A stretch of DNA of 64,000 bases, taken from the NCBI RefSeq assembly GCF_000165795.1, contig NZ_CM001022.1:124001-188000 (forward strand). Direction: 5' to 3'. The notes beneath the pieces were generated by a model that saw only the letters and a list, made by a program, of their open reading frames with translations, had not been told where the DNA came from and did not search any database. The stretch is from Aminomonas paucivorans DSM 12260. Lineage in GTDB: Bacteria > Synergistota > Synergistia > Synergistales > Synergistaceae. Below are positions 1-64,000 of the stretch, in pieces (position 1 is the first letter of the stretch; every line of letters starts with the position of its first letter). A program made the position numbers and the translations under genes.

Positions 1-2
1 GG

Positions 3-539
3 GAGCTTGAGCCGTTGCGCGTCGAAGGTCTGGAACTCCTCAAAGGTGTTCCTCGACGCGATCATCTGGCCGTTCACTGGGGGATGGTCATGGCTGCCTA
101 CCCGTTCTGGTCGGAGGTTGCCATCCAAACCGGTCGTCTTCTGCGGCTTCAGGGTTCTGTTGCTGCGATGCATCTTCAGCGCCGGATCCGCGAGCAATAC
201 GGCGAACGGGAGACGGTTTTCCGAGCGGCCCGCCGCGTGCTGCGTTCGTACCTGGACTGGGGTGTGCTTCAGGAGACCGGCGCAAAAGGTGTCTATTCCG
301 CCGGGATAACGCTGGCCGTTGAGGATTCTCGACGGATCGCTTGGTTGGCAGAAGCATCTCTCCACGCTCGGGCAAGCGGTTCCGCTCCGCTGAAAGATCT
401 GATCGCCAGCCCGAGCCTCTTTCCGTTCCGGATCAGGCTGGTTCAAGCCGAAAGCCTTGTGGCCGCGTCATCCAGACTCGATCTTCTCCGCCACGGGTTG
501 AACGACGACCTGGTCATGCTGCGGAAGCAGATTGGATAA
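3..539 (+). CDS. Hypothetical protein, 3' part only
   Basis: The reading frame is already open at the left edge, so the true start lies outside the window; about 178 residues are visible. There is no signal peptide or membrane segment. A central stretch (RVLRSYLDWGVLQETG, then KGVYS) looks like the recognition helix and wing of a winged-helix fold. I do not recognise the family. Codon use differs from every gene to the right: many codons end in A or T (tcg/gtt/ttg/cgt), whereas the neighbours use almost only C- or G-ending codons. That points to recent acquisition. Small winged-helix proteins of this size occur as accessory genes in defence islands, but that link is a guess because the neighbour on the left is not visible. 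Confidence 0.6.
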   Translation, partial: ELEPLRVEGLELLKGVPRRDHLAVHWGMVMAAYPFWSEVAIQTGRLLRLQGSVAAMHLQRRIREQYGERETVFRAARRVLRSYLDWGVLQETGAKGVYSAGITLAVEDSRRIAWLAEASLHARASGSAPLKDLIASPSLFPFRIRLVQAESLVAASSRLDLLRHGLNDDLVMLRKQIG

Positions 540-617
540 TTCTGGAGTGAAGACAGATGCCTGCCTCTCAATAAGAGGAAGGTGCTGGAAAGGAGCCTCA
601 GGGAGCACTTTGTCCCT

Positions 618-1979
618 TCAATTCACCAGAAAGAACACCCCCGCGCCAGCTAGGTAGCCCAGAAAAGCCAGGGGGGAGAAGCGCTTCAGGTAGTAGGAGA
701 AGGGGATCTTCTCCAGGCCCATCACCGTGACCCCCGAGGCGGAGCCGATGATGAGCAGGCTGCCTCCGGTGACGGCGCAGTAGGCCAGGAAGGTCCAGAA
801 GACCCCGTTGGCGGCGAAGGCTCCCGTGTGGGCCACGGGGTACATGCCCATGGTCCCCGCCACCAGGGCCACGTTGTCCAGGAAGGACGAGCAGATTCCC
901 AGGACGAAGGCGATGGTCTCGGGTCGGGGGAACCAGGCGTTGAGGAGCTTCGACAGGTCTCCCAACTGTCCCGCCGTCTCCAGGGCCCCCACGGCCATGA
1001 GGATCCCCAGGAAGAAGAGCACCGTGGTCATGTCCACCCGGGAGAAGGACCCCCCCACCCGAAGGGCCTGCATCTCCTCCTCCGGGCAGTGCCAGTAGAG
1101 CCGGTCCGTGTAGACCCACAGGACCACCAGTCCCAGCAGCACCCCCATGAAGGCGGGCAGTTCCAGGACGCTCTGGAGCACCGGCACCAGGGCCAGGGAC
1201 AGGAGGGCCGTCAGGAGGACCACGTCCCGGGCGCGCCGGGAAATTCGCCCGTCCGCCTCCGGGGTCGTCCGGGCCACCGGGGCGTCCTGGGGCAGCTGGA
1301 AGGTGGCCAGGGCCAGGGGCACCAGCAGCATGGCCAGGCTGGAGGGGAGCACGTGGACCACCTGGTGCCCCGCCGTGAGGTTTTCCCCGGTCCACAGCAG
1401 CAGGGTGGTCACGTCCCCGATGGGGGACCAGGCCCCTCCTGCGTTGGCGGCGATGACCAGCATGCAGGCGTGCACCAGCCGGGTGTCCCGGTCCGGCACC
1501 AGCTTGCGCAGGATGGCCACCATGACGATCACCGTGGCCAGGTTGCCCAGCAGGGCGGAGAGGAAGAAGGCGACCCCGGAGGCCGTCCAGAGGAGTTTTC
1601 GCTGGTTCCGGGCGGTGAGGCGCCCCGAGAGGGCCTGGAAGCCCCCGTGGGTGTCCACCAGGTTGATGATGGCCATGGAGCCCAGGACGAAGAACAGGGT
1701 CCCCGACACGTCCCCCAGGTGTTGGGTCAGGGCGAACTCGGTGAACTGGTACACCTGGTCGTGGAAGGGCAGGGCCGCGAAGTTGGGGAAGCCCTGGATG
1801 AGCCGGGCGATCACCGGATTGGGGTGGTTTCCGAAGATCCCCGTGGCGTCCACCAGGAGCACCCCCCAGAGGAGGATGCACAGCCCCAGGGCCGTGGCGG
1901 CCTTGTTCACCCGGAGGCGTTCCTCGAAGGCCACCCCCAGGATCCCCAGGACGAAGAGGAGAGGCATCAGCGCGTACAT
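618..1979 (-). CDS. nhaD: NhaD-type Na+/H+ antiporter
   Basis: Predicted inner-membrane sodium/proton antiporter of 453 residues, the usual length for the NhaD/ArsB-like ion transporter superfamily, with about twelve hydrophobic segments. Family-typical stretches are the early GIFGNHPNP region, SALLGNLATVIVMVAIL, and AANAGGAWSPIGDVTTLLLW with its conserved Gly-Gly-Ala and Ser/Thr positions in a broken helix. The first good start is the ATG with a purine-rich ribosome site (AAGGGCGGTGG) upstream. The frame stays open further upstream, but that part overlaps the divergent fmdE-like gene and reads as arginine-rich non-protein. In a bacterium using several Na+-coupled amino-acid carriers, such an antiporter would keep the sodium gradient. 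The gene stands alone on the minus strand. Confidence 0.85.
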   Translation of the reverse strand: MYALMPLLFVLGILGVAFEERLRVNKAATALGLCILLWGVLLVDATGIFGNHPNPVIARLIQGFPNFAALPFHDQVYQFTEFALTQHLGDVSGTLFFVLGSMAIINLVDTHGGFQALSGRLTARNQRKLLWTASGVAFFLSALLGNLATVIVMVAILRKLVPDRDTRLVHACMLVIAANAGGAWSPIGDVTTLLLWTGENLTAGHQVVHVLPSSLAMLLVPLALATFQLPQDAPVARTTPEADGRISRRARDVVLLTALLSLALVPVLQSVLELPAFMGVLLGLVVLWVYTDRLYWHCPEEEMQALRVGGSFSRVDMTTVLFFLGILMAVGALETAGQLGDLSKLLNAWFPRPETIAFVLGICSSFLDNVALVAGTMGMYPVAHTGAFAANGVFWTFLAYCAVTGGSLLIIGSASGVTVMGLEKIPFSYYLKRFSPLAFLGYLAGAGVFFLVN

Positions 1980-2070
1980 GGTTCCACCGCCCTTCGCAAG
2001 GATGCGACGCGGTCCCATCGTACCATCTCGCCCCCGTGGTAGGCTTACGGATGAAAGGGAGGTGGTTTTT

Positions 2071-2670
2071 CTGAGCACGACGCTTACGGAAGAACAGATC
2101 CGGCGGGCCGAGGAGTTCCACGGCCACTGGTGTCCCGGCCTGGCCTGGGGGCTTCGGGCGGCGGAGTGGGCCCTGCGGGAGGTGGGGTGCGCGGGGGACG
2201 AGGACGTGGTGACGGTGGCGGAGACGGACATGTGCGGCGTGGACGCCCTGCAGGTTCTGTTGAGCTGCACTGCGGGCAAGGGAAACCTGCTGATCCGCAA
2301 CCGGGGCAAGGTGGCTTTCTCGTTCTACCGGAGGGGGGATGGGGTGTCCCTGCGCCTGGTGGCCCGGACTCTGCCGGACCCGGCGGAGGAGGAGACCCGG
2401 ACCCTGAGGGAGAATCCCTGCCGAACGGCGGAGCAGGAGGCCCGGCTGGGGGAGCTGCGGGCGGCCCGGGCCCGCCGGATCCTGGAGTTGCCCCTGGAGG
2501 AACTCTTCGAGCGGAAGGAGACGACGGAACCGGTGCCGCCGGTGGCCCCCATGGAGCCTTCGGTGGTCTGCGCCGCCTGCGGGGAGAAGGTCATGGAGAC
2601 CCACGCCCGGCTCCGTCGGGGTCGGGTGCTCTGCGAGGCCTGTTTCGAGACGGAGATGCCCCGAAAATAG
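2071..2670 (+). CDS. FmdE-family protein with C-terminal zinc finger
   Basis: About 199 residues. The N-terminal two thirds carry the FmdE domain signature: HGHWCPGLAWG near residue 15 and DMCGVDALQVLLSCTAGKGN around residue 50, with the conserved His and Cys ligands. The C-terminal part has a CxxC...CxxC zinc finger (VVCAACGEKV and LCEACFE), a common ending in this family. The family takes its name from subunit E of formylmethanofuran dehydrogenase, but stand-alone bacterial copies have no proven reaction; a metal- or molybdo/tungsto-cofactor role is usually suspected. Start choice: a strong site AAGGGAGGTG lies 8 nt before a CTG codon; a GTG at 2062 lies inside that site and is a worse fit. 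The gene converges on an iron-complex-type ABC transporter, a frequent neighbour of fmdE-like genes. Confidence 0.75.
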   Translation: MSTTLTEEQIRRAEEFHGHWCPGLAWGLRAAEWALREVGCAGDEDVVTVAETDMCGVDALQVLLSCTAGKGNLLIRNRGKVAFSFYRRGDGVSLRLVARTLPDPAEEETRTLRENPCRTAEQEARLGELRAARARRILELPLEELFERKETTEPVPPVAPMEPSVVCAACGEKVMETHARLRRGRVLCEACFETEMPRK

Positions 2671-2678
2671 GGGAGGCG

Positions 2679-3437
2679 TCAGGTCCGGAAGGGGACGACC
2701 ACGGGGAAGCCCCCGAACCGGGCCAGCTGGACCGGAAGGTCGTAGACCTCCTCCAGCACGGGGGCGGAGATCTCCTCCCGGGTCAGCAGGTGGCGCACCC
2801 GGCCCTTCTTGAGGAAGAGGAACCGGTCTCCGTAGCGGAAGGCGGTGTTCAGGTCGTGGAGGGTGAGGATGACCCCTAGGTCCCGCTCCGCGGCGCAGCG
2901 GCGGAGGAGCTGGAGGATTTCCACCTGGTTGCGCAGGTCCAGGTTGCTGGTGGGCTCGTCCAGAAGGAGGATGCGCGGTTCCTGGGCCAGCGCCCGGGCC
3001 AGGAGTACCTTCTGGGCCTCCCCGCCGCTCATCTCGTCCAGGGACCTCAGGGCCAGGGACTGAAGTCCCAGGTCCTCCAATGCTCGTTCCACCGCTTCGT
3101 GGTCCCGCCGGCTGATCCGTCCCCGGATATGGGGGAGGCGTCCCAGGAGCACCGCGTCGTACACCGCCAGGCGACGGGGTTCGGACCGCTGGGGGACGTA
3201 CCCCAGGGTCCGGGCGACGTCCTTTGCCCCCAATCGGTCCAGGGGGCGGTCCCCTAGGAGAACGGTCCCCCCGTGGGGGCTCAAGAGGCCGTCCAGGCAC
3301 CGGAGGAGGGTGGTCTTGCCGGAGCCGTTGGGGCCCAGCAGCACCAGCATCTCTCCGGGGTGGACCCGATGGGAGATCTGCCGGAGCACCTCTCGGGGAG
3401 GGTAGCGGAAGTCCAGTCCTTCGGCCTGGAGGATCAT
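2679..3437 (-). CDS. ABC transporter ATP-binding protein, iron-complex type
   Basis: Cytoplasmic ATPase of 252 residues that would power the permease encoded just upstream. Walker A is GPNGSGKTT near residue 34, the signature is MSGGEAQKVLLARAL, Walker B is RILLLDEPTSNLD, and the H-loop is LTLHDLN. These are typical of the FecE/BtuD group for ferric-siderophore, heme or cobalamin uptake. The start ATG overlaps the permease stop by 4 nt (ATGA), so the two are translationally coupled. The gene ends 8 nt from the convergent FmdE-family gene, leaving no room for a separate terminator. The substrate cannot be read from the sequence; iron complexes, cobalamin or another metal complex are possible. 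Confidence 0.88.
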   Translation of the reverse strand: MILQAEGLDFRYPPREVLRQISHRVHPGEMLVLLGPNGSGKTTLLRCLDGLLSPHGGTVLLGDRPLDRLGAKDVARTLGYVPQRSEPRRLAVYDAVLLGRLPHIRGRISRRDHEAVERALEDLGLQSLALRSLDEMSGGEAQKVLLARALAQEPRILLLDEPTSNLDLRNQVEILQLLRRCAAERDLGVILTLHDLNTAFRYGDRFLFLKKGRVRHLLTREEISAPVLEEVYDLPVQLARFGGFPVVVPFRT

Positions 3438-4501
3438 AGGGCGTTTTTCCGGAGGACCAGGAAGAGGAACAGGGGCACGCCCAGGAACGACGTGACCACG
3501 GAGACCGGGAGGATGCGGGGGGCCAGGAAGGTGCGCGCCCCCAGGTCCGCCAGCAGGAGGATCAGGGACCCCAGGAGGGCGGAGCCGGGAAGAAGGTAGC
3601 GGTGGTCGTCCCCCAGCAGGCCCCGGAGCAGGTGGGGACCCAAAAGCCCCACGAAGCCGATGACCCCCACGAAGGCCACCACGGCGGAGGTCACCAGGGC
3701 CGAGGCCAGCATCCCCCCCAGACGAACCCTCCGCACCGGGACGCCCAGGGAGGCGGCGGTTTCCTCCCCCGCGGCGAGGGCGTTGTAGTGCCAGCGGTGG
3801 AGGAGGAAGAACCCCCCCGTCGCCGAGACCACCAGCCCCATCAGGACGAGGGAAGGCCAGCGGACCCGGGAGAGGTCCCCGAAGGTCCAGAAGACCATGG
3901 CCGCCAGCTGGCTGTCGTCGGCGAAGAACTGGAGCACCAGCGTCCCGGCGGTGAAGAGGGTTCCCAGGGCTACCCCCGAGAGGATGATGCTCTCCGACGT
4001 GCTGCCCCGCCGTCCCGAAAGGAGCAGGAGGATGCCCGTGCAGAAGAGGCTCCCCAGGAAGGCGCAGGTGACCGTCAGGGACAGATGGGTCACCGCCACG
4101 GCGTCCGCCAGGGTGCTGCCCATGCCGCCACCCCCCAGGAACATCACCGAAAGGGCGGCCCCGAAGGCTGCGGCGTGGGAGATCCCCAGGGTGAAGGGCG
4201 AAGCCAGGGGGTTCTGGAGGAGGGTCTGAAGGCAGGCTCCCGCCATGGCGAGCCCGGAGCCCACGGCCAGGGCGCAGAGGGCCTGGGGGAGCCGGATGTT
4301 CCAGACCACCAGCTTCATTTGGCGGGGTGCGTCCTCCTCCAGGAGGGCCCGGAGGACCTCCGTCCAGGAGAGGGGGATGGCTCCGATGCGCAGGGAGAGC
4401 AGGAAGAGGAGGCACAAAGCCCCCCCCAGAGCCCACAGCCCGAGCTGTTTGCGCCGGACGTGGGCCTCGTAGGGGGAGCGGATCGGCCGGGGCAGGGTCA
4501 C
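3434..4501 (-). CDS. ABC transporter permease, FecCD/BtuC family
   Basis: Inner-membrane permease of 355 residues with about ten hydrophobic segments. Typical FecCD features are RLPQALCALAVGSGLAMAGACLQ near residues 70-90, NPLASPFTLGISHAAAFGA, and the cytoplasmic coupling region GEETAASLGVPVRRVR. The C-terminal GVIGFVGLLGPHLLR motif is also present. Start is GTG, overlapping the stop of the binding-protein gene by 4 nt (GTGA); the stop overlaps the ATPase start in the same way. The N-terminus has a basic cytoplasmic tail before the first helix. It forms the membrane channel for the substrate delivered by the upstream binding protein. Confidence 0.88.
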   Translation of the reverse strand: MTLPRPIRSPYEAHVRRKQLGLWALGGALCLLFLLSLRIGAIPLSWTEVLRALLEEDAPRQMKLVVWNIRLPQALCALAVGSGLAMAGACLQTLLQNPLASPFTLGISHAAAFGAALSVMFLGGGGMGSTLADAVAVTHLSLTVTCAFLGSLFCTGILLLLSGRRGSTSESIILSGVALGTLFTAGTLVLQFFADDSQLAAMVFWTFGDLSRVRWPSLVLMGLVVSATGGFFLLHRWHYNALAAGEETAASLGVPVRRVRLGGMLASALVTSAVVAFVGVIGFVGLLGPHLLRGLLGDDHRYLLPGSALLGSLILLLADLGARTFLAPRILPVSVVTSFLGVPLFLFLVLRKNAL

Positions 4502-5598
4502 CGAAGGGAAAGGCGGCGCAGAGCCTGTCCCTGGAAGGAACGGTCCATCTCCGCGAAGACCGGCTTGCCCACGAAGAAACGGAAGATTTCGTCCGCCTTC
4601 TTGCGCGGGTCCACGTCTCGGAACCGCTCGGGGAAGAGAACCTTCCCGACGAAATAGGCGTTGGCCAGGATGCACTCGAAGTTCTGGGTATACCAGTTGT
4701 AGGGCAGCACCCCGTAGACCCGTCCCTCCCGCACCGCCGCCAGATCGCGCCACAGGGGGTCGGAACGGAGGTCGTCCAGGGCGCTGGTCCCGGCGGGCGA
4801 TCCGAGGGTGGAGAGGTCCACGAACAGGACCCGGGGGTTCCAGCGCAGCAGGTCCTCCCGGTTCACGTCGGTCCGGGTGGCTCCCTTGGCCCCCGACTTC
4901 GTCACCACGTTGTCCACCCCCAGGAAGACGAAGGGGGGGTAGTCCGTTTCCGTGGAGAGCGGGCCGTGGGCCCCCCGGAAGGAGACGCCTCCCACGTAGC
5001 ATCGGGGCTGGCTCTGCGGGGGCAGGTTCCGGGTGCGCCGCGCCAGGTCCTGGATGGTCCGTTCCGTGAAGCGGATGACCTCCTCGGCCCGGGCCTGTCT
5101 GCCCGTCGCCCTCCCCAGGGTGCGCAGGGAGGCGTAGAGGTCGTCCCTGTGCCCCGTCAGGTTGCCGTACTTCAGGGGGAGGACGGGGATGCCCGTGGCC
5201 TCCTGGAGCTTTCGAGCGGGAGTCCCGTTTTCCGGGTCCGTCTTCAGGATGCCCTGGGGCTGCCGGGGCAGGGCCAGGACCAGCTCGGGGCGGGTGAAGC
5301 CCCGAAACTCGCCGATGAGGGGCAGCTTCTGGAGTTCCCGATGGGCCAGGAAGTAGGGTCGCGGGTCCACGGGGAGATGGCGCCGTTCGATGTCCTCCAC
5401 CCCCACCGCCCGGTCCTGAACCTGCAGGTACGTGGCCAGGCGGAGGCACCCGGACCCGGAGCAGAGGATCCGCTCCCAGGGAAGGGAGGAAAGGGGCTTG
5501 CCGAAGGCGTCGAGAACCGGTTCCGCCGCCCCCGCGGGGAAGGCGGAAAGAACCCCCAGAGCCAGGATGCCGCAGAGAAGCGACGCGATGCGTTTCAT
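4498..5598 (-). CDS. ABC transporter substrate-binding protein, iron-complex type
   Basis: Exported binding protein of 366 residues. It starts with a clear signal peptide (MKRIASLLCGILALGVLSAF, cleavage near AGAAEP). The mature part has the FecB/BtuF two-lobe pattern: RLATYLQVQDRAVGVED in the first lobe, a long connecting helix, WNPRVLFVDLSTL, and REGRVYGVLPYNWYTQNFECILANAY in the second lobe. No lipobox cysteine is present, so it is probably a soluble periplasmic protein, which fits a diderm cell. It is first in a three-gene operon with the permease and ATPase, joined by 4-nt overlaps. The ligand is unknown; the facing FmdE-family gene suggests a metal complex. Confidence 0.85.
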   Translation of the reverse strand: MKRIASLLCGILALGVLSAFPAGAAEPVLDAFGKPLSSLPWERILCSGSGCLRLATYLQVQDRAVGVEDIERRHLPVDPRPYFLAHRELQKLPLIGEFRGFTRPELVLALPRQPQGILKTDPENGTPARKLQEATGIPVLPLKYGNLTGHRDDLYASLRTLGRATGRQARAEEVIRFTERTIQDLARRTRNLPPQSQPRCYVGGVSFRGAHGPLSTETDYPPFVFLGVDNVVTKSGAKGATRTDVNREDLLRWNPRVLFVDLSTLGSPAGTSALDDLRSDPLWRDLAAVREGRVYGVLPYNWYTQNFECILANAYFVGKVLFPERFRDVDPRKKADEIFRFFVGKPVFAEMDRSFQGQALRRLSLR

Positions 5599-5659
5599 GT
5601 TCCATTTCCTTTCGGGGAAACCCGAGGGGATGGTAACACGTTTTTCTGAGTTCGTAACA

Positions 5660-5703
5660 CCGACGCCCCCTCCCCGACCGGGAAGGCGGGGCAGGGGGGC
5701 GTC
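5660..5703 (-). terminator. Stem-loop after the DDAH-family gene
   Basis: Nine-base-pair outer stem (GACGCCCCC with GGGGGCGTC) enclosing an inner CCCC/GGGG stem. It lies between the end of the minus-strand hydrolase gene and the start of the next minus-strand operon. There is no clean U-run after it, so termination is likely but weak. Confidence 0.45.
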
Positions 5704-5724
5704 GGGAGAAACCCGTTCTGTCGC

Positions 5725-6495
5725 CTAGAACCTCAGGGAGAGGCAGGAGAGCCCCCCGTCCAGCTTGCGGTACTCCGACGTGTCGGTCAGCAGCACCTCG
5801 TACCCCGCCTTCCGGACCTCCCGCTCCACCGTGGGGTAGCCCAGGGGCACCAGGACCCGGTCGTTCACCCAGATGCAGTTGGCCCCGTAGGCCTCCTCCG
5901 GGGGCACCACGATCTTGCGGAAGCGCCGGAACTCCGGCTTGTCCACGAACTCCCCCGACACCAGCAGGGTGTCGTTCTCGATGTAGTTCACCCCGGTCTT
6001 CAGGTGCAGCACCTTCTCCAGGGGCACCTCCGACCCGGTGAGGCCGTACCGGTTCAGGATGGCCAGGAACTGGCGGATCCCCTCCTCGTTGGTCCGGGCG
6101 GAGCGACCCACGTAGAAGTGATCCCCCACCATCATCACGTCTCCCCCCTCCAGGGTGCCCGGGGTCTGGATGGATTCGATCCGCTCCGGGGGGAAGAACT
6201 CCCGGAGGGTGGGAAGCATCTCCCGGGCCTCCCCGTTGCGGCTGGCCGCCCCGGGGTTGCTCACGATGGCGCAGTGCCGGGTGAGCACCGCCGTGTCCTC
6301 CACGAAGCACGAATCGGGGTAGGCCTCCAGGGGCTCCAGCACCCGCACCTTCACCCCGCAGGCCGCCAGGGCTTCGCGATAGGCCTGGTGCTGTTTCACC
6401 GCCAGGTCGTAGTCCGGACGGCCCAGCTCCGGGGCGGAGGTGATGCCCTCCACCAGGGAGCGGGCGGGCTTGCGCACGATGACGTTCTGGAACAT
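5725..6495 (-). CDS. Dimethylarginine dimethylaminohydrolase (DDAH) family protein
   Basis: Cytoplasmic guanidine-modifying enzyme of 256 residues, the normal DDAH length; arginine deiminase itself is about 400 residues. It hydrolyses N-methylated arginines, or related guanidino compounds, to citrulline and an amine. Visible motifs are YPDSCFVEDTAVL, GTLEGGDVM (carboxylates that bind the guanidinium), the catalytic histidine in LHLKTGVNYIENDTLLV, and the nucleophile cysteine near the C-terminus in LDGGLSCLSLRF. It is followed upstream on the same strand by an AGCS amino-acid carrier, 22 nt away, so the two probably form an operon for uptake and breakdown of an amino acid. Arginine, or an arginine derivative, is the likely substrate; the exact one is not settled by sequence. 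Confidence 0.85.
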   Translation of the reverse strand: MFQNVIVRKPARSLVEGITSAPELGRPDYDLAVKQHQAYREALAACGVKVRVLEPLEAYPDSCFVEDTAVLTRHCAIVSNPGAASRNGEAREMLPTLREFFPPERIESIQTPGTLEGGDVMMVGDHFYVGRSARTNEEGIRQFLAILNRYGLTGSEVPLEKVLHLKTGVNYIENDTLLVSGEFVDKPEFRRFRKIVVPPEEAYGANCIWVNDRVLVPLGYPTVEREVRKAGYEVLLTDTSEYRKLDGGLSCLSLRF

Positions 6496-6517
6496 GAGAA
6501 TCCCTCCTTGAGATGGG

Positions 6518-8029
6518 TTACGAAAGATCGGTGCAGCCTTCGCCCTCGGGAGCGCTCCCGGGGCGTTCGTCCCGGACTTCCGGGACCTCCTCCTCGTAGA
6601 AGACCCGGAAGGTCGGATCCACCACCCCTTCTCCCAGGTAGCGCGCCTTGTAGTCCTTCAGCAGGGCCAGGAAGCGGGGGGTCAGGAACAGCAGGGCCAG
6701 GATGTTGGCGAAGATGGGCAGGGCGGTGGAGGCGTCGGAGAAGACCCAGATCAGCGTCCCCGGGTAGCCGAACCACACGGCGATGTACACCAGGGCCAGG
6801 CTGGGGAGGGGGTAGGTCCACTTGTAGAAGCTCAGGATGCCCCGCTTCAGGGGGGATTCCCCCACCAGGTAGCGCACCACCACCTCGATCTGGGCGTAGA
6901 CGCCGCTGGAGGTGGTGAGACCGAAGATGAACACCGCCAGGGCCAGGATGACCCGCCCGAATCGGCCGATGCCCTGCTCGAAGGCCGCAAGGGTGAGGGT
7001 GGCCCCGTCCAGGCCGCTGGACCATTGCCCCGAGGAGACGATCACCAGGCAGGTGATGCTGCACACCACGAAGGTGTCCACGAAGACCTCGAAGATCCCC
7101 ATGAGCCCCTGGCGGACCGGGTGGTCCACCTGGGCGGTGGCGTGGATCATGGGGGCGGACCCCCAGCCCGCCTCGTTGCTGAACACGGAGCGGGAGAGCC
7201 CCACCTTGATGGCCTGGGTCACCGTGGCGCCCAGGAATCCCCCGAAGGCGGCGCTGCCCGTGAAGGCGCTCTGGAAGATCAGGGCCACCGCTGCGGGAAG
7301 GGCGGGGGCGTTGCGGACCAGGATGAAGAGCCCCGCGGCGATGTAGAAGAGGCACATGAAGGGAACCAGCTTGGAGGCGATGCGCCCCATGGTGCGGAAG
7401 CCCCCGCTGATCATGACGTAGAGAAGCAGGGTGTAGACGATCCCCACGGTGGTCATGGGGATCTGGAAGGTGTTCCCCACGGCCTCGGAGACCGTGTAGG
7501 TCTGGATGTTGATGAAGTAGGCGGTGCAGAAGCCGAAGGCGAAGAGGCCGCTCAGAAAATGGAAGAGCCCCTTCCTGCCCTGTTCCACCCCGATGCCCTT
7601 GTGCATGTAGTAGTTGGGGCCCCCGTAGGTCTCCCCTCCCGCGTCCCGGGAGCGGTAGTGCACCGCCAGGGTGATCTCCCCCATCTTGATGATCATCCCC
7701 ACCAGGGCGGCGAGCCACATCCAGAACACCGCCCCGGGGCCCCCCGTGGCGATGGCCGTGGCCACACCCCCGATGTTCCCCACCCCGATGGTGGTCCCCA
7801 GGGCCATGCTCATGGCCTCGGCGGAGGAGAGGATGCCCGTGCGGCTCCGCTCTTCTCCCCGTCCCAGGATGCTGTTCCAGGCGTGTCTCATGGCCACCCC
7901 GAAACCGCGGAACTGGAAGAACCCCGTGCGCAGGGTCAGATAGAACCCCGTGCCCAGGATGGCCAGCACCAGGGGCATGCCCCACATGTAGTCCCACACG
8001 ATGACGCTGACGAGATCGATGAAGCTCAT
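6518..8029 (-). CDS. AGCS-family sodium:amino-acid symporter
   Basis: Inner-membrane carrier of 503 residues with about ten to eleven hydrophobic segments. AGCS signatures are TGFFQFRGFG near the N-terminus, TTIGVGNIGGVATAIATGGPGAVFW in the first conserved segment, and SNEAGWGSAPMIHATAQVDHPVRQG mid-protein. The family brings in alanine, glycine or related amino acids with Na+. The start is the ATG with AAAGGAG upstream; an earlier in-frame ATG encodes an implausible basic N-terminus. The C-terminal 50 residues are hydrophilic and acidic, longer than usual. The gene shares a divergent control region with the Lrp-type regulator and an operon with the DDAH-family gene. Confidence 0.88.
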   Translation of the reverse strand: MSFIDLVSVIVWDYMWGMPLVLAILGTGFYLTLRTGFFQFRGFGVAMRHAWNSILGRGEERSRTGILSSAEAMSMALGTTIGVGNIGGVATAIATGGPGAVFWMWLAALVGMIIKMGEITLAVHYRSRDAGGETYGGPNYYMHKGIGVEQGRKGLFHFLSGLFAFGFCTAYFINIQTYTVSEAVGNTFQIPMTTVGIVYTLLLYVMISGGFRTMGRIASKLVPFMCLFYIAAGLFILVRNAPALPAAVALIFQSAFTGSAAFGGFLGATVTQAIKVGLSRSVFSNEAGWGSAPMIHATAQVDHPVRQGLMGIFEVFVDTFVVCSITCLVIVSSGQWSSGLDGATLTLAAFEQGIGRFGRVILALAVFIFGLTTSSGVYAQIEVVVRYLVGESPLKRGILSFYKWTYPLPSLALVYIAVWFGYPGTLIWVFSDASTALPIFANILALLFLTPRFLALLKDYKARYLGEGVVDPTFRVFYEEEVPEVRDERPGSAPEGEGCTDLS

Positions 8030-8262
8030 CCCTCCGCTCCTTTCTCTCCCCTCCGGTTGCGCCATGCCGGTGTCCCGGCCCCTCCGCCCTGCTCGGGGCG
8101 GACCTCCCCGGACCTCCGGGGGCTTTTCCCCAGGAGATCCCTGGGATAAAAAATAACAAAACCCCGGAACGCCTTGGAGGGTTACGTTAAGTTCCATGGG
8201 AAATTTTCCGAAAAGAATACGGAGAACGGGGCCGAAACCTGCCGTTCGTCAGGAGGATGGGG
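8030..8262. promoter_or_regulatory. Divergent control region between AGCS carrier and lrp-type gene
   Basis: No gene is seen here. It holds an A/T-rich tract around 8146-8160 and a near-perfect palindrome GGAAATTTTCC at 8199-8209, both unusual in this GC-rich DNA and typical of Lrp-family binding regions. The encoded regulator may act here on itself and on the carrier. I could not fix -35/-10 boxes with confidence. Confidence 0.45.
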
Positions 8263-8778
8263 ATGCACGAAAAACTGCTGGACGAGACGGGGTGGCGGAT
8301 CCTGGAGGAACTCCAGGAGGACGCCCGACTCTCCTACAAGGAGCTGGGGCGCCGGGTGAACCTCTCCACCCCCGCGGTGATCGAGCGGGTGCGGCGCATG
8401 GAGGAGGCGGGCGTCCTGGAGGGGTACCGGGGGGTGGTGAATCCCCAGAAGGTGGGCTATTCCTTCCGGGTGATCCTGGCGGTGGCCACGGTGTACAACA
8501 ACCCGGACCACGTGATCCTTCGCACCCTGGAGGAGATCCCCGAGGTGATCCGCAGCTGGAGCGTCACCGGGAGCAACGACTTCTTCATGGAGGTCCTGGT
8601 CCCCTCCATGGAGTTCCTGGAGGACCTGCTGGTGAAGCTCTCCGCCCACGGGCGCATCACCACGTCCATCGTGCTGCCCCGCATGGGGGGCAGCGGCCGG
8701 ATCCCCCGGCCCCGAAACCGGCTGGAGGAGGCGGAGGCGGTACAATCCACCTTAGAAACCGGAACGACGAAGGGGTGA
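8263..8778 (+). CDS. Lrp/AsnC-family transcriptional regulator
   Basis: Amino-acid-responsive DNA-binding protein of 171 residues. The N-terminal helix-turn-helix reads LSYKELGRRVNLSTPAVIERVRRME (split here across residues 20-46), followed by a ligand-binding ferredoxin-like domain with GYSFRVILAVATVYN and VTGSNDFFMEVLVPSMEFLEDLL. A C-terminal 25-residue tail is extra to the family core. Start choice: AGGAGG ends directly at a first ATG (8257), whereas the second ATG has a 6-nt spacer and is preferred. It lies 7 nt upstream of the M20 amidohydrolase and diverges from an AGCS carrier, so it probably controls both in response to an amino acid. Confidence 0.88.
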   Translation: MHEKLLDETGWRILEELQEDARLSYKELGRRVNLSTPAVIERVRRMEEAGVLEGYRGVVNPQKVGYSFRVILAVATVYNNPDHVILRTLEEIPEVIRSWSVTGSNDFFMEVLVPSMEFLEDLLVKLSAHGRITTSIVLPRMGGSGRIPRPRNRLEEAEAVQSTLETGTTKG

Positions 8779-8785
8779 GGAATCC

Positions 8786-9979
8786 ATGACCGATCGGGAC
8801 CTGCTGGGGGAAGCGACGGAGAGGAAGGAGCGCATCGTGGGGTGGCGTCGGGAGCTGCACGCCCACCCGGAGCTGCGGTTCGACCTGCCCTGGACGGAGG
8901 GCTTCGTGGCGGGGCGGCTTGAGGAGATGGGCTGGGGGGTGCGCACCGGCGTGGCCCGCCACGGGGTGGTGGCGCTGCTGGAGGTCCCCGGGGCTTCGGG
9001 GTGTGTGGCTCTTCGGGCGGACATGGACGCCCTCCCCCTGACGGAGGAGACGGGGCTGCCCTTCGCCGCCCCGGGGGAGACGATGCACGCCTGCGGCCAC
9101 GACGCCCACATGGCCATGCTCCTGGGGGCGGCGGAGCTGCTCGTTCGCCACCGGGAGGACCTGAAGGCCTCGGTGAAGCTGATCTTCCAGCCCGACGAGG
9201 AGGGGGGAGAGGGCGCCCAGGCCATGATCCGGGAAGGGGTCCTCCAGTCCCCGGAGGTGGAGGCCATCTTCGGCTGCCACGTGGGGTGCCTGTGGCCGGA
9301 CCTGCCGGTGGGTCAGGTGGGGGTGCGCCCGGGGGTGATGCTTTCCGCCAACGACCACTTCCGGATCCGCCTCCTGGGGCGCAGCGCCCACGGGGCCACC
9401 CCTCATCGGGGGGTGGACGCGGTGGTGCTGGCCTCCCAGGTGGTGGCGGCCCTCCAGACCCTGGTGAGCCGGGAGACCAACCCCCAGGAGGCGGCGGTGC
9501 TCACCATCGGCCGCATCGAGGGGGGGACAGCCTACAACGTGGTGGCCGGGGAGGTGTCCCTGGAGGGAACCCTGCGCAGCTTCTCCGAGCCGGTGCGCCA
9601 CCGGCTGCACCGGCGGCTGGAGGAGGTCTGCGAGGGGGTGGCCCACGCCATGGGAGGGGAGGCGGAGGTCCGCATCTCCCCGGGGCCGCCCCTTTTGGCC
9701 AACGATCCGGAGGTGACGGAACGCTTCGCCCGGACGGCGGCCCGGGTGGCGGGGGAGGACCGGGTGACGGTACTGGACCGTCCCGGCATGGTTTCGGAGG
9801 ATTTCGCCTTCTACCTGAAGGCCTGTCCGGGGACCTTCTTCTTCCTTGCCGCCTGCGACGCGGCGCAGGGCCACACCTTCCCGCACCACCACCCCCGCTT
9901 CGCCCTGGACGAAGGCCCCCTGCCCCTGGGGGCGGCCCTCCTGGCGGCGGCGGCGTTGGACTGGGGGGCGGAGGCCTGA
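8786..9979 (+). CDS. M20-family amidohydrolase (N-acyl-amino-acid/hippurate hydrolase type)
   Basis: Metal-dependent cytoplasmic hydrolase of 397 residues that removes acyl groups from N-acyl amino acids, or cleaves related amides. Motifs: RRELHAHPEL near residue 25, VALRADMDALPL, the ligand pair HACGHDAHMAMLLGAA, QPDEEGGEGA with the catalytic glutamate, GCHVG, and a C-terminal EDFAFYLKACPG. The lid domain begins around RLLGRSAHGATPHRGVDA. It is in an operon with the Lrp-type regulator (7-nt gap) and likely provides free amino acids for fermentation. Substrate preference cannot be told from sequence alone. Confidence 0.88.
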   Translation: MTDRDLLGEATERKERIVGWRRELHAHPELRFDLPWTEGFVAGRLEEMGWGVRTGVARHGVVALLEVPGASGCVALRADMDALPLTEETGLPFAAPGETMHACGHDAHMAMLLGAAELLVRHREDLKASVKLIFQPDEEGGEGAQAMIREGVLQSPEVEAIFGCHVGCLWPDLPVGQVGVRPGVMLSANDHFRIRLLGRSAHGATPHRGVDAVVLASQVVAALQTLVSRETNPQEAAVLTIGRIEGGTAYNVVAGEVSLEGTLRSFSEPVRHRLHRRLEEVCEGVAHAMGGEAEVRISPGPPLLANDPEVTERFARTAARVAGEDRVTVLDRPGMVSEDFAFYLKACPGTFFFLAACDAAQGHTFPHHHPRFALDEGPLPLGAALLAAAALDWGAEA

Positions 9980-9982
9980 GAA

Positions 9983-10020
9983 GGGTCCGGGGCTCCCGCA
10001 GGAGCCCCGGACCCGGTTTT
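9983..10020. terminator. Bidirectional terminator between M20 hydrolase and fhs
   Basis: Perfect 14-bp inverted repeat (GGGTCCGGGGCTCC / GGAGCCCCGGACCC) with a CGCA loop, followed on the plus strand by GGTTTTG. It sits between two convergent genes and probably ends both transcripts. Confidence 0.8.
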
Positions 10021-10023
10021 GTC

Positions 10024-11691
10024 CTAGAACAGCCCGGTCACCCGGCCCCGGTCGTCCACGTCGATGGACAGGGCGGCGGGGCGTTTGGGCAGCCCAGGCA
10101 TGGTCATGATGGAGCCCGTCACGGGCACCAGGAATCCCGCCCCGGCGGAGAGGCGCACCTCCCGCACCGTAAGGGTGAAGCCCTGGGGGCGGCCCTTCTT
10201 GTTGGGGTCGTCGGAGAGGGACGCCTGGGTCTTGGCCATGCACACCAGCAGGTGGTCCATCCCCAGGGCGTGGATGGTCTTCAGGTCCCCCTCCGCCCGC
10301 TCGGTGTACTGCACCCCTTCGGCGCCGTAGATCTCCCGGGCGATGCGGAGGATCTTCTCCTTGGGAGACAGTTCCGCCTCGTAGAGGGGCTTGTAGCCGT
10401 TGGGCTTGCCGCAGGCCTCCACCACCACCTTCGCCAGGTCCGCCGCCCCCGCTCCGCCCTTGGCCCAGCCCTCGCAGAGGCTCACGGGGGCACCCAAGCG
10501 GGCGCAGGCTTCCTCCACGAAGGCCAGCTCCCGGGGCGTGTCGGTGGGGAAGGCGTTGACGGCCACCACCACGGGCAGGCCGAACTTCTGCAGGTTCTCC
10601 ACGTGCTTTTCCAGGTTGGGCATCCCTTTTTCCAGGGCCTCCGGGTTCTCCTCCCCCAGCCGTTCCTTGGGGAGCCCTCCGTGCATTTTCAGGGCCCGCA
10701 CCGTGGCCACCAGCACCGCCGCGTCGGGGTGCAGGCCCCCCAGGCGGCACTTGATGTCCAGGAATTTCTCCGCCCCCAGGTCCGCGGCGAAGCCCGCCTC
10801 GGTGACCAGGTAGTCCGCCAGCTTCAGGCCGTATCGGGTGGCCATGAGGCTGTTGCAGCCGTGGGCGATGTTGGCGAAGGGGCCTCCGTGGATGAAGGCG
10901 GGGACGTGCTCCAGGGTCTGCACCAGGTTGGGCTTCAGGGCGTCCTTCAGGAGCATGGCCATGGCCCCCTGCGCTCCTAGGTCCCCGGCGGTGACGGGGG
11001 ACCCGTCGGGCCGATAGGCCACGATGATGGCGGCCAGCCGGGCCTTGAGATCCGAGATGCCCGTGGACAGGCAGAGGATGGCCATGACCTCCGATGCCAC
11101 GGTGATGTCGAAGCCGTCCTCCCGGGGGACCCCGTCGGCCTTGCCTCCGAGCCCCGCCACGATGTGACGCAGGGTCCGGTCGTTCATGTCCATCACCCGC
11201 TTCAGGGCCACCCGCCGGGGGTCGATGCCCAGCTCGTTGCCCTGGTGCAGGGAGTTGTCCAGCAGCGCCGCCAGCAGGTTGTGGGCGGCGCTGACCGCGT
11301 GGAGGTCCCCGGTGAAGTGCAGGTTGATGTCCTCCATGGGCACCACCTGGCTCCTGCCGCCCCCGGCGGCCCCTCCCTTGACCCCGAAGACCGGGCCCAG
11401 GGAGGGTTCCCGCAGGGCCACGCAGGCCTTCTTGCCCACCGCCGCCAGCCCCTGGGCCAGCCCCACGGAGGTGGTGGTCTTTCCCTCCCCGGCGGGGGTA
11501 GGGGTGATGGCGGTCACCAGCACCAGCTTGCCGTCGGGGCGGTCCTTCACCCGCTCCCACAGGTCGAAGGAGACCTTGGCCTTGTGGGGGCCGTACAGTT
11601 CCAGCTCCTCCTCCCGGATGCCCAGACGGGCGGCCACCGCCGCGATGGGCTCCAGGGAGGCGCTTTGGGCGATTTCGATGTCCGTCCTCAA
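10024..11691 (-). CDS. fhs: Formate--tetrahydrofolate ligase
   Basis: Cytoplasmic enzyme of 555 residues that interconverts formate, ATP and THF with 10-formyl-THF, ADP and phosphate. Motifs: the ATP loop [20 protein letters not shown] near residue 60, RGGAAGGG-type glycine-rich segment ([13 protein letters not shown]), [19 protein letters not shown], and the C-terminal [15 protein letters not shown]. Start is TTG with GGAGG 7 nt upstream; this gives the normal family length. It is last in the histidine operon, 11 nt after ftcD. Here it probably runs towards ATP and formate, recovering energy from the formimino carbon of histidine. The step from methenyl- to formyl-THF needs a cyclohydrolase, and no folD is visible nearby. 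Confidence 0.95.
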
Positions 11692-11702
11692 GGGGGGTCC
11701 TC

Positions 11703-12596
11703 CTAGCCCAACAGATGGGTCTCGATGATCTGGGAGGCCTCGAAGCGGTGCACCTGGAGGCAGTGGCGCACCACGTCCTCCAGCGCCGCCAGGGGCACGG
11801 GGCCCACCAGCTCCGCCTCCGCCACCGTCACGCCGTAGGTGGCCGCCAGAGAGCGGATCAGGTCGTAGGCCACCGGGATGGGGGTCTTCTCGTAGTTGGT
11901 GAGGTTCATGGAAACCTGCACCATCCCCTTCTCCTCCAGGGGAAGGCCGATGGCCCGGACGAACCGCAGGCCCCCGGTGCTGAAGCGCATGCGCTTGGCG
12001 ATGGCCTTGGCGATCTCCACGTCGGTGGTGCGAAGGTTCACGTTGTAGGCCACCAGGGGAAACCGAACCCCCGTCACCGTGGCGCCCCAACGGGGCACGA
12101 AGGCGAAGGGCCCTTCGTCGGGCCGCCAGGCCTCGTCCTTCATCTTCTTCTCCAGGGCTTCGTACTGCCCTTTGCGGAGGTCCACCAGGTTCTGTCGGGA
12201 GGGCTTCGTGGCGGCCTCCTCGTAGTAGTACACCGGCACCCCCTTGGACCCCAGGAAGGCCCCGTAGCGGCGGGCGATTTCGAGGGCTTCCTCCTTCTCC
12301 ACCCCCCGCACCGGCACGAAGGGCACCACGTCCACCGCCCCCATGCGGGGGTGGCTGCCGTGGTGTCGGCTCATGTCGATGATCTCCAGGGCCTTCTCCG
12401 TGAGGTTCTGCGCCCCGGCGAGCACGTCCTCGGGCTCGCCGATCCAGGTGTACACCGTGCGGTTGTGGTCCTTGTCGGAATCCACGTCCATCACCGTGAC
12501 GCCCGGGGTGCCCCGCAGGGCGGCGGTGACCTTCTCGATGGCGGCGACGTCGGTGCCCTCGCTCATGTTGAGCTCGCAGAGCAGGATCTTCTTCAT
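11703..12596 (-). CDS. ftcD: Glutamate formimidoyltransferase
   Basis: Enzyme of 297 residues that moves the formimino group from N-formiminoglutamate to tetrahydrofolate, giving glutamate and 5-formimino-THF. It matches the transferase half of animal [15 protein letters not shown] at the N-terminus, [15 protein letters not shown], the active-site region [21 protein letters not shown], and [19 protein letters not shown] in the second subdomain. The cyclodeaminase half is a separate gene just upstream (fchA). The ribosome site is a purine-rich AAGGACGGAGAAG. It is the central step of the hut pathway variant that avoids hutG and hutF. Confidence 0.95.
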
Positions 12597-12614
12597 CGGT
12601 CTTCTCCGTCCTTT

Positions 12615-13184
12615 CTACTTCGCCCGGTCCTTCAGGGATCGGGCCCGATCCTCCAGGTCCCGGTGGATCCCGGGGGTCTTGATGAGGGGCAGGTTGGCGT
12701 CCACGTTGAGGGCGCAGTCCGTCACGGCCATGCGGGCCAGCATGGTGCCCGCGGCGATGTCCGAACCTGCGGCGGGGTTGGAGCGGCCGTCCAGCTCCCC
12801 GCAGATCTCCAGCACCCGGGCGGCCCGGTGCCCGTTCTGCAGGGGCACCGTGGCGGCCCCCACCGCGGCGGTCTCCACGGCGGCGCGCCGCTGGGCCTTC
12901 TCCTCCTCCGTGCCCTTGGGCAGAGCGAAGGCGGCCTTGATGCCCAGAAAGGCCTTCTCGTCGTCCTGGGCTCCCTGGGTCAGCTCCCGCACCAGCCTGT
13001 CCAGCTCCTCCGCCAGGGCCAGGTAGCGCTCGTCCGGAAGGCCGTACTCCTTGCCCAGGGAGAGGCGGGCCACCATGCCCACCAGCCCCGCCGCCATGGC
13101 CCCCGCCACCGCCGAGGCGGCGCCCCCGCCCACGGTGGCGTCCCGGCTGTCCAGGATCTTGTCCAACACGCTGTAAAGCGACAT
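12615..13184 (-). CDS. fchA: Formimidoyltetrahydrofolate cyclodeaminase
   Basis: Helical enzyme of 189 residues that closes 5-formimino-THF to 5,10-methenyl-THF and releases ammonia. The family pattern is seen in the N-terminal [20 protein letters not shown] segment, [33 protein letters not shown] and [25 protein letters not shown]. It lies between hutI (13 nt) and ftcD (18 nt), so its product goes straight to one-carbon metabolism. Members of this family are called either cyclodeaminase or methenyl-THF cyclohydrolase; the hut setting favours the former, but a double role would explain the absence of folD from this operon. Confidence 0.92.
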
Positions 13185-13197
13185 GTCCTCTTCCTCC

Positions 13198-14472
13198 TCA
13201 GTCGTTCCGATTCGTTCGGGCCGTCAGACGGCCCCGGTCCACGGAGACGTTCCCCCTGCGGACCACCGTCTCCACGGGATTGGATCCCAGGTGGTAGATC
13301 AGGTCCTCGTAGCGGCTCAGGTTCCAGATCTGCAGGTCCCCCTGCTTGCCCGGTTCCAGAGACCCGATGCGATCCCCCCGGCGCAGCGCCCGGGCTCCCC
13401 CCAGGGTGGCAGCCCGAAGGGCCTCCGCCGGACGGAGGCGGTGGTTCCGGCAGGCCAGGATCAGCACGAAGATCAGGGAAGTGCACCAGCACCCGGGGCA
13501 GCAGTTGGTGGCCAGGGCCAGCTCCAACCCCGCCTCCTCCATGGGGCGGGGGTCGGCGGGCCGGGGGTGGCGCACCGCGAAGTCGATCCCCGGCAGCAGC
13601 ACCCCCGTCACCCCCGAGCGGGCCAGGGCCTCCAGGGACTCCCGGGGGGTGTAGTTCAGATGGTCCGCCGAGGCGGCCCGAAGGCTCGCCGCCACCTCCG
13701 CCCCGCCCACGTGGGAGTAGGCCCCGGTGTGGATCTTCGGCGCCAGCCCCGCCGCCAGCCCCGCCTCCAGGATCCGGCGGGAGTCTGCCGCGTCGTAGTG
13801 TCCCTCGTCGCACCACACGTCGCAGAACTCCGCGATGCCCTGTTCCCGAACCGCCGGGAGCATCTCCCGCTCCAGCAGGTCCAGGTAGCGCTCCTTGGAG
13901 GTGTCCTCGGGCCAGCCGTGGGCCCCCAGGAAGGTGGAGACCACCTCCACCGGGTAGGCCCGCTCCAGGAGGCGGTTCACCCGAAGCTGTTTCAGTTCCG
14001 TCTCCGTGTCCAGACCGTAACCGCTCTTGCCCTCCACGGTGGTGGTGCCCCACAGGAGCATCCCCTCCAGCCTGGCCGCGGCCTGGAGGAACAGCTCCTC
14101 CTCCGAGGCGGAGCGGGTGGCCCGGATGGTGACGCCGATGCCCGTGGGTACCCCTCGGCGGCGCAGCTCCTTCGGGTCGTCGGTGGCGAGGCGCGCCGCG
14201 TACTCCTCCACCCGGGTGCCCCCGAAGACCAGGTGGGTGTGGCAGTCCACGAAACCCGGGGCCACCACCTTCCCCCGGGCGTCCAGGCGCCTCGCCCGGG
14301 ACAGGTCCGCCGCCGCCTCCACCTCCTCCCGGGTTCCCGCCGCGACGATGCGTTCCCCCGCCAGGGCCACCCAGCCGTCCTCCACCAGGCCGATCCGGTC
14401 CGGGGCGTCGGCGGCGCAGGTGAGGAGCTGAGCCGCCTCCTCCACCACCAGGTCCGCCACGATGCGTTCCAT
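13198..14472 (-). CDS. hutI: Imidazolonepropionase
   Basis: Metal-dependent amidohydrolase of 424 residues that opens the imidazolone ring to give N-formimino-L-glutamate, the third step of histidine breakdown. Motifs: metal ligands in VAPGFVDCHTHLVFGG near residue 70, the RTRG-like region replaced by RATRSASEEELFLQA, FLGAHGWPEDTSKERY, FCDVWCDEGHYD, KIHTGAYSHVGGAEVAA and NCCPGCWCTSLIFVLILACR near the C-terminus. It starts with ATG behind a perfect GGAGGTG. It lies downstream of an intrinsic terminator that separates it from hutU, so read-through or its own promoter must set its level. Confidence 0.93.
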   Translation of the reverse strand: MERIVADLVVEEAAQLLTCAADAPDRIGLVEDGWVALAGERIVAAGTREEVEAAADLSRARRLDARGKVVAPGFVDCHTHLVFGGTRVEEYAARLATDDPKELRRRGVPTGIGVTIRATRSASEEELFLQAAARLEGMLLWGTTTVEGKSGYGLDTETELKQLRVNRLLERAYPVEVVSTFLGAHGWPEDTSKERYLDLLEREMLPAVREQGIAEFCDVWCDEGHYDAADSRRILEAGLAAGLAPKIHTGAYSHVGGAEVAASLRAASADHLNYTPRESLEALARSGVTGVLLPGIDFAVRHPRPADPRPMEEAGLELALATNCCPGCWCTSLIFVLILACRNHRLRPAEALRAATLGGARALRRGDRIGSLEPGKQGDLQIWNLSRYEDLIYHLGSNPVETVVRRGNVSVDRGRLTARTNRND

Positions 14473-14494
14473 GTCCTCTCACCTCCGGGATTCC

Positions 14495-14522
14495 AAAAAG
14501 GGGGGCGCCCAAGGCGCCCCCC
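14495..14522 (-). terminator. Intrinsic terminator between hutU and hutI
   Basis: Perfect 10-bp stem GGGGGGCGCC / GGCGCCCCCC with a 3-nt loop, followed on the minus strand by five T residues. It lies inside what otherwise looks like one operon, 40 nt after the hutU stop and upstream of the hutI ribosome site. Confidence 0.85.
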
Positions 14523-14562
14523 AAGGCACGGGGTACGGGTCGTCCGTCCCCCGAAGGGTTCC

Positions 14563-16281
14563 CTACAGCCGGTCGCTGCCGTCGGGGCCGAAGGTCACCT
14601 TGTCGGCGGGTTCCCACCAGAGGGGCACCTTGATGCCCTCTTTGGTGAGCTTGCCCTTGCCGTTTGCCACATCCTTGGCGCTCTCGTACCCCGCCTGGGC
14701 GTGCCGGATCACCCCGATGCCCGAGTCCACCGTCATGGCCACTTCCAGGCGGATCTTGGCGTCGTCGGTGCCGTCGGCGATCTGGGTCACCCCGGTGTGC
14801 ACCGCCTCGCCCATGGAGTAGTTGGCCTGGATGGCGATGAGATCGCACATGCCGCAGGCGTTGAGCAGGCCGTTGAGCATGGGCCAGTCGGAGATGAGGT
14901 CTCCCCCGTCGGGCATGCGCTCCGATTCGAAGGTGGGGTTCACGATGGAGCCCGAATCCAGGTTGTCCCGGGAGAAGGCCACGGGGCCCACGATCTCCCC
15001 TTTTCGGATCAGCTCGTTCACCGCCAGGGCGAACTTCTTGCGCTGCCCGAAGCCCATGTAGCAGATCCGGGCGGGCAGGGCCTCGATGGGCAGGTGTTTG
15101 CTGGCCAGGGGGATCCACCGGCCCACGATGGGGTCGTCCCCGAAGAGCTCCATGGCCAGCTGGTCCGTGCGCTTCAGGTCCGCGGGGTCGCCGGAGATGC
15201 AGGTCCACCGGAAGGGGCCCCGGCCCTCGCAGAACAGGGGCCGGATGTAGTCCGCCACGAAGGCGGGCAGGCGCATGGCCTCCGCCTCCGGGAAGCCCGC
15301 GTCCCGGCATTCCTTGCGGATGCTGGTGCCGTACTCGAACACCGGAACCCCCTTGTCCAGGTAGGCCAGCATGGCCTTCAGCTGCCGCTTCATGGTGGTC
15401 CGGGCCTTCTCCATGTAGGCGTCCAGGTCCTTCTGCCGCAGCTCCCGGGCTTCCTCGGGGGTGTAGCCCGAGGGGATGTAGGAGATGGGGTCGTGGCAGG
15501 GGCACATCTCCGTGATCACGTCGGGCATGAAGCCCTTCTCGTAGGCCTCCTCGAAGCAGTCCGCCGCGTTGCCCACCACCCCGAAGGAGTGGGGCTTGCC
15601 CTCCGCGGCGTGCTTCTTCGCCAGCCGGATGGCCTCGTCCATGGAGGGGACGATCTCGTCCAGGTAGTTCTTCTCGATGCGCCGCTGGAGGATCTCCCGG
15701 TCCGCGTCCACCACGATGGCCACGCCGCCGTGCATCTTCATGGCCCAGGTCTGGTTGCCCCCCATGCCGCCGGCTCCGGCGGTGAGGAGGATCCGGTTCT
15801 CCATGTGTCCCCCGTAGTGCTTGATCCCCACGGCCGCCAGGGTCTCGAAGGTGCCCTCGATGACCCCCTGGGTGCCGATGTACTCCCAGGGAGCGGCGGT
15901 GTACTGGGCGAAGATGGTGAGGTTCTTCGCCTCCAGGTCGTAGAAGGTCTCCCAGGAGGGGCGCATGAAGTTGGTGGTGGCCATCACCACCACCGGGGCG
16001 TACTTGTGGGTCTTGAAGACCGCCACGGGCATGCCCGACTGGACCACCAGGGTCTCGTCGTCCTCCAGCTCCTTGAGGGACTTCACGATGGCGTGGTAGG
16101 ACTCCCAGTTCCGGGCGCACTTCCCGTTGCCCCCGTAGATGATGAGCTTCTCCGGGTGCTCCGCGTTCTCCATGTTGTTCTCCAGCATGCGGAGGATGGT
16201 CTCCTGCCGCCACCCTTTGCAGCGCAGGGTGCTGCCCCGCTGAGCCTTCACTTCGTAGAGGATCTGCGCGTTGCCCGCCAT
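14563..16281 (-). CDS. hutU: Urocanate hydratase
   Basis: NAD+-dependent enzyme of 572 residues that converts urocanate to imidazolone propionate. Recognisable parts are the N-terminal RGSTLRCKGWRQETILRMLE, YGGNGKCARNWESY, the NAD-binding TAGAGGMGGNQTWAMKM, FGVVGNAADCFEEA, FCEGRGPFRWTCISGDP and PLASKHLPIEALPARICY. The length fits the family (about 550-575). It is first in the operon; the control region upstream contains the 19-bp element shared with the carrier next to hutH. A strong terminator follows the gene. Confidence 0.95.
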   Translation of the reverse strand: MAGNAQILYEVKAQRGSTLRCKGWRQETILRMLENNMENAEHPEKLIIYGGNGKCARNWESYHAIVKSLKELEDDETLVVQSGMPVAVFKTHKYAPVVVMATTNFMRPSWETFYDLEAKNLTIFAQYTAAPWEYIGTQGVIEGTFETLAAVGIKHYGGHMENRILLTAGAGGMGGNQTWAMKMHGGVAIVVDADREILQRRIEKNYLDEIVPSMDEAIRLAKKHAAEGKPHSFGVVGNAADCFEEAYEKGFMPDVITEMCPCHDPISYIPSGYTPEEARELRQKDLDAYMEKARTTMKRQLKAMLAYLDKGVPVFEYGTSIRKECRDAGFPEAEAMRLPAFVADYIRPLFCEGRGPFRWTCISGDPADLKRTDQLAMELFGDDPIVGRWIPLASKHLPIEALPARICYMGFGQRKKFALAVNELIRKGEIVGPVAFSRDNLDSGSIVNPTFESERMPDGGDLISDWPMLNGLLNACGMCDLIAIQANYSMGEAVHTGVTQIADGTDDAKIRLEVAMTVDSGIGVIRHAQAGYESAKDVANGKGKLTKEGIKVPLWWEPADKVTFGPDGSDRL

Positions 16282-16362
16282 GTCTTCCTCGACCTCCCGT
16301 TGGGTATGGGGTTGGACGGTCCCGAACGGGCCGCCTGTCTTTTCGGGGTCATTCTAGGAGGG

Positions 16363-16416
16363 GGGCGTCAGGGAACCATCAACTCGCGGCGGAGGGGAGG
16401 GACGCCCGGTTTGATG
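16363..16416. promoter_or_regulatory. Shared hut element, copy 1 (between hutU and secreted-protein gene)
   Basis: GCGTCAGGGAACCATCAAC at 16365-16383 matches 17 of 19 bases of a second copy at 20010-20028. It is 84 nt upstream of hutU. Its CATCAA end (16377-16382) is mirrored by TTGATG at 16411-16416. A -10-like TATACT at 16423-16428 could serve the plus-strand gene. Repressor or activator binding is inferred, not shown. Confidence 0.55.
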
Positions 16417-16490
16417 GAGGCATATACTGGCGGGAAGGAGACCCACGGCGACGAAAAACCCGTTCCCCTTCGAGGAGGAGATCCTGCTTC

Positions 16491-18356
16491 ATGACGACGA
16501 TGTGGAAGCGTCTTGCCCCTGCGTTCCTGCTGCTTTTGGTTCTGGCCTGCGTGTCCTGGGCCGCCCCGGGTTCCATCCGGGTGGTGGTGGACGGGTCGGA
16601 GGTGAAGCTGCCCGTTCCCGCGACCCAGTCGGGCAGCCAGGTGGTGGTTCCCCTGAAGCCGGTGCTGGAGGCCCTGGGGGTCACCTGCTGGTGGGAGTCC
16701 TCCCTCGGCCCCGGCCGTCTCACCGCCTATAAGGGTTCGACCTTCGTCACCCTTCAGGCGGGCAGCTCCATGGGAACCCTGCAGGGAGGGCTGGTGTCCC
16801 TGGACGTGCCCTCGTCCCTCCAGCAGGGCTGGATCATGGGGCCCGCGAGCCTGCTCTCCCGCACCTTCGGGGCTTCGGTGGCCTGGGACGAGGGTTCCCG
16901 CACCCTGACCGTGGCCTCCGGTCCCGGCGATCCCCCCCTGACGGGGAAGGCCCGTGCCCTGGTGGAGGCCCTGGAGGCGGCGGGGTACGAGGTGCGCCGA
17001 GGGGCCATGGCCCAGCTCAACCTCATCGACCTGTGCACGTGGAAGCTCCTGCCCAGCTGCTACGGGAACAACGCGGGGCAGCCCTACCTGTGTCCCCTGC
17101 TCCCCGTGGGGGCGACCCAGGACTTCCCCAACACCTTCCCCTGGACCTACCGCCTGGAGGAGCGGGAGGGGGTGGTGATCCTGGGGAACACCCCCCCCGA
17201 GGCGGACTACTTCAGCTATCGGGGCTACCTGACCCTGCGGACCTTCCGGGACGAGGGGACCCGGCGGCGGGTCTTCGCCAGCCTGGGGGACGAGGTGAAC
17301 GTCCTCTCCTTCCCCGCCGACGGAGGGAGCCCCTTCCGCCACGACTTCGCTCTGGTCTCCACGGCGGACCGGAACCTCGACGGGGCGGTGCGGCAGGCGG
17401 CGGCCCAGGCGGGGTATTCGGCCTTCCTCTCGGACACCATCCCCAAGCCCCTGGTCCGCATGGGCCTCGCCGCTGACGCGGACGAATTCGGCCTCATCAA
17501 CCGGGCGGCGCGGTTCAAGGACAAGGCGGCGGGACAGGCCTACCTGGCAAATCCCGACGTGGAGGTCTTCCGGGTGACCCCCCGCACCTCCGGGGTGGCC
17601 AGCCTCTTCGGCATGCCGAACCTGCGGATCCGGGGGACCGGGGTCTTCGAGGAAGCCGCCCCGGCGGATCGGGCCGCCGCGGGGGGACAGGACCTTCTGG
17701 AGACCATGACGGAGCTGCGCCGGGCCATCCTGAACCGGTACGGCGTCAGCCGGGACGTGGAGGAGATGGAGACCTGCGTCTGGCTGCCCGAGGGTTTCGA
17801 GGGCATCCAGCGGGGCATCGACGTCCTGGGGGAGGGGCGGGACACCATCTACCTGCGCACCTCCGGGGACTTCCTCCTGAAGGACGACCCGGAGGACTTC
17901 GTCATCGTCTACGGGGTGCTGCACAACCGGACGGGGAAGGCCACCTACACCAACCTGAGCGTCTACGGGACGCGCTACCTCAACGGGGTCTGCGGCATGG
18001 ACAACGACCGCCTCGCGGGGACCGCGGAGGAGTACCTGCCCGGCAACCCCCTGGCGAAGTACCTGTACGTGGCGAAGATCTCCCGGCGGCAGCTGGACGC
18101 CGGCACCAACGTGGTGCCCTGGGGGGTGGGGTGCAACGGCGTGGACCTGAAAGATTCCATCTTCCTGGCCTTCCGGGCCTACCTGGAGCCCCCCACGAAG
18201 GTGGGCCCCGCGGCGGCGGAGCTGATCTTCGACCGGGGCATCCACTTCCGCGCCCCCTCGGGGTCCTCCGGGTCCGGCGGCGGGGGGTGCGACGCGGGGC
18301 TGGGCATGGGAGCCCTCCTGCCGGTTCTCCTGCTGTTCTTCCGCCGACGGGGCTAG
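16491..18356 (+). CDS. Secreted protein with Cu-amine-oxidase-N-like domain and Synergist-CTERM tail
   Basis: Exported protein of 621 residues. A signal peptide covers about residues 1-24 (hydrophobic AFLLLLVLACVSW). Residues 25-145 form a copper-amine-oxidase N-terminal-type domain (VVVDGSEVKLPVP, VVVPLKPVLEALGV, VTLQAGSSMGTLQGG, LSRTFGASVAWDEGSRTLTV); despite the name it is a general surface domain without catalytic role. The following 430 residues are of a type I do not recognise. The end is a sorting tail: SSGSGGGGCDAGLG, a hydrophobic segment and RRRG, as in Synergist-CTERM proteins. The function is unknown; it is probably on the cell surface or released by processing. It diverges from hutU and shares that control region. 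Confidence 0.8.
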   Translation: MTTMWKRLAPAFLLLLVLACVSWAAPGSIRVVVDGSEVKLPVPATQSGSQVVVPLKPVLEALGVTCWWESSLGPGRLTAYKGSTFVTLQAGSSMGTLQGGLVSLDVPSSLQQGWIMGPASLLSRTFGASVAWDEGSRTLTVASGPGDPPLTGKARALVEALEAAGYEVRRGAMAQLNLIDLCTWKLLPSCYGNNAGQPYLCPLLPVGATQDFPNTFPWTYRLEEREGVVILGNTPPEADYFSYRGYLTLRTFRDEGTRRRVFASLGDEVNVLSFPADGGSPFRHDFALVSTADRNLDGAVRQAAAQAGYSAFLSDTIPKPLVRMGLAADADEFGLINRAARFKDKAAGQAYLANPDVEVFRVTPRTSGVASLFGMPNLRIRGTGVFEEAAPADRAAAGGQDLLETMTELRRAILNRYGVSRDVEEMETCVWLPEGFEGIQRGIDVLGEGRDTIYLRTSGDFLLKDDPEDFVIVYGVLHNRTGKATYTNLSVYGTRYLNGVCGMDNDRLAGTAEEYLPGNPLAKYLYVAKISRRQLDAGTNVVPWGVGCNGVDLKDSIFLAFRAYLEPPTKVGPAAAELIFDRGIHFRAPSGSSGSGGGGCDAGLGMGALLPVLLLFFRRRG

Positions 18357-18361
18357 ATGCC

Positions 18362-18394
18362 GAAAGGGGCCGCCGGGAACCGGCGGCCCCTTTC
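18362..18394. terminator. Terminator between convergent genes
   Basis: Perfect 15-bp inverted repeat (GAAAGGGGCCGCCGG / CCGGCGGCCCCTTTC) with a GAA loop, 5 nt after the secreted-protein stop and 32 nt from the end of the convergent carrier gene. The outer stem is A-T rich, so it can act in both directions. Confidence 0.8.
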
Positions 18395-18425
18395 GCGTGT
18401 TGCGAGGCGAGGACGCCCCTGCTGC

Positions 18426-19844
18426 CTAGGCGGAAGGGGCCTTCCCGGTGTCCTTCAGGTAGTACTTGCCCGGGGTGTGGAAGAACTCCCGCACCAGTTC
18501 CCCGTACTCCCCGTGGAGCAGGAACAGGCCGATCATGTTGGGGATGATCATGAACGCGAAGAACACGTCGCAGAAGGGCCAGAGCTGCTCCGCGTCCCAG
18601 AAGGTCCCCGCGAAGATGGCGGCGATGAAGCCCACCCGCACCAGCATGGCCAGCTTGCGGCCCCCGAAGTAGTTCCCCTGCTCCTCCCCGTAGTACACGT
18701 AGGCCAGCATGGAGGTGAAGGCGAAGAGGGTGAGGCACACCGCCACCAGGCTCTTGCCGAAGACCCCCCACTGCATGCCGAAGGCCAGGGTGGCCAGCCG
18801 CTCCGGCACCTTGGCGGAGGCGGGGTCGGTCCATACCCCGGAGAGGAGGACCACCAGGGCGGTGGTGGTGCACACCAGGATGGTGTCCACGAAGACCTCC
18901 ATGATGCCGTAGAGTCCCTGCCGAACCGGGTGGTCCACTGCGGCGGTGGCGTGGGCGATGGCCGCCGCCCCGTCCCCCGCCTCGTTGGAGAAGGCCCCCC
19001 GGGCGCAGCCCCAGCGCATGGCTGCGGCCACGCTGGCTCCCGCGAAGCCCCCCGTGGCGGCGGCGGGGGAGAAGGCGCTCTTGAAGATCAGGGCGAAGAG
19101 CCCCGGCACCTGGTTCAGGTGGGTGAACACGATCACCAGCCCCGCGGCGATGTAGAGGATCGCCATGAAGGGCACCACCTTGCCTGCGAAGGTGCCGATG
19201 CGCTTGATGCCCCCGAACACGATCACCGCCACCAGGACGGTGAAGGCGATCCCCGAGGCCAGGGTGGGGATGCCGAAGGCCTCGTGCACCGAACCCGCCA
19301 GGGAGTTGCACTGGATCATCTCCGTGATGCTCAGGGTGAGCACCAGCATGAGGCCGTAGAAGGGGCCCAGCCAGCTCAGACGGAACCGTTTCAGCCCCCG
19401 GCTCAGGTAGTACTGGGGGCCTCCCACCCAGATGCCGTGCTCGTCCTGTACTCGGTACTTCTGTCCCATCACCGCTTCGGTGAACTTGGTGGCCATACCC
19501 AGAAGGGCCATGAGCCACATCCAGAACACCGCGCCGGGACCGCCCCAGAACACCGCCAGCCCGACCCCCACGATGTTGCCGGAGCCGATGGTGTTGGCCA
19601 GGGCGGTGGAGAGGGCCTCGTAGGAGGAAAGGGTGCCCTGGGCTCCTTCCTGCGCCTGGTTCTGTCGGCGGAAGAACTTGCCGAGGGTCTGGTTCCATGC
19701 GTAGCCGAAGTGGCGGAACTGCACGACGCCGACCCGCAGGGTGATGAACAGCGCCCCCAGGCCGAGGAAGTAGAGCATGAAGTCTCCCCAGACGAAGCCG
19801 GAGAACGCCAGCATTCCCTTCATGAAGCTGTCCCAAAGTGCCAA
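18426..19844 (-). CDS. AGCS-family sodium:amino-acid symporter (second copy)
   Basis: Inner-membrane carrier of 472 residues, about ten to eleven hydrophobic segments. AGCS hallmarks: RVGVVQFRHFGYAW, ANTIGSGNIVGVGLAVFWGGPGAVFW, a GGPQYYLSRGLK loop, and SNEAGDGAAAIAHATAAVDHPVRQG. It differs clearly from the copy at 6518-8029 (for example SGNIVGVG instead of VGNIGGVA). It lies divergent from hutH with a 362-bp shared control region that carries the same 19-bp element as the hutU promoter. This makes histidine, or a product such as alanine, a reasonable substrate; family knowledge alone would say alanine/glycine. Confidence 0.88.
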   Translation of the reverse strand: MALWDSFMKGMLAFSGFVWGDFMLYFLGLGALFITLRVGVVQFRHFGYAWNQTLGKFFRRQNQAQEGAQGTLSSYEALSTALANTIGSGNIVGVGLAVFWGGPGAVFWMWLMALLGMATKFTEAVMGQKYRVQDEHGIWVGGPQYYLSRGLKRFRLSWLGPFYGLMLVLTLSITEMIQCNSLAGSVHEAFGIPTLASGIAFTVLVAVIVFGGIKRIGTFAGKVVPFMAILYIAAGLVIVFTHLNQVPGLFALIFKSAFSPAAATGGFAGASVAAAMRWGCARGAFSNEAGDGAAAIAHATAAVDHPVRQGLYGIMEVFVDTILVCTTTALVVLLSGVWTDPASAKVPERLATLAFGMQWGVFGKSLVAVCLTLFAFTSMLAYVYYGEEQGNYFGGRKLAMLVRVGFIAAIFAGTFWDAEQLWPFCDVFFAFMIIPNMIGLFLLHGEYGELVREFFHTPGKYYLKDTGKAPSA

Positions 19845-20206
19845 GAGATCATCTCCTTTTGCCGTTCCGGGTGGGGTCGCGACGAAGGCGCCCCGAAGGG
19901 AAGAGAGGGAAAGGGATGCGGATGGACGGGGCGACCACCTCCTGGTCCAGGGGATTCGATCCGCTCGGGGGGTGCCGGACGGTCTCTGTGGAGCCAGGGT
20001 AAGGATAGGGCATCAGGGAATCATCAACGGTGCAACCTGTTTCGTTTGATGTTTTTTGCGCGTGAAAACCCTGTGGAAATCGGGTCTTACGGGAACGCTT
20101 GACCGAAGAGATGGGAGCTGCTAAAAACAGATTGCATTTTTGATGTTTTTATCAGGCTTTCGATCCCCCCGGGGGGTGCCGCCGGATCGAAAGGAGCGTG
20201 TCGTTT
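19845..20206. promoter_or_regulatory. Divergent control region of AGCS carrier and hutH, with hut element copy 2
   Basis: No gene is seen in this stretch. GCATCAGGGAATCATCAAC at 20010-20028 is the second copy of the shared element, 166 nt upstream of the carrier. Its CATCAA arm (20022-20027) is mirrored by TTGATG at 20046-20051. A promoter for hutH is visible: TTGACC (20099-20104), 17-nt spacer, TAAAAA (20122-20127). Just after the expected start point is TGAT-N6-ATCA (20141-20154), a possible operator containing a further TTGATG. Confidence 0.6.
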
Positions 20207-21742
20207 GTGACGAACAGAACGGTGGTGTTGGACGGCAACAGCCTGTCCCTGGAGGACTTCCTGGCGGTGACCCGGGAAAACGCCCCGGTGCGGGTGGCGG
20301 AGGAGGCCCTGGAGCGGGTGGTGCGCTCCCGGGCGGTGGTGGACCGCCTTCTGGAGGAAGGTCGTCCCATGTACGGCATCAACACGGGCTTCGGCCGGTT
20401 CGCCGACGTGGCCATCCCGGAGGACCAGATCCAGCAGCTTCAGATCAACCTCATCCGGGCGGACGCGGTGGGCGTCGGGGCCCCCTTTCCCCGGGAGGTG
20501 GTGCGGGGCATCCTGCTCCTGCGGGCCAACTCCATCCTCAAGGGGTACTCCGGTTCCCGGCCGGTGGTGCACGAGACCCTGGTGGCCATGCTGAACGTGG
20601 GGGTCCATCCGGTCATCCCCGAGAAGGGCTCCGTGGGAGCCAGCGGAGACCTCTGCCCCCTGGCCCACTTGGTGCTGCCCATGATCGGCGAGGGGGAGGC
20701 GGAGTTCGACGGGGCGGTGCTGCCCGGAGGGGAGGCCATGGCCCGGGCGGGGATCCCCCTGCTGGAGCTGAAGGCCAAGGAGGGGCTGGCCCTCATCAAC
20801 GGGACCCCCGTGATGACCTCCGTGGCGGCCCACGCCCTCCACGACGCCCTGGTGCTCCAGCGGAGCGCCGACGTGCTGGGTGCCCTCACGGCGGAATCCC
20901 TCCGGGGGGTTTCGGACGCCTACGACCCCCGGATCCACGCCGCCCGGCGCCAGAAGGGGCAGATCGTCTCGGCGGCGAACCTCCGCCGCCTCCTGGAGGG
21001 AAGCACCTACATGACTCGACAGGGGGAGCTGCGGATGCAGGACGCCTACTCCCTCCGGTGCATCCCCCAGATCCACGGGGCCAGCCGCATGGCCCTGGAG
21101 TACGTGCGCTCCGTGGTGGAGGACGAACTCAACGCCGCCACGGACAACCCCCTGGTGCTGGCGGACACGGGGGACGTGTTCTCCGGGGGGAACTTCCACG
21201 GCCAGCCCATGGCGGTGGCGGCGGACACCCTGGGCATCGCGGCGGCGGAGCTGGGGGACATCTCGGAGCGCCGCATCGCCAAGCTGGTGGACCCGGCGCT
21301 GAACCACGGTCTGCCCGCCTTCCTGGTGCGCCAGGGGGGCATCAACTGCGGTTTTATGGTGCCCCAGTACGCCGCCGCCGCGGTGGTGTCGGAGAACAAG
21401 GTGCTGGCCCACCCCGCCTGCGTGGACTCCATCCCCACCTCCGCGGGACAGGAGGACCACGTGAGCATGGGCACCATCGGGGCCCGGAAGGCCCGGACCA
21501 TCGTGGAACACGTCCAGGCGGTGCTGGGCATCGAGTGGATGTGCGCCGCCCAGGCCCTGGACCTGCAGGAGAAGCGGATCCTGGGGAAGGGCACCCGCCC
21601 CGCCTACGATCTCATCCGGGAACACGTTTCCTTCATGGAGGACGACCGGGTCTTCTACCAGGACCAGCGCACCGCCGCCCGCCTGCTGGCGGAAGGGGTT
21701 CTGCTGCGCCGGGTGGAGGCCGCGGTGGGTCCCCTGGACTAG
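20207..21742 (+). CDS. hutH: Histidine ammonia-lyase
   Basis: Cytoplasmic enzyme of 511 residues that deaminates L-histidine to urocanate. The cofactor-forming Ala-Ser-Gly lies in GSVGASGDLCPLAH near residue 140. Other motifs: MYGINTGFGRFADV, LIRADAVGVGAPFPREVVRG, QDAYSLRCIPQIHGASR, NAATDNPLV, FHGQPMAVAADTLGIAAAELG and SAGQEDHVSMG. The start is the second GTG, 10 nt after AAGGAG; an earlier GTG at 20198 has only one nucleotide of spacing. hutH is 4 kb from the rest of the hut genes and on the opposite strand, and is followed by a GntR regulator gene. Confidence 0.95.
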   Translation: MTNRTVVLDGNSLSLEDFLAVTRENAPVRVAEEALERVVRSRAVVDRLLEEGRPMYGINTGFGRFADVAIPEDQIQQLQINLIRADAVGVGAPFPREVVRGILLLRANSILKGYSGSRPVVHETLVAMLNVGVHPVIPEKGSVGASGDLCPLAHLVLPMIGEGEAEFDGAVLPGGEAMARAGIPLLELKAKEGLALINGTPVMTSVAAHALHDALVLQRSADVLGALTAESLRGVSDAYDPRIHAARRQKGQIVSAANLRRLLEGSTYMTRQGELRMQDAYSLRCIPQIHGASRMALEYVRSVVEDELNAATDNPLVLADTGDVFSGGNFHGQPMAVAADTLGIAAAELGDISERRIAKLVDPALNHGLPAFLVRQGGINCGFMVPQYAAAAVVSENKVLAHPACVDSIPTSAGQEDHVSMGTIGARKARTIVEHVQAVLGIEWMCAAQALDLQEKRILGKGTRPAYDLIREHVSFMEDDRVFYQDQRTAARLLAEGVLLRRVEAAVGPLD

Positions 21743-21747
21743 GGGGT

Positions 21748-21784
21748 TTCCGGGGCTGCGGGACCGGTTCCCGCAGCCCCGGAA
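21748..21784 (+). terminator. Stem-loop between hutH and the GntR gene
   Basis: Perfect 15-bp stem (TTCCGGGGCTGCGGG / CCCGCAGCCCCGGAA) with a 7-nt loop, starting 5 nt after the hutH stop. No U-run follows, so it may stabilise the hutH 3' end or reduce read-through. It ends just before the purine-rich ribosome site of the next gene. Confidence 0.6.
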
Positions 21785-21804
21785 CCGAGGAGAGGAGGCC
21801 GCCC

Positions 21805-22473
21805 GTGCCCGCGAAAGGCAGCAAGACCAGGGGTTCCTGCTTCGAGACGGCCCTGGAGCACCTGCGTCGACGGATCCTGACGGGGTCCGCCCGGGGAGGG
21901 GACCCCCTCTCGGAGCTTCAGGTGGCCCGGGATCTGGGGATGAGCCGTACCCCCGTGCGGGCGGCGCTGCGCCGCCTCGCCGAGGAGGGGTTCGTCACCC
22001 TGGTCCCTCAGCGGGGGTTCTTCGTCAACGCCTGTTCCGTGCAGGACTACAAGGAGGTCAACGACATCCGAAGCGTCCTGGAGCCCCTGGCCCTGGAGAC
22101 CGCGTTGCCCTGCCTTCCCGGGGAATTCCTGGAGGCCCAGCGGCGGCTCTGGAAGGGGCACGAGGAAGCCCTGGAGCGGGGAGGCCGGATGGACCGGGAT
22201 GCCCTGGTGCGGGACGACGAGGCCTTCCACGCCCTGCTGGTGGAGCACTGCCGGAACGAGCGTCTCAAGGGCTTCCTGCGCATCCTTCGGGCGCAGATCG
22301 CCCAGATCCGCCTCTCCTCCTGGATGGCCGCCCCGGTGTACGTGGCGGCGGCGGTGCGGCAGCACCTGGAGCTGCTCGACCGGATGGAGGAGGGAAACCT
22401 GGGGGAGGCCCAGGAACTGCTGCGGCGGCACATCCTGCTGAAGCAGGCCTACCTGTCCAGCTACCTGGGGTGA
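21805..22473 (+). CDS. GntR-family regulator with FCD domain
   Basis: DNA-binding regulator of 222 residues. A winged helix-turn-helix covers about residues 10-75 (LEHLRRRILTG, PLSELQVARDLGMSRTPVRA, ALRRLAEEGFVTLVPQRGFFV). An all-helical FCD ligand domain follows (NDIRSVLEPLALETAL, DDEAFHALLVEHCRN, QHLELLDRMEEGNLGEAQELLRRHI), with histidines typical of the metal- and ligand-binding pocket. Start is GTG with GAGGAGAGGAGG upstream. It is directly downstream of hutH, so it is the best candidate to control histidine use through the element shared by the two hut control regions; that link is inferred. Confidence 0.85.
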   Translation: MPAKGSKTRGSCFETALEHLRRRILTGSARGGDPLSELQVARDLGMSRTPVRAALRRLAEEGFVTLVPQRGFFVNACSVQDYKEVNDIRSVLEPLALETALPCLPGEFLEAQRRLWKGHEEALERGGRMDRDALVRDDEAFHALLVEHCRNERLKGFLRILRAQIAQIRLSSWMAAPVYVAAAVRQHLELLDRMEEGNLGEAQELLRRHILLKQAYLSSYLG

Positions 22474-22507
22474 CGGGAGGGGGTCTCCCGAGGAAGGGGT
22501 GGGGGCG

Positions 22508-25500
22508 ATGGAGGTCCGGATCCGCCTGCTGGGGTCCCCGGGGGTGGAGGTGGACGGGGCGAGGGTGGTCCCGTCGCTGCGGAAGGCGGAGGGGCTGCTG
22601 TACTACGTGGTGGCGGAGGGACGGGCCAGCCGGGAGCGGCTGGCCACCCTGCTGTGGGGGGATCGGGACGAGGAGTCGGCCCACAACAACCTCCGCAACG
22701 CCCTCTACCTGATCCGCCGTGCCCTGCCCGAGGGGGTGCTCCTCTGCGACCGCCGGGACGTGACCCTGTGCCGGGAGCGGGTCTTGCGGGACCTGGACGA
22801 CCTGCCCCGGCTGGAGGACCCGGCCTTCGGGGAGTGGCGAGGTCTCTGCGGGGAGTTTCTGGATGGCTTCGAGGTGCCCGAGAGCGAGGCCTACGGGGAA
22901 TGGCTCCGGGGAGCCCGGGACCGGATCCGGGGACGGCTCCGGGAAGGGCTGCGCCGCCGCTCCGGGGCCTGCTACGACTCCGGGGACGGCCAGGGGGTGG
23001 AGGGAGCGTTGGAAGCCCTCCTGCAGCTGGATCCCTTCGACGAGGACGCCACCCTGGAACTCCTGGAGTGCCACGTCGCCCGAGGCAATCCCGGGCGGGC
23101 CTTCGACCTGTTCCGCTCCTTCCGCGCGAGGCTTCGGGAGGAACTGGACCTGGCCCCCAGCCCCCGGGCGGAGGAGGTGTTCCGGCGGCTTCTCCTCCGG
23201 GGGGAAGGAAGGGAGACGCCCTCCCCGGACCGCCCCCTCTTCTTCGGCCGGGACGAGGAGATCCGCACGATCCTGGAGACCCTGGGAAGGGAACGTCCAC
23301 GCCCCCTGGCGGTGCACGTGTGGGGGGAGGCGGGGGTGGGCAAGAGCGCCCTGGTGCGTCGGATCCTCTCCCGAACCGCTTCGGAGGAGCAGCTGCCCCT
23401 CTGCGGGCGGGCCTTCGAGGTGAGCCGGGATCGTCCCTTCTCCCCCTGGAACGACCTGTTGGGCCACCTGGGCCGCTCCGTGGATCTGGACCGGCTGGAC
23501 CTGGATCCCCTTCGGGTCTCCCTGCTGGCGGGGGCCTTTCCCGCCCTGGATCGGGGGCGTCGCCGCACCGCCACCTTCGAGCACGCCGCCCTCTTCCCGG
23601 AGGCCAACCCGGTGATGCTGGGGGAGATCCTGGCGGAGGTGCTGGATCGGGTGGCGGAGGTGCGGACCCCGGTGCTCTTCCTGGAGGACCTCCAGTGGTT
23701 CGACGACCTCTCCCTGACCCTTCTGGGGGCCCTTCTGGCCCACGCCTCCCGCCCCTGGACCCTCTTCCTCACCCGGCGCTCCGAGGCGGTCTCCCCTTCC
23801 CGAAGACAGCTCCAGCGCCTGGCCCGGGAGGGGGTGGTGGAGCTGCGGGAGATTCCCCTGGCCCCCTTCGACCCGCCCCAGACCCTGGCGTTCTGTCGGG
23901 CCCTCCTGGACGAGGAGACCATCGCCCTCCGGGGGGAGGACTTCTTCTACCGGCAGACCCAGGGGATCCCCCTGCTGGTGGTGGAGCTGGCCCGGGCCCT
24001 CCGGGAGAACGCCGGGGGGGAGGACCCCCGGGGGCTGGCGGGGATCCTGGCGGGGCGCTACGGGGAGCTTTCGGAGCCCCAGAAGGAGCTGCTGGACGCC
24101 CTGTCGGTGTTCGAGGAGGGGGCGACCCAGGAGGATCTGGGGGCCTTGCTGGGGGGCGACGCCCTGGAGCGGGCCCGGGTCGCCGAGTCCCTGCTGCGCA
24201 AGGGGCTCACGGAGGAGGGACTGGAGGAGGGGGAGGGGTGCCCGGTGCTCCGGTTCCACCACCAGCGGATCCGGGAGTACGTCTACGAGGCCATGCCCGC
24301 CTTCAAGCGCCAGGAACTGCACCGGAGGGCGGCGGAGCGTCTGGAGGGGATCTGCGGCCCCCAGAACTGGAATCCCTCCCTGAGCGCCCGTCTCTTCCGC
24401 CACTTCGCCCGATCCGGTCAGGGGGAGAAGGAACTGGCCCTGCACCTCCGGGAGATGCGGCTGCACATCATCCTGAACCACGAACTCTTCCCCCTGCTGC
24501 CCGACGGGGTCCTCCTCTCCTGTTCCACCCCCTTCAGCGACCGGCCGGACACGGAACAGAAGCTGGACCAGGTGAGGGAGCTCCTGCACCGCCTCAATCG
24601 GGCCCAGCCCGGCAGCTCCCGGATCACGGCCCTGGAGGCGTCGTACCTGGAGCTTCGGGGGGGGTATCTCATCGCCTGGGGGGCCTACAAGGAGGGACGA
24701 CACTTCCTGGACCGGTCCCTTCGGCTGGCCCGGCGGGAGGGGCTGGGGCCGGTGCAGCTTCGCTGTCTCCAGCACCTGTGCTACCACGGTCTGCAGACGG
24801 ACCAGCCGGGTCTTTTGATCCCCCACGGGAGGGAGATGCTGCGCCTGGCCCGGGAGCTGGGGCGGGACGCCTCCGTGGGGGCCGCCCTTCGTTTCCTCGG
24901 GGTGGCCCGGCAGCTGGGGGGGGATTTCGATGGGGCGGTCCGGATCTTCCAGCGGTCCATCGAGGTCTTCCGGGGGCTGGAGGAGGTGGGGAACCCCCAC
25001 ACCCTGGGGGAGCTGGCGGCGGAGAACTACATCGGGGAGGTGCTCCACTGGAGCGGAAGGCTCCCGGAGGCCCTGGAGCGGTTCGAGACCTGCGTGGACC
25101 GGTGCGAGGAGAAGGGGCTCTTCTGGGGGTGCTCCCTCTTCCACTCCAATGCCGCCAGCGTGGCCCTGGATCTGGGGGATCCGGAAGGGGCGGCGCGGCA
25201 CGTGGAGCGGGCCACGGAGCTTTTCGAACGGTGCCAGGGAGGGCGGAGCGGCTCCATGCTCTACAGCCTCAAGGCCCTGATGGAGGGCAAGGCGGGACGC
25301 TACGCCGAGGCGCTGACGGCCCTGGAGCGGGGAGAGCTGCTCTGCGCCCCCATCCGCAAGAAGTCCTGGTCCTCGGTGCACCTCCTGGCCAAGGCCCTCC
25401 TGGGGGAGCGCATGGAGCGGGACCCCCGGGCCCGGGAGGCCTGGGGAGGGGTGCTGACCCGGCCCGCCCGGGACTATGCCCGGGAGGCTGCCTCCCTGTT

Positions 25501-25567
25501 TGACGCCCTGGGGGCCCGGCTTCGCGCTGCGTCTCTGCGGGAACGCTTCGGTCTGGATCGGGACTAG
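22508..25567 (+). CDS. SARP/BTAD-type ATPase regulator with TPR-like C-terminus
   Basis: Large cytoplasmic signalling protein of 1019 residues. Residues 1-95 resemble an OmpR-like winged helix (IRLLGSPGVEVDG, RKAEGLLYYVVAEGRASRERLATLLW, NNLRNALYLIRRAL). Residues 100-230 form a bacterial transcriptional activator domain (LLQLDPFDEDATLELLECHVARG, FRARLREELDLAPSP). Residues 245-600 hold an AAA/NACHT-like ATPase with Walker A GEAGVGKSALV near 273 and Walker B VLFLEDLQWFDDL. The remaining 400 residues are helical repeats of the TPR type. Start is the ATG with a good spacer behind AGGAAGGGG. It follows the GntR gene by 34 nt. Such regulators control secondary or catabolic pathways; the target here is unknown. 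Confidence 0.82.
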   Translation: MEVRIRLLGSPGVEVDGARVVPSLRKAEGLLYYVVAEGRASRERLATLLWGDRDEESAHNNLRNALYLIRRALPEGVLLCDRRDVTLCRERVLRDLDDLPRLEDPAFGEWRGLCGEFLDGFEVPESEAYGEWLRGARDRIRGRLREGLRRRSGACYDSGDGQGVEGALEALLQLDPFDEDATLELLECHVARGNPGRAFDLFRSFRARLREELDLAPSPRAEEVFRRLLLRGEGRETPSPDRPLFFGRDEEIRTILETLGRERPRPLAVHVWGEAGVGKSALVRRILSRTASEEQLPLCGRAFEVSRDRPFSPWNDLLGHLGRSVDLDRLDLDPLRVSLLAGAFPALDRGRRRTATFEHAALFPEANPVMLGEILAEVLDRVAEVRTPVLFLEDLQWFDDLSLTLLGALLAHASRPWTLFLTRRSEAVSPSRRQLQRLAREGVVELREIPLAPFDPPQTLAFCRALLDEETIALRGEDFFYRQTQGIPLLVVELARALRENAGGEDPRGLAGILAGRYGELSEPQKELLDALSVFEEGATQEDLGALLGGDALERARVAESLLRKGLTEEGLEEGEGCPVLRFHHQRIREYVYEAMPAFKRQELHRRAAERLEGICGPQNWNPSLSARLFRHFARSGQGEKELALHLREMRLHIILNHELFPLLPDGVLLSCSTPFSDRPDTEQKLDQVRELLHRLNRAQPGSSRITALEASYLELRGGYLIAWGAYKEGRHFLDRSLRLARREGLGPVQLRCLQHLCYHGLQTDQPGLLIPHGREMLRLARELGRDASVGAALRFLGVARQLGGDFDGAVRIFQRSIEVFRGLEEVGNPHTLGELAAENYIGEVLHWSGRLPEALERFETCVDRCEEKGLFWGCSLFHSNAASVALDLGDPEGAARHVERATELFERCQGGRSGSMLYSLKALMEGKAGRYAEALTALERGELLCAPIRKKSWSSVHLLAKALLGERMERDPRAREAWGGVLTRPARDYAREAASLFDALGARLRAASLRERFGLDRD

Positions 25568-25702
25568 CAGCCCGCCTGCCCTCCGTCTCTCCCTCCCCTT
25601 GCAGCATCCCCCCCGTCCCCTCCCTGGAGCCGAGGACCATCTCCCGGCCCCGCATCCTCGTCATGCCGCGTGCCCTCTCCCGTGACGTCGACGGAGGAAC
25701 CC

Positions 25703-25751
25703 TTGACACGGGAAAGGGGGGATGGTATCTCTTGTTTGGATAATCAAACAA
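25703..25751 (+). promoter_or_regulatory. Flavodoxin promoter with palindromic operator
   Basis: A consensus -35 TTGACA (25703-25708) is followed after 17 nt by a weak -10 TATCTC (25726-25731). Immediately downstream, over the expected start point, is the inverted repeat TTGTTTG-N6-CAAACAA (25732-25738 / 25745-25751). This arrangement suggests repression of the flavodoxin gene by an unknown regulator. The stretch 25568-25702 before it holds nothing I recognise. Confidence 0.6.
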
Positions 25752-25827
25752 TGGGGTGCGGTGTTCCTCCCTGCCGGTTTCGGGCAGGAGGGCCCGCCGA
25801 TCTCGTGAAACGAAAGGGGTAGGACCG

Positions 25828-26259
25828 ATGAACCGGGTGGCCGTGGTGTACTGGAGCGGGACGGGAAACACGGAGTCGATGGCGAAGGCCGTGGCGGAGG
25901 GGGCGCAGAAGGCCGGGGTTCCCGAAGTGGCCCTTCTGACGGTAGGGGAGGCCGTGCCGGGGATCGTGGGGACGGTGGACGCCGTGGCCTTGGGGTGCCC
26001 CGCCATGGGGGCGGAGGTCCTGGAGGAGTCGGAGATGGAGCCCTTCGTGGCGGCCCTGACCGCCGATTCCCTCCAGGGGAAGCCGGTCCTCCTCTTCGGT
26101 TCCTACGATTGGGGCGACGGGACCTGGATGCGGGAGTGGGGAGAGCGCATGAAGGGGCTGGGAGCGAAGGTCCTGGCGGAGCTTCCGGTGAAGCTGGACC
26201 CGAAGGAAGAGGACCTGGCCCGTTGCCGCGAGGCGGGAGCCCTTCTGGCGGGGAACTGA
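25828..26259 (+). CDS. Flavodoxin
   Basis: Small FMN-binding electron carrier of 143 residues, short-chain type. The phosphate-binding loop is WSGTGNTESMA at residues 9-19; the ring-binding loops are DAVALGCPAMGAEVLE and FGSYDWGDGTWMREW. A 143-residue length and the second loop with Trp near an acidic patch are typical. It would replace ferredoxin in low-iron conditions or serve a specific reductase in anaerobic metabolism. It is a single-gene unit: its own promoter with an operator-like palindrome lies upstream, and an intrinsic terminator lies 200 nt downstream. Confidence 0.9.
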   Translation: MNRVAVVYWSGTGNTESMAKAVAEGAQKAGVPEVALLTVGEAVPGIVGTVDAVALGCPAMGAEVLEESEMEPFVAALTADSLQGKPVLLFGSYDWGDGTWMREWGERMKGLGAKVLAELPVKLDPKEEDLARCREAGALLAGN

Positions 26260-26463
26260 GCTTGGGAGTTTCGGCGGTGGCGGGGGATCGAGAAATCTGT
26301 CCCTCCTTGCGGATCCCTCCGGGGACGAACGGCCTTCTCTGGTCCTGCCCCACGCGGGAATCGCGTAGCCGGGCAGGATTCGGGAAAACGGAGACATCCG
26401 AGGAAGGGGCACATGCAGGGAGGGGGAGGAGAGGGGTTTCTGCGAAGACAAGGACGCTGCGTC
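26260..26463 (+). other. Non-coding stretch with strong hairpin
   Basis: There is no convincing gene between the flavodoxin stop and the terminator. A hairpin is visible at about 26343-26379: TCCTGCCC, an inner ACGCG/CGCGT stem, and GGGCAGGA. Together with the terminator this could be a long structured 3' untranslated region or a separate small RNA. I do not recognise a known RNA family. Confidence 0.35.
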
Positions 26464-26497
26464 GGGAGGGGAGCTTGAGGGCTCCCCTCCCTTTTTT
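26464..26497 (+). terminator. Intrinsic terminator
   Basis: Perfect 11-bp stem GGGAGGGGAGC / GCTCCCCTCCC with a TTGAGG loop, followed by six T residues. It ends the flavodoxin transcript or a small RNA and insulates the fructoselysine promoter that starts 23 nt downstream. Confidence 0.9.
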
Positions 26498-26519
26498 CTG
26501 ACGATTTTCCCGGATGTGC

Positions 26520-26580
26520 TTGACGGGGTCTCTGGATTGGTGTAGTAAAAATCACAAGTGGATTACGATACAACCACTTG
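26520..26580 (+). promoter_or_regulatory. Promoter and operator of the fructoselysine operon
   Basis: TTGACG (26520-26525), 17-nt spacer, and TAGTAA (26543-26548) preceded by TG form a reasonable promoter. Directly downstream lies the inverted repeat CAAGTGG-N12-CCACTTG (26555-26561 / 26574-26580), well placed for repression by one of the two GntR regulators encoded next. Confidence 0.6.
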
Positions 26581-26676
26581 GGCGTCCCGATCCCGTGGCG
26601 GGAGGGGCATCCTCGTTTCCCCGGCTCGGCGCGGTAGGATGGGGGGGATACCATGCCGTCATCGGGAGGGACCACC

Positions 26677-27390
26677 GTGCCGCAGACACAGGACGTGAAG
26701 ATCGCCGACCACATCGAAGAGGCCCTTCGGGGTCGGGAACCGGGTTCCCGGCTTCCCTCGGAGCGGGACCTGGCAGCCCGGTTCGGGGTGCAGCGCCTGA
26801 CGGTGCGGGCCGCCCTGAAACGCCTGGAGCGGGAGGGGCGCATCGTCAGCATCGGAGGAAGCGGCCACTACGTGGCGGAACGGAAGATCGAGCGGAACCT
26901 GGCCTCCTTCCAGTCCCTCACCGAGGCCATCGGGGAGAGCGGCCGGGAGCTTTCCAGCCGCCTGGTGGCCTGGGATCGGGTGGAGGCGGACAAACGGTTG
27001 GGCCAGAGGCTGGGAGTCCCCCTGGGGGAAGCGCTTCACCGGATCCGGCGACTTCGGTTCGCGGACCGGATCCCCCTGACCCTCGAGACCTCCTGGATTC
27101 CCCTGCGCCTGGCCCCGGAGCTGGAGGGGGCGGACCTGGAGACGGGCTCCCTCTACGCGGCCCTGGAGGCCCGGGGCGTCCTGCTCGTCTCCGCCCGCCA
27201 GGAGATCCTCATGGCCTTCGCCTCGGAGGACGAGGCGGACCTGCTGGAGGTGGAGGAGGGGGAGGCGCTCCTGCTGCTGCGCGGGGTGGCCTTCGACGGG
27301 GAGGGGCAGTCGGTGGAGTTTTCCACCTCCCTGACCCGGGGGGATCGGTGCGTGTTCCGCAGCGTGCTGACCAAGGACCGGAGGGACTGA
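26677..27390 (+). CDS. GntR-family regulator with UTRA domain, first of a tandem pair
   Basis: Regulator of 237 residues of the HutC subfamily. The winged helix is seen in SRLPSERDLAARFGVQRLTVRAALKRLEREGRIV. The UTRA ligand domain follows (SLTEAIGESGRELSSRL, GVPLGEALHRIRRLRFADRIPLTLETSWIPL, SVEFSTSLTRGDRCVFRSVL). Start: GTG 6 nt after GGGAGGG; an ATG 24 nt upstream (26653) has a poorer site. It opens a gene set for fructoselysine catabolism and, with the next gene, probably senses a phosphorylated Amadori product. In E. coli one such regulator, FrlR, has this role. Confidence 0.85.
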   Translation: MPQTQDVKIADHIEEALRGREPGSRLPSERDLAARFGVQRLTVRAALKRLEREGRIVSIGGSGHYVAERKIERNLASFQSLTEAIGESGRELSSRLVAWDRVEADKRLGQRLGVPLGEALHRIRRLRFADRIPLTLETSWIPLRLAPELEGADLETGSLYAALEARGVLLVSARQEILMAFASEDEADLLEVEEGEALLLLRGVAFDGEGQSVEFSTSLTRGDRCVFRSVLTKDRRD

Positions 27391-27392
27391 CC

Positions 27393-28103
27393 GTGGAGCC
27401 CGTGACGCCGCTGCACGTGCAGCTTCGGGAACTCCTGCGGGAGAAGATCGAGGAGGGATGCTACGGCCAGGGAACCATGATCCCCTCGGAGCGGGACCTG
27501 GCCGCGGCCTACCGCATCAACCGCATGACCGCCAAGAAGGCGGTGGAGGGCCTGGTCCGGGAGGGGCTGCTGCGCCGGATCCAGGGCAAGGGGACCTTCG
27601 TGGTGCGCACGGTGCCCCACGGGAACCTCCAGACCCTCCAGGGCCTCTCGGAGGCCCTGAAGGTCTCCGGCAAGACCCCCTTCACCCGGTTGGTGCTGGC
27701 GGAGGTGATGGAAGGGGGCGGCAAGGCGGGGCGTCTCCTGGAGCTGGGCCCGGAGGAGCGCATCTACCGGATCCTGCGGCTGCGCTACGCGGATCAGGAG
27801 CCCGTGGCCCTGGAGGACACCTACGTGCCCCTGGGGCTGACGGAGGGGCTGGAGGACCTGGACTTCGAGGTCCTCTCCCTCTACGGGGTCCTGGAGGAGC
27901 GGGGCATCCGGCTGGCCACCAGCGACCAGAGCCTCACCCTGGCGCGGATCCACCCCCGGGAGGCGAAGCTGCTGGGGGTGCCGCCGGAGACGGCGGTGTT
28001 CCTCTTCGAGTTCCTGAGCCGGGACGACCGGGGCCGGGCCATCGAATACACCAAGTCCTACACCCGGGGGGACCTGCGGGTCTACGACGTCCTCCTGAAG
28101 TAG
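27393..28103 (+). CDS. GntR-family regulator with UTRA domain, second of a tandem pair
   Basis: Regulator of 236 residues, also HutC subfamily: PLHVQLRELLREKIEEGCY, MIPSERDLAAAYRINRMTAKKAVEGLVREGLL, RRIQGKGTFVV, then a UTRA domain with LQTLQGLSEALK, RIYRILRLRYADQEPVALEDTYVPL and the closing AIEYTKSYTRGDLRVYDVLL. It starts at a GTG only 2 nt after the stop of the first regulator; its ribosome site GGAGGG lies inside that gene, so the two are coupled. The two proteins are clearly diverged paralogues. Hetero-oligomers or two effectors (for example different sugar-amino acids) are possible. Confidence 0.85.
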   Translation: MEPVTPLHVQLRELLREKIEEGCYGQGTMIPSERDLAAAYRINRMTAKKAVEGLVREGLLRRIQGKGTFVVRTVPHGNLQTLQGLSEALKVSGKTPFTRLVLAEVMEGGGKAGRLLELGPEERIYRILRLRYADQEPVALEDTYVPLGLTEGLEDLDFEVLSLYGVLEERGIRLATSDQSLTLARIHPREAKLLGVPPETAVFLFEFLSRDDRGRAIEYTKSYTRGDLRVYDVLLK

Positions 28104-28245
28104 TTCCTCGGGAAAGCGCGCATTTCCGAAAAGCCGGGCACCCCTCGGGGCGTCGCCGGAGAGGATCCCCCCGCGTCGCGGGCGGGACTGGTCTTCCTGT
28201 GGCCTTCCCTCGGGGAGGCGCGGGTCGGGGGAGGAGGAAGGTCCT

Positions 28246-30571
<2,326 letters not shown>

Positions 30572-30640
30572 TCCGGACGACCCGGGGGCGGACCGGTCGC
30601 CTGGAACTCGACGGTCGCCGCAGCTGGATTCGGACACATC

Positions 30641-30667
30641 CCCCGGGAAGGCGTTCCCTTCCCGGGG
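30641..30667 (+). terminator. Intercistronic stem-loop before frlB
   Basis: Perfect 11-bp stem CCCCGGGAAGG / CCTTCCCGGGG with a 5-nt loop, followed by CTTTC. It lies between frlA and the ribosome site of frlB, with no strong U-run, so it is probably a partial terminator or a stabilising mRNA structure that sets relative expression within the operon. Confidence 0.5.
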
Positions 30668-30685
30668 CTTTCGGGAGGAATGGAC

Positions 30686-31708
30686 ATGCTTCAGATCGAC
30701 AAGAACACCGTGGAGTTTCTGGTGACGGAGAACATGGTCCACGAGGTGGAGACGATTCTCCGAAGGGATTTCCCCCGCATCGGGGAGATGGCCGGGGAGA
30801 TGGCGGACCGGGGGGTGGACCGGGTCTACTTCGTGGCCTGCGGTTCCCCCCTGTGCGCCGCCCAGACGGCGGCCCGGCTGATGGAGCGGTTTTCCTCCGT
30901 TCCCGCGACGGCCTACAGCGGCTGGGACTTCTGCGACAACCCGCCGCATCGCCTGGACCGGAAGTGCGCCCTCATCGCCATCTCCCACTACGGGAAGACC
31001 GAGGAGGTCTGCCTGGCCCTGGAGAAGGCCAAGGCGGCGGGGGCCTACACGGTGGCGGTGACGGGAAGGGAGGAGAACCCCATCGCCGCCCTGGGGGACC
31101 GGGTGGTGGCCTACGGGGCGGAGTGCATCTGGGAGGCCCACCTGCTGGTGGCCTACGCCTTCGTCCTGGAGTTCCTGCGTCGCGTGGCCCCGCATCCGGA
31201 GCTGGAGCGCATTGCCGCGGATCTGACCAAGCTGCCGGGGGTGCTGGCCCGGCTGGTGGCGGGGTGGGAGGAGAAGGGACGGGCCCTGGGGGAGCGGGCC
31301 TCCCGCTGGCCCTTCCTCTACACCGTGGCGGCGGGGCCCCTGAAGCCCCTGGCCTACAAGGAGGGCATCGTGACCCTCCTGGAGTTCACCTGGACCCACG
31401 GGAGCTGCCTGGACGCGGCGGAGTTCCGCCACGGCCCCCTGGAGGTGGCGGAGCCGGGGGTGCCCTTCCTGTTCCTCCTGGGGACCGACGAGAGCCGCCA
31501 CACCGCCCAGCGGGCCCTGGACTTCGTGCGGCGTCACACCGACGACGTGATCGTCTTCGACCACCGGGAGATCGGGGAGGGGCTGCACCCCTGGCTGGCC
31601 CCCATGACCCTCTTCGTCCCCCTGGAGTGGTTCTGCTACTACCTGTCCCTGCACAAGGACCACAACCCGGACCATCGGCGCTACTACGGAGGGCTGGCGG
31701 AGTACTAG
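30686..31708 (+). CDS. frlB: Fructoselysine 6-phosphate deglycase
   Basis: SIS-domain enzyme of 340 residues that splits fructoselysine 6-phosphate into lysine and glucose 6-phosphate. It matches E. coli FrlB along its length by memory: [51 protein letters not shown], the second SIS domain [38 protein letters not shown] and the C-terminal [18 protein letters not shown]. The second ATG is preferred because GGGAGG lies 7 nt before it and only 1 nt before the first. This is the step that feeds free lysine and sugar phosphate into fermentation. Confidence 0.93.
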
Positions 31709-31766
31709 GCCCCGGCCCGCTGCGGGGGGACCCCGGTCCCCCCGGTGCGAAGGGAGGCAGGAAACG

Positions 31767-32588
31767 GTGAAGTTCTGCATGTTCACCTCCGGCTACATGC
31801 GCGATCCCCTGGAGAAGGCCTTCCGCGACGCCGCGGAGCTGGGCTACGACGGCATCGAGATCTGGGGGGGCCGTCCCCACGCCTATGCCCCGGACCTGGC
31901 GGCGGGGGACCTGAAGGACCTGGTGCGCCTCTCCCGGGACTACGGGGTGCCCATCGTGGGCTACACCCCCGAGACCAACGCCTACCCGTACAACATGATG
32001 ATCGGCAGCGAGCGGATGCGCCGGGACAGCCTGGACTACATCAAGCTCTCCATGGACATGGCCGCCGCCATGGGGGCGGGGTTCACCCTCATCTCCGCGG
32101 CCCACGCGGGGTACGACACCCCGAAGGAGGTCTACTGGCCCCGTCTCCTGGACTGTCTGCGGGAGCTGGTGGCCCACGGGGATAGCATCGGCATGACCCT
32201 CTGCCTGGAGGCCCTCACCCGCTACGAGTCCAACGTGGTCTGCACCGCCGACGACCTGGCCCAGGTGTTCCGGGAGATCTCCTCCCCCCGGCTGGTCACC
32301 ATGTGCGACGTCTGCGCCCCCTACGTGAACCGGGAGCCCGTGTCCAGCTACTTCGCCAAGCTGGGGGACCGGGTGCGGCACCTCCACCTGGTGGACAGCG
32401 ACGGGATCAGCGACACCCACTACCTCCCCGGGGACGGGAACATGCCCCTGGGGCCCCTGCTGCGGGACCTGAAGCGTCGGGGGTACGACGGGACCGTCAC
32501 CCTGGAGCTGGTGACGGCGTACATCCACGAACCCACCTGCTACGCCGACCTGGCCCTGCGCCGGGCCAAGGCGCTGCTGGCGGACTAG
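31767..32588 (+). CDS. frlC: Fructoselysine 3-epimerase
   Basis: TIM-barrel epimerase of 273 residues that converts psicoselysine into fructoselysine. Family features are [40 protein letters not shown], the metal ligands around [45 protein letters not shown] and [14 protein letters not shown]. Start is GTG with AGGGAGG 9 nt upstream. A short GC stem-loop lies between frlB and this gene. It is the last gene of the operon; the next gene is convergent. Confidence 0.92.
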
Positions 32589-32705
32589 GCCGAGGGGACG
32601 ATTCCGCCCGCGGGCGAACAATCCGTGGGACCGATCCCTCCGTGTCCGGACCTCCGCCGGAGGAGGGCGTACCCTGCGGGGCGTGGTCTGTCCTGCCCCA
32701 GGGGT

Positions 32706-34271
32706 CTAGGGCCTGCCTCCCTTCAGCAGGCACAGGGGGACCAGAAGCGCCCAGACGAGGGAGCCGTACCGGAGGGATGAGCACCCTCCGCTTCCGCCCC
32801 GGAGGCTTCCCGTGGGGGAGGTCGTGGGGAGGGAGGCGGGGGAAGAGGGGACGACCGGCGTGGGGGTGAGGAGGCTCGTCGGGAGGGGGGTGACCGTCCC
32901 GGGGTCCGGGGTCACCTCCGGCACGGGGGAGGGGGTGATCTCCCCGGGGGTGGGCGTCCCGGGGGAGGGGCTGGGGGTGGGGCTGGGGGAGGGCACGAAG
33001 GGTTTCTCGAAGGCCCCGTAGTCTCCCTTGGGTCCTTGGGGGCGGCTCACGCCCCGTTGGTCCGTGGCGGGAAACGGGTGGGGAGAGTCGACGTCGGCGG
33101 CGGAGCTGCCCGGCAGGATCGCGCAGGTCTGGGTGAAGCCCCCGTTGTCGGCCAGGGGGGCCAGGAGCGGGTCACCGGAGAGGAGGTGTAGGGCGGCCTC
33201 GTTGCCGTCGTAGGTCCCCCGCAGCACCCCGTACTCGAAGGTGGGGGCGGCACCCGCGGCGTACTCCACTTCCTTCAGGGCGCTGGGGACGGAGTTCCAG
33301 AGGATGCAGTGGAGGATGGACGTGCCGTCCGTGGGGCTGCAGGCGGTGACGTAGACGCTCTGGCCCCGGGAGGGGTCCCGGGTGGTCCGGTTGTTCAGGA
33401 AGGTGCAGTTCCGGACCCGGGTGTGGTTCGAGGCGAGGAGCAGCGCCCCGCCCCCGTCGTCCCAGGCGACGTTCTCCACGAAGGTGCAGTTGGCGATTTC
33501 CCCGGCGCTGCCGGTCTCCCCGTAGACGGCGCCGCCGTTGCCCGCTACGTTTTCCACGAAGGTGCAGCAGGAGATCTTCGGAGCGTTCGATCCGGAACTG
33601 GCGATCCCGCCGCCGCTTCTCGCGCCGTTGTCCCGGAAGGTGCAGTCCGTGATGACGGGGCTGGCTTCCGATCCGGCGTTGCCTACCCCCCCGCCCTTGA
33701 AGGCGTCGTTGCGGAGGAAGGTGCACCGGCTCACCCGGGGGCTGGCCGAGCTGTTGTAGAGTCCTCCGCCCGAGCCCGAGGAAGCGAAGAACCCCCCACG
33801 GGCGTTGCCGTCCCGGATGGTGAAGCCGTCGAGGACGGTGGAACCCGTCACGCCGAAGGGGGCGGTCACCACGTGGCAGACGTTGTCCGCCGACGTGGCG
33901 GGGTCGCCGATGTTCCCCGAGAGGACCGTCACGTGGGTCTTGGGGACCCTTTGGTCGCGCCTCGTCTCGGTCCCCCCGAAGCCCCCGTAGACCGACACCC
34001 CCGGTTTCAGCACGAAGGAGTCCCCCGAGGTTACGCCGGGCAGATAGGTCCCCTGGGCCACCCAGACCTCGTCCCCCGGGGCTGCCCCCTGGATGGCCGC
34101 GCCCAGGTCCGACGAGGCGAAGGCGTGGGCCCAGCTCGTCCCGTCTTTTGCTCCTGCACCGGTTCCGGTGACGTACCAGACGGTGCCCGCCGCCCCCGCC
34201 CCGGCGCACCAGAGCGACAGGGCCAGCAGGATTCCCCATCCGGCGGCGATCCATCGAGGTCGTGTTCTCAT
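32706..34271 (-). CDS. Secreted beta-helix repeat protein with Pro/Thr stalk and CTERM-like tail
   Basis: Exported protein of 521 residues. The signal peptide covers about residues 1-28 (WGILLALSLWCAGAGA). Residues 30-390 are parallel beta-helix repeats of the polymorphic-outer-membrane type: repeated GGGLYNS, CTFLRNDAFKGGGV, CTFRDNGARSGGGI and CTFVENVAGNGGAV turns, about 30 residues apart. A 60-residue Pro/Thr/Ser stalk follows (SPTPSPSPGTPTPG). The C-terminus has GGSGGCSS, a hydrophobic stretch and KGGRP, a diverged Synergist-CTERM tail. It is likely a surface or adhesion protein; there is no catalytic signature that I can see. It stands alone, convergent with frlC. Confidence 0.8.
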   Translation of the reverse strand: MRTRPRWIAAGWGILLALSLWCAGAGAAGTVWYVTGTGAGAKDGTSWAHAFASSDLGAAIQGAAPGDEVWVAQGTYLPGVTSGDSFVLKPGVSVYGGFGGTETRRDQRVPKTHVTVLSGNIGDPATSADNVCHVVTAPFGVTGSTVLDGFTIRDGNARGGFFASSGSGGGLYNSSASPRVSRCTFLRNDAFKGGGVGNAGSEASPVITDCTFRDNGARSGGGIASSGSNAPKISCCTFVENVAGNGGAVYGETGSAGEIANCTFVENVAWDDGGGALLLASNHTRVRNCTFLNNRTTRDPSRGQSVYVTACSPTDGTSILHCILWNSVPSALKEVEYAAGAAPTFEYGVLRGTYDGNEAALHLLSGDPLLAPLADNGGFTQTCAILPGSSAADVDSPHPFPATDQRGVSRPQGPKGDYGAFEKPFVPSPSPTPSPSPGTPTPGEITPSPVPEVTPDPGTVTPLPTSLLTPTPVVPSSPASLPTTSPTGSLRGGSGGCSSLRYGSLVWALLVPLCLLKGGRP

Positions 34272-34442
34272 TCCCGATCCACCCTTCCTCAAGAAGAGGC
34301 GCCCGGGGCAGGCGGGAAAGCCCGCCACGGGCGCCGAAGATCCGCTGTGGAGCGTGAGGTTCGTCCCGGGGGAAGGGAGCGAGAAGGTGCGCCGCCCCGG
34401 GGGGCGCGGGACTCCCCCTGGAGCCCCCTTCCCCGGGTTTCC

Positions 34443-35246
34443 CTAGAAGTATCGGCCCTTGGTGCGGTAGTTCTCCTTGCGCACCCGGGCCATCCCCAGC
34501 AGGATCTGCTCCTGCTCCTCCGGGGCGGTCTGGAACCGCTCCCACCGCTTGCGGTCCGCCTCGGGGAAGACGATGAGGTTCTCGTTGCGCCCCACCCCCG
34601 CCAGGATGGTCTCCACCGCCTCCTCCACGCTCACCGCGTCGTCGGGGACGGGCAGCCCCGAGAAGATGGAGGTGGCCACGTTGCTGGGGCACACGGTGGA
34701 GAAGCGGATGTTCTCGTCCCAAAGCTCGTAGCGCAGGCACTGCCCCACGGCGCTCACGGCGTACTTGGTGGCGCAGTAGGCCTCCTGGTAGGGGAGGGGG
34801 ACGATCCCCGCGATGGAAGAGGTGTTGACGATGTGTCCGCCTCCCTGCATCCGCATGATGGGCAGCACCGCGTAGATGCCCTGGAGGACGCTCCAGAAGT
34901 TGAGTTCGAAGAGGGAGCGCCAGTCCTCCAGCTCCAGCTGGTCCACCGGCAGGGTGCCCCCCATGCCCGCGTTGTTGAAGAGGAAGTGCACGAACCCCTT
35001 CCACTCCACGGTCTTGCGGATCAGGCTCCGGATCTGGTCCTTCTTCGTCACGTCGGTGACCCGGGCCAGGGCGTGTCCCGGGTGTTCCTGGTTGATGCGC
35101 GCCACCTCGGCGTTCAGTTTTTCCCCGTTGATATCCCCCATGACCACGTAGGCCCCCAGCTCCGCCAGCCGTCGGCAGAGACCCAGACCCATGCCGTCGG
35201 CGGCGCCGGTGACCACCGCCACCTTTCCCTCGTAGGTCTCGCGCAT
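34443..35246 (-). CDS. Short-chain dehydrogenase/reductase
   Basis: NAD(P)-dependent oxidoreductase of 267 residues, classical SDR. The cofactor loop is VVTGAADGMGLGLCRRLAE (TGxxxGxG) at the N-terminus, with Asp in VMGDING favouring NAD(H). NNAGMGG, the catalytic Ser in IVNTSSIAG, and YCATKYAVSAVG (YxxxK) complete the set. It lies 28 nt downstream of the acetoacetate-decarboxylase-like gene, so they are probably co-transcribed and act on related keto or hydroxy compounds. The substrate cannot be deduced. Confidence 0.87.
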   Translation of the reverse strand: MRETYEGKVAVVTGAADGMGLGLCRRLAELGAYVVMGDINGEKLNAEVARINQEHPGHALARVTDVTKKDQIRSLIRKTVEWKGFVHFLFNNAGMGGTLPVDQLELEDWRSLFELNFWSVLQGIYAVLPIMRMQGGGHIVNTSSIAGIVPLPYQEAYCATKYAVSAVGQCLRYELWDENIRFSTVCPSNVATSIFSGLPVPDDAVSVEEAVETILAGVGRNENLIVFPEADRKRWERFQTAPEEQEQILLGMARVRKENYRTKGRYF

Positions 35247-35274
35247 GTCCTTCCCCTCCCTCTCTGTGGCCGCC

Positions 35275-36072
35275 CTAAGGCAGCGTCCGGGCGTCCGGCG
35301 GGTTCATGGTGATCTCCCCGTGGAGGAGCCGGGCGTCGATCATGCGTCCCAGGGGAAGCTCTCCCAGGGCGCGGAGGATGTGGTGCTGTCCCGGGTGGTG
35401 TTCCGGGAAGGCCGGAACGTGCCACCGCAGGGCTCCCTCTCCCAGGACGACCCGGTCGCAGCGCATGGCCTGGGGGTACAGGGTGGCCTGGCTCAGGGCC
35501 GCCCCGGGGCCTCCCACGTTGGGGATGTATCGGTAGCCCAGCAGGTGGATGTGTTCCATGTCCCGGTTGGTTTGGGCCAGCTCCTCGGGGGTGGCGTCGC
35601 GCTTTCCGAAGAAGTCCAGCTCCAGGAAGGTGCGGCTCCAGAAGGAGGCGCAGGTGAAGACGTGGTCCCCCCGGGAGTGGAGGTCTGCGATGTCCGCGAA
35701 GATCTTGGGGACCCCCGTCTCCTCCCGTCCCCCGATGATGGGCCAGGTCTGGTTCTCCCACACCACGAGGGGGTACACCCCCGTGAGCCCCGCCTCGCGC
35801 CGGTAGGCCACGGGGACGGAAACCTGCACCAGGTTGTAGCCCCCGTTGGCCATGAAGTCCACCATGCGCATCTGGGACATCTGGACGGAGATCTCCGGGC
35901 GCAGCAGTTCGAAATCCTCGTGCACGTAGGCCTCCAGCCGGTCCCGGTCCGTCTCGTAGACCAGGGAAAGGGCGTGCACGTCGGAGCATCGGCAGACCCA
36001 GCTCAACCCCCCGGGTTGCCCCCCGAAGTGAGCCGGCATGTGGTAGGTATGGTCCTCCCGCAATCGGTACAT
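35275..36072 (-). CDS. Acetoacetate decarboxylase-like protein
   Basis: Protein of 265 residues of the acetoacetate decarboxylase superfamily: VQMSQMRMVDFMANGGYNLVQVSVPV, PLVVWENQTWPIIGGREETGVPKIFADI, then the beta-cone segments RTFLELDFFGKRD and LHGEITMNP. The lysine in GVPKIF matches the Schiff-base position. The second lysine that follows it in the clostridial enzyme (PKK) is isoleucine here, so a different reaction, as in ADC-like aldolases/dehydratases, is quite possible. Start is ATG behind GGAGGTG. It is first in a two-gene unit with the SDR. Confidence 0.75.
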   Translation of the reverse strand: MYRLREDHTYHMPAHFGGQPGGLSWVCRCSDVHALSLVYETDRDRLEAYVHEDFELLRPEISVQMSQMRMVDFMANGGYNLVQVSVPVAYRREAGLTGVYPLVVWENQTWPIIGGREETGVPKIFADIADLHSRGDHVFTCASFWSRTFLELDFFGKRDATPEELAQTNRDMEHIHLLGYRYIPNVGGPGAALSQATLYPQAMRCDRVVLGEGALRWHVPAFPEHHPGQHHILRALGELPLGRMIDARLLHGEITMNPPDARTLP

Positions 36073-36334
36073 CCTTGCACCTCCTTCTTTCGATCCGCAG
36101 CGCCTTGCCCCCGGGCCGTTTCCTGAGGGCTTCTGAGGCAGTCTTTCATGGAGTGTATTCCCTGGGGGTGCCACCGGGCTTCCTGCGTGCCCATGGAGTT
36201 TTTCCGAAGACGGCGGGACGAGGCACGAGGGAAGGGGCTCGAAAGCTCCGTACCCGAAGAAACATGCTAGGTCCAGGGGGTGGAGGAGCGCATCCCTCGA
36301 AAGGAGGGATTCTTGGGGTGAGAGGCGAGGGGGG
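36073..36334. other. Intergenic region, no gene seen
   Basis: Contains a weak hairpin ATCCCTC-N5-GAGGGAT at 36292-36310, 24 nt beyond the LuxR-type gene, which may help end the long porphyrin/corrin transcript. I found no clear promoter for the decarboxylase-like gene. Confidence 0.35.
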
Positions 36335-37681
36335 CTAGCGGGTCAGCCGTTCCCGAAGCTCGTAGCGCCGGGCGACTTCCAGCTTGGAGAAGACCGCCTT
36401 CAGGTGGCTCTTCACGGTGTGCTCCGTGATGCTCAGGCGGCAGGCGATGTCCGCGTTGCGCAGCCCCTCCGCCGCCAGCCGGGCCACCGCCAGTTCCCGG
36501 TCGCTCAGGGCCTCGGCGATGTTTCCCCGGCGGATGGCCTCCCGCAGGTCCCCCAGATGGCTCGCCAATCCCTCCCGGATGCGCCTCACCGTCTTCAGGG
36601 CGGAGGGGTCGTGGCGACGCAGCCATTCCTCCACCAGGTCCCCAAGCAGGGGAGAGGTCTCCGCCGCCACCAGGTACAGCCCGTCGGGGACCACGGTGCG
36701 GCACCCCCGGTCCACCCGCTCCCGGGCCTCGTCCCGTCTGCCCAGGGCCAGGAGGGAGGCTCCCTGGAAAAAGAGGGTGTAGGCCTCCGAGAGGGGGATC
36801 TGCTCCTTCCCGCAGAGGTCCAGGAAGGCCTCCGAAGCCCCCAGAAACTGTTCGTGCCGGGAGGAGTAGAACAGGTACAGCAGGTGGTTCCAGAAGGTCG
36901 TGAAGCGGTGGAAGGGGTGGAGGGACAGAGGGGGGATGGTCCGGGTCCGTTCTCCCGGGGAGAGGTCCCCCAGGGAGAGGAGAAGCTCGTCCAGGAGCCC
37001 CGCGCGCTTCTCTTGGCACAGGGCCTCGTTGGGGCGCTTTGTCCCCTCTTCGTGGTTCAGCAGGTCCACGGCGACCTGCCAGCCCCGGAAGTCCCCCCGG
37101 TGCTTGACCAGGTGGGCCAGGAGCTTGGCCGCGTCCAGGAGCAGCACGTCCTGCCCCTCGTGGTGGGCCGCGTAGATGGCCCGGTAGGCCAGCACCTCCC
37201 CGGTCTGGAGATCCCCGGAGTAGTAGGCCAGGTCCGCCTCGCAGAGGAGATCCACCCCCGCGCCGCCTCCCGTGAGGCGATGATGGATCTCCACGGCTCT
37301 CTTCAGGTGGTCCGCCGCCCGGCGGGCTGTCCCGGGGGTTCGGTGGACCAGCCCCAGGACCCCCGAGGCCCCCTGATGGAAGGGGTCGTGGGGGCCCAGC
37401 ACCTGGGAACGGCCGTCCATAAGGGGCTCCGCTTGGGCATAGAGGGCAGAGAGGCGCTCCGGGTCCCGCAGGTGCCCCAGGGCCGTGACCAGGAGCAGTT
37501 CCCCCCGCAGGGACCGGGTCGCCGCCGCCCCCTCCCGGGTCGTCCGGGTCTCGATGGCCTCCTCCGCCTCCCGCAGCCCTCCGGCGAAACCCTCCCCGTC
37601 CCCGGCGCGGTATCGGGAGGCGGTCTCCCTCAGGAGGGCCAGGATGTCCCCCCGGTCCCGGGTTTCGACGGGCGTTTCCAC
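36335..37681 (-). CDS. LuxR-type transcriptional regulator with helical sensor region
   Basis: Protein of 448 residues. The last 65 residues form a LuxR/GerE helix-turn-helix (LSDRELAVARLAAEGLRNADIA, CRLSITEHTVKSHLKAVFSKL). The rest is helical, TPR-like, without an ATPase loop, so it is not a full MalT-type protein. It begins with GTG 2 nt after the stop of the preceding membrane-protein gene, so translation is probably coupled; no separate strong ribosome site is visible. The pair sits at the end of the porphyrin/corrin operon and may sense something at the membrane. Its targets are unknown. Confidence 0.78.
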   Translation of the reverse strand: METPVETRDRGDILALLRETASRYRAGDGEGFAGGLREAEEAIETRTTREGAAATRSLRGELLLVTALGHLRDPERLSALYAQAEPLMDGRSQVLGPHDPFHQGASGVLGLVHRTPGTARRAADHLKRAVEIHHRLTGGGAGVDLLCEADLAYYSGDLQTGEVLAYRAIYAAHHEGQDVLLLDAAKLLAHLVKHRGDFRGWQVAVDLLNHEEGTKRPNEALCQEKRAGLLDELLLSLGDLSPGERTRTIPPLSLHPFHRFTTFWNHLLYLFYSSRHEQFLGASEAFLDLCGKEQIPLSEAYTLFFQGASLLALGRRDEARERVDRGCRTVVPDGLYLVAAETSPLLGDLVEEWLRRHDPSALKTVRRIREGLASHLGDLREAIRRGNIAEALSDRELAVARLAAEGLRNADIACRLSITEHTVKSHLKAVFSKLEVARRYELRERLTR

Positions 37682-37683
37682 GG

Positions 37684-38805
37684 CTAGGTCCGGCCGCCCC
37701 GGTGGCGGGGCAGCAGGCGGCGCAGGGCTTCGGGGAGGCGGTCCGAAAGGATCGCCTCCAGACGGGGTCGGAAGCGGCGGTAGAGGAGCCCCGAGGCGAT
37801 GAGGGAGAGCCCCAGGGCGGTGAGGACGAAGGGGAAGAGCAGGGAGTCCCGGAACACCCGGAAGGCCAGGTGCCCCAGGTAGCCGAAGAAGCCCAGCAGG
37901 CCGAAGACCGCCAGCACCCCCCTCTGGAGGGGGACCGAGAGAAACACCATTCCCAGGTTGATCGTCCCGTAGGCCAGGCGCCCCCATTCCGAGCCGCTGT
38001 CCAGGAGAGACAGCCCCCCCCAGAAGGACAGGGTGCCGAAGAGGTAGAGCCAGAAGGCGTGATCCCGCTCCGTGCGCCGGTCCACCAGGGTGGCCGCGAG
38101 CAGGTAGAGGAGGCCGCAGACCAGGGAGACCCGGGCGCGGTCCCTCCAGTCGAAGGGTTCCCCGAAAAGCAGGGGGGTGAGATCCATGGACAGGTACCAG
38201 AGGGAGAAGCACAGGGTGAACAGCAGGGTGGGGAAGCGGTAGCGGGCGAACAGCAGCGCCGATGCGGCGATGCACCCCAGCTCCAGGGGCAGCCAGCCCG
38301 AGCGGATCCACTGGTAGTAGCTGCGGTAGCGGGTCAGGGGATCCTCGTGCCACAGCCCCAGGGCGTGTTCGATCCCCCAGATGGCCAGGGGCACCGTCCA
38401 GGCCGCCAGGGTGAGGAGCAGCCCGCCGGGGACCCGCAGCCCCCGGCGGTGCAGCCGGTCCCCCAGGAACCAGAAGCCCAGACCGTAGGCCGCCGCGATG
38501 GCCGCCACCCCCCAGCTTCCCAGGGAGAGCCACGATTCGTTGAGGAGCCACCCCAGGGCAGCCATGACCACCAGGGCCCCCAAGAAGTAGGCCACCAGGT
38601 CGAACCTCAGGGCCGAGAGGCCCGGGTCCTTGCGCTGGAGTTCCTCGTAGACCTGCTCCGCATCTTGCTCCGCCTCGGTGGATCGTTGGGAGAGGTCCTC
38701 CCAGAGGCGGTGGGCGTCCTCCGGGTTCAGCAGGTCGCGGCACGCCTCCAGAAGGTCTTCCCGTCGGATCCGCAGAGAGGATCGGGAAGGGGCGGGGGGC
38801 CTCAG
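37684..38805 (-). CDS. DUF2157-like multi-spanning membrane protein
   Basis: About 373 residues. A cytoplasmic helical region (REDLLEACRDLLNPEDAHRLWEDL... then EQVYEELQRKDP) is followed by roughly ten hydrophobic segments and a basic C-terminal tail. This organisation resembles DUF2157 proteins, whose function is unknown. No ATG, GTG or TTG fits the beginning; the best start is CTG at 38805 with GGGAG upstream, 13 nt after the hemB stop. The true start could also lie inside hemB. It is translationally coupled to the LuxR-type gene, which suggests a sensor/regulator pair. Confidence 0.65.
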   Translation of the reverse strand: MRPPAPSRSSLRIRREDLLEACRDLLNPEDAHRLWEDLSQRSTEAEQDAEQVYEELQRKDPGLSALRFDLVAYFLGALVVMAALGWLLNESWLSLGSWGVAAIAAAYGLGFWFLGDRLHRRGLRVPGGLLLTLAAWTVPLAIWGIEHALGLWHEDPLTRYRSYYQWIRSGWLPLELGCIAASALLFARYRFPTLLFTLCFSLWYLSMDLTPLLFGEPFDWRDRARVSLVCGLLYLLAATLVDRRTERDHAFWLYLFGTLSFWGGLSLLDSGSEWGRLAYGTINLGMVFLSVPLQRGVLAVFGLLGFFGYLGHLAFRVFRDSLLFPFVLTALGLSLIASGLLYRRFRPRLEAILSDRLPEALRRLLPRHRGGRT

Positions 38806-38818
38806 GGCACCGGTCTCC

Positions 38819-39805
38819 CTAGGCCTCTTCCCGAAGCCACCGGGCGATCTCCGCAGCCAGGTAGGTGACCACCACGTCGCACCCCGCTCGGCGGACCGCC
38901 AGATGGTACTCCAGCACCGCCCGGCGTTCGTCCAGGGCTCCCGCACCGGCGGCGCAGCGCAGCATCATGTACTCCCCGCTCACCACGTATCCCCCCAGGG
39001 GCAGCTCCGTGCGGCCCCGAAGCCGAGCGGCGATGTCCAGGGAGGTTCCCGCGGGCTTCACGAGGAGCAGGTCCGCCCCCTCGTCCTCGTCCATCAGGGC
39101 GTCCCGAAGGGCCTCCCGGGGATTGGACACGGGAAGCTGGTAGCCCCGCCGGTCCCCGAACTCCGGGGCGCTCCCCGCCGCGTCCCGGAAGGGGCCGTAG
39201 AAGGCGGAGGCGAACTTGGCGGCGTAGCTCCAGATCCCCACGGAGGAGAAGCCTGCCCCGTCCAGGGCGTAGCGGATCGCCCCCACCCGGCCGTCCATCA
39301 TGTCCGAGGGGGCCACCACGTGGGCTCCCGCCCGGGCGTGGCTGAGAGCCACGGAGGCCAGGCGCTCCAGGGTGGCGTCGTTGTCCACCTCCTGCCCCGC
39401 CAGACAGCCGCAGTGGCCGTGGCTGGTGTACTCGCAGAGGCACACGTCCGAGGCCAGCAGGGCCTGGGGGTAGCGTCCCCGCAGGAACCCCAGGGCCCGT
39501 TGCACCGGCTGGTCCGGGTCGTCGGCGCTGCTCCCCCTCTCGTCCTTGCGGGAGGGCAGGCCGAAGAGCAGGAAGGCCCGCACCCCCGCCTCCAGGGCGG
39601 GTTCCACCAGCTCCGGCAGCCGGTCGACGCTCCAGTGGAAGAGGCCGGGGAGGGAGGGGATCTCCCGTTTCACCCCCGATCCGGGGACGGTGAAGAAGGG
39701 CAGCACCAGGTGCCGAGGCTCCAGGGCGGTCTCCGCCAGCAGGGAGCGGACGGCCGGGGAGAGGCGGTTCCGCCGGGGGCGGGAGACGGGGAAGCGCCCC
39801 CTCAC
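38819..39805 (-). CDS. hemB: Porphobilinogen synthase
   Basis: Enzyme of 328 residues that joins two 5-aminolevulinates to porphobilinogen. Motifs: zinc-ligand cysteines in DVCLCEYTSHGHCG, DMMDGRVGAIRYALD, SYAAKFASAFYGPFRDA with the first active-site lysine, DEGADLLLVKPAGTSLD with the Schiff-base lysine, and YVVSGEYMML. Start is GTG in a GTGA overlap with the DUF3795-like gene. In this operon the product goes to the corrin ring through uroporphyrinogen III. Confidence 0.93.
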   Translation of the reverse strand: MRGRFPVSRPRRNRLSPAVRSLLAETALEPRHLVLPFFTVPGSGVKREIPSLPGLFHWSVDRLPELVEPALEAGVRAFLLFGLPSRKDERGSSADDPDQPVQRALGFLRGRYPQALLASDVCLCEYTSHGHCGCLAGQEVDNDATLERLASVALSHARAGAHVVAPSDMMDGRVGAIRYALDGAGFSSVGIWSYAAKFASAFYGPFRDAAGSAPEFGDRRGYQLPVSNPREALRDALMDEDEGADLLLVKPAGTSLDIAARLRGRTELPLGGYVVSGEYMMLRCAAGAGALDERRAVLEYHLAVRRAGCDVVVTYLAAEIARWLREEA

Positions 39806-40155
39806 GGCCTTGCCTTCGGGGCGAAGAGGGCCCCCATGTCCAGGCCCGACTGGGCCTCGAACTCCCGGCGGCTGGCGCAGTCCCCGAAGTCGCCGCAGTC
39901 CCCGCAGGTGGGCTCCCCCCGGCGGATGGCGCAGCCCCGAAGGGGACAGGCGTCGGTGTAGCCCCCCTTGACCCCGGAGGTGCGGCAACCGGAGCAGTTG
40001 ATGTCCTCCGGCGCGAAGGGCGTGCCGAACTGGACGCTCCACTCTTGTGCGGTCTGTTCCCGAAGGGACTGGTCGTCGTCCCGCCAGGCCCGGTAGGCCC
40101 CGCAGGCGGCGCAGTCCAGGCCGCAGACTCCCTGCATCGGATCTCGTGTCGTCAT
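39802..40155 (-). CDS. Cysteine-rich DUF3795-like protein
   Basis: Small protein of 117 residues with ten cysteines in CxxC-type groups: VCGLDCAACGAYRAW at the N-terminus, INCSGCRTSG, DACPLRGCAIRRG and TCGDCGDFGDC. This pattern resembles DUF3795 and would bind zinc or an iron-sulfur cluster. It is inserted between hemL and hemB with 4-nt overlaps on both sides, so it is co-translated with ring-precursor enzymes. The role is unknown; metal delivery to zinc-dependent HemB or to the pathway is one idea. Confidence 0.72.
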   Translation of the reverse strand: MTTRDPMQGVCGLDCAACGAYRAWRDDDQSLREQTAQEWSVQFGTPFAPEDINCSGCRTSGVKGGYTDACPLRGCAIRRGEPTCGDCGDFGDCASRREFEAQSGLDMGALFAPKARP

Positions 40156-41459
40156 GAACGTCCCTCCTTCCCCGGGCCCTGGGGTGCCAGGGTCCGGAAG
40201 ACCTCCGCCGCCCCACGGACGGTGGAGGCGATCTGCTCCTCCGTGTGGGCGGAGGAGACGAAGAGCGCCTCGAAGGCGCTGGGGGCGAAGGCGTGCCCCC
40301 GGTCCATCATACCGTGGAAGAAGGCCGGGTACAGATCCCCCCGGGTGGCCTTCACCTCTTCCAGGGAGGCGGGGACGCGGGGGGAGAAGAAGAGCCCCAG
40401 CACGGACCCCAGCCGGGTCACCGAGAGGGGAAGCCCCGCGCTTCGGGCGGCGTCCGAAAGCCCCTCCTCCAGCTGTCGCCCCCGGGCCTCCAGGGTCTCG
40501 TAGGTCCCCGGGCGTTCCAGCACCTCCAGGGTGGCCAGGCCGCAGGCCATGGAGACGGGGTTCCCCGAGAGGGTCCCCGCCTGGTACACCGGCCCCAGGG
40601 GGGCCAGGCGGTCCATCAGCTCCGCTCCTCCTCCCAGGGCGCCCACGGGCATGCCGCCCCCCACCACCTTGCCCAGGCAGGTGAGGTCCGGCGTCAGGCC
40701 GATGCGCTGCTGCACCCCTCCCTCGGGCACCCGGAAGCCCGTGATGACCTCGTCGAAGGCCAGCAGCGCCCCGTGCCGGGCGGTGAGGTCCCGCAGGGTC
40801 TCCAGGAACCCCGGCGCCGGGGGCACCAGGCCCATGTTCCCCGCCCAAGGCTCCACCACCACCCCGGCGATGTCCTTTCCCAGGCGGGCGAAGAGGTCCT
40901 CCGCCGCCTCCGGGTCGTTGTAGGGCAGCACCAGGGTCTTCTCCGCCACCGAGGCGGGGATGCCCGGGGAGGTGGGGACCCCGAAGGTGAGGGCCCCGGA
41001 GCCCGCGGCCACCAGCAGGGAGTCGCTGTGGCCGTGGTAGTTCCCGGCGAACTTGACGATCCACTCCCGCCCGGTGACGCCCCGCATCAGCCGCAGGGCC
41101 GTCATGGTGGCCTCGGTGCCGGAGCTGACGAAGCGGATCTTCTCGATGGAGGGGAAGCGCCGTTTCACCGCCTCCGCCAGCTCCACCTCCCCCGGGCAGG
41201 GGGCGCCGAAGGAGGTGGAGCGTCCCGCCGCCTCCCCCACCGCCCGGACCACTTCGGGACAGGCGTGCCCCAGGATCAGGGGGCCCCAACTGCACACGTA
41301 GTCCAGGACCTCCCGTCCCTCCGCGTCCTCCAGCACCGCTCCCCGGCCCCGGAGGAAGAACCGGGGGGTCCCCCCCACGGCGCCCCAGGCCCGCACGGGG
41401 CTGTTCACCCCGCCCACCAGGCTGCGGCAGGCCCTTTCGTACCATTCCCGATTGGTCAT
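40152..41459 (-). CDS. hemL: Glutamate-1-semialdehyde 2,1-aminomutase
   Basis: PLP enzyme of 435 residues that turns glutamate-1-semialdehyde into 5-aminolevulinate. Motifs: GGVNSPVRAWGAVGG, YVCSWGPLILGHACPEVV, FVSSGTEATMTALRLMRG, KFAGNYHGHSDSLLVAAGSG, LLAFDEVITGFRV, and the PLP lysine in CLGKVVGGGMPVGA. Start ATG overlaps the cobA-hemD stop by 4 nt. It works directly after HemA, encoded in the same operon. Confidence 0.94.
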   Translation of the reverse strand: MTNREWYERACRSLVGGVNSPVRAWGAVGGTPRFFLRGRGAVLEDAEGREVLDYVCSWGPLILGHACPEVVRAVGEAAGRSTSFGAPCPGEVELAEAVKRRFPSIEKIRFVSSGTEATMTALRLMRGVTGREWIVKFAGNYHGHSDSLLVAAGSGALTFGVPTSPGIPASVAEKTLVLPYNDPEAAEDLFARLGKDIAGVVVEPWAGNMGLVPPAPGFLETLRDLTARHGALLAFDEVITGFRVPEGGVQQRIGLTPDLTCLGKVVGGGMPVGALGGGAELMDRLAPLGPVYQAGTLSGNPVSMACGLATLEVLERPGTYETLEARGRQLEEGLSDAARSAGLPLSVTRLGSVLGLFFSPRVPASLEEVKATRGDLYPAFFHGMMDRGHAFAPSAFEALFVSSAHTEEQIASTVRGAAEVFRTLAPQGPGKEGRS

Positions 41460-42970
41460 GCCCGTCCTCCCTCTTCCCCCGAATCGGGGGATGCGTCGTG
41501 GTGTCGCTCCATGGCCAGTTCCTCCAGGGTCGCCGCCAACCCCTCCAGGTCCGGGGAGGGGAGGGTGCGGACGGGGCGGCGGAACAGGTCCTCGCAGGCG
41601 GCGGCGCAGACCCGCCCCCAGGCCACGGGGACGGTCCCCGGGGGCAGGTCCCCCAGGGCGGCCTTCCAGGCCTCGGCGGTGGCGGCGCTGCCGAAGGCCG
41701 CGGCGTGGGGCGGGGCGGCGTCCCAGTGCTCCCGGATCAGGTCCATCCAGGGGATCTCCCGGGGGACCATGCGGTAGGCGGACAGGCAGGTCACCGAGGC
41801 CCCCGCCTTCCGGGCCGCCTCCACGGGGAGAGAGGAGGCCCGTTCGTTGCGCAGGAAGACCACCCGGTCCCCGGGCCGCAGCGTTCGGCCCAGGGCGGAG
41901 GCCAGGCCCTCGCTGTCCGGCGGGTCCGCCACCAGGTCCGGCACCAGCCCCAGGGCCTCGCAGGCCCCGGCGGTGCCCGGCCCCAGGGCGGCCAGGCGTC
42001 CCCGCAGGCGGCGCAGGTCCCGCAGCAGGCGGCGCAGGGCCCCGGGGCCCCGAGGGCTGGTGAGGACCGTCCAGTCTGCCTCCTCCAGCGCCCGGACCGC
42101 CTCCTCCCGCTCCCGGAACTCCAGGGGCTCCAGGTCCAGCAGGGGCAGGGAAAAGGCGTCCGCCCCCCGGCCCTCCAGGAACCGGGCGGTGCGGGCCGCC
42201 TCCGGCATGGGGCGGCACACCGCCACCTGAAGGCCCCGGAGGGGACCCCGGAAGGGGTGCAGCGTCTCCCGGGCCGCCTCCCCCAGGAGGATCACCGAGG
42301 GGCTGGGGACGTCTCCCCGTCGCGCCCGTTCCCCCAGGGAGGCCAGGGTGCCCCGGAGGACGCGGCTTCGCCCCCATCCCCCCCAGGTGACTGCGGCGGC
42401 GGGGGTGTGGGGGGACCGACCCAGGCGCACCAGCCGGTCCGCGATGTCCCCGAAGGCGGAGGCCCCCATGTAGAGGACCAGGGATCCGGAGGTGCAGGCC
42501 AGCTCCTCCCAGTAGGTTTCCTCGTCCCCCTGGCCCCGGTGCCCCGTGGCCAGGGTGACCGAGGCGGCCAGCCCCCGATGGGTGAGGGAGATGCCCTCCC
42601 CCAGGAAGCCCCCGAAGGCGGCGGTGATCCCCGGCACCCCCCGCCAGGGCACCCCGGCGGCCTCGCAGGCCCGGGCCTCCTCTCCCCCCCGCCCGAAGAC
42701 GAAGGGATCCCCTCCCTTGAGGCGCACCACCGTGCCTCCCTCCCGCCCCAGGCGTACCAGCAGGGCGTTGGTGGCCTCCTGGGGGCTCAGGTGGTCCCCC
42801 TCCCGCTTGCCCACGGGGTGGAAGCGGCAGCCTCGGGGGGCCAGGAGCAGGGCGTCCGGGTGGGTCAGCCGGTCGTACACCAGGTGGTTCGCCCTCTCCA
42901 GGAGTTCCCGGGCCTCCTGGGTGAGCCACCGGGGGGAGCCGCATCCCGCCCCCACCAGGAAGACCGTCAT
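41456..42970 (-). CDS. cobA-hemD: Uroporphyrinogen-III C-methyltransferase / uroporphyrinogen-III synthase fusion
   Basis: Bifunctional protein of 504 residues. Residues 1-235 are the SAM-dependent methyltransferase (VYDRLTHPDALLLAP, VVRLKGGDPFVFGRGGEEA, GVPGITAAFGG, LATGHRGQGDE), which makes precorrin-2. Residues 245-480 are the HemD synthase (VAVCRPMPEAARTARFLEGRG, DWTVLTSPRGPGALRRLL, LAALGPGTAGACEALGL, AAFGSAATAEAWKAAL), which closes the ring. The usual GAGPGDP loop at the start is GAGCGSP here. The gene order methylase-synthase in one chain is common in anaerobes. It overlaps hemC and hemL by 4 nt each. Confidence 0.92.
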   Translation of the reverse strand: MTVFLVGAGCGSPRWLTQEARELLERANHLVYDRLTHPDALLLAPRGCRFHPVGKREGDHLSPQEATNALLVRLGREGGTVVRLKGGDPFVFGRGGEEARACEAAGVPWRGVPGITAAFGGFLGEGISLTHRGLAASVTLATGHRGQGDEETYWEELACTSGSLVLYMGASAFGDIADRLVRLGRSPHTPAAAVTWGGWGRSRVLRGTLASLGERARRGDVPSPSVILLGEAARETLHPFRGPLRGLQVAVCRPMPEAARTARFLEGRGADAFSLPLLDLEPLEFREREEAVRALEEADWTVLTSPRGPGALRRLLRDLRRLRGRLAALGPGTAGACEALGLVPDLVADPPDSEGLASALGRTLRPGDRVVFLRNERASSLPVEAARKAGASVTCLSAYRMVPREIPWMDLIREHWDAAPPHAAAFGSAATAEAWKAALGDLPPGTVPVAWGRVCAAACEDLFRRPVRTLPSPDLEGLAATLEELAMERHHDASPDSGEEGGRA

Positions 42971-43872
42971 GCCGTCACCTCCTCCAGGAGGCGGCGCACC
43001 AGGGGGGCCTCCGCCAGGGAGTCCCAGAGGGTCTGCCCCAGGGCTCGGGCCTCCTCCTCGGTGCCCGCGGGTCCCCCCAGGGAGGCCCCCACGGACTGGG
43101 AGCCGTCCAGGGCCAGGACCTCCGCCTCCAGGGTGAGGACGCCCCCCTCGTAGCGTCCCTGCACCGCCACGGGGGCGGAGCAGCCCTTCCCGAAGGCCCC
43201 CAGCACCTGCCTTTCCCCGCACACCTCCAGCCAGGTGGGGAGGTGGTTCGTCTGTCGGGCCAGGCTCTCCAGGACCGATCCCGCCCGGGCCTCCAGGGCC
43301 ACCGCCCCCTGGCCGGGGGTGGACAGGAAGGGCAGCCGCACCGCCCCGGGCAGGTCCAGCCCCAGGCGGCGCACCCCCGCCTCCGCCAGGATGAGGGCGT
43401 CCAGTTCCCCCGCCTCCAGCTTGCGAAGTCGGGTCTGCACGTTCCCCCGGCAGCAGAGGAAGCGCAGGTCCTTCCGGACCCGCAGGCCCTGGGCGGTGCG
43501 CCGTAGGCTGGAGGACCCCACCCGGGCGCCCGGGGGCAGCGTCTCCAGGGACAGTCCCTCCCGGGTCACCAGCAAGTCCCCCACGGGGCCCCGGGGGAGG
43601 ACCCCCGCCAGGACCAGCCCTTCGGGTTGGGCCACCGGCACGTCCTTGAGGCTGTGCACCGCCCCGTCCCCCTCTCCCGCCAGGAGCTTCTCCTCCAGGG
43701 CCTTCACGAAGGCCCCGAAGCCCCCGAAGCAGGGCAGGGGGGTGGTGCGATCCCGGTCTCCGTGGGTGGAGACCGCCTGGAGGGTCGTCTCGGCCCCCAG
43801 GGATTCCAGGGCGTCCATCCAACCCCGGGTCTGGATGCGTGCCAGGGGGCTTCCTCGGGTGAGCAGGATCAT
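42967..43872 (-). CDS. hemC: Hydroxymethylbilane synthase
   Basis: Enzyme of 301 residues that polymerises four porphobilinogens into the linear tetrapyrrole. Motifs: LLTRGSPLARIQTRGW, FVKALEEKLLAGEGDGAVHSLKDVPV, VGSSSLRRTAQGL, FLCCRGNVQTRLRKLEAGELDAL, FLSTPGQGAVALEAR and the dipyrromethane-cofactor cysteine in GAFGKGCSAPVAV. ATGA overlaps join it to both neighbours. Confidence 0.94.
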   Translation of the reverse strand: MILLTRGSPLARIQTRGWMDALESLGAETTLQAVSTHGDRDRTTPLPCFGGFGAFVKALEEKLLAGEGDGAVHSLKDVPVAQPEGLVLAGVLPRGPVGDLLVTREGLSLETLPPGARVGSSSLRRTAQGLRVRKDLRFLCCRGNVQTRLRKLEAGELDALILAEAGVRRLGLDLPGAVRLPFLSTPGQGAVALEARAGSVLESLARQTNHLPTWLEVCGERQVLGAFGKGCSAPVAVQGRYEGGVLTLEAEVLALDGSQSVGASLGGPAGTEEEARALGQTLWDSLAEAPLVRRLLEEVTA

Positions 43873-44387
43873 GGGGTCCTCTCCTTCGTGTCGTCCCGTC
43901 CCGGGGCGGCGTGGGCCTCCCCGGCGGGTCCGTGTTGTCCTTCCAGAAGCCGCTTCAGGCGGCGTTTCATCGCTCCGGCCCCCGCAGGGTCCTCCCCGCC
44001 GCTGGTCACCCCCAGGGCGAAGCCGTGGTGTTCCCATTGGGCCGCCAGGGCGAAGTCTCCCGCCCGGGGGAGGGCGCAGCAGCACAGCAGGCACCCCGAA
44101 CCCTCCGCCAGGGGCAGCACCTCCCGGGTGGTCGCCTCGTCCAGGGCCAGCACGGCGAAGCGGTGGGCCCGAAAGTCCTCCGCCGCCACCCTTCGGCGCT
44201 CCCAGCGGATCTCCCCCCGCTCCGCCCGGTCCGCCAGCTCCTCCGTGGCCTCGGGGCTCACCAGGTGCACCTTCGCCCCCGCGTCCCCCAGGGTCCGGGC
44301 CTTGCGGGTCCCCACGGTCCCGCCCCCCGCCAGGAGGACCGGGACGTCCGTCCGCAGCGCCGCCAGGAGGCGGAAGGGGCCCCTCAC
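43869..44387 (-). CDS. Precorrin-2 dehydrogenase (siroheme-synthase N-terminal type)
   Basis: Protein of 172 residues corresponding to the NAD-dependent part of CysG/Met8. The dinucleotide loop is VLLAGGGTVGTRKARTL, followed by VHLVSPEATEELADRAE and the AVLALDEATTREVLPLAEG segment. It oxidises precorrin-2 to sirohydrochlorin, which the chelatase CbiK (second B12 operon) then loads with cobalt. The ferrochelatase activity of Met8 may or may not be present. GTGA overlap with hemA, ATGA overlap with hemC. Confidence 0.88.
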   Translation of the reverse strand: MRGPFRLLAALRTDVPVLLAGGGTVGTRKARTLGDAGAKVHLVSPEATEELADRAERGEIRWERRRVAAEDFRAHRFAVLALDEATTREVLPLAEGSGCLLCCCALPRAGDFALAAQWEHHGFALGVTSGGEDPAGAGAMKRRLKRLLEGQHGPAGEAHAAPGRDDTKERTP

Positions 44388-45472
44388 GGCGCTTCCTCCT
44401 CCGACCCCGAGAGGATTCGCCAGGCCCGGGAGGTGTGGGCGGAGGGGGCGGTCAGCAGGGGGTGGAGGAACCCCGCCAGAAGGCTTTCGGCGAAGACCTC
44501 GAAGTCCCTCGGGTCCCCCCCGCAGCGGGAGGCCGCCAGGGCGGCCCGTTCCCGGGCCAGGGCTTTGCCCCGAGCCAGGGCCAGGCGCTTCCAGGTGTCC
44601 CCGGACCGGTGGACCAGCTCCCCCGCCAGGGCCTCCGCCGCCCGGTCCGCCTCCTCCTCCAGGGTGGAGAGGGAGGCCCGGTAGTCCCGCAGCAGCGTCT
44701 CTGCGGTCTTCGCCAGGTCCGCCAGGAGGACCCGACGGGTTCCGGGAAGGGGGGCGCTCTGGGGAGGGCTTCCCAGGTCCAGCACCCAGGGGGGCGGGGC
44801 CAGTCCCTCCAGGGGTTCCGGCCCCAGCAGGGGGGCCGGGGAGGCGGTGCAGCAGAACACCCCTTCCACTTGTCCCAGGGCGTCGGGCCAGCCCTCCCAA
44901 GGAAGAGGGAGGATGCGGGGGTCCTCCGGCAGGGGCCGGGGGGAACGGTTCGCCAGAAGACAGGGGACGTCGCAGGCCGCCAGGACCCGGGCGGTCTCCA
45001 GTCCCATCTCCCCCGCCCCCAGCACCAGGGCACGCACCTCCGGCCACCGGGGGTGTTCCCGGAAGGCCTGCACCGCCAGCCAGGGGATGGAGGGTTCCCG
45101 CCCGGGGTGGAAGGAGGTGCGCAGCGCCCCCGCCACCCCCAGGGCCCGCTGGAAGAGGCGGTGCAGGGTGGGACCGCAGGTGGCGCAGCCTTCGTAGGCG
45201 TCCCGCACCTGGCGCACCACGTGGGACTCCCCCACGGCGAAGCTCTCCAGCCCCAGGAGCACCCGCAGCAGGTGGCGCACCACCCCTCCGCCCCGCAGGT
45301 CCGGCTCCGGCAGGCCCGGGGCGGGGGTCTCGGGGAGCAGGGCGTACAGCTCCCGGCGCCAGCAGGTGCGCAGCAGCAGGGCCTCCTCCAGGAGTCCACC
45401 CTTCAGGAGGGTCGCCGGGTCCTCCCCCCAGGGGAGGGAGGAGGAAAGGGAGAAGAGGGCCAGGCGGTTCAC
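44384..45472 (-). CDS. hemA: Glutamyl-tRNA reductase, diverged
   Basis: Enzyme of 362 residues that reduces glutamyl-tRNA to glutamate-1-semialdehyde. The catalytic cysteine is in LLRTCWRRELYAL, where the usual S/TCNRTE motif has Trp after the Cys. GESHVVRQVRDAYE stands in place of the usual GExQILGQVK. The NADPH domain has VLVLGAGEMGLETARVLA. The protein is about 50 residues shorter than typical HemA. Start is GTG behind AGGAG formed around the upstream stop. Its place before precorrin-2 dehydrogenase, hemC and hemL leaves little doubt about the role despite the divergence. Confidence 0.88.
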   Translation of the reverse strand: MNRLALFSLSSSLPWGEDPATLLKGGLLEEALLLRTCWRRELYALLPETPAPGLPEPDLRGGGVVRHLLRVLLGLESFAVGESHVVRQVRDAYEGCATCGPTLHRLFQRALGVAGALRTSFHPGREPSIPWLAVQAFREHPRWPEVRALVLGAGEMGLETARVLAACDVPCLLANRSPRPLPEDPRILPLPWEGWPDALGQVEGVFCCTASPAPLLGPEPLEGLAPPPWVLDLGSPPQSAPLPGTRRVLLADLAKTAETLLRDYRASLSTLEEEADRAAEALAGELVHRSGDTWKRLALARGKALARERAALAASRCGGDPRDFEVFAESLLAGFLHPLLTAPSAHTSRAWRILSGSEEEAP

Positions 45473-45482
45473 GGCCTTGCTC

Positions 45483-46397
45483 CTAGAGCCCCGCCCGGAC
45501 GGCGGCGGCCGCGGCCAGGAGGGTGACGCCCTCCAGGGGCAGCAGGGTGCCCAGGTGCCAGACCAGGAGGGGGCGCAGCAGCTCCCGGGGGAAGAGCCCC
45601 AGCCAGTAGCCCATGTTCTGCCGGAGCACCCGGGTGACGGTGCCGATGGCGTTGCCCAGGAGGAGGGCCAGCAGGGCCTGCCCCGGGGAGAGTTCCCCCG
45701 CCGCCAGGGCTCCGCCCGCGGCGGCCAGGGAGGCGGTGGCGTGGGCCAGGGCCGCGGCGGCCACGGTCCAGCCCGCCGGGGGCAGCAGGGCCGTGTGTCC
45801 CAGGTGCTCCAGCAGCAGGGCCTCGAAGGAGGGCATGAGGGCGTAGGTGAGGGCGAAGAAGGTCCAGGCCCAGGGGAGGGACACCAGGAGGGCCCGCAGC
45901 AGGCGCCGCCGCCGCTCCGTCCCCGAGGGGGGGAGGACGGCCGCGGGGGCCTCGTCCCGGGGGGTGCCGTGACGGCGCAGCAGTCCCAGAAGCCACAGGA
46001 ACCGCACGGCGCTGCGCCCCAGGAGCACCAGGGCGTAGAGCAGCCCCGTCCCCCCCGCCAGGCCCGCCGCCAGGGAGGCGGTGGTGATCCACCGACGGAG
46101 GTAGCCCGGGAAGGCCAGACAGAGGGCGCCGAAGACCGTCTCCTCCCGGGAAAGGTCTCCCTGGGCGTACCCCGACGCCAGCAGCCCCGCCCCCGCCCGG
46201 GGGGATCCCAGGGCCAGGGCCAGGGCCTGGGCGGCCCGGGGCGGGACGCGCCAGGTTCGAAGCCGGGGCAGCAGGGGGCGGAAGATCCGGTCCGCGGCTC
46301 CCGACGCCAGCACCAGTTCCCCCAGGGCGAGCCCCGCCACCACGCTGGCGGTGAGGGTCGCCTCGGCCCTCAGAAGGTCCGGCCAGGAGATCGCCAC
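45483..46397 (-). CDS. Uncharacterised membrane protein in B12 operon (nucleoside-recognition-like)
   Basis: About 304 residues with eight or so hydrophobic segments. Stretches such as SPRAGAGLLASGYAQGDLSREETVF and LLGNAIGTVTRVLRQNMGYWLGLFP recall membrane proteins with gate/nucleoside-recognition domains (the COG3366 type in archaea), but I am not certain. Start is uncertain: a GTG inside the 3' end of cbiL (28-nt overlap, no clear ribosome site) is given; a later GTG is possible. It lies between cbiL and hemA under the B12 riboswitch. A transporter for cobalt, a corrinoid or a precursor is the obvious hypothesis, not a finding. Confidence 0.65.
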   Translation of the reverse strand: MAISWPDLLRAEATLTASVVAGLALGELVLASGAADRIFRPLLPRLRTWRVPPRAAQALALALGSPRAGAGLLASGYAQGDLSREETVFGALCLAFPGYLRRWITTASLAAGLAGGTGLLYALVLLGRSAVRFLWLLGLLRRHGTPRDEAPAAVLPPSGTERRRRLLRALLVSLPWAWTFFALTYALMPSFEALLLEHLGHTALLPPAGWTVAAAALAHATASLAAAGGALAAGELSPGQALLALLLGNAIGTVTRVLRQNMGYWLGLFPRELLRPLLVWHLGTLLPLEGVTLLAAAAAVRAGL

Positions 46398-47074
46398 AGC
46401 AGCAGCACCGAGAGGTAGTCCTCCGTGGGCAGGATCGCCTCGGGCCCCGAAACCGTCCGCTCCTCCGGCAGCCCCGCCCGATGGACCCGCACCGTCCGGG
46501 CCCAGGGCCCCGTGGCGCGGACCAGCTCGGGAAGGCGTTCCCGGAGGGCCGAGGGCTTGTACAGCGCCGCCGCGTCCGCCCCCGACAGGGCCTCGGTCAG
46601 CCTGTCGAAGGGGGCGCTGGCGGGAGCCACCAGAAAGGACTCCTCCCCCATGGCCAGGAAGGAGCGGGCGGAACAGGCCGCCAGGGAGTGGGCGGAAAGC
46701 CCCGGCACCAAGCGCAGCTCCAGGTCCGGCCGGCTGGCCCGCCACACGTCGAAGAGGCTTCCCACGGTGGCGTAGAGGGCCGCGTCGCCGATCACCGGCA
46801 GGGCGACGGACCGGACCCCCTCGAGGAGGGGAGCCAGGGTCGCGAGCTGGGCCTTCAGGGCCTCGTCCCGCTCCTCCGGCACCCCGGACATGGGGAACAC
46901 CAGGGGGTGAAGGGGGGCCTCCAGGTGGCGGCGTACTACCGAACCGGCCACGCTGGTTCGGCCGGGGGCGGAGAGGGGTTCCAGCAGCAGGTCCGCCTCC
47001 CGAAGCACGCGGAGGGCCTTGAGGGTGACGAGTTCCGGGTCGCCGGGGCCGACGCCCACGCCGTACAGGATCAT
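46370..47074 (-). CDS. cbiL: Cobalt-factor II / precorrin-2 C20-methyltransferase
   Basis: SAM-dependent methyltransferase of 234 residues that adds the C20 methyl during corrin synthesis. Motifs: LYGVGVGPGDPELVTLKALRVL at the N-terminus (split at the 20-residue limit: GVGVGPGDPELVTLKAL), LVFPMSGVPEERDEAL, ALPVIGDAALYATVGSLFD with the GDxxxY-type SAM pocket, and RLVPGLSAHSLAACS. It is first in the operon. Its ribosome site GAAAGGGG is paired in a small hairpin with the CCCC just upstream, consistent with control by the riboswitch in the leader. Confidence 0.9.
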   Translation of the reverse strand: MILYGVGVGPGDPELVTLKALRVLREADLLLEPLSAPGRTSVAGSVVRRHLEAPLHPLVFPMSGVPEERDEALKAQLATLAPLLEGVRSVALPVIGDAALYATVGSLFDVWRASRPDLELRLVPGLSAHSLAACSARSFLAMGEESFLVAPASAPFDRLTEALSGADAAALYKPSALRERLPELVRATGPWARTVRVHRAGLPEERTVSGPEAILPTEDYLSVLLLWRSPGRTF

Positions 47075-47081
47075 CAGGGGA

Positions 47082-47096
47082 TCCCCTTTCGGGGGA
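47082..47096 (-). promoter_or_regulatory. Hairpin hiding the cbiL ribosome binding site
   Basis: On the minus strand TCCCC-CGAAA-GGGGA pairs the ribosome site (GAAAGGGG) of cbiL within a compact stem with a GNRA-like loop. There is no U-run or terminator in the leader, so the upstream riboswitch probably works at translation. Confidence 0.5.
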
Positions 47097-47218
47097 CCTT
47101 CGGGAAGGGGGGACACCGGAGCCTCCGGTCCGAGAGGATGAGGAGGACGAAGGGGGACGGGAATGCCGCTGCCGGTGGGCCCTGCCCTCGCAGGTCCCGG
47201 TTCCATGACGCCGCGGGC

Positions 47219-47358
47219 CGGTCTCCTGGCTCCCGTTCCTCCTACTCCCGCGCCTTCCCGGGGGGGGACCCCAGTGGCATCCGTGCGGTTTCGTCCCGGT
47301 CACAGTGGCGGGGCCGCTCCGGCTTCGGATCCCGGATTCCCGTGCCCCCGGCGGTTCG
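47219..47358 (-). ncRNA. Cobalamin riboswitch 1
   Basis: Leader of the cbiL-hem operon on the minus strand. The conserved B12 box is clear: GCCACTGTGACCGGGACGAA, then later GGGAGTAGGAGGAACGG and the closing AGCCAGGAGACCGG. The upstream P3 part has GGGAATCCGG and GGAGCGGCCCC. The element is about 140 nt, normal for this class. An extended -10 box TGCTATAAT (TATAAT at 47370-47375) lies just upstream. Bound adenosylcobalamin should reduce expression of the whole operon. Confidence 0.92.
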
Positions 47359-47369
47359 TGGTCGGGGAG

Positions 47370-47378
47370 ATTATAGCA
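47370..47378 (-). promoter_or_regulatory. Extended -10 promoter for riboswitch 1 transcript
   Basis: TGCTATAAT on the minus strand, a perfect TATAAT with the TGn extension. No -35 match is seen 17 nt upstream, as is common for extended -10 promoters. It is about 11 nt upstream of the aptamer. Confidence 0.65.
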
Positions 47379-47676
47379 CCCTGGAGGACGGGGGGCCCCT
47401 GCGGGGAGGCTCCCTCACCGCCTAAGGTCCCGGAAGAAACAGGGACAAAAGATCCGTTTCCTGACTGGCCAAGGGAAGGAGTATTTGCAATACTGTGCAA
47501 GGAAGGGAGCTGTTCTCCTCTGTCCTTCTTTCGTGGGAAGAAGCACCGCCATGACGCATGAATCGTTTCATGAAAGGGGGGGTGAGGCTTCGTCCTGGGT
47601 CTTCGGGGGTACGAGCGGCGCAGTCGGTTCGGATCGGCGGTTTGGAAAAAGAGAACGGCAAAGGAGAGGTGAGTTC
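47379..47676. promoter_or_regulatory. Upstream region of the carboxypeptidase gene
   Basis: No gene is seen. Two inverted repeats stand out: TTGCA-N6-TGCAA (47485-47500) and CATGAA-N4-TTCATG (47557-47572). Either could bind a regulator of the plus-strand carboxypeptidase gene. The ribosome site AAAGGAGAGGTG is at the right end. Confidence 0.4.
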
Positions 47677-50166
47677 ATGTCCCGCTTCGTAAGGCGTCTT
47701 CTCGCGGCGACCCTTGGGGTCTTCATCCTGGCGGTTCCCGCCCTGGCGGCCCCCGTCCGCTCCCTTCCCCGGGACGGCTTCGGGGCTCCGGGAGCGGGGG
47801 ACTCGCAGCAGCAGATCCTCCAGATCCTCCGGCAGGGCAAGGGCGCGATCCCCACGACCCCCTACGGAGGGGTCAACATCGCCAGCGACCCCGTCCTGGC
47901 GAAGCTGCTTTACCCGGACGTGGTGAAGAACTGGTTCGACGGCAAGGTGGCGGGGATCACCCTCCAAACCCCTGCCTTCACCAGCAACCACGGTTCGGAC
48001 GTGCAGGGCCAGGTGGGCTGGAACACCACCCAGGAGGAGCTGCTGGGCTTCCTGAACAACCTGCCCAAGAGCAACATGCGGGTGCAGATCGTGGCGGAGT
48101 TTGCCGCCAAGACCAGCGCCGGGGCGGTGGAGCAGACCTTCAAGCTCCCCCTGGCGGTATTCAGCAAGCCCCCGGTCTTCGACCCGGCGGACCTGAAGGC
48201 CTTGGGCAAGCCCGTGGTCTACCTCCAGGCCATGATCCACGGGGACGAGCACAGCGGCGGCGAGGCCATGCTGGCCCTGGCCCAGAAGCTGGCCACGGAC
48301 GAACTCCGCGTCCTGGACAAGATCTCCGTGGTCATGATCCCCCGGTTCAACGTGGACGGGGCCTGGCGCTACACCCGGGGCACCAACACCGCCAACCCCG
48401 TGTGGGGACAGCCGGAGCTGTCCAGGGGCTTCGACCAGAACCGGGACCACACCAGCTTCTCCTCTCCCATCACCCGGACGATCCACACGGTGGTGAACGC
48501 CTACCGTCCCGACGTGTGCATCGACTGCCACGAGATGGGCTACGGCTTCAACCGGGAGTCCTCCGGAGGCACGTCCCTGGGCTATCGGGACTTCTACCTC
48601 TTCGACCTGGTGACCCTCATCGCCCACCCCGCCAACGTCCCCGCCTCCGTGACCGCCCTGAACCGGCAGCTGGAGTCGGGCATCGCCCAGGACCTCCGCT
48701 CCCGGGGGTTGAACTGGGACTATTACTTCTACGGCTGGGCCTCCCGCCAGGTGTCCGCGGACGTCCTCTCCACGGACCTGTCCACCCTGATCTCCGGGGA
48801 GGTGGACGTCACCACGGAACTCATGGAGGGCCCCCCCGACGAGGCCATGACGGACTCCGCCCTGAGCCTGAAGCCTGCGGTGAGCATGCTCTTCGAGACC
48901 CGATCCCCCAAGGTCCTCCCCAACTACAAGACCCGGGTGTACGCCCACCTGTCCGCTCTGGAGTCGGTACTTCGCCAGGTGGCGGCTCGTCCCGACACCT
49001 ACCGGGACACCGTGGCGGCGGCCCGGGCGGCGGTGGCAGCCCAGGGAGCGGCCCCCGGCGCGGGGAACGACCTGATCCTGTGGGTGCGCCAGAAGACCAT
49101 GGTCTCTCCGGATCAGGCGGTGCTCTCCTTCAACGCCGCCCACACCCAGGTGGCCCCGGGCACCCTGAAGATGAACAAGTCCTACCGCAACGACCAGCTG
49201 ACGCCGGTGAAGTCCGTGGCGCGCCCCTACGCCTACATCCTCTCCGGGGACATGGGGGCGGTGGCGGAGCGGCTGACCTGCACGGGGGTGACGGTGCGCC
49301 GTCTCACCCAGGCGACCTCGGTTCCCGTGGAGGCCTACCGCATCGACGAAGTGGTGAACGACGACGACCCGGCCCTGGACATGGAGCACCGGGGCACGGA
49401 CTACTTCCCCTGGAACGGGACCATCACCAAGGTCATCAACGGCGTCACCGCCTCCAGCCGGACCGTGACCTTCCCCGCCGGGTCCTACGTGGTCACCCTG
49501 GATCAGCCCTCCGCGAACCCGGCGGCCCTGGCCCTGGAGCCTCTGGCGAACCGGAACCTGGGGAACTACTGGCTCACCATGAACGCCCTGGGCAAGAGCA
49601 CCGCGGGCTTCGTCCCCGTGACGGTGGGAGGGGAGTATCCCGTCTACCGCTGCATGAGCGTCCTCTCCCTCCCGGCGGAGGCCCTGTCCGTGGCCCGTCC
49701 CTTCCTGGACGGCGCCGTCGTGGCCTCCTGTCTGCCCCTGGGCTCCGCGGAGCTGGCTCCTCTGAACAAGACCGCCCTGGGGAGCAAGGAGGTGCGCTTC
49801 GGCTACTTCTTCACCGCCGAGGCGACGGACCAGCCCGGGCAGAAGCCTGCGGGCTTCGACCTGGTCCTCCCGAAGGAAGGGAACGGCTACACCCTGGAAA
49901 CGTGGTATCTCTACGACTGGGTTCAGGGGACCTTCGTCCCCGCCACCCCCGTCGCGTCGACCAGCGGGGCCCGGACGGTCCGGGTGGAGGGCAACGCCCT
50001 GGACGCATCGGGGCGGGTCCTGGCGGTGGCCACGGGGGTGATCCCCACGATCACCCACACCCCCACTCCGGGACATCGGAGCAGCGGCGGCTGCGACGCC
50101 GGGGCGTTCCCGGCGGTGGCGGTGCTCCTGGTCCTGGCCCCGGTGGCCTTCCTGCGGCGTAGGTAA
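47677..50166 (+). CDS. Secreted M14-type zinc carboxypeptidase with Synergist-CTERM tail
   Basis: Exported protein of 829 residues. Signal peptide about 1-25 (LLAATLGVFILAVPALAA). The zinc site fits family M14: HGDEHSGGE (His188, Glu191) and IDCHEMG (His285), with IPRFNVDGAWRYTRGTN and the GFDQNRDH segment supplying substrate-binding Arg/Asn. The catalytic glutamate is probably in DVTTELMEGPPDEAM. Residues 450-790 form additional beta-rich domains that I do not recognise. The end is RSSGGCDAGAF, a hydrophobic helix and RRR, a Synergist-CTERM sorting tail. It would trim peptides outside the cell to feed the amino-acid fermentation. It is a single-gene unit with its own terminator. Confidence 0.85.
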   Translation: MSRFVRRLLAATLGVFILAVPALAAPVRSLPRDGFGAPGAGDSQQQILQILRQGKGAIPTTPYGGVNIASDPVLAKLLYPDVVKNWFDGKVAGITLQTPAFTSNHGSDVQGQVGWNTTQEELLGFLNNLPKSNMRVQIVAEFAAKTSAGAVEQTFKLPLAVFSKPPVFDPADLKALGKPVVYLQAMIHGDEHSGGEAMLALAQKLATDELRVLDKISVVMIPRFNVDGAWRYTRGTNTANPVWGQPELSRGFDQNRDHTSFSSPITRTIHTVVNAYRPDVCIDCHEMGYGFNRESSGGTSLGYRDFYLFDLVTLIAHPANVPASVTALNRQLESGIAQDLRSRGLNWDYYFYGWASRQVSADVLSTDLSTLISGEVDVTTELMEGPPDEAMTDSALSLKPAVSMLFETRSPKVLPNYKTRVYAHLSALESVLRQVAARPDTYRDTVAAARAAVAAQGAAPGAGNDLILWVRQKTMVSPDQAVLSFNAAHTQVAPGTLKMNKSYRNDQLTPVKSVARPYAYILSGDMGAVAERLTCTGVTVRRLTQATSVPVEAYRIDEVVNDDDPALDMEHRGTDYFPWNGTITKVINGVTASSRTVTFPAGSYVVTLDQPSANPAALALEPLANRNLGNYWLTMNALGKSTAGFVPVTVGGEYPVYRCMSVLSLPAEALSVARPFLDGAVVASCLPLGSAELAPLNKTALGSKEVRFGYFFTAEATDQPGQKPAGFDLVLPKEGNGYTLETWYLYDWVQGTFVPATPVASTSGARTVRVEGNALDASGRVLAVATGVIPTITHTPTPGHRSSGGCDAGAFPAVAVLLVLAPVAFLRRR

Positions 50167-50200
50167 TTCGCCCCTGCGGGCACGACAGTGGCGACACGAA

Positions 50201-50237
50201 GCGGGGAGCCCCGGTGGTTTCGGGGCTCCCCGCTTTT
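50201..50237. terminator. Terminator after the carboxypeptidase gene
   Basis: Perfect 13-bp stem GCGGGGAGCCCCG / CGGGGCTCCCCGC with a 7-nt loop and TTTT on the plus strand. It lies between convergent genes and can also stop the B12 operon coming from the other side. Confidence 0.85.
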
Positions 50238-50256
50238 CGGTCCGAGGAGGAGTGCT

Positions 50257-52809
50257 TCAGGCGAAGGGCTGCTCCACCCGGTTGTCCAGGTGGTCCAGCA
50301 GGTCCGTCGTCAGGGCCGCGGGGGTGGAGAAGGACGTCCCCACGGCGGGAGGGGGGGTGAGCACCACCAGGGGGATGCCCCGGCTTCGGGCCGCCCGGGC
50401 CTTGGCCTCCATGCCCCCCGGGGCGCCGCTGGCCTTGGAGACCAGGGCCCGGGCCCCCGACTCCTCCAGGAGGGCCCGAAGGGAACCCTCGTCCCCCGGG
50501 CCCCACTGGCAGAGGACCTCCCGGGGTTCCAGCCCCGTCGCCAGGGCGGCGTCCAGGCTTTCCGGCGTGGGGAGGACCCGGGCCAGGAGACGGCGGTTCT
50601 GGGCCTTCAGGGGGGGCACCAGGCGGGGCAGCAGGCGCACCCCCAGGGTCAGGACGAGGAGGTCCCCCGGCCGGGTGCTCTCCAGAAGCCGGGCCAGCAG
50701 GGCCTCCGGGGAGGCCACCGCCAGGGCCCCTTCGGGCACGGGGGTGGGGCGTCGCAGGACCCAAAGGGGCAGCCCCGTCCGCCGAGCCGCGATTCGGAAG
50801 GCCTGATGGGCCTCCTGGGCGAAGGGATGGGCCGCGTCCACCAGGGCCGCCAGGCCGGCCCGCTTCCGGTCCTCCAGCAGGAGGATCCAGGCGGGGGTGT
50901 CCCGGCGTCCCACCAGGGGGACGACCCCCTGGGGCACCGTGACGAGCCCCGTCTCCTCCGCCACCGAGGCTCCCACCCGAAGCCCCCGGTCCCGGAGCCG
51001 TTCCGCCACCTCCCGGGCCTCGGAGGTGCCCCCCAGCACCAGCACGTCCAGGGGGTCCTGGGGGAGGGCGGGTTCCCGGACCTCTTCGGAGCCGTAGCCT
51101 CGCCGGTCCAGCCACAGGCCCTTCCAGGGCTCCACCCCCTCCCCGGGGAGGACCACCAGGGTGCGCATGTCCACCCGATCTTCCGTCAGCGCCTCCAGGG
51201 GGAGGGCCTCCACCGTCTGGTCCGGCCGGTCCACGTCCCGGCAGAGGAGCGCCGTGGGCCTGCGGCGGAAGGCGCGGCGCACCGCCGCCAGCTTCGTCCC
51301 CAGGTCCCGGCGCACGGGGTTGTAGAGCACCGTGGTGAGTCCCCCCGCCGCTGCGGCCTCCAGGGCGCGCTCCACCGAGGACCAGGGCTGGAGGTAGTCC
51401 GAGAGGGAGAGGAGGCAGAGCCCGTTGGTGTAGGGAGCCCCCAGGAGGGTTCCCGCCCGCTGGGCCGCGGTGATCCCCGGCACCACCCGCACCGGGACCC
51501 GATCGGCCCCCAGGCGGAGGGCCAGGGCGGCCAGGCCGAAGAGGATGGGGTCGCCGCCGCACACCAGGGCCACCCGGTGCCCCCTTTCTGCCAGGTCCAG
51601 GGCCCGACGGACCCGATCCTCCTCCTCCCCCATGGCGTAGCGCTCCACGTGCCGTCCCTCGGTGCAGGCCGGGGGCAGCAGGTCCACGTAGAGGCGGTAT
51701 CCCACCACCGCGTCCGCCCCCTCCAGGGCGGACCGGGCCTCCTGGGTGAGGCACTCCGCCGACCCGGGGCCGGTTCCCACCACCGCCAGGCTTCCCCGGG
51801 GAGCGGGAAAGGGGATGCGGGAGAGGGCCACCGTCACCCCGTCCCGGATCAGGCGGGGCCCCAGGGGAGAGCCCAGGGCGGCGGCGCAGGGCTCCGCCAC
51901 CCCGGGGACGTGGAAGTGCCGCTGCGCCGCGGAGGGGGAGAAGGGCCCCTCCTGGGCCCGCAGGGTCTCCGGGGAAAGGGGGCTCAGGGGCAGCCCCAGG
52001 GTCCGGGCGGCCTCCTCCAGCCCCGGTTCCTGGGCCTTGGCCTCCAGGGTGGCCAGGGCTCCCAGGGCCTCCCGCAGGAAGGGGCCTCCGGGGGCCTCCT
52101 CCAGGGCACCGTCCAGGGCCTCCAGGAGGGCGTCCCGTTTCGCCCCCCGGCGGCACCCCACCCCCGCCCCCAGCAGGGGGGGCACCAACTGGATCGCCCC
52201 CTCGGGGAGGGGGATACGCCGGGGGGACACCAGCACCCGGGCTCCCTCCGGGGCGGCCACGGGCCGGGCTCCGAAGGGCAGGGGGAGGGGGCTTGCCAGG
52301 GGGTCCTCGGAGAAGGGCGCCAGGAGGGGGTCGATCCACCAGGGAAGGGACCCCTGATCCAGGAGGGAGCGCAGAAGCCCCGGGAGGGCCTCCCGGCCCC
52401 GGAGGGACAGTCCGTGGCGACGGGCCCAGCGGTCCGGGGCCGTCAGGCCCCGGCGGTCCGTGGAGGTGGTGGGGATCCACCCCGCCCCCAGCAGGGCGGC
52501 GCAGCGTTGGGCCAGGTCCGCCCCGCCTCCCAGGTGGCCCCCCGCCACGGCCAGCACGGTTCCCCCGTCCTCGGAGACGCAGAGCACCGTCGGGTCCGTG
52601 GCCTTGTCCCGCAGCAGGGGGCCCGCAGCCCGCACCGCCACCGGCAGGGATCCCACCAGGATCAGGGCCCCCGCCCCGTCCCAGAGTTCCCGAAAGCGAC
52701 CCTGGAGGGAGCCGGGCTCCAGGGGAAGGGCGGTTCCCCCCAGCCCCCGGGCGATCTGTTCCCCCAGGGCCGAGGCGGCGGGGGCGTGGAGCACGTAGAG
52801 GGGCTTCAC
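50257..52809 (-). CDS. cbiGHJ: CbiG-CbiH-CbiJ triple fusion of cobalamin biosynthesis
   Basis: Protein of 850 residues. Residues 1-337: CbiG, cobalt-precorrin-5A hydrolase (TVLAVAGGHLGGGADLAQ, VPPLLGAGVGCRRGAKRDAL). Residues 338-575: CbiH, precorrin-3B C17-methyltransferase (LAVVGTGPGSAECLTQEAR, VVGYRLYVDLL, VALVCGGDPILFGLA, VVPGITAAQRAG, DVDRPDQTVEALPLEAL). Residues 586-850: CbiJ/CobK, precorrin-6A reductase (VLVLGGTSEAREVAERL, VDAAHPFAQEAHQAF, VLCQWGPGDEGSLRALL, LVSKASGAPGG). The three act in nearby but not consecutive steps. Start is GTG in a GTGA overlap with cbiF. It is the last gene of the operon before a terminator. Confidence 0.92.
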   Translation of the reverse strand: MKPLYVLHAPAASALGEQIARGLGGTALPLEPGSLQGRFRELWDGAGALILVGSLPVAVRAAGPLLRDKATDPTVLCVSEDGGTVLAVAGGHLGGGADLAQRCAALLGAGWIPTTSTDRRGLTAPDRWARRHGLSLRGREALPGLLRSLLDQGSLPWWIDPLLAPFSEDPLASPLPLPFGARPVAAPEGARVLVSPRRIPLPEGAIQLVPPLLGAGVGCRRGAKRDALLEALDGALEEAPGGPFLREALGALATLEAKAQEPGLEEAARTLGLPLSPLSPETLRAQEGPFSPSAAQRHFHVPGVAEPCAAALGSPLGPRLIRDGVTVALSRIPFPAPRGSLAVVGTGPGSAECLTQEARSALEGADAVVGYRLYVDLLPPACTEGRHVERYAMGEEEDRVRRALDLAERGHRVALVCGGDPILFGLAALALRLGADRVPVRVVPGITAAQRAGTLLGAPYTNGLCLLSLSDYLQPWSSVERALEAAAAGGLTTVLYNPVRRDLGTKLAAVRRAFRRRPTALLCRDVDRPDQTVEALPLEALTEDRVDMRTLVVLPGEGVEPWKGLWLDRRGYGSEEVREPALPQDPLDVLVLGGTSEAREVAERLRDRGLRVGASVAEETGLVTVPQGVVPLVGRRDTPAWILLLEDRKRAGLAALVDAAHPFAQEAHQAFRIAARRTGLPLWVLRRPTPVPEGALAVASPEALLARLLESTRPGDLLVLTLGVRLLPRLVPPLKAQNRRLLARVLPTPESLDAALATGLEPREVLCQWGPGDEGSLRALLEESGARALVSKASGAPGGMEAKARAARSRGIPLVVLTPPPAVGTSFSTPAALTTDLLDHLDNRVEQPFA

Positions 52810-53579
52810 CGGGGTTCCTCCCCCCGGCGGTGTCCGTGGGCGAAGGCGGGGTGGTAGAGGAGGCTTCGGGCGTCCCCCGGGTCCAGGCAGCGTCCGATCA
52901 CCAGCAGGGCGTGGCGCCGGATCCCCGCTTCCTCCAGGGAGGCCGCCAGGTTTTCCAGGGTGGTGCGTCCCACCCTCTGGTCCGGCCAGGTGGCCCGGTA
53001 GACCCAGGCGGCGGGGGTGTCCGGGGAAAGCCCCCCCTTCAGACAGGAAGCCGTCACAGCGGCGGCGTGCTCCGCCGAGAGGAACACCGCCAGGGTGGCT
53101 CCCGTGGCGGCCAGGGCCGTCAGGGATTCCTCCTCCCGCACGGGGGTGCGCCCCGGCGCCCGGGTGCAGATCAGGGTCTGGGTCCCCCCGGGGACGGTGT
53201 ACTCCACCCCCAGGGCCGCTGCGGCGCCCTGGAGGCTGGAGACCCCCGGAACGATCCGAACCCGGATCCCCCGGTCCTCCAGCAGACGGATCTGCTCCCC
53301 GATGGCCCCGTAGAGGCTCGGGTCCCCCGTGTGGAGGCGCACCACCCGTTTTCCGTCCCGGGCGGCTTCCGTCAGCAGGTCCACCTGTTCCTCCAGAGAG
53401 AGGGGGGCGGAGTCGGCCAGGCGGGCGTTCTCGCGGCAGCAGGCCAGGATCTCCCGGTTCACCAGGCTTCCCGCGTAGAGCACCAGGTCCGCCTCCTCCA
53501 GGAGGCGGCGGCCCTTGAGGGTGAGCAGCTCCGGGTCCCCGGGGCCGGCTCCGACGATGTGGATGCAGGGTTCCTTCAA
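52806..53579 (-). CDS. cbiF: Cobalt-precorrin-4 C11-methyltransferase
   Basis: SAM-dependent methyltransferase of 257 residues. The N-terminus is IHIVGAGPGDPELLTLKG; further motifs are VLYAGSLVNREILACC, VVRLHTGDPSLYGAIGEQ (SAM pocket), IVPGVSSLQGAAAALGVEYT and FLSAEHAAAVTASCL. Start is TTG; it overlaps the cbiET stop (TTGA), and its own stop overlaps cbiGHJ (GTGA). It acts just before CbiG in the cobalt-early pathway. Confidence 0.92.
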   Translation of the reverse strand: MKEPCIHIVGAGPGDPELLTLKGRRLLEEADLVLYAGSLVNREILACCRENARLADSAPLSLEEQVDLLTEAARDGKRVVRLHTGDPSLYGAIGEQIRLLEDRGIRVRIVPGVSSLQGAAAALGVEYTVPGGTQTLICTRAPGRTPVREEESLTALAATGATLAVFLSAEHAAAVTASCLKGGLSPDTPAAWVYRATWPDQRVGRTTLENLAASLEEAGIRRHALLVIGRCLDPGDARSLLYHPAFAHGHRRGEEPR

Positions 53580-54865
53580 GGCAGATCCCCCCAGATCAGG
53601 TCCACCGGGTTCAGGGCGGAGGGGGTCCAGTGGGGACCCAGCCTGCGGCCTTCCGCGGCGGCGATGCGCCAGAAGCCTGTCTCCAGGCCCCGGCGTTCCA
53701 GATGTTCCAGCGTTCGCGGCGCCGTGGCAAGCCCCAGGGAGGCCACCACGATCCTTCCCTTCGGGGTCAGGCGGGCCAGGGTCCCGTCCAGCACCCCCTC
53801 CAGGTCCGGGCCGTGTCCCCCCACGAAGGCCCCCTGAAAGGGAGGCTCCTCCAGGTCGACCAGGGCCTCCGGGGCGCTTCCCGCCACCAGGCGGACCTGA
53901 TCCCCCAGCCCCAGTCGCTCCAGGTGGCGGGCCGCCAGGTCCCGGGCTTCCGGGTTTCGCTCCAGGGAGACCACCCGGCTCCCGGCGCGGGCCAGCTCCG
54001 CCGTGACCCCCCCGGTGCCCGTGCCGATCTCCAGGATCCGGGATCCCTCCAGGGGGGCCAGAAGGGCCAGGACCAGCCCCCGGAGGGGGGCCTTGGTGAG
54101 GGGCACTCCGGGGTGGCGCAGGAAGTCCCCGTCGGGCAGGAGGCCCCGGCGGGGGCAGGGCGTCCTGCCGGGAAGGGGACCGGAGGGGGCGGCCCCACCC
54201 GCCTCGGGTCGGGGGGGCTCCGGGGGGGCCAGCCAGAGCAGCCCCAGGCGACCCCGGAAGGGGTTGCGGCGCAGCTCCCCCAGGGTCCCCCGAAAGACCT
54301 GCTCCCGGGGGGTCCCCAGGTCCCAGCCCAGGGCGGCGGGGAGGCCTTGAAGCCCCGCTTCCTCCGCAAGCCACGCCAGCTGCTCCGGCACCTCCGGGGC
54401 GGCCCCCAGCAGCAGCGCCGCCCCTCCGGGGGCCGTCGCCGCGGCCCGGAGGTCCTGGGGGTCCGGCAGGGCCCGGCCGTGGAGGGACCGGGTGGCGGTG
54501 CGTTCCCAGGGGAGGCCCAGCCGGGCCGCCAGGAGCTGGAGGCAGGAGATCCCCGGCAGGGAGCGAACCCGGGGGCCGAAGGCCTCCCGGAGGCGACGCG
54601 CCAGGCTGTAGAACCCCGGATCGCCGCTCACCAGCACCCCCACGGGCCCCGGGGCGTCCTCCACCAGTCCCGGCAGGTCCGCAAGCCGGGGGGGGAGGGG
54701 GCGGCGGTCCTGCCCCGGGGCGAGGGGAAGCAGCTCCAGGTGTCGGGGGTCTCCGAAGAGGGTGCGCAGGGAGAGGGCCAGGTCCGCCGCCGCAGGGGGA
54801 AGCCAGCGGGGATCCCCCGGCCCCATGCCCAGGACCAGGACGGCGTTTTCCGGGTGGTCGGTCAC
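53576..54865 (-). CDS. cbiET: CbiE-CbiT fusion (cobalt-precorrin-7 C5 / -6B C15 methyltransferase-decarboxylase)
   Basis: Protein of 429 residues equivalent to aerobic CobL. Residues 7-213: CbiE (VLVLGMGPGDPRWLPPAA, VGVLVSGDPGFYSLARRL, SLPGISCLQLLAARLGLPW). Residues 240-429: CbiT (DFLRHPGVPLTKAPLRGLVL, ILEIGTGTGGVTAELARAG, AFVGGHGPDLEGVLD). Start is GTG in a GTGA overlap with cbiD. Together the halves add two methyl groups and remove one carboxyl. Confidence 0.93.
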   Translation of the reverse strand: MTDHPENAVLVLGMGPGDPRWLPPAAADLALSLRTLFGDPRHLELLPLAPGQDRRPLPPRLADLPGLVEDAPGPVGVLVSGDPGFYSLARRLREAFGPRVRSLPGISCLQLLAARLGLPWERTATRSLHGRALPDPQDLRAAATAPGGAALLLGAAPEVPEQLAWLAEEAGLQGLPAALGWDLGTPREQVFRGTLGELRRNPFRGRLGLLWLAPPEPPRPEAGGAAPSGPLPGRTPCPRRGLLPDGDFLRHPGVPLTKAPLRGLVLALLAPLEGSRILEIGTGTGGVTAELARAGSRVVSLERNPEARDLAARHLERLGLGDQVRLVAGSAPEALVDLEEPPFQGAFVGGHGPDLEGVLDGTLARLTPKGRIVVASLGLATAPRTLEHLERRGLETGFWRIAAAEGRRLGPHWTPSALNPVDLIWGDLP

Positions 54866-55980
54866 GGTCGTTCCTCCTCCTCCGGCCCCCGGCGCAGGGA
54901 CGCCGTCAGGGCCTCCACGTCCCCCCACCGGGCCAGTTCCCGGCGGGGGAGGGCGAAGACCACGCAGGCCACGCGTTCCGCGGTCCCGCAGATCCGGGCG
55001 GCGGAGGCGGCGGCCCGGTGGGCGGTCTCCTCCAGGGCCTTGCGTCCCGGTTCGGTCTCCAGGAGGGCGCAGGCCGCCTCGTCGGCGGTGTTGGCCTCCA
55101 GGACCCGACGCACCTCCTCAGGGGAGGCCCCGTGCAGGGCCGCGTAGGCCCCCAGAGCCTCCAGGCGCCCGTCGCTTCGGGCGCTGTGGGTGTCCCGGGA
55201 CCCTGCGGCGAGCTTGGCGAACTTCCCCACCTGTCCCACCAGAAGCAGCTCCCGAAACCCCAGGTCCGCCGCCGCTGCCAGGGCCTCTCCGGCGAAGTTG
55301 CTCATCCCCACCAGGGGACCCTCCGGAACCCCCAGGGATCGGGCCATCTCCCGACCGTAGTTTCCCGGCACCAGACAGACCGCCCGGCGCCCCTCCGCCG
55401 CCAGCACCGACAGCTCCGCCCGGAGGGTGGCGGTGAGGGCGGGCTCGCTCATGGGGCGCACCACTCCCTGGGTTCCCAGCACCGAAAGTCCCCCCTCCAC
55501 CCCCAGGCGGGGGTTGAAGGTGCGGGCCGCCACCTCCTCTCCTCCGGGGATGGAGAGGACCACCCGGACCCCCAATCCCGGGGGCAGTTCCCCGCGAAGG
55601 TGCTCCTCCAGCATCCTTCGGGGGGTGGGGTTGATGGCCCGTTCCCCCACGGGCACGGGCAGCCCGGGGCGGGTGACCACCCCGATGCCCTCCCCCGCCT
55701 CCAGGAGGATCTCCCCTCCCGGGACGAGGGCGACTCGGGCCACCACCGCCAGGCCGTGGGTCACGTCCGGGTCGTCCCCCCCGTCCTTCACCACCCAGGC
55801 CTCCGCCCCCCCGGGCACCGCCCGGCAGCCCCCCAGGGGGATGGAGAGGACCCCGCCCCCGGGCAGGCGGACGGAGACCCGGAGGGTCGGCCGGGCCAAA
55901 AGCCACCGCACCGCCCCCAGGGCGGCGGCGACCGCGGCGGTTCCGGTGGTGAAGCCCCAGCGGAGGGAGGGGGTCGTCAC
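54862..55980 (-). CDS. cbiD: Cobalt-precorrin-5B C1-methyltransferase
   Basis: Enzyme of 372 residues specific to the anaerobic pathway. Motifs: LRWGFTTGTAAVAAALGA at the N-terminus, WVVKDGGDDPDVTHGLAV, PAINPTPRRM-like GERAINPTPRRMLEEHL, VLGTQGVVRPMSEPAL and LLVGQVGKFAKLAAGSRDTHS. GTG start overlaps the upstream binding-protein stop by 4 nt. Its presence, together with cbiG and cbiK, identifies the cobalt-early route. Confidence 0.94.
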   Translation of the reverse strand: MTTPSLRWGFTTGTAAVAAALGAVRWLLARPTLRVSVRLPGGGVLSIPLGGCRAVPGGAEAWVVKDGGDDPDVTHGLAVVARVALVPGGEILLEAGEGIGVVTRPGLPVPVGERAINPTPRRMLEEHLRGELPPGLGVRVVLSIPGGEEVAARTFNPRLGVEGGLSVLGTQGVVRPMSEPALTATLRAELSVLAAEGRRAVCLVPGNYGREMARSLGVPEGPLVGMSNFAGEALAAAADLGFRELLLVGQVGKFAKLAAGSRDTHSARSDGRLEALGAYAALHGASPEEVRRVLEANTADEAACALLETEPGRKALEETAHRAAASAARICGTAERVACVVFALPRRELARWGDVEALTASLRRGPEEEERP

Positions 55981-56999
55981 GGCTTGGCCTTCCCGCCCTC
56001 CCGGGCCCCGTCCACCAGGGACTCCAGCAGGGCCAGGGCCTTGGGGAGGCGCAGCACCGAGGGACGGGAGACGAAGGCCTCCGGCACGTCTCGGACCCGA
56101 CCGGCCCGCACCGCCTCCAGGGCGGACAGCCGGGGGTCCCGGGCCAGCTCCGAGGCGGGGAGGGCGTTCATGGCCCCCTGCTGCACCAGCACCAGGCGCA
56201 GGCGGTTTCCCAGCCCCAGGAGGCGTTCGTCCCCGAAGGAGGCCACGGCGCTGCCCGGGGAGAGGGGCCGGGCGTCAGAGGCCAGGTTCTCCGCCCCCGC
56301 CGCCTCAAGGAGCCGGTCCGCCCAGCAGCCGGGGGAGCAGGTGGTGAGGGTTCGAGCGGTGGTCACCAGGAAGACCCCCGGTCGGGGCTCGCTTTGGTGT
56401 CTGCGGCGTGCCCGGTCCGTGAGGGCCACGGTGCGTTCCCCCACGCGCCGGGCCTCGGCGGTCCGTCCCGTCAGGGCCCCCAGGCGGTTCAGGTAGGAGG
56501 CGAGGTTCCCCCATGCCGGGGGCTCCAGCACCGCCACGGGGATGTGGAATCGCTCCAGCTGTCCCAAAAGCTGGGGCTGCATCTGGAGCTGCAGGGGGCG
56601 CAGCACCACCAGGTCGGGGCGCAGGGCCAGGAGGGCCTCCACGTCGGGCTTCAGGGGCAGGCGTCTTGCCGGTCCCGCCCAGGCGGAGTCGTCGGCGGCG
56701 CTGACCCCCGCCAGTTGCCCCTTGGCCCCGAGGGCCACCAGGTTCTCCGTGTGGGCGACGTAGAGGGAGACGATGCGGGAGGCGGGGCGGGGGAGGGTCA
56801 CGGTGCGCCCCGCGTCGTCCCGGACCCGGAGGGCCGCCGCCCCGGTCCCGGGCAGCAGGACCAGCAGCAGGGATAGGAGGACCAGTACAGGAAGTCCCCG
56901 GAGGAGGAAGTCTCCTGGGTCGGGGGAATCATCCACAGGAGTGGACAACTTGGTGGACAACTCCGTCGGTGCTGTGGGGAGGTTGTGGATAAGGGTCAT
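55977..56999 (-). CDS. Substrate-binding protein of a metal/cobalamin-type ABC transporter
   Basis: Protein of 340 residues of the BtuF/FecB class: RVRDDAGRTVTLPRPASRIV, SLYVAHTENLVALGAKGQLAG, LLALRPDLVVLRPLQLQMQP, and EAVRAGRVRDVPEAFVSRPS. The hydrophobic signal segment (GLPVLVLLSLLLVLLPGTGA) begins only near residue 35. The preceding n-region is unusually long and is encoded by DNA with several DnaA-box-like words. ATG start has GAAGGAG 10 nt upstream. No permease or ATPase gene is nearby, so it must pair with components elsewhere, perhaps the 2679-5598 type. Cobalt chelates or corrinoids are likely ligands from context. Confidence 0.8.
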   Translation of the reverse strand: MTLIHNLPTAPTELSTKLSTPVDDSPDPGDFLLRGLPVLVLLSLLLVLLPGTGAAALRVRDDAGRTVTLPRPASRIVSLYVAHTENLVALGAKGQLAGVSAADDSAWAGPARRLPLKPDVEALLALRPDLVVLRPLQLQMQPQLLGQLERFHIPVAVLEPPAWGNLASYLNRLGALTGRTAEARRVGERTVALTDRARRRHQSEPRPGVFLVTTARTLTTCSPGCWADRLLEAAGAENLASDARPLSPGSAVASFGDERLLGLGNRLRLVLVQQGAMNALPASELARDPRLSALEAVRAGRVRDVPEAFVSRPSVLRLPKALALLESLVDGAREGGKAKP

Positions 57000-57029
57000 G
57001 GTCCGTCGACTCCTTCAGGGAACCAGGCG

Positions 57030-57068
57030 CTCCGGGCCCCCGGGCGTCGTCGCCTCGGGGGCCCGGAG
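57030..57068 (-). terminator. Strong stem-loop between cbiK and the binding-protein gene
   Basis: Perfect 13-bp stem CTCCGGGCCCCCG / CGGGGGCCCGGAG with a 13-nt loop. On the minus strand no U-run follows, so it is more likely an mRNA-stabilising or attenuating structure within the operon. On the plus strand it is followed by TTTTT. Confidence 0.55.
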
Positions 57069-57073
57069 GGTTT

Positions 57074-57976
57074 TTAAAACGCCTTCTTCGCCGCTTCCTT
57101 CAGATGCTCCAGCATCAGGGCCCGCACCTCCGGGTTCTGGCCGAAGCCCTGGAGGACCGTGTCCACCCGGAAGCCCATCTTGGTGAGCTGACTCTTCCAG
57201 GAGTCCTCCTCCGGTCCCGCCATGTCGTTGTGGGCGTGGTCCCCCGCCACCAGCATGGCGGGCACCAGGGTGACCCGCCGGACCCCCAGGGCCTGGAGGC
57301 GGGCGACCAGGTCGTCGAAGGAGGGGGTGCCCTCCACGGTGCCCACCAGCAGTTTGGGGCTGATGCGGTTCAGCACCGTCTGGAGGCGGGAGTAGGCCCC
57401 GTTGGCGGGATGGGGGGTTCCGTGGCCCATGAAGACCACCGCCCCGTCCTGGAGGCGCTTGCCGTAGGTCCGGTTCAGCGCCGCCGCCAGGCGGTCGAAG
57501 TCCTCGTCGGACCAGAGGAGGGGACGGCTCAGGGCGATGCCCCGGAAGCCCGTCTTGCCCTCGTCGCGCCCCAGTTGGTCGAAGCAGCGCACGATGGTCC
57601 CCAGGTCCTCGTACTCCTCCCCGGGGATCACGTGGGTGGACAGGATGGCCACATGGGTGAACCCGTCGGCGTGGAGCTTCGCCAGGGCCACCAGGGGATC
57701 GTCGATGATCTGCCCCTGCTTGGCCAGCTTGCGCATGATGATCCGGGAGGTGTAGGCCACCCGGACCTCCGTGCCCGGGAAGGCCTGCTTCACCGAATCC
57801 AGGGTGGCGGCGATGGCCGCCTGTCCCTCGGGCATGGAGCTGCCGAAGGAGACCAGCAGCACCGCGGGCTTGGCGGGGGTTTCCTTGGACGACGAGGCCA
57901 TGCAGGCACCTCCCAGGGCGAAAAGCAGGGTCAGGGCCAGGGCCCAGACCGGGGCGAGGGTTCGGATCTTGGTCAA
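57074..57976 (-). CDS. cbiK: Sirohydrochlorin cobaltochelatase, exported type
   Basis: Chelatase of 300 residues that inserts Co2+ into sirohydrochlorin. Motifs: AVLLVSFGSSMPEG, the active-site histidine in AILSTHVIPGEEY, VVFMGHGTPHPAN, and VPAMLVAGDHAHNDMAG with the second metal histidine. An N-terminal signal-like segment (LAPVWALALTLLFALGGAC) precedes about 15 Ser/Lys/Pro residues, so the enzyme is probably exported or membrane-tethered, as known for CbiK(P) of Desulfovibrio. The cysteine is not in a good lipobox. Start is TTG with AAGGAGG 8 nt upstream. It is the only chelatase seen in the two B12 operons. Confidence 0.9.
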   Translation of the reverse strand: MTKIRTLAPVWALALTLLFALGGACMASSSKETPAKPAVLLVSFGSSMPEGQAAIAATLDSVKQAFPGTEVRVAYTSRIIMRKLAKQGQIIDDPLVALAKLHADGFTHVAILSTHVIPGEEYEDLGTIVRCFDQLGRDEGKTGFRGIALSRPLLWSDEDFDRLAAALNRTYGKRLQDGAVVFMGHGTPHPANGAYSRLQTVLNRISPKLLVGTVEGTPSFDDLVARLQALGVRRVTLVPAMLVAGDHAHNDMAGPEEDSWKSQLTKMGFRVDTVLQGFGQNPEVRALMLEHLKEAAKKAF

Positions 57977-58083
57977 CGAAGACGCCTCCTTCCAGATGCG
58001 GTTGCGGGGTGCCCCGAAGAGCGGGTCCGGGCCGAGGCGCCTTCGGTCCGGGGGGCGGGACGGGTACGCGGGTGGGCGGAGGA

Positions 58084-58719
58084 TTAGGGAGAAGGGGCCT
58101 CCCCTGCCAGGCGAAGCAGGGCGTTGCAGGCGGCGGCGCAGAGGTTCGACCCCCCCCGGGGACCCGAGAGGACCACGCAGGGCAGGCCCGAGGCCAACAG
58201 GGCCCGCTTGCTCTCCGCCGCCCCCACGAAGCCCACGGGGAAGGCGCAGACGAAGTCCACCGGGGCTCCCGCCTCCGCCCGCTCCAGAAGCCGGAAGAGG
58301 GCGGTGGGGGCGTTGCCGAAGGCGTAGAGGCGCACCCCCTGGTCCGCCGCCAGGTCCACCGCCGCCATGGCCCGGGTGACCAGGGCCTCCTCGCTGCGGC
58401 GGCGCACCTCCGGATCGTGGATGGCCGCCAGGGGGTGCAGGCCGAGGCGTTCCGTCAGGGGGCGGGAGAGGCCCGACCGCACCATCTCCACGTCGCAGAA
58501 GAGCGGTCCCCCCCGGCGCAGGGCCTCGACGCCCCGCCGGACCCCTTCCGGGGAACTCCGAAGCAGGGAGGCCAGGGAGAAGTCCGCCCCCGCGTGGACC
58601 ACCCGTTCCGCCACCGGGCGAAGCTGCGGTTCCAGGGCGTAGGAGTCCAGCACGGAGCGGATGAGCCCCAGGCTGGTCTCCTCGATGGACTGAGGGTCCC
58701 TGCAGTAGGCGAAGGGCAT
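58084..58719 (-). CDS. cbiC: Cobalt-precorrin-8 methylmutase
   Basis: Enzyme of 211 residues that moves a methyl group from C11 to C12 to give cobyrinate. Motifs: IEETSLGLIRSVLD, the catalytic histidine in ERVVHAGADFSLASLL, GGPLFCDVEMVRSGLSR, YAFGNAPTALFRLLE and CAFPVGFVGAAESKRAL. Start is ATG behind AAGGGAG. It is the first gene after riboswitch 2. A 107-nt gap without a gene lies before cbiK. Confidence 0.93.
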   Translation of the reverse strand: MPFAYCRDPQSIEETSLGLIRSVLDSYALEPQLRPVAERVVHAGADFSLASLLRSSPEGVRRGVEALRRGGPLFCDVEMVRSGLSRPLTERLGLHPLAAIHDPEVRRRSEEALVTRAMAAVDLAADQGVRLYAFGNAPTALFRLLERAEAGAPVDFVCAFPVGFVGAAESKRALLASGLPCVVLSGPRGGSNLCAAACNALLRLAGEAPSP

Positions 58720-58743
58720 GCCGTCGTCTCCCTTCCATGGCCG

Positions 58744-58778
58744 AAAGTAAAAGAGGCCGCCGCCTTGCGGCGACGGCC
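58744..58778 (-). terminator. Terminator of riboswitch 2 expression platform
   Basis: On the minus strand GGCCGTCGCC and GGCGGCGGCC form a 10-bp stem (one G-U pair) with a short loop, followed by TCTTTTACTTT. It lies between the aptamer and the cbiC ribosome site, the normal place for a B12-triggered terminator. Confidence 0.85.
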
Positions 58779-58850
58779 CCACCCAGACGGGAAGAAGTTC
58801 CCGACAGGAGGCGCCCGCCCGCGCAGGCCTTCCTTCCCGAACCTTGCGCG

Positions 58851-58990
58851 AACCGGTCTCCTGGCTTCCGTTCCTCCTACTCCCGCGCCTTCCCGGGGGG
58901 TGCCCCCGGTGGCTCCTCTGCGGTTTCGTCCCGGTCACAGTGGCGGGGCCGCTCCGGCGTCTCACCGGATTCCCGTGCGTTCGCGCGGCG
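58851..58990 (-). ncRNA. Cobalamin riboswitch 2
   Basis: Leader of the cbiC-cbiGHJ operon. The B12 box GCCACTGTGACCGGGACGAA is identical to that of riboswitch 1. The flanking parts (GGGAATCCGGTGAGACGCC, GGGAGTAGGAGGAACGG, AGCCAGGAGACCGG) are also nearly the same. Unlike copy 1 it is followed by an intrinsic terminator, so it should act on transcription. A TGGTACAAT extended -10 box lies upstream at 59003-59011. Confidence 0.93.
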
Positions 58991-59002
58991 CTGTTCCCGG
59001 GC

Positions 59003-59011
59003 ATTGTACCA
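59003..59011 (-). promoter_or_regulatory. Extended -10 promoter for riboswitch 2 transcript
   Basis: TGGTACAAT on the minus strand (TACAAT with TGn), only 4 nt past the end of the ZIP transporter gene. No -35 box is visible because that region codes for the ZIP C-terminus. Confidence 0.55.
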
Positions 59012-59014
59012 CCA

Positions 59015-59821
59015 TCAGCCCAGAGCCACGTCCAGGACCATCATGACCACGAAGCCCGCCACCAGGCCCAGGGTGGCCTGGTCCCCGTTGCCCGCGGACT
59101 GGGACTCCGGGACCACCTCTTCCACCACCACGAAGACCATGGCCCCGGCGGCGAAGGCCAGGGCGTAGGGCAGCAGGGGACGGGCCAGCTGCACCAGCAG
59201 GGCCCCCAACAGGGCGAAGAGGGGTTCCACCACCGCGGAGAGCTGGCCGTAAAGGAAGGATTTCCCCGGGGACAGCCCCTCCCGGCGCAGGGGCAGGGAG
59301 ACCGCCAGCCCCTCGGGGAAGTTCTGCAGCCCGATCCCCAGGGCCAGGGCGACCGCCCCGGCCAGGGAGGCGGAGGCGAGGCTTCCCACGGCCCCGAAGG
59401 CCACCCCCACCGCCAGCCCCTCGGGGATGTTGTGGAGGGTGATGGCCAGGACCAACAGGGTGGTGCGCTTCCAGTGGGTGGGGAGCCCTTCGGGGGAACC
59501 GTCCTTCAGAGCGGGGTGGAGGTGGGGGAGGAGGGTGTCCAGCCCCCGCAGGGCCAGAGCTCCCAGGGAGAACCCTGCGGCGGGGGGCAGCCAGCCCGGA
59601 AGACCCAGCTCCTCGGAAAGCTCGATGGCCGGAGCCAGGAGGGACCAGAAGCTGGCGGCCAGCATCACTCCCCCCGCGAACCCCAGCATCACGTCCAGGG
59701 TCAGGCGGGAGGGGTTGCGGCGCAGGAACACCAGGGCAGCCCCGGCGGCGGTGACCCCCCAGGTGAACAACCCCGCCAGCAGGGCCTGGAGGGGAGGGGA
59801 AAGATCGACGAGGTTCGACAC
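59015..59821 (-). CDS. ZIP-family divalent metal transporter
   Basis: Inner-membrane importer of 268 residues with eight hydrophobic segments. The two metal-binding motifs of the family are clear: [19 protein letters not shown] in helix IV and [16 protein letters not shown] in helix V. A His-containing loop ([12 protein letters not shown]) precedes helix IV. Zinc is the usual substrate, but iron, manganese or cobalt are possible. Its place after a Fur-family regulator and a ZnuA-like gene supports zinc; its place just before a B12 operon leaves cobalt open. Confidence 0.88.
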
Positions 59822-59883
59822 GGCGGCACCTCCTCGGGTGAGTCTGAAAGGAGTTTAGCCCATCCCGAGGAGTCGAGGAAAGG

Positions 59884-60753
59884 TCAGTCCAGGGCCTCCC
59901 GGAAGATCCGGGCCTGACGGCGCAGGTTCCCCAGCCAGTCCTCCGCCAGGGGGTCCGCCTTCACCACCCGGGCGTTCAGTGCCTCCGCCAGCGTGGCGGC
60001 GCTCCTCGCGGAGATCTGGGGCTGCAGGAAGAGCACCTTGACCTTCAGTTCCCGCCCCCGGTCGATGAGGGCCTTCATCTGGGCGGGTTTGGGCTCCTTT
60101 CCCTCCACCTCTACCGCCACCTGGCGGAGGCCGTAGTCCCGGCAGAAGTACCCCCAGGCGGGGTGGAACACCATCAGGGTCATGCCCTTGCGGGGGGCCA
60201 GGAGAGACGAGAGGTCCCGGTCCAGCTCCCGAATCTCCCGGGACAGGGCCTCGGCGTTGCGGCGGTACGTCGCCGCCCCGGCAGGGTCCAGGGAGATCAG
60301 GCCGTCCCGGAGGTTGCGCACCATCTTCAGGCCGTTGCGGGGGGAAAGCCAGATGTGGGGGTCCAGGTTTTCCGGGCGGGTCCCTGCCTCCCCCGCGCCC
60401 TCGTGGCCGTGTTCCTCCATGGGGATGCGGAGGATGCCCCGGTCCGCCGGGATCACCGCCAGGGACGGGGCTGTCCGGACGACCCGGTCCAGAAGGGCTT
60501 TCTCGAAGGGCATACCCAGGGAGAAGCACCCCGCTGCCCGGGAAAGCTCCGCCATGAGGCGGGGGCGAGGTTCGAAGGTGTGGGGGTCCGCCCCCGGGGG
60601 CACCAACACGGACACGGCCACCCGGTTTCCTCCCACCCGCTCCGCCAGGTACTTCAGGGGAGGGATGGGGACGAAAACCCTAAGGGGGGCTGCCGCGGCG
60701 GGAAGGCACAGGGCCAGGACCAGGCAGAGGGCGCAGAAGAGACGACGACGCAT
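59884..60753 (-). CDS. ZnuA-like metal-binding protein of an ABC transporter
   Basis: Exported cluster A-I binding protein of 289 residues. Signal peptide about 1-22 (LFCALCLVLALCLPAAAA). Motifs: PIPPLKYLAERVGGNRVAV, VPPGADPHTFEPRP with the first metal histidine, a short His-rich loop EEHGHEGAGEAG, DPHIWLSPRNGLKMV, VFHPAWGYFCRDYGL and EGKEPKPAQMKALID. These fit zinc or manganese binding; the His-rich loop favours zinc. The ATG overlaps the regulator stop by one base (TGATG). Genes for the permease and ATPase are not in the window. Confidence 0.85.
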   Translation of the reverse strand: MRRRLFCALCLVLALCLPAAAAPLRVFVPIPPLKYLAERVGGNRVAVSVLVPPGADPHTFEPRPRLMAELSRAAGCFSLGMPFEKALLDRVVRTAPSLAVIPADRGILRIPMEEHGHEGAGEAGTRPENLDPHIWLSPRNGLKMVRNLRDGLISLDPAGAATYRRNAEALSREIRELDRDLSSLLAPRKGMTLMVFHPAWGYFCRDYGLRQVAVEVEGKEPKPAQMKALIDRGRELKVKVLFLQPQISARSAATLAEALNARVVKADPLAEDWLGNLRRQARIFREALD

Positions 60754-61256
60754 CAGGGGTGGTTCCTCCTCTCGGACACAGGGGCTTCCGGGATCGGTTC
60801 GACCGCGTCGCCCCCGGAGGCGGCGCAGCGGGGGCACAGCCCCGTCAGGGTGGTCAGGGCCCCCTCCACCACGAAGCCTCGGCGCTTGAGGGACCGGACG
60901 GCGGGGTCCTCGGCGGGGGGGGGATCGGTGACGCAGAAGAGGTCGCCGCAACGGCGGCAGGAGAAATGAGAGTGGGGCGGGTTGTGGGGGCAGGCCTTCT
61001 CGAAGGCCCGCCCCGTCCCGAAGGTCCCCTCCCCCCCGGGACAGGGGATCTCCCGGATCAGTCCCACGTCGGCCAGGCGGTGGAGAAACCGGTAGACCGT
61101 GGCGGCGTCCGCTCCCAGGGAAGGGCAGGCGGCCTCCAGGTCTCCGGCGGTGAAGGGTCCCGGGGAGAGGAGGATCCAGGACAGCAGGGCCACCCTCTGG
61201 GGGGTGGCCCGCAGCCCCCGTTGCTTCAGCAGGGTGAGGGGGTCGCAGCGTTCCAT
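60753..61256 (-). CDS. Fur-family metal regulator (Zur-like)
   Basis: Regulator of 167 residues. The winged helix reads LRATPQRVALLSWIL, FTAGDLEAACPSLGADAATVYRFLHRLADVGLI. The metal-binding part has HSHFSCRRCGDLFCV and a second pair GLCPRCAASG, a four-cysteine structural zinc site. A 25-residue tail follows. The neighbouring zinc-type transporter genes suggest zinc sensing. No ribosome site is present: the ATG is preceded by seven Cs and a -10 box, so the mRNA is probably leaderless. Confidence 0.87.
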   Translation of the reverse strand: MERCDPLTLLKQRGLRATPQRVALLSWILLSPGPFTAGDLEAACPSLGADAATVYRFLHRLADVGLIREIPCPGGEGTFGTGRAFEKACPHNPPHSHFSCRRCGDLFCVTDPPPAEDPAVRSLKRRGFVVEGALTTLTGLCPRCAASGGDAVEPIPEAPVSERRNHP

Positions 61257-61263
61257 GGGGGGG

Positions 61264-61292
61264 AGGATAGATCAGTTGCGAGAGATTTGCAA
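61264..61292 (-). promoter_or_regulatory. Promoter of the Fur-family gene, leaderless
   Basis: On the minus strand: TTGCAA (61287-61292), 17-nt spacer, TATCCT (61264-61269), then seven nucleotides to the ATG. The start point would fall at or next to the A of the start codon. The stretch to 61406 also holds a possible TGTTACGAT -10 for the divergent dehydratase gene. Confidence 0.6.
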
Positions 61293-61406
61293 GTAGCCCC
61301 CAGTGGGGGCGACCATGAGGAAATCTCCAGGCTGTGTTACGATTGCAGAAAAGAAGGGATGCGACCATCCCCCGTCGTCCCGTCGCGTCCGCAAGGAGGA
61401 AACCCC

Positions 61407-62384
61407 ATGGTCCTGTCGCCCACCGTCACCGACGTCCTGCTGGCCCGTCGCTTCCTTCAGGGACGGGTCCGCCGCACCCCCCTGGAGAAGTCCTTCCCCC
61501 TGAGCGACCGCACGGGAGCGGAGGTCCTGATCAAGTGGGAGAACCATCAGCTCACGGGGTCCTTCAAGCTCCGCGGGGCCCTGAACCGGGTCTGCGCCCT
61601 CACGGCAGAGGAGCGGGACCGGGGGGTGGTGACCGCCTCTTCGGGAAACCATGCCCAGGGCGTGGCCACCGCTGCGGCGATGTTCCGCGTCCGGGCGGTG
61701 ATCTTCGTTCCCGGGGGGTGCCCGGAGACGAAGAGGCAGGCCATCCGCTACCGGGGAGGGGATTGGGTGGACCTCCGGGTGGTGGGGACGGTGTACGACG
61801 AGGCGGAGGAGGCGGCCAAGGACTTCGCCCGGACGGAAGGCTGCACGTATGTTTCCGCCTACGAGGATCTCCTGGTGGCCTCGGGGCAGGGAACCCTGGG
61901 TCTGGAGATGCTGGAGGACGAGCCGGAGCTGGACGACCTGGTGGTCCCCATCAGCGGAGGGGGTCTCATCTCCGGGGTGACCGCGGCGGCCTGCGCCCTG
62001 CGGCCGGGCATTCGGATCTACGGGGTGCACGCGGCCACCAACCCCAGCTGGGAGGAAGCCTGGCGCCGGGGTCGGGTGGTGCCCGTGGAGGAAGGGGCCA
62101 CCCTGGCGGACGCCCTCTCCGGGGCGGCGTCCCAGCCCCTCTTCGAGTTCCTGCGCCCCCGCCTGGCGGGGCTGGTGGCGGTGACGGAGGAGGAGATCGG
62201 ACGCGCCATGGCCTGGCTGCATCGCCACCACCACCAGGTGGTGGAGGGGGGCGGCGCCGTGGGGGTGGCGGCCCTGCTGGCGGAGCGGCTGGACGTGGCG
62301 GGGCGTCGGGTGGGGGTGGTGGTGTCCGGAGGCAACGTGGACGACCGCCGCCTGGTCCCCCTGCTGAATCCGGAAGGAGACTGA
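61407..62384 (+). CDS. Threonine/serine dehydratase
   Basis: PLP enzyme of 325 residues that deaminates threonine to 2-oxobutyrate, and probably serine to pyruvate. The cofactor lysine is in LTGSFKLRGALNRV; ASSGNHAQGVATAAAMF is the phosphate/carboxylate loop; ISGGGLISGVTAAACAL binds the PLP phosphate; VVVSGGNVDD closes the family pattern. There is no C-terminal ACT domain, so it is the short catabolic type and not feedback-controlled by isoleucine. ATG has AAGGAGG 7 nt upstream. It is a single gene with its own terminator and fits amino-acid fermentation. Confidence 0.9.
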   Translation: MVLSPTVTDVLLARRFLQGRVRRTPLEKSFPLSDRTGAEVLIKWENHQLTGSFKLRGALNRVCALTAEERDRGVVTASSGNHAQGVATAAAMFRVRAVIFVPGGCPETKRQAIRYRGGDWVDLRVVGTVYDEAEEAAKDFARTEGCTYVSAYEDLLVASGQGTLGLEMLEDEPELDDLVVPISGGGLISGVTAAACALRPGIRIYGVHAATNPSWEEAWRRGRVVPVEEGATLADALSGAASQPLFEFLRPRLAGLVAVTEEEIGRAMAWLHRHHHQVVEGGGAVGVAALLAERLDVAGRRVGVVVSGGNVDDRRLVPLLNPEGD

Positions 62385-62391
62385 ACGACCC

Positions 62392-62422
62392 GGGAGGCCG
62401 CCGGAAGGGGGCCTCCCCTTTT
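62392..62422 (+). terminator. Intrinsic terminator after the dehydratase gene
   Basis: GGGAGGCC / GGCCTCCC stem of 8 bp with a 10-nt loop, followed by C and TTTT, 8 nt after the stop codon. Confidence 0.8.
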
Positions 62423-62508
62423 CGATCCCTGCCCGAGGCGTACGTCCTGGGTGTCCCGTCCTGTCGCCGGATCAACAATCTCTCGTTTCGGGGAAGGTGG
62501 ATCGGTTC

Positions 62509-63606
62509 GTGAAACCGAAAATCCTCTTGGCCTTGTTCGGGTTGCTCCTGCTGGGCTTCATCGCCGTGGCCCTTCGCCCCGCCCCCGTGGTGGTGGCCCT
62601 GTGGTTCGAGGGCTCCGGGAGCGGTGCCGGACTGGGGAGCAAGGTGCAGCATGCGGTGCTCCAGGCGCTGGACTACCGCAACCAGACGGCCCGTCGGCTG
62701 GTCCCCTATCGATACGTTCCCGTGGTGCTCACGGGACTACCGGAGGAGGCGGCCTTGGAACGCATCCGTTCCTCCGGGGCGGTGGTGGTCCTCGGAGGGG
62801 CCACCTCCAGCTTCACGGGGCGCATCTCCGGTCTCCTGGAGCGGCGGGGCATTCCCTGTATCTCCCCTACCGCCAACTCCCCCATCCTGGCTCGAAGCGG
62901 AGACCTGCTCTTCCGCTACACCGGACCCTCCGGGGGGGAGGCGGCAGGAGCCCTGGCCCGCCTGCGGGGGGACTTCTCCCGGTACGTGGCGGTCCTGGAT
63001 CGGAGCAACCCGGTCTACGGGGTGCCCCAGCTTGCGGGGTTCGCCACGGGGTTGGGGATCTCCCCCCAGCGGGTCCTGGAGGTGGAGGGGACGCAGGACC
63101 TGGAGTCGGTGCTGGGGGTCCTGGCCTCGGGGCTATACGACGGGGCGGTGTTCTTCCTCCCCGCCTTTCTCACGGGGGTCTACGCCCAGCGCATCGCCGA
63201 GGCCCACCCGAAGATGACCCTCTGGACCTCCGACTGGGGGGTCACGGAGCGCTCCGCCGCCCTGGCGGGACCGGGGGTCCGCAACCTGATCTCCGCGGTG
63301 TTCTTCCCCCCCCGCTTTCCCGACCCGAACCACCCCTTCCTGGTCTTCCTGGGTCGGCGCTACAGCGCCGTCCTGGACCCCTCGGTGCTGGACCCGGGGT
63401 ACGGAGCCGTGGCCATGCTGGACGGGGCGGTGCAGCTGGGGGGCTCCACCTCCAAGGGGGTGCTTCGGGGGTTGCAGGCCCTGCAGTACGTGGAGGGCCT
63501 CACGGGGACCTTCCCGGTGGACGCGGCGGGGGACGTGCAGCTTCCCCTGGTGCCCGTGACGCTTCGGGACGGTCACTGGGCCCCCCTGGAGGGGCAACGA
63601 CGATGA
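62509..63606 (+). CDS. LivJ-like periplasmic binding protein, putative sensor partner
   Basis: Exported or membrane-anchored protein of 365 residues. The N-terminus is a single hydrophobic segment (ILLALFGLLLLGFIAVAL) without a clear cleavage site. The rest is a type 1 periplasmic binding fold: VVVLGGATSSFTGRISGLLE, GIPCISPTANSPIL, FRYTGPSGGEAAGAL, VAVLDRSNPVYGVPQ and LTGVYAQRIAEAHPKMTLWTS. The start is the GTG 11 nt after GGAAGG; an earlier GTG at 62497 overlaps that site. It overlaps the next gene, a membrane sensor, by 4 nt (ATGA). No transporter genes are seen, so it may deliver ligand to the sensor. Amino acids are plausible ligands. Confidence 0.75.
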   Translation: MKPKILLALFGLLLLGFIAVALRPAPVVVALWFEGSGSGAGLGSKVQHAVLQALDYRNQTARRLVPYRYVPVVLTGLPEEAALERIRSSGAVVVLGGATSSFTGRISGLLERRGIPCISPTANSPILARSGDLLFRYTGPSGGEAAGALARLRGDFSRYVAVLDRSNPVYGVPQLAGFATGLGISPQRVLEVEGTQDLESVLGVLASGLYDGAVFFLPAFLTGVYAQRIAEAHPKMTLWTSDWGVTERSAALAGPGVRNLISAVFFPPRFPDPNHPFLVFLGRRYSAVLDPSVLDPGYGAVAMLDGAVQLGGSTSKGVLRGLQALQYVEGLTGTFPVDAAGDVQLPLVPVTLRDGHWAPLEGQRR

Positions 63607-64000
63607 AGCGGGAGTCCTTCCATCGGATCTCCCGGCGCTGGGCCCTCCTCTTCGGGGGGGTGGGGTTCCTCCTCTTCCTCCTGCAGGGGGGGCTTCTCTT
63701 CCACAACGGTCTGGAGGAGCGAACCAAGGACGGGGACGCCCTGCTGCTGGCGGCCACCCATTCCTTCTCCCTGACCCTGGAAGGGGAGCTGGACCGGGCC
63801 TCCTTCCTGGCGGCGGCCCCGGAGCGCTTCGCCTCCCTGGCGGGGGAACTGTCTCTCTTCGCCCGCCTGGAGGGGGACCGGCTGGTGCAGGTGATCCGGG
63901 GACACCTGCCCCGGGGTTTCCGCCTGCCAGGGCGGGCGGGCATGACGGATCGCTGGGTCATCTCGGACCTCCTCAACCCCGACGGGGTCCCCCAGTTCGT
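63603..64000 (+). CDS. Membrane sensor protein, 5' part only
   Basis: The first 132 residues are visible; the gene runs off the right edge. A basic start (MKRESFHRISRRWALLFGG) leads into one transmembrane helix (VGFLLFLLQGGLLFHNG) and then an extracytoplasmic region with LEERTKDGDALLLAATHSF. This is the layout of a histidine kinase or diguanylate cyclase with a periplasmic sensor domain, but no catalytic part is in view. The ATGA overlap with the binding-protein gene argues that the two work together. Confidence 0.65.
   Translation, partial: MKRESFHRISRRWALLFGGVGFLLFLLQGGLLFHNGLEERTKDGDALLLAATHSFSLTLEGELDRASFLAAAPERFASLAGELSLFARLEGDRLVQVIRGHLPRGFRLPGRAGMTDRWVISDLLNPDGVPQF

Follow-up and report, generated by a model that had tools for sequence, protein, structure and literature searches.

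Two closely similar cobalamin riboswitches on a split corrinoid operon of Aminomonas paucivorans: an intrinsic terminator behind one copy and a probable translational output of the other

Two cobalamin riboswitches with much the same sensor precede two groups of corrinoid genes in Aminomonas paucivorans DSM 12260, raising the questions of whether one sensor is here coupled to two outputs and of how the pair arose. All positions refer to the window, a 64,000-nt stretch of contig NZ_CM001022.1. Copy 1 (47219–47342, minus strand) lies before cbiL and copy 2 (58854–58975, minus strand) before cbiC, and they match RF00174 with covariance-model scores of 73.7 and 73.8 bits, respectively, both above the gathering cut-off of 31.5 bits, in matches spanning model positions 45–169 only. 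The copies are 90% identical across a 115-nt pair, and their cores are 90.8% identical when gap columns are ignored, bearing out the sequence-only reading that they share one aptamer core. This near-identity is a property of the core, as the P1 arms, promoters and platforms differ. Two more RF00174 matches in the same genome, at C1:35714 and C1:281261, are 59–78% identical to copies 1 and 2. The P1 arms of copy 2 are read at 58986–58979 and 58853–58846 (minus strand), and own-arm pairing reaches -20.6 kcal/mol in copy 1 and -16.1 kcal/mol in copy 2. P1 pairing is non-specific, since the 5' arm of copy 2 with the 3' arm of copy 1 gives -17.3 kcal/mol and thus beats copy 2's own arms.

The genes behind the two riboswitches form the halves of a split operon. 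Unit 2 (50257–58719, minus strand) comprises cbiC, cbiK, a gene for a BtuF-like binding protein, cbiD, cbiET, cbiF and a cbiGHJ fusion. Unit 1 begins with cbiL (46370–47074, minus strand; ATG at 47074), which scores 141 bits against TIGR01467, below the curated cut-off of 163, and matches Pfam TP_methylase above that family's own cut-off. An in-frame ATG at 47206 was rejected as the cbiL start, the best family match beginning at residue 46 of the frame. The remainder of unit 1 (38819–46397, minus strand) encodes a Gate-like membrane protein (a weak match, E 0.0065), hemA-like and sirC-like genes (both below NCBIfam cut-offs), hemC, a cobA-hemD fusion, hemL and hemB. Between the halves, in the opposite orientation, stands an M14-type peptidase gene (47677–50166, plus strand) that has no match in the searched stretches of six relatives. 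In four of the six relatives compared, cbiGHJ and cbiL are adjacent behind a single riboswitch. A second riboswitch at the cbiGHJ/cbiL junction is also found in two genomes of a neighbouring genus (G021 and G031), and is absent before cbiL in G002. The family set contains 27 cbiL loci; upstream of the match, L203 has no sequence at all and L064 only 422 nt. As hemE was not found in the genome (control positive in 7 of 14), both units probably serve corrinoid rather than classical haem synthesis. For the same reason, sparing of haem synthesis was dropped as an explanation for a distinct output at the cbiL-hem genes.

Downstream of each aptamer lies a short hairpin, P13, whose loop (L13) is complementary to L5 of the aptamer. 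L5 reads CCCCG in both copies (47309–47313 and 58944–58948, minus strand). The P13 hairpin of copy 1 (47181–47194, minus strand) reads CCTG-CGAGGG-CAGG, with L13 at 47190–47185, and that of copy 2 (58813–58828, minus strand) reads GCCTG-CGCGGG-CGGGC, with L13 at 58823–58818. Both loops thus follow the pattern CGNGGG, and a kissing contact with L5 is predicted. A CGNGGR loop closed by a stem of 4 bp or more is present in 33 of the 61 leaders from the order, compared with a mean of 1.4 and a maximum of 5 in shuffled sets (n = 100), and L5 is NCCCG in 59 of the 61 among the matches listed. PMC10653944 gives UCCCG as the L5 consensus, and describes the roles of the kissing loop, P13 and L5 together with a model for a metE riboswitch. 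The idea that L13 of copy 1 is itself the ribosome site was dropped after L5 had been assigned as CCCCG (PMC10653944) and in view of the recurrence of the hairpin in those 33 leaders.

Copy 2 is followed by a terminator. A putative promoter of unit 2, with a -10-like TACAAT after TGG, can be read at 59003–59008 (minus strand), beside the end of a ZIP gene. The intrinsic terminator (58780–58753, minus strand) has a 12-bp stem of -25.8 kcal/mol followed by TTTT at 58752–58749, and only 4 of 500 shuffles reach -25 kcal/mol, so that the earlier assignment of a terminator to this copy stands. The rule used for terminators in leaders across the order is loose, with ten shuffled sets giving 11–26 of 61. 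The platform of copy 2 resembles those of the cbiC leaders of G002, G021 and G031. A candidate antiterminator duplex reaches -21.9 kcal/mol, and 349 of 2000 shuffled arms did as well as the real one. Free-energy folding gives the terminator in both states; switching would therefore need to be co-transcriptional. The layout is that of the transcriptional metE corrinoid riboswitch of Priestia megaterium, for which PMC10653944 describes an L5-L13 kissing loop, a P13 hairpin and a 3' side of P13 that can pair with the 5' side of the terminator. However, that riboswitch belongs to another phylum and another gene, and L13 of copy 2 has one base more (CGNGGG), presumably bulged.

The output of copy 1 is harder to read. 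Its putative promoter has a -10-like TATAAT after TGC at 47370–47375 (minus strand), and a consensus scan of 46000–60000 returned no full sigma-70 site. An intrinsic terminator was looked for in leader 1 and none was found, no 8-nt window holding more than 4 T, in keeping with the sequence-only reading, which had given this leader a hairpin over the cbiL ribosome site instead. Such a hairpin (47079–47098, minus strand) can form over the Shine-Dalgarno sequence (AAAGGGG, 47089–47083), with -11.3 kcal/mol when folded alone. When the whole region is folded, however, its pairs average 0.00 unforced and 0.11 if P13 is imposed, and pairing of the ribosome site hardly differs between the two states (0.59 and 0.65). 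Of 1000 dinucleotide shuffles, 776 do at least as well as the best partner of the site in the span from P13 to the site, and 557 at least as well as the candidate antisequestor duplex (-14.2 kcal/mol). In leader 1, the best partner of the site and that of P13 do not overlap, whereas overlapping partners that attain both energies arise in 242 of 1000 shuffles. The two partners do overlap in G021's cbiL leader, a result equalled by 18 of 1000 shuffles; the corresponding counts are 48 for the cbiL leader of G031 and 125, 70 and 102 for the cbiC leaders of G002, G021 and G031, respectively. The output of copy 1 is probably translational, a plausible assignment that does not rise above composition. 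The claim of one sensor with two outputs holds as far as a terminator behind copy 2 and none behind copy 1. The arrangement modelled for copy 1 is that of the translational riboswitches E. coli btuB and env8HyCbl, in which, according to PMC10653944, the kissing loop and P13 favour a hairpin at the ribosome site; the kissing loop of env8HyCbl is described there as bulged. Copy 1 differs from these in that its site pairing is not above composition and in a C-rich, Rho-like stretch between P13 and the site.

This stretch (47179–47102, minus strand), C-rich and G-poor, may be a Rho loading site, and it could be speculated that copy 1 acts through Rho-dependent termination, alone or in addition to translational repression, so that both copies would end transcription by different means. 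Its C minus G of 0.308 falls at the 99.1 percentile of 78-nt minus-strand windows, the best window of leader 2 reaches only 0.026 (51st percentile), and the genome encodes Rho (638 bits). Yet the argument is one of composition throughout, and the C excess is less marked in the G021 and G031 cbiL leaders (0.18 and 0.21, respectively), making this a rather unlikely alternative.

The best explanation as a whole, to which we assign a probability of about 0.6, is that of an operon split in two, with paralogous sensors of classical repressing type that would respond to corrinoid. Copy 2 would be the original leader of a single long operon running from cbiC to the hem genes, which the reversed M14 peptidase gene would have cut between cbiGHJ and cbiL. 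Copy 1 would be a paralogue with its own promoter, returning cbiL, hemA, sirC, hemC, cobA-hemD, hemL and hemB to the same sensor. Binding of adenosylcobalamin would let L5 (CCCCG) kiss L13 (CGNGGG, with N bulged) and so stabilise P13. In copy 2, P13 would then keep its own 3' arm engaged and unavailable to the 5' arm of the terminator, allowing the terminator to form and switching unit 2 off. In copy 1, P13 would hold its own 5' side (GGGACCT) away from AGGTCCC, and the freed AGGTCCC could pair over the cbiL ribosome site, lowering cbiL translation.

How the sensor came to be present twice was addressed with riboswitch cores from the order. The 80 leader loci were drawn from the upper end of the matches listed; of 97 loci put to the core pattern, 76 matched and 21 did not. 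The core set holds 61 distinct cores from 32 genomes, including near-identical orthologues from sister species, and excludes the organism's own copy at 281261. Among the matches listed, no core in this set is closer to copy 1 than copy 2, or the reverse, and the best tree pairs them with modest support (79/77), in favour of the duplication proposed earlier. The cores of the order are alike in any case, with a median between-genome identity of 82% and a 95th percentile of 89%, and most differences fall in variable loops; strong conservation of the aptamer could thus account for the likeness with no duplication at all. This is improbable, as the copies are reciprocal nearest neighbours by both alignments and as 16 and 15 sites, in the comparisons with G021 and G031, are common only within a genome.

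The second copy may also have originated, or undergone homogenisation, on more than one occasion. Monophyly of the three cbiL cores was rejected (dlnL 43.9, p_AU 4e-5), in a test whose group was set by position but with pairwise identities already seen; the cbiL riboswitch was therefore copied repeatedly, or copied once and then homogenised. Copying of the cbiC riboswitch into the cbiGHJ/cbiL junction at least twice, in this lineage and in the ancestor of G021 and G031, stands at about even odds. On the protein tree (midpoint root; own row flagged for odd letter make-up), this would need two gains and no losses if G015, G030 and G011 are the outgroup. The organism's cbiL platform is not clearly like the cbiL platforms of G021 and G031 (26 and 141 of 500 shuffles) and comes somewhat closer to the cbiC platforms of G021, G031 and G002 (19, 8 and 18 of 500). 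However, it is not clearly like the organism's own cbiC platform either (68 of 500), the own pair has only the support of 79/77, and two insertions into the same junction need a reason.

The other route, considerably less likely, is one ancestral duplication followed by gene conversion that homogenised the cores and kept P1 and the platforms apart, with loss of the copy in G002. Pairwise alignment places the partner from the same genome closest in all three genomes (94.9, 95.9 and 95.8%), and sites grouping by genome against those grouping by position number 16:0 (own and G021), 15:0 (own and G031) and 5:1 (G021 and G031), where positions 6–9 hinge on the alignment of one indel. The cbiL platforms of G021 and G031 are homologous (0 of 500 shuffles), and their second copy is therefore older than their split. 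The evidence for homogenisation is nevertheless mixed. In the multiple alignment the pattern holds in two of three genomes, the G031 pair sharing 89.2% against 91.0% with the cbiC core of G021 and 90.3% with that of G002; grouping the cbiL cores of G021 and G031 is not rejected (p_AU 0.21); and G002 is without the copy. A limited literature search on riboswitches with gene conversion or concerted evolution returned nothing related. It remains a doubtful notion that gene conversion keeps the aptamers of the two pathway halves alike within each genome while promoters, P1 and platforms diverge, a concerted evolution giving a shared sensor with unshared output.

Mixed riboswitch outputs within one genome are already known. 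In the TaRTLEt survey, 10 of 15 Gram-negative taxa carried one or more terminating cobalamin riboswitches, and almost every one of those ten had further copies with no sign of termination (PMC12121620). These results make the present pair less special. While that survey likewise reports copies of differing apparent output in one genome, it is a genome-wide RNA-seq study, and the present case concerns two close paralogues on one split operon, read from sequence alone. The type of control is ordinary; the arrangement is unusually tidy and its history interesting. A near-constant aptamer joined to different platforms, in one pathway and one cell, lets the effect of the platform be measured, and homogenisation of aptamers within a genome is a testable question. 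Finally, the position of the second copy exactly at the operon cut suggests how a split pathway could stay under one metabolite sensor.

The window (G000:C1:124001-188000 of a 2.63-Mb single-contig genome) carries two real cobalamin riboswitches, one on each half of a split B12 operon. Both lie on the minus strand and match Rfam family RF00174, copy 1 (47342-47219, 73.7 bits) before cbiL and copy 2 (58975-58854, 73.8 bits) before cbiC, and they are the only Rfam matches at gathering scores in the 64 kb. The repeat finder pairs the two copies over 115 nt at 90%. From GGGAA to the B12 box, the cores are 90.8% identical in a multiple alignment and 94.9% in a pairwise alignment with liberal use of gaps. 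The sequence-only reading had called the riboswitches near-identical, which holds for the cores, but the likeness stops short of P1, whose arms are unlike between the copies (GCGCGAAC/GTTCGCGC in copy 2). Within each copy, the arms can pair, at -20.6 and -16.1 kcal/mol; because one crossed pairing reaches -17.3 kcal/mol, arm pairing leaves P1 unproven. Each Rfam match has a -10-like element (TATAAT for copy 1, TACAAT for copy 2) that is preceded by TGN and ends 28 nt upstream of it; a consensus promoter scan returned no promoter for either copy.

A hairpin with the loop CGNGGG is found in leaders 1 and 2 alike. A genetic study describes a kissing loop of L5 (consensus UCCCG) with L13 of P13 and, for the metE riboswitch of P. 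megaterium, has P13 capture the terminator through its 3' side (PMC10653944). Among 61 leaders from 32 genomes of the order, L5 reads NCCCG in 59, and the P13 hairpin (stem of at least 4, loop CGNGGR, located within 110 nt) occurs in 33, compared with a mean of 1.4 and a maximum of 5 in 100 shuffled sets. Judged by sequence, the variable N of CGNGGG would be compatible with a bulge.

By its anatomy, copy 2 is predicted to be transcriptional. The proposed intrinsic terminator was recovered as a 12-bp hairpin followed by TTTT (58780-58749, -25.8 kcal/mol). When the leader was shuffled 500 times with its dinucleotides kept, -25 kcal/mol was reached in 4 cases and -15 in 54. The 3' arm of P13 could pair with the 5' arm of the terminator at -21.9 kcal/mol, a value equalled by 349 of 2000 shuffled arms. 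In leader 1, a terminator, which would have contradicted the proposed difference in output, was not found by the rule used for leader 2, even when 4 T sufficed, and T never exceeds 4 in any 8-nt window. Here, AGGTCCC could pair with the 5' side of P13 (-14.2 kcal/mol), a helix averaging 0.98 when folded alone and 0.00 with P13 forced. The hairpin suggested over the cbiL ribosome site can form, but the best partner of the site is matched in 776 of 1000 shuffles and the antisequestor in 557, and the fold pairs the site about equally in both states. Moreover, these two best partners lie clear of each other in the real leader, whereas in 242 of 1000 shuffles overlapping partners attain both energies. 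Copy 1 is probably translational, given the missing terminator and analogy, best with the cbiL leader of G021, a genome of the neighbouring genus (of 1000 shuffles, 31 reach its site partner and 18 its overlapping set); the leader of its relative G031 is weaker (122 and 48 of 1000). The main rival is Rho-dependent termination: the segment 47179-47102 is C-rich (99.1 percentile), and G000 has a Rho gene. A haem-sparing purpose for the differing outputs is unlikely, as hemE was not found in G000.

Six relatives' stretches keep the order riboswitch-cbiC-cbiK-btuF-like-cbiD-cbiET-cbiF-cbiGHJ-cbiL-Gate-like protein, followed by hemA or sirC-hemC wherever they extend that far, and preceded by ZIP in the three neighbouring-genus genomes (G002, G021 and G031). 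In the window, cbiG-cbiH-cbiJ (50257-52809) and cbiE-cbiT (53576-54868) are fused genes. The membrane protein after cbiL (45483-46397), in the same place in all six relatives, matches Pfam Gate only weakly (E 0.0065) and is possibly, as a guess, a cobalt or corrinoid transporter. At the cbiGHJ/cbiL junction, the genes adjoin without a second riboswitch in G002, G015, G030 and G011, whereas a riboswitch lies between them in G021, a riboswitch and ~1.15 kb of other DNA in G031, and, in the window, a riboswitch and an M14 peptidase gene of opposite orientation. The peptidase gene has no match in the six stretches; the G031 insert (L219:11642-12794), at the same junction, is AT-rich and foreign-looking. 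Among 27 family genomes with a cbiL match (of the fetched flanks, one missing and one short), only G000, G021 and G031 have a riboswitch in the cbiL flank. The one named relative returned by the cbiL scan is a contig of Dethiosulfovibrio, a genus of Synergistota, at 54% identity.

A midpoint-rooted tree built from seven proteins in seven genomes, with an odd letter make-up in the G000 row, groups G000 with G002, G021 and G031, and G021 with G031, all inner branches at 100/100. In the 17-row aptamer tree, the three cbiL cores do not group as a clade (forcing them together costs 43.9 log units, p_AU 4e-5), and the G000 pair joins at 79/77, not starred. The nearest core is the same-genome partner in all three two-copy genomes by pairwise alignment, and in G000 and G021, not G031, by multiple alignment. 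Sites split by genome rather than by position 16:0 (G000, G021), 15:0 (G000, G031) and 5:1 (G021, G031), with zero sites of the third kind. Beyond the aptamer, G000, G002, G021 and G031 have cbiC platforms that are alike beyond shuffles (0/500 each), and G021 and G031 likewise agree in their cbiL platform (0/500). For the G000 cbiL platform, a match to those of G021 and G031 is not demonstrated (26 and 141 of 500 shuffles); it is nearer the platforms before cbiC in G021, G031 and G002 (19, 8 and 18 of 500), and its likeness to its own cbiC platform is not clear (68 of 500). Duplication is consistent with the pairing of the cores within G000 in both alignments and the tree, but its course can be read in two ways: two copyings of the riboswitch fit, and so does a single copying combined with homogenisation and a loss in G002. 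We lean towards separate copying for G000. Some homogenisation inside the neighbouring genus is possible; holding the G021 and G031 cbiL cores together is not rejected (p_AU 0.21). In an open-access library, nothing relevant on riboswitches with gene conversion and concerted evolution appeared among the matches listed, nor any evident match on duplicated or paralogous riboswitches among the 20 listed of 84.

Two further RF00174 matches lie elsewhere in G000. At C1:35714-35878 (L001), a riboswitch and then a strong terminator precede an aconitase gene, a layout shared by loci L011, L021 and L204 of the three neighbouring-genus genomes (protein identity 75-76%); no evident paper on B12 control of aconitase appeared among the literature matches listed for both terms. 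The fourth riboswitch, at C1:281261-281378 (L002), is divergent and stands before the gene of a protein that has 400-odd residues and no Pfam match and is probably secreted. Tandem riboswitches, ~140 nt apart with cores 99.1% identical within each genome, occur at L146 (G056:C1:1173010-1174227) and L150 (G048:C1:920050-921212).

By the terminator rule, 50 of the 61 leaders score, compared with 11-26 in ten shuffled sets, and 8 of the 13 genomes with at least two leaders in this set are mixed. In the neighbouring genus, the rule finds no terminator before cbiC (G002, G021, G031) or cbiL (G021, G031), so copy 2 of G000 has a terminator and its counterparts there none. According to a survey of RNA-seq data, 10 of 15 Gram-negative taxa have one or more cobalamin riboswitches that terminate, and in nearly all of those 10 other copies show no sign of termination (PMC12121620); on that account, the pair is no new kind of regulation. 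The mechanism is ordinary, and the two copies make a good natural pair with a testable history.
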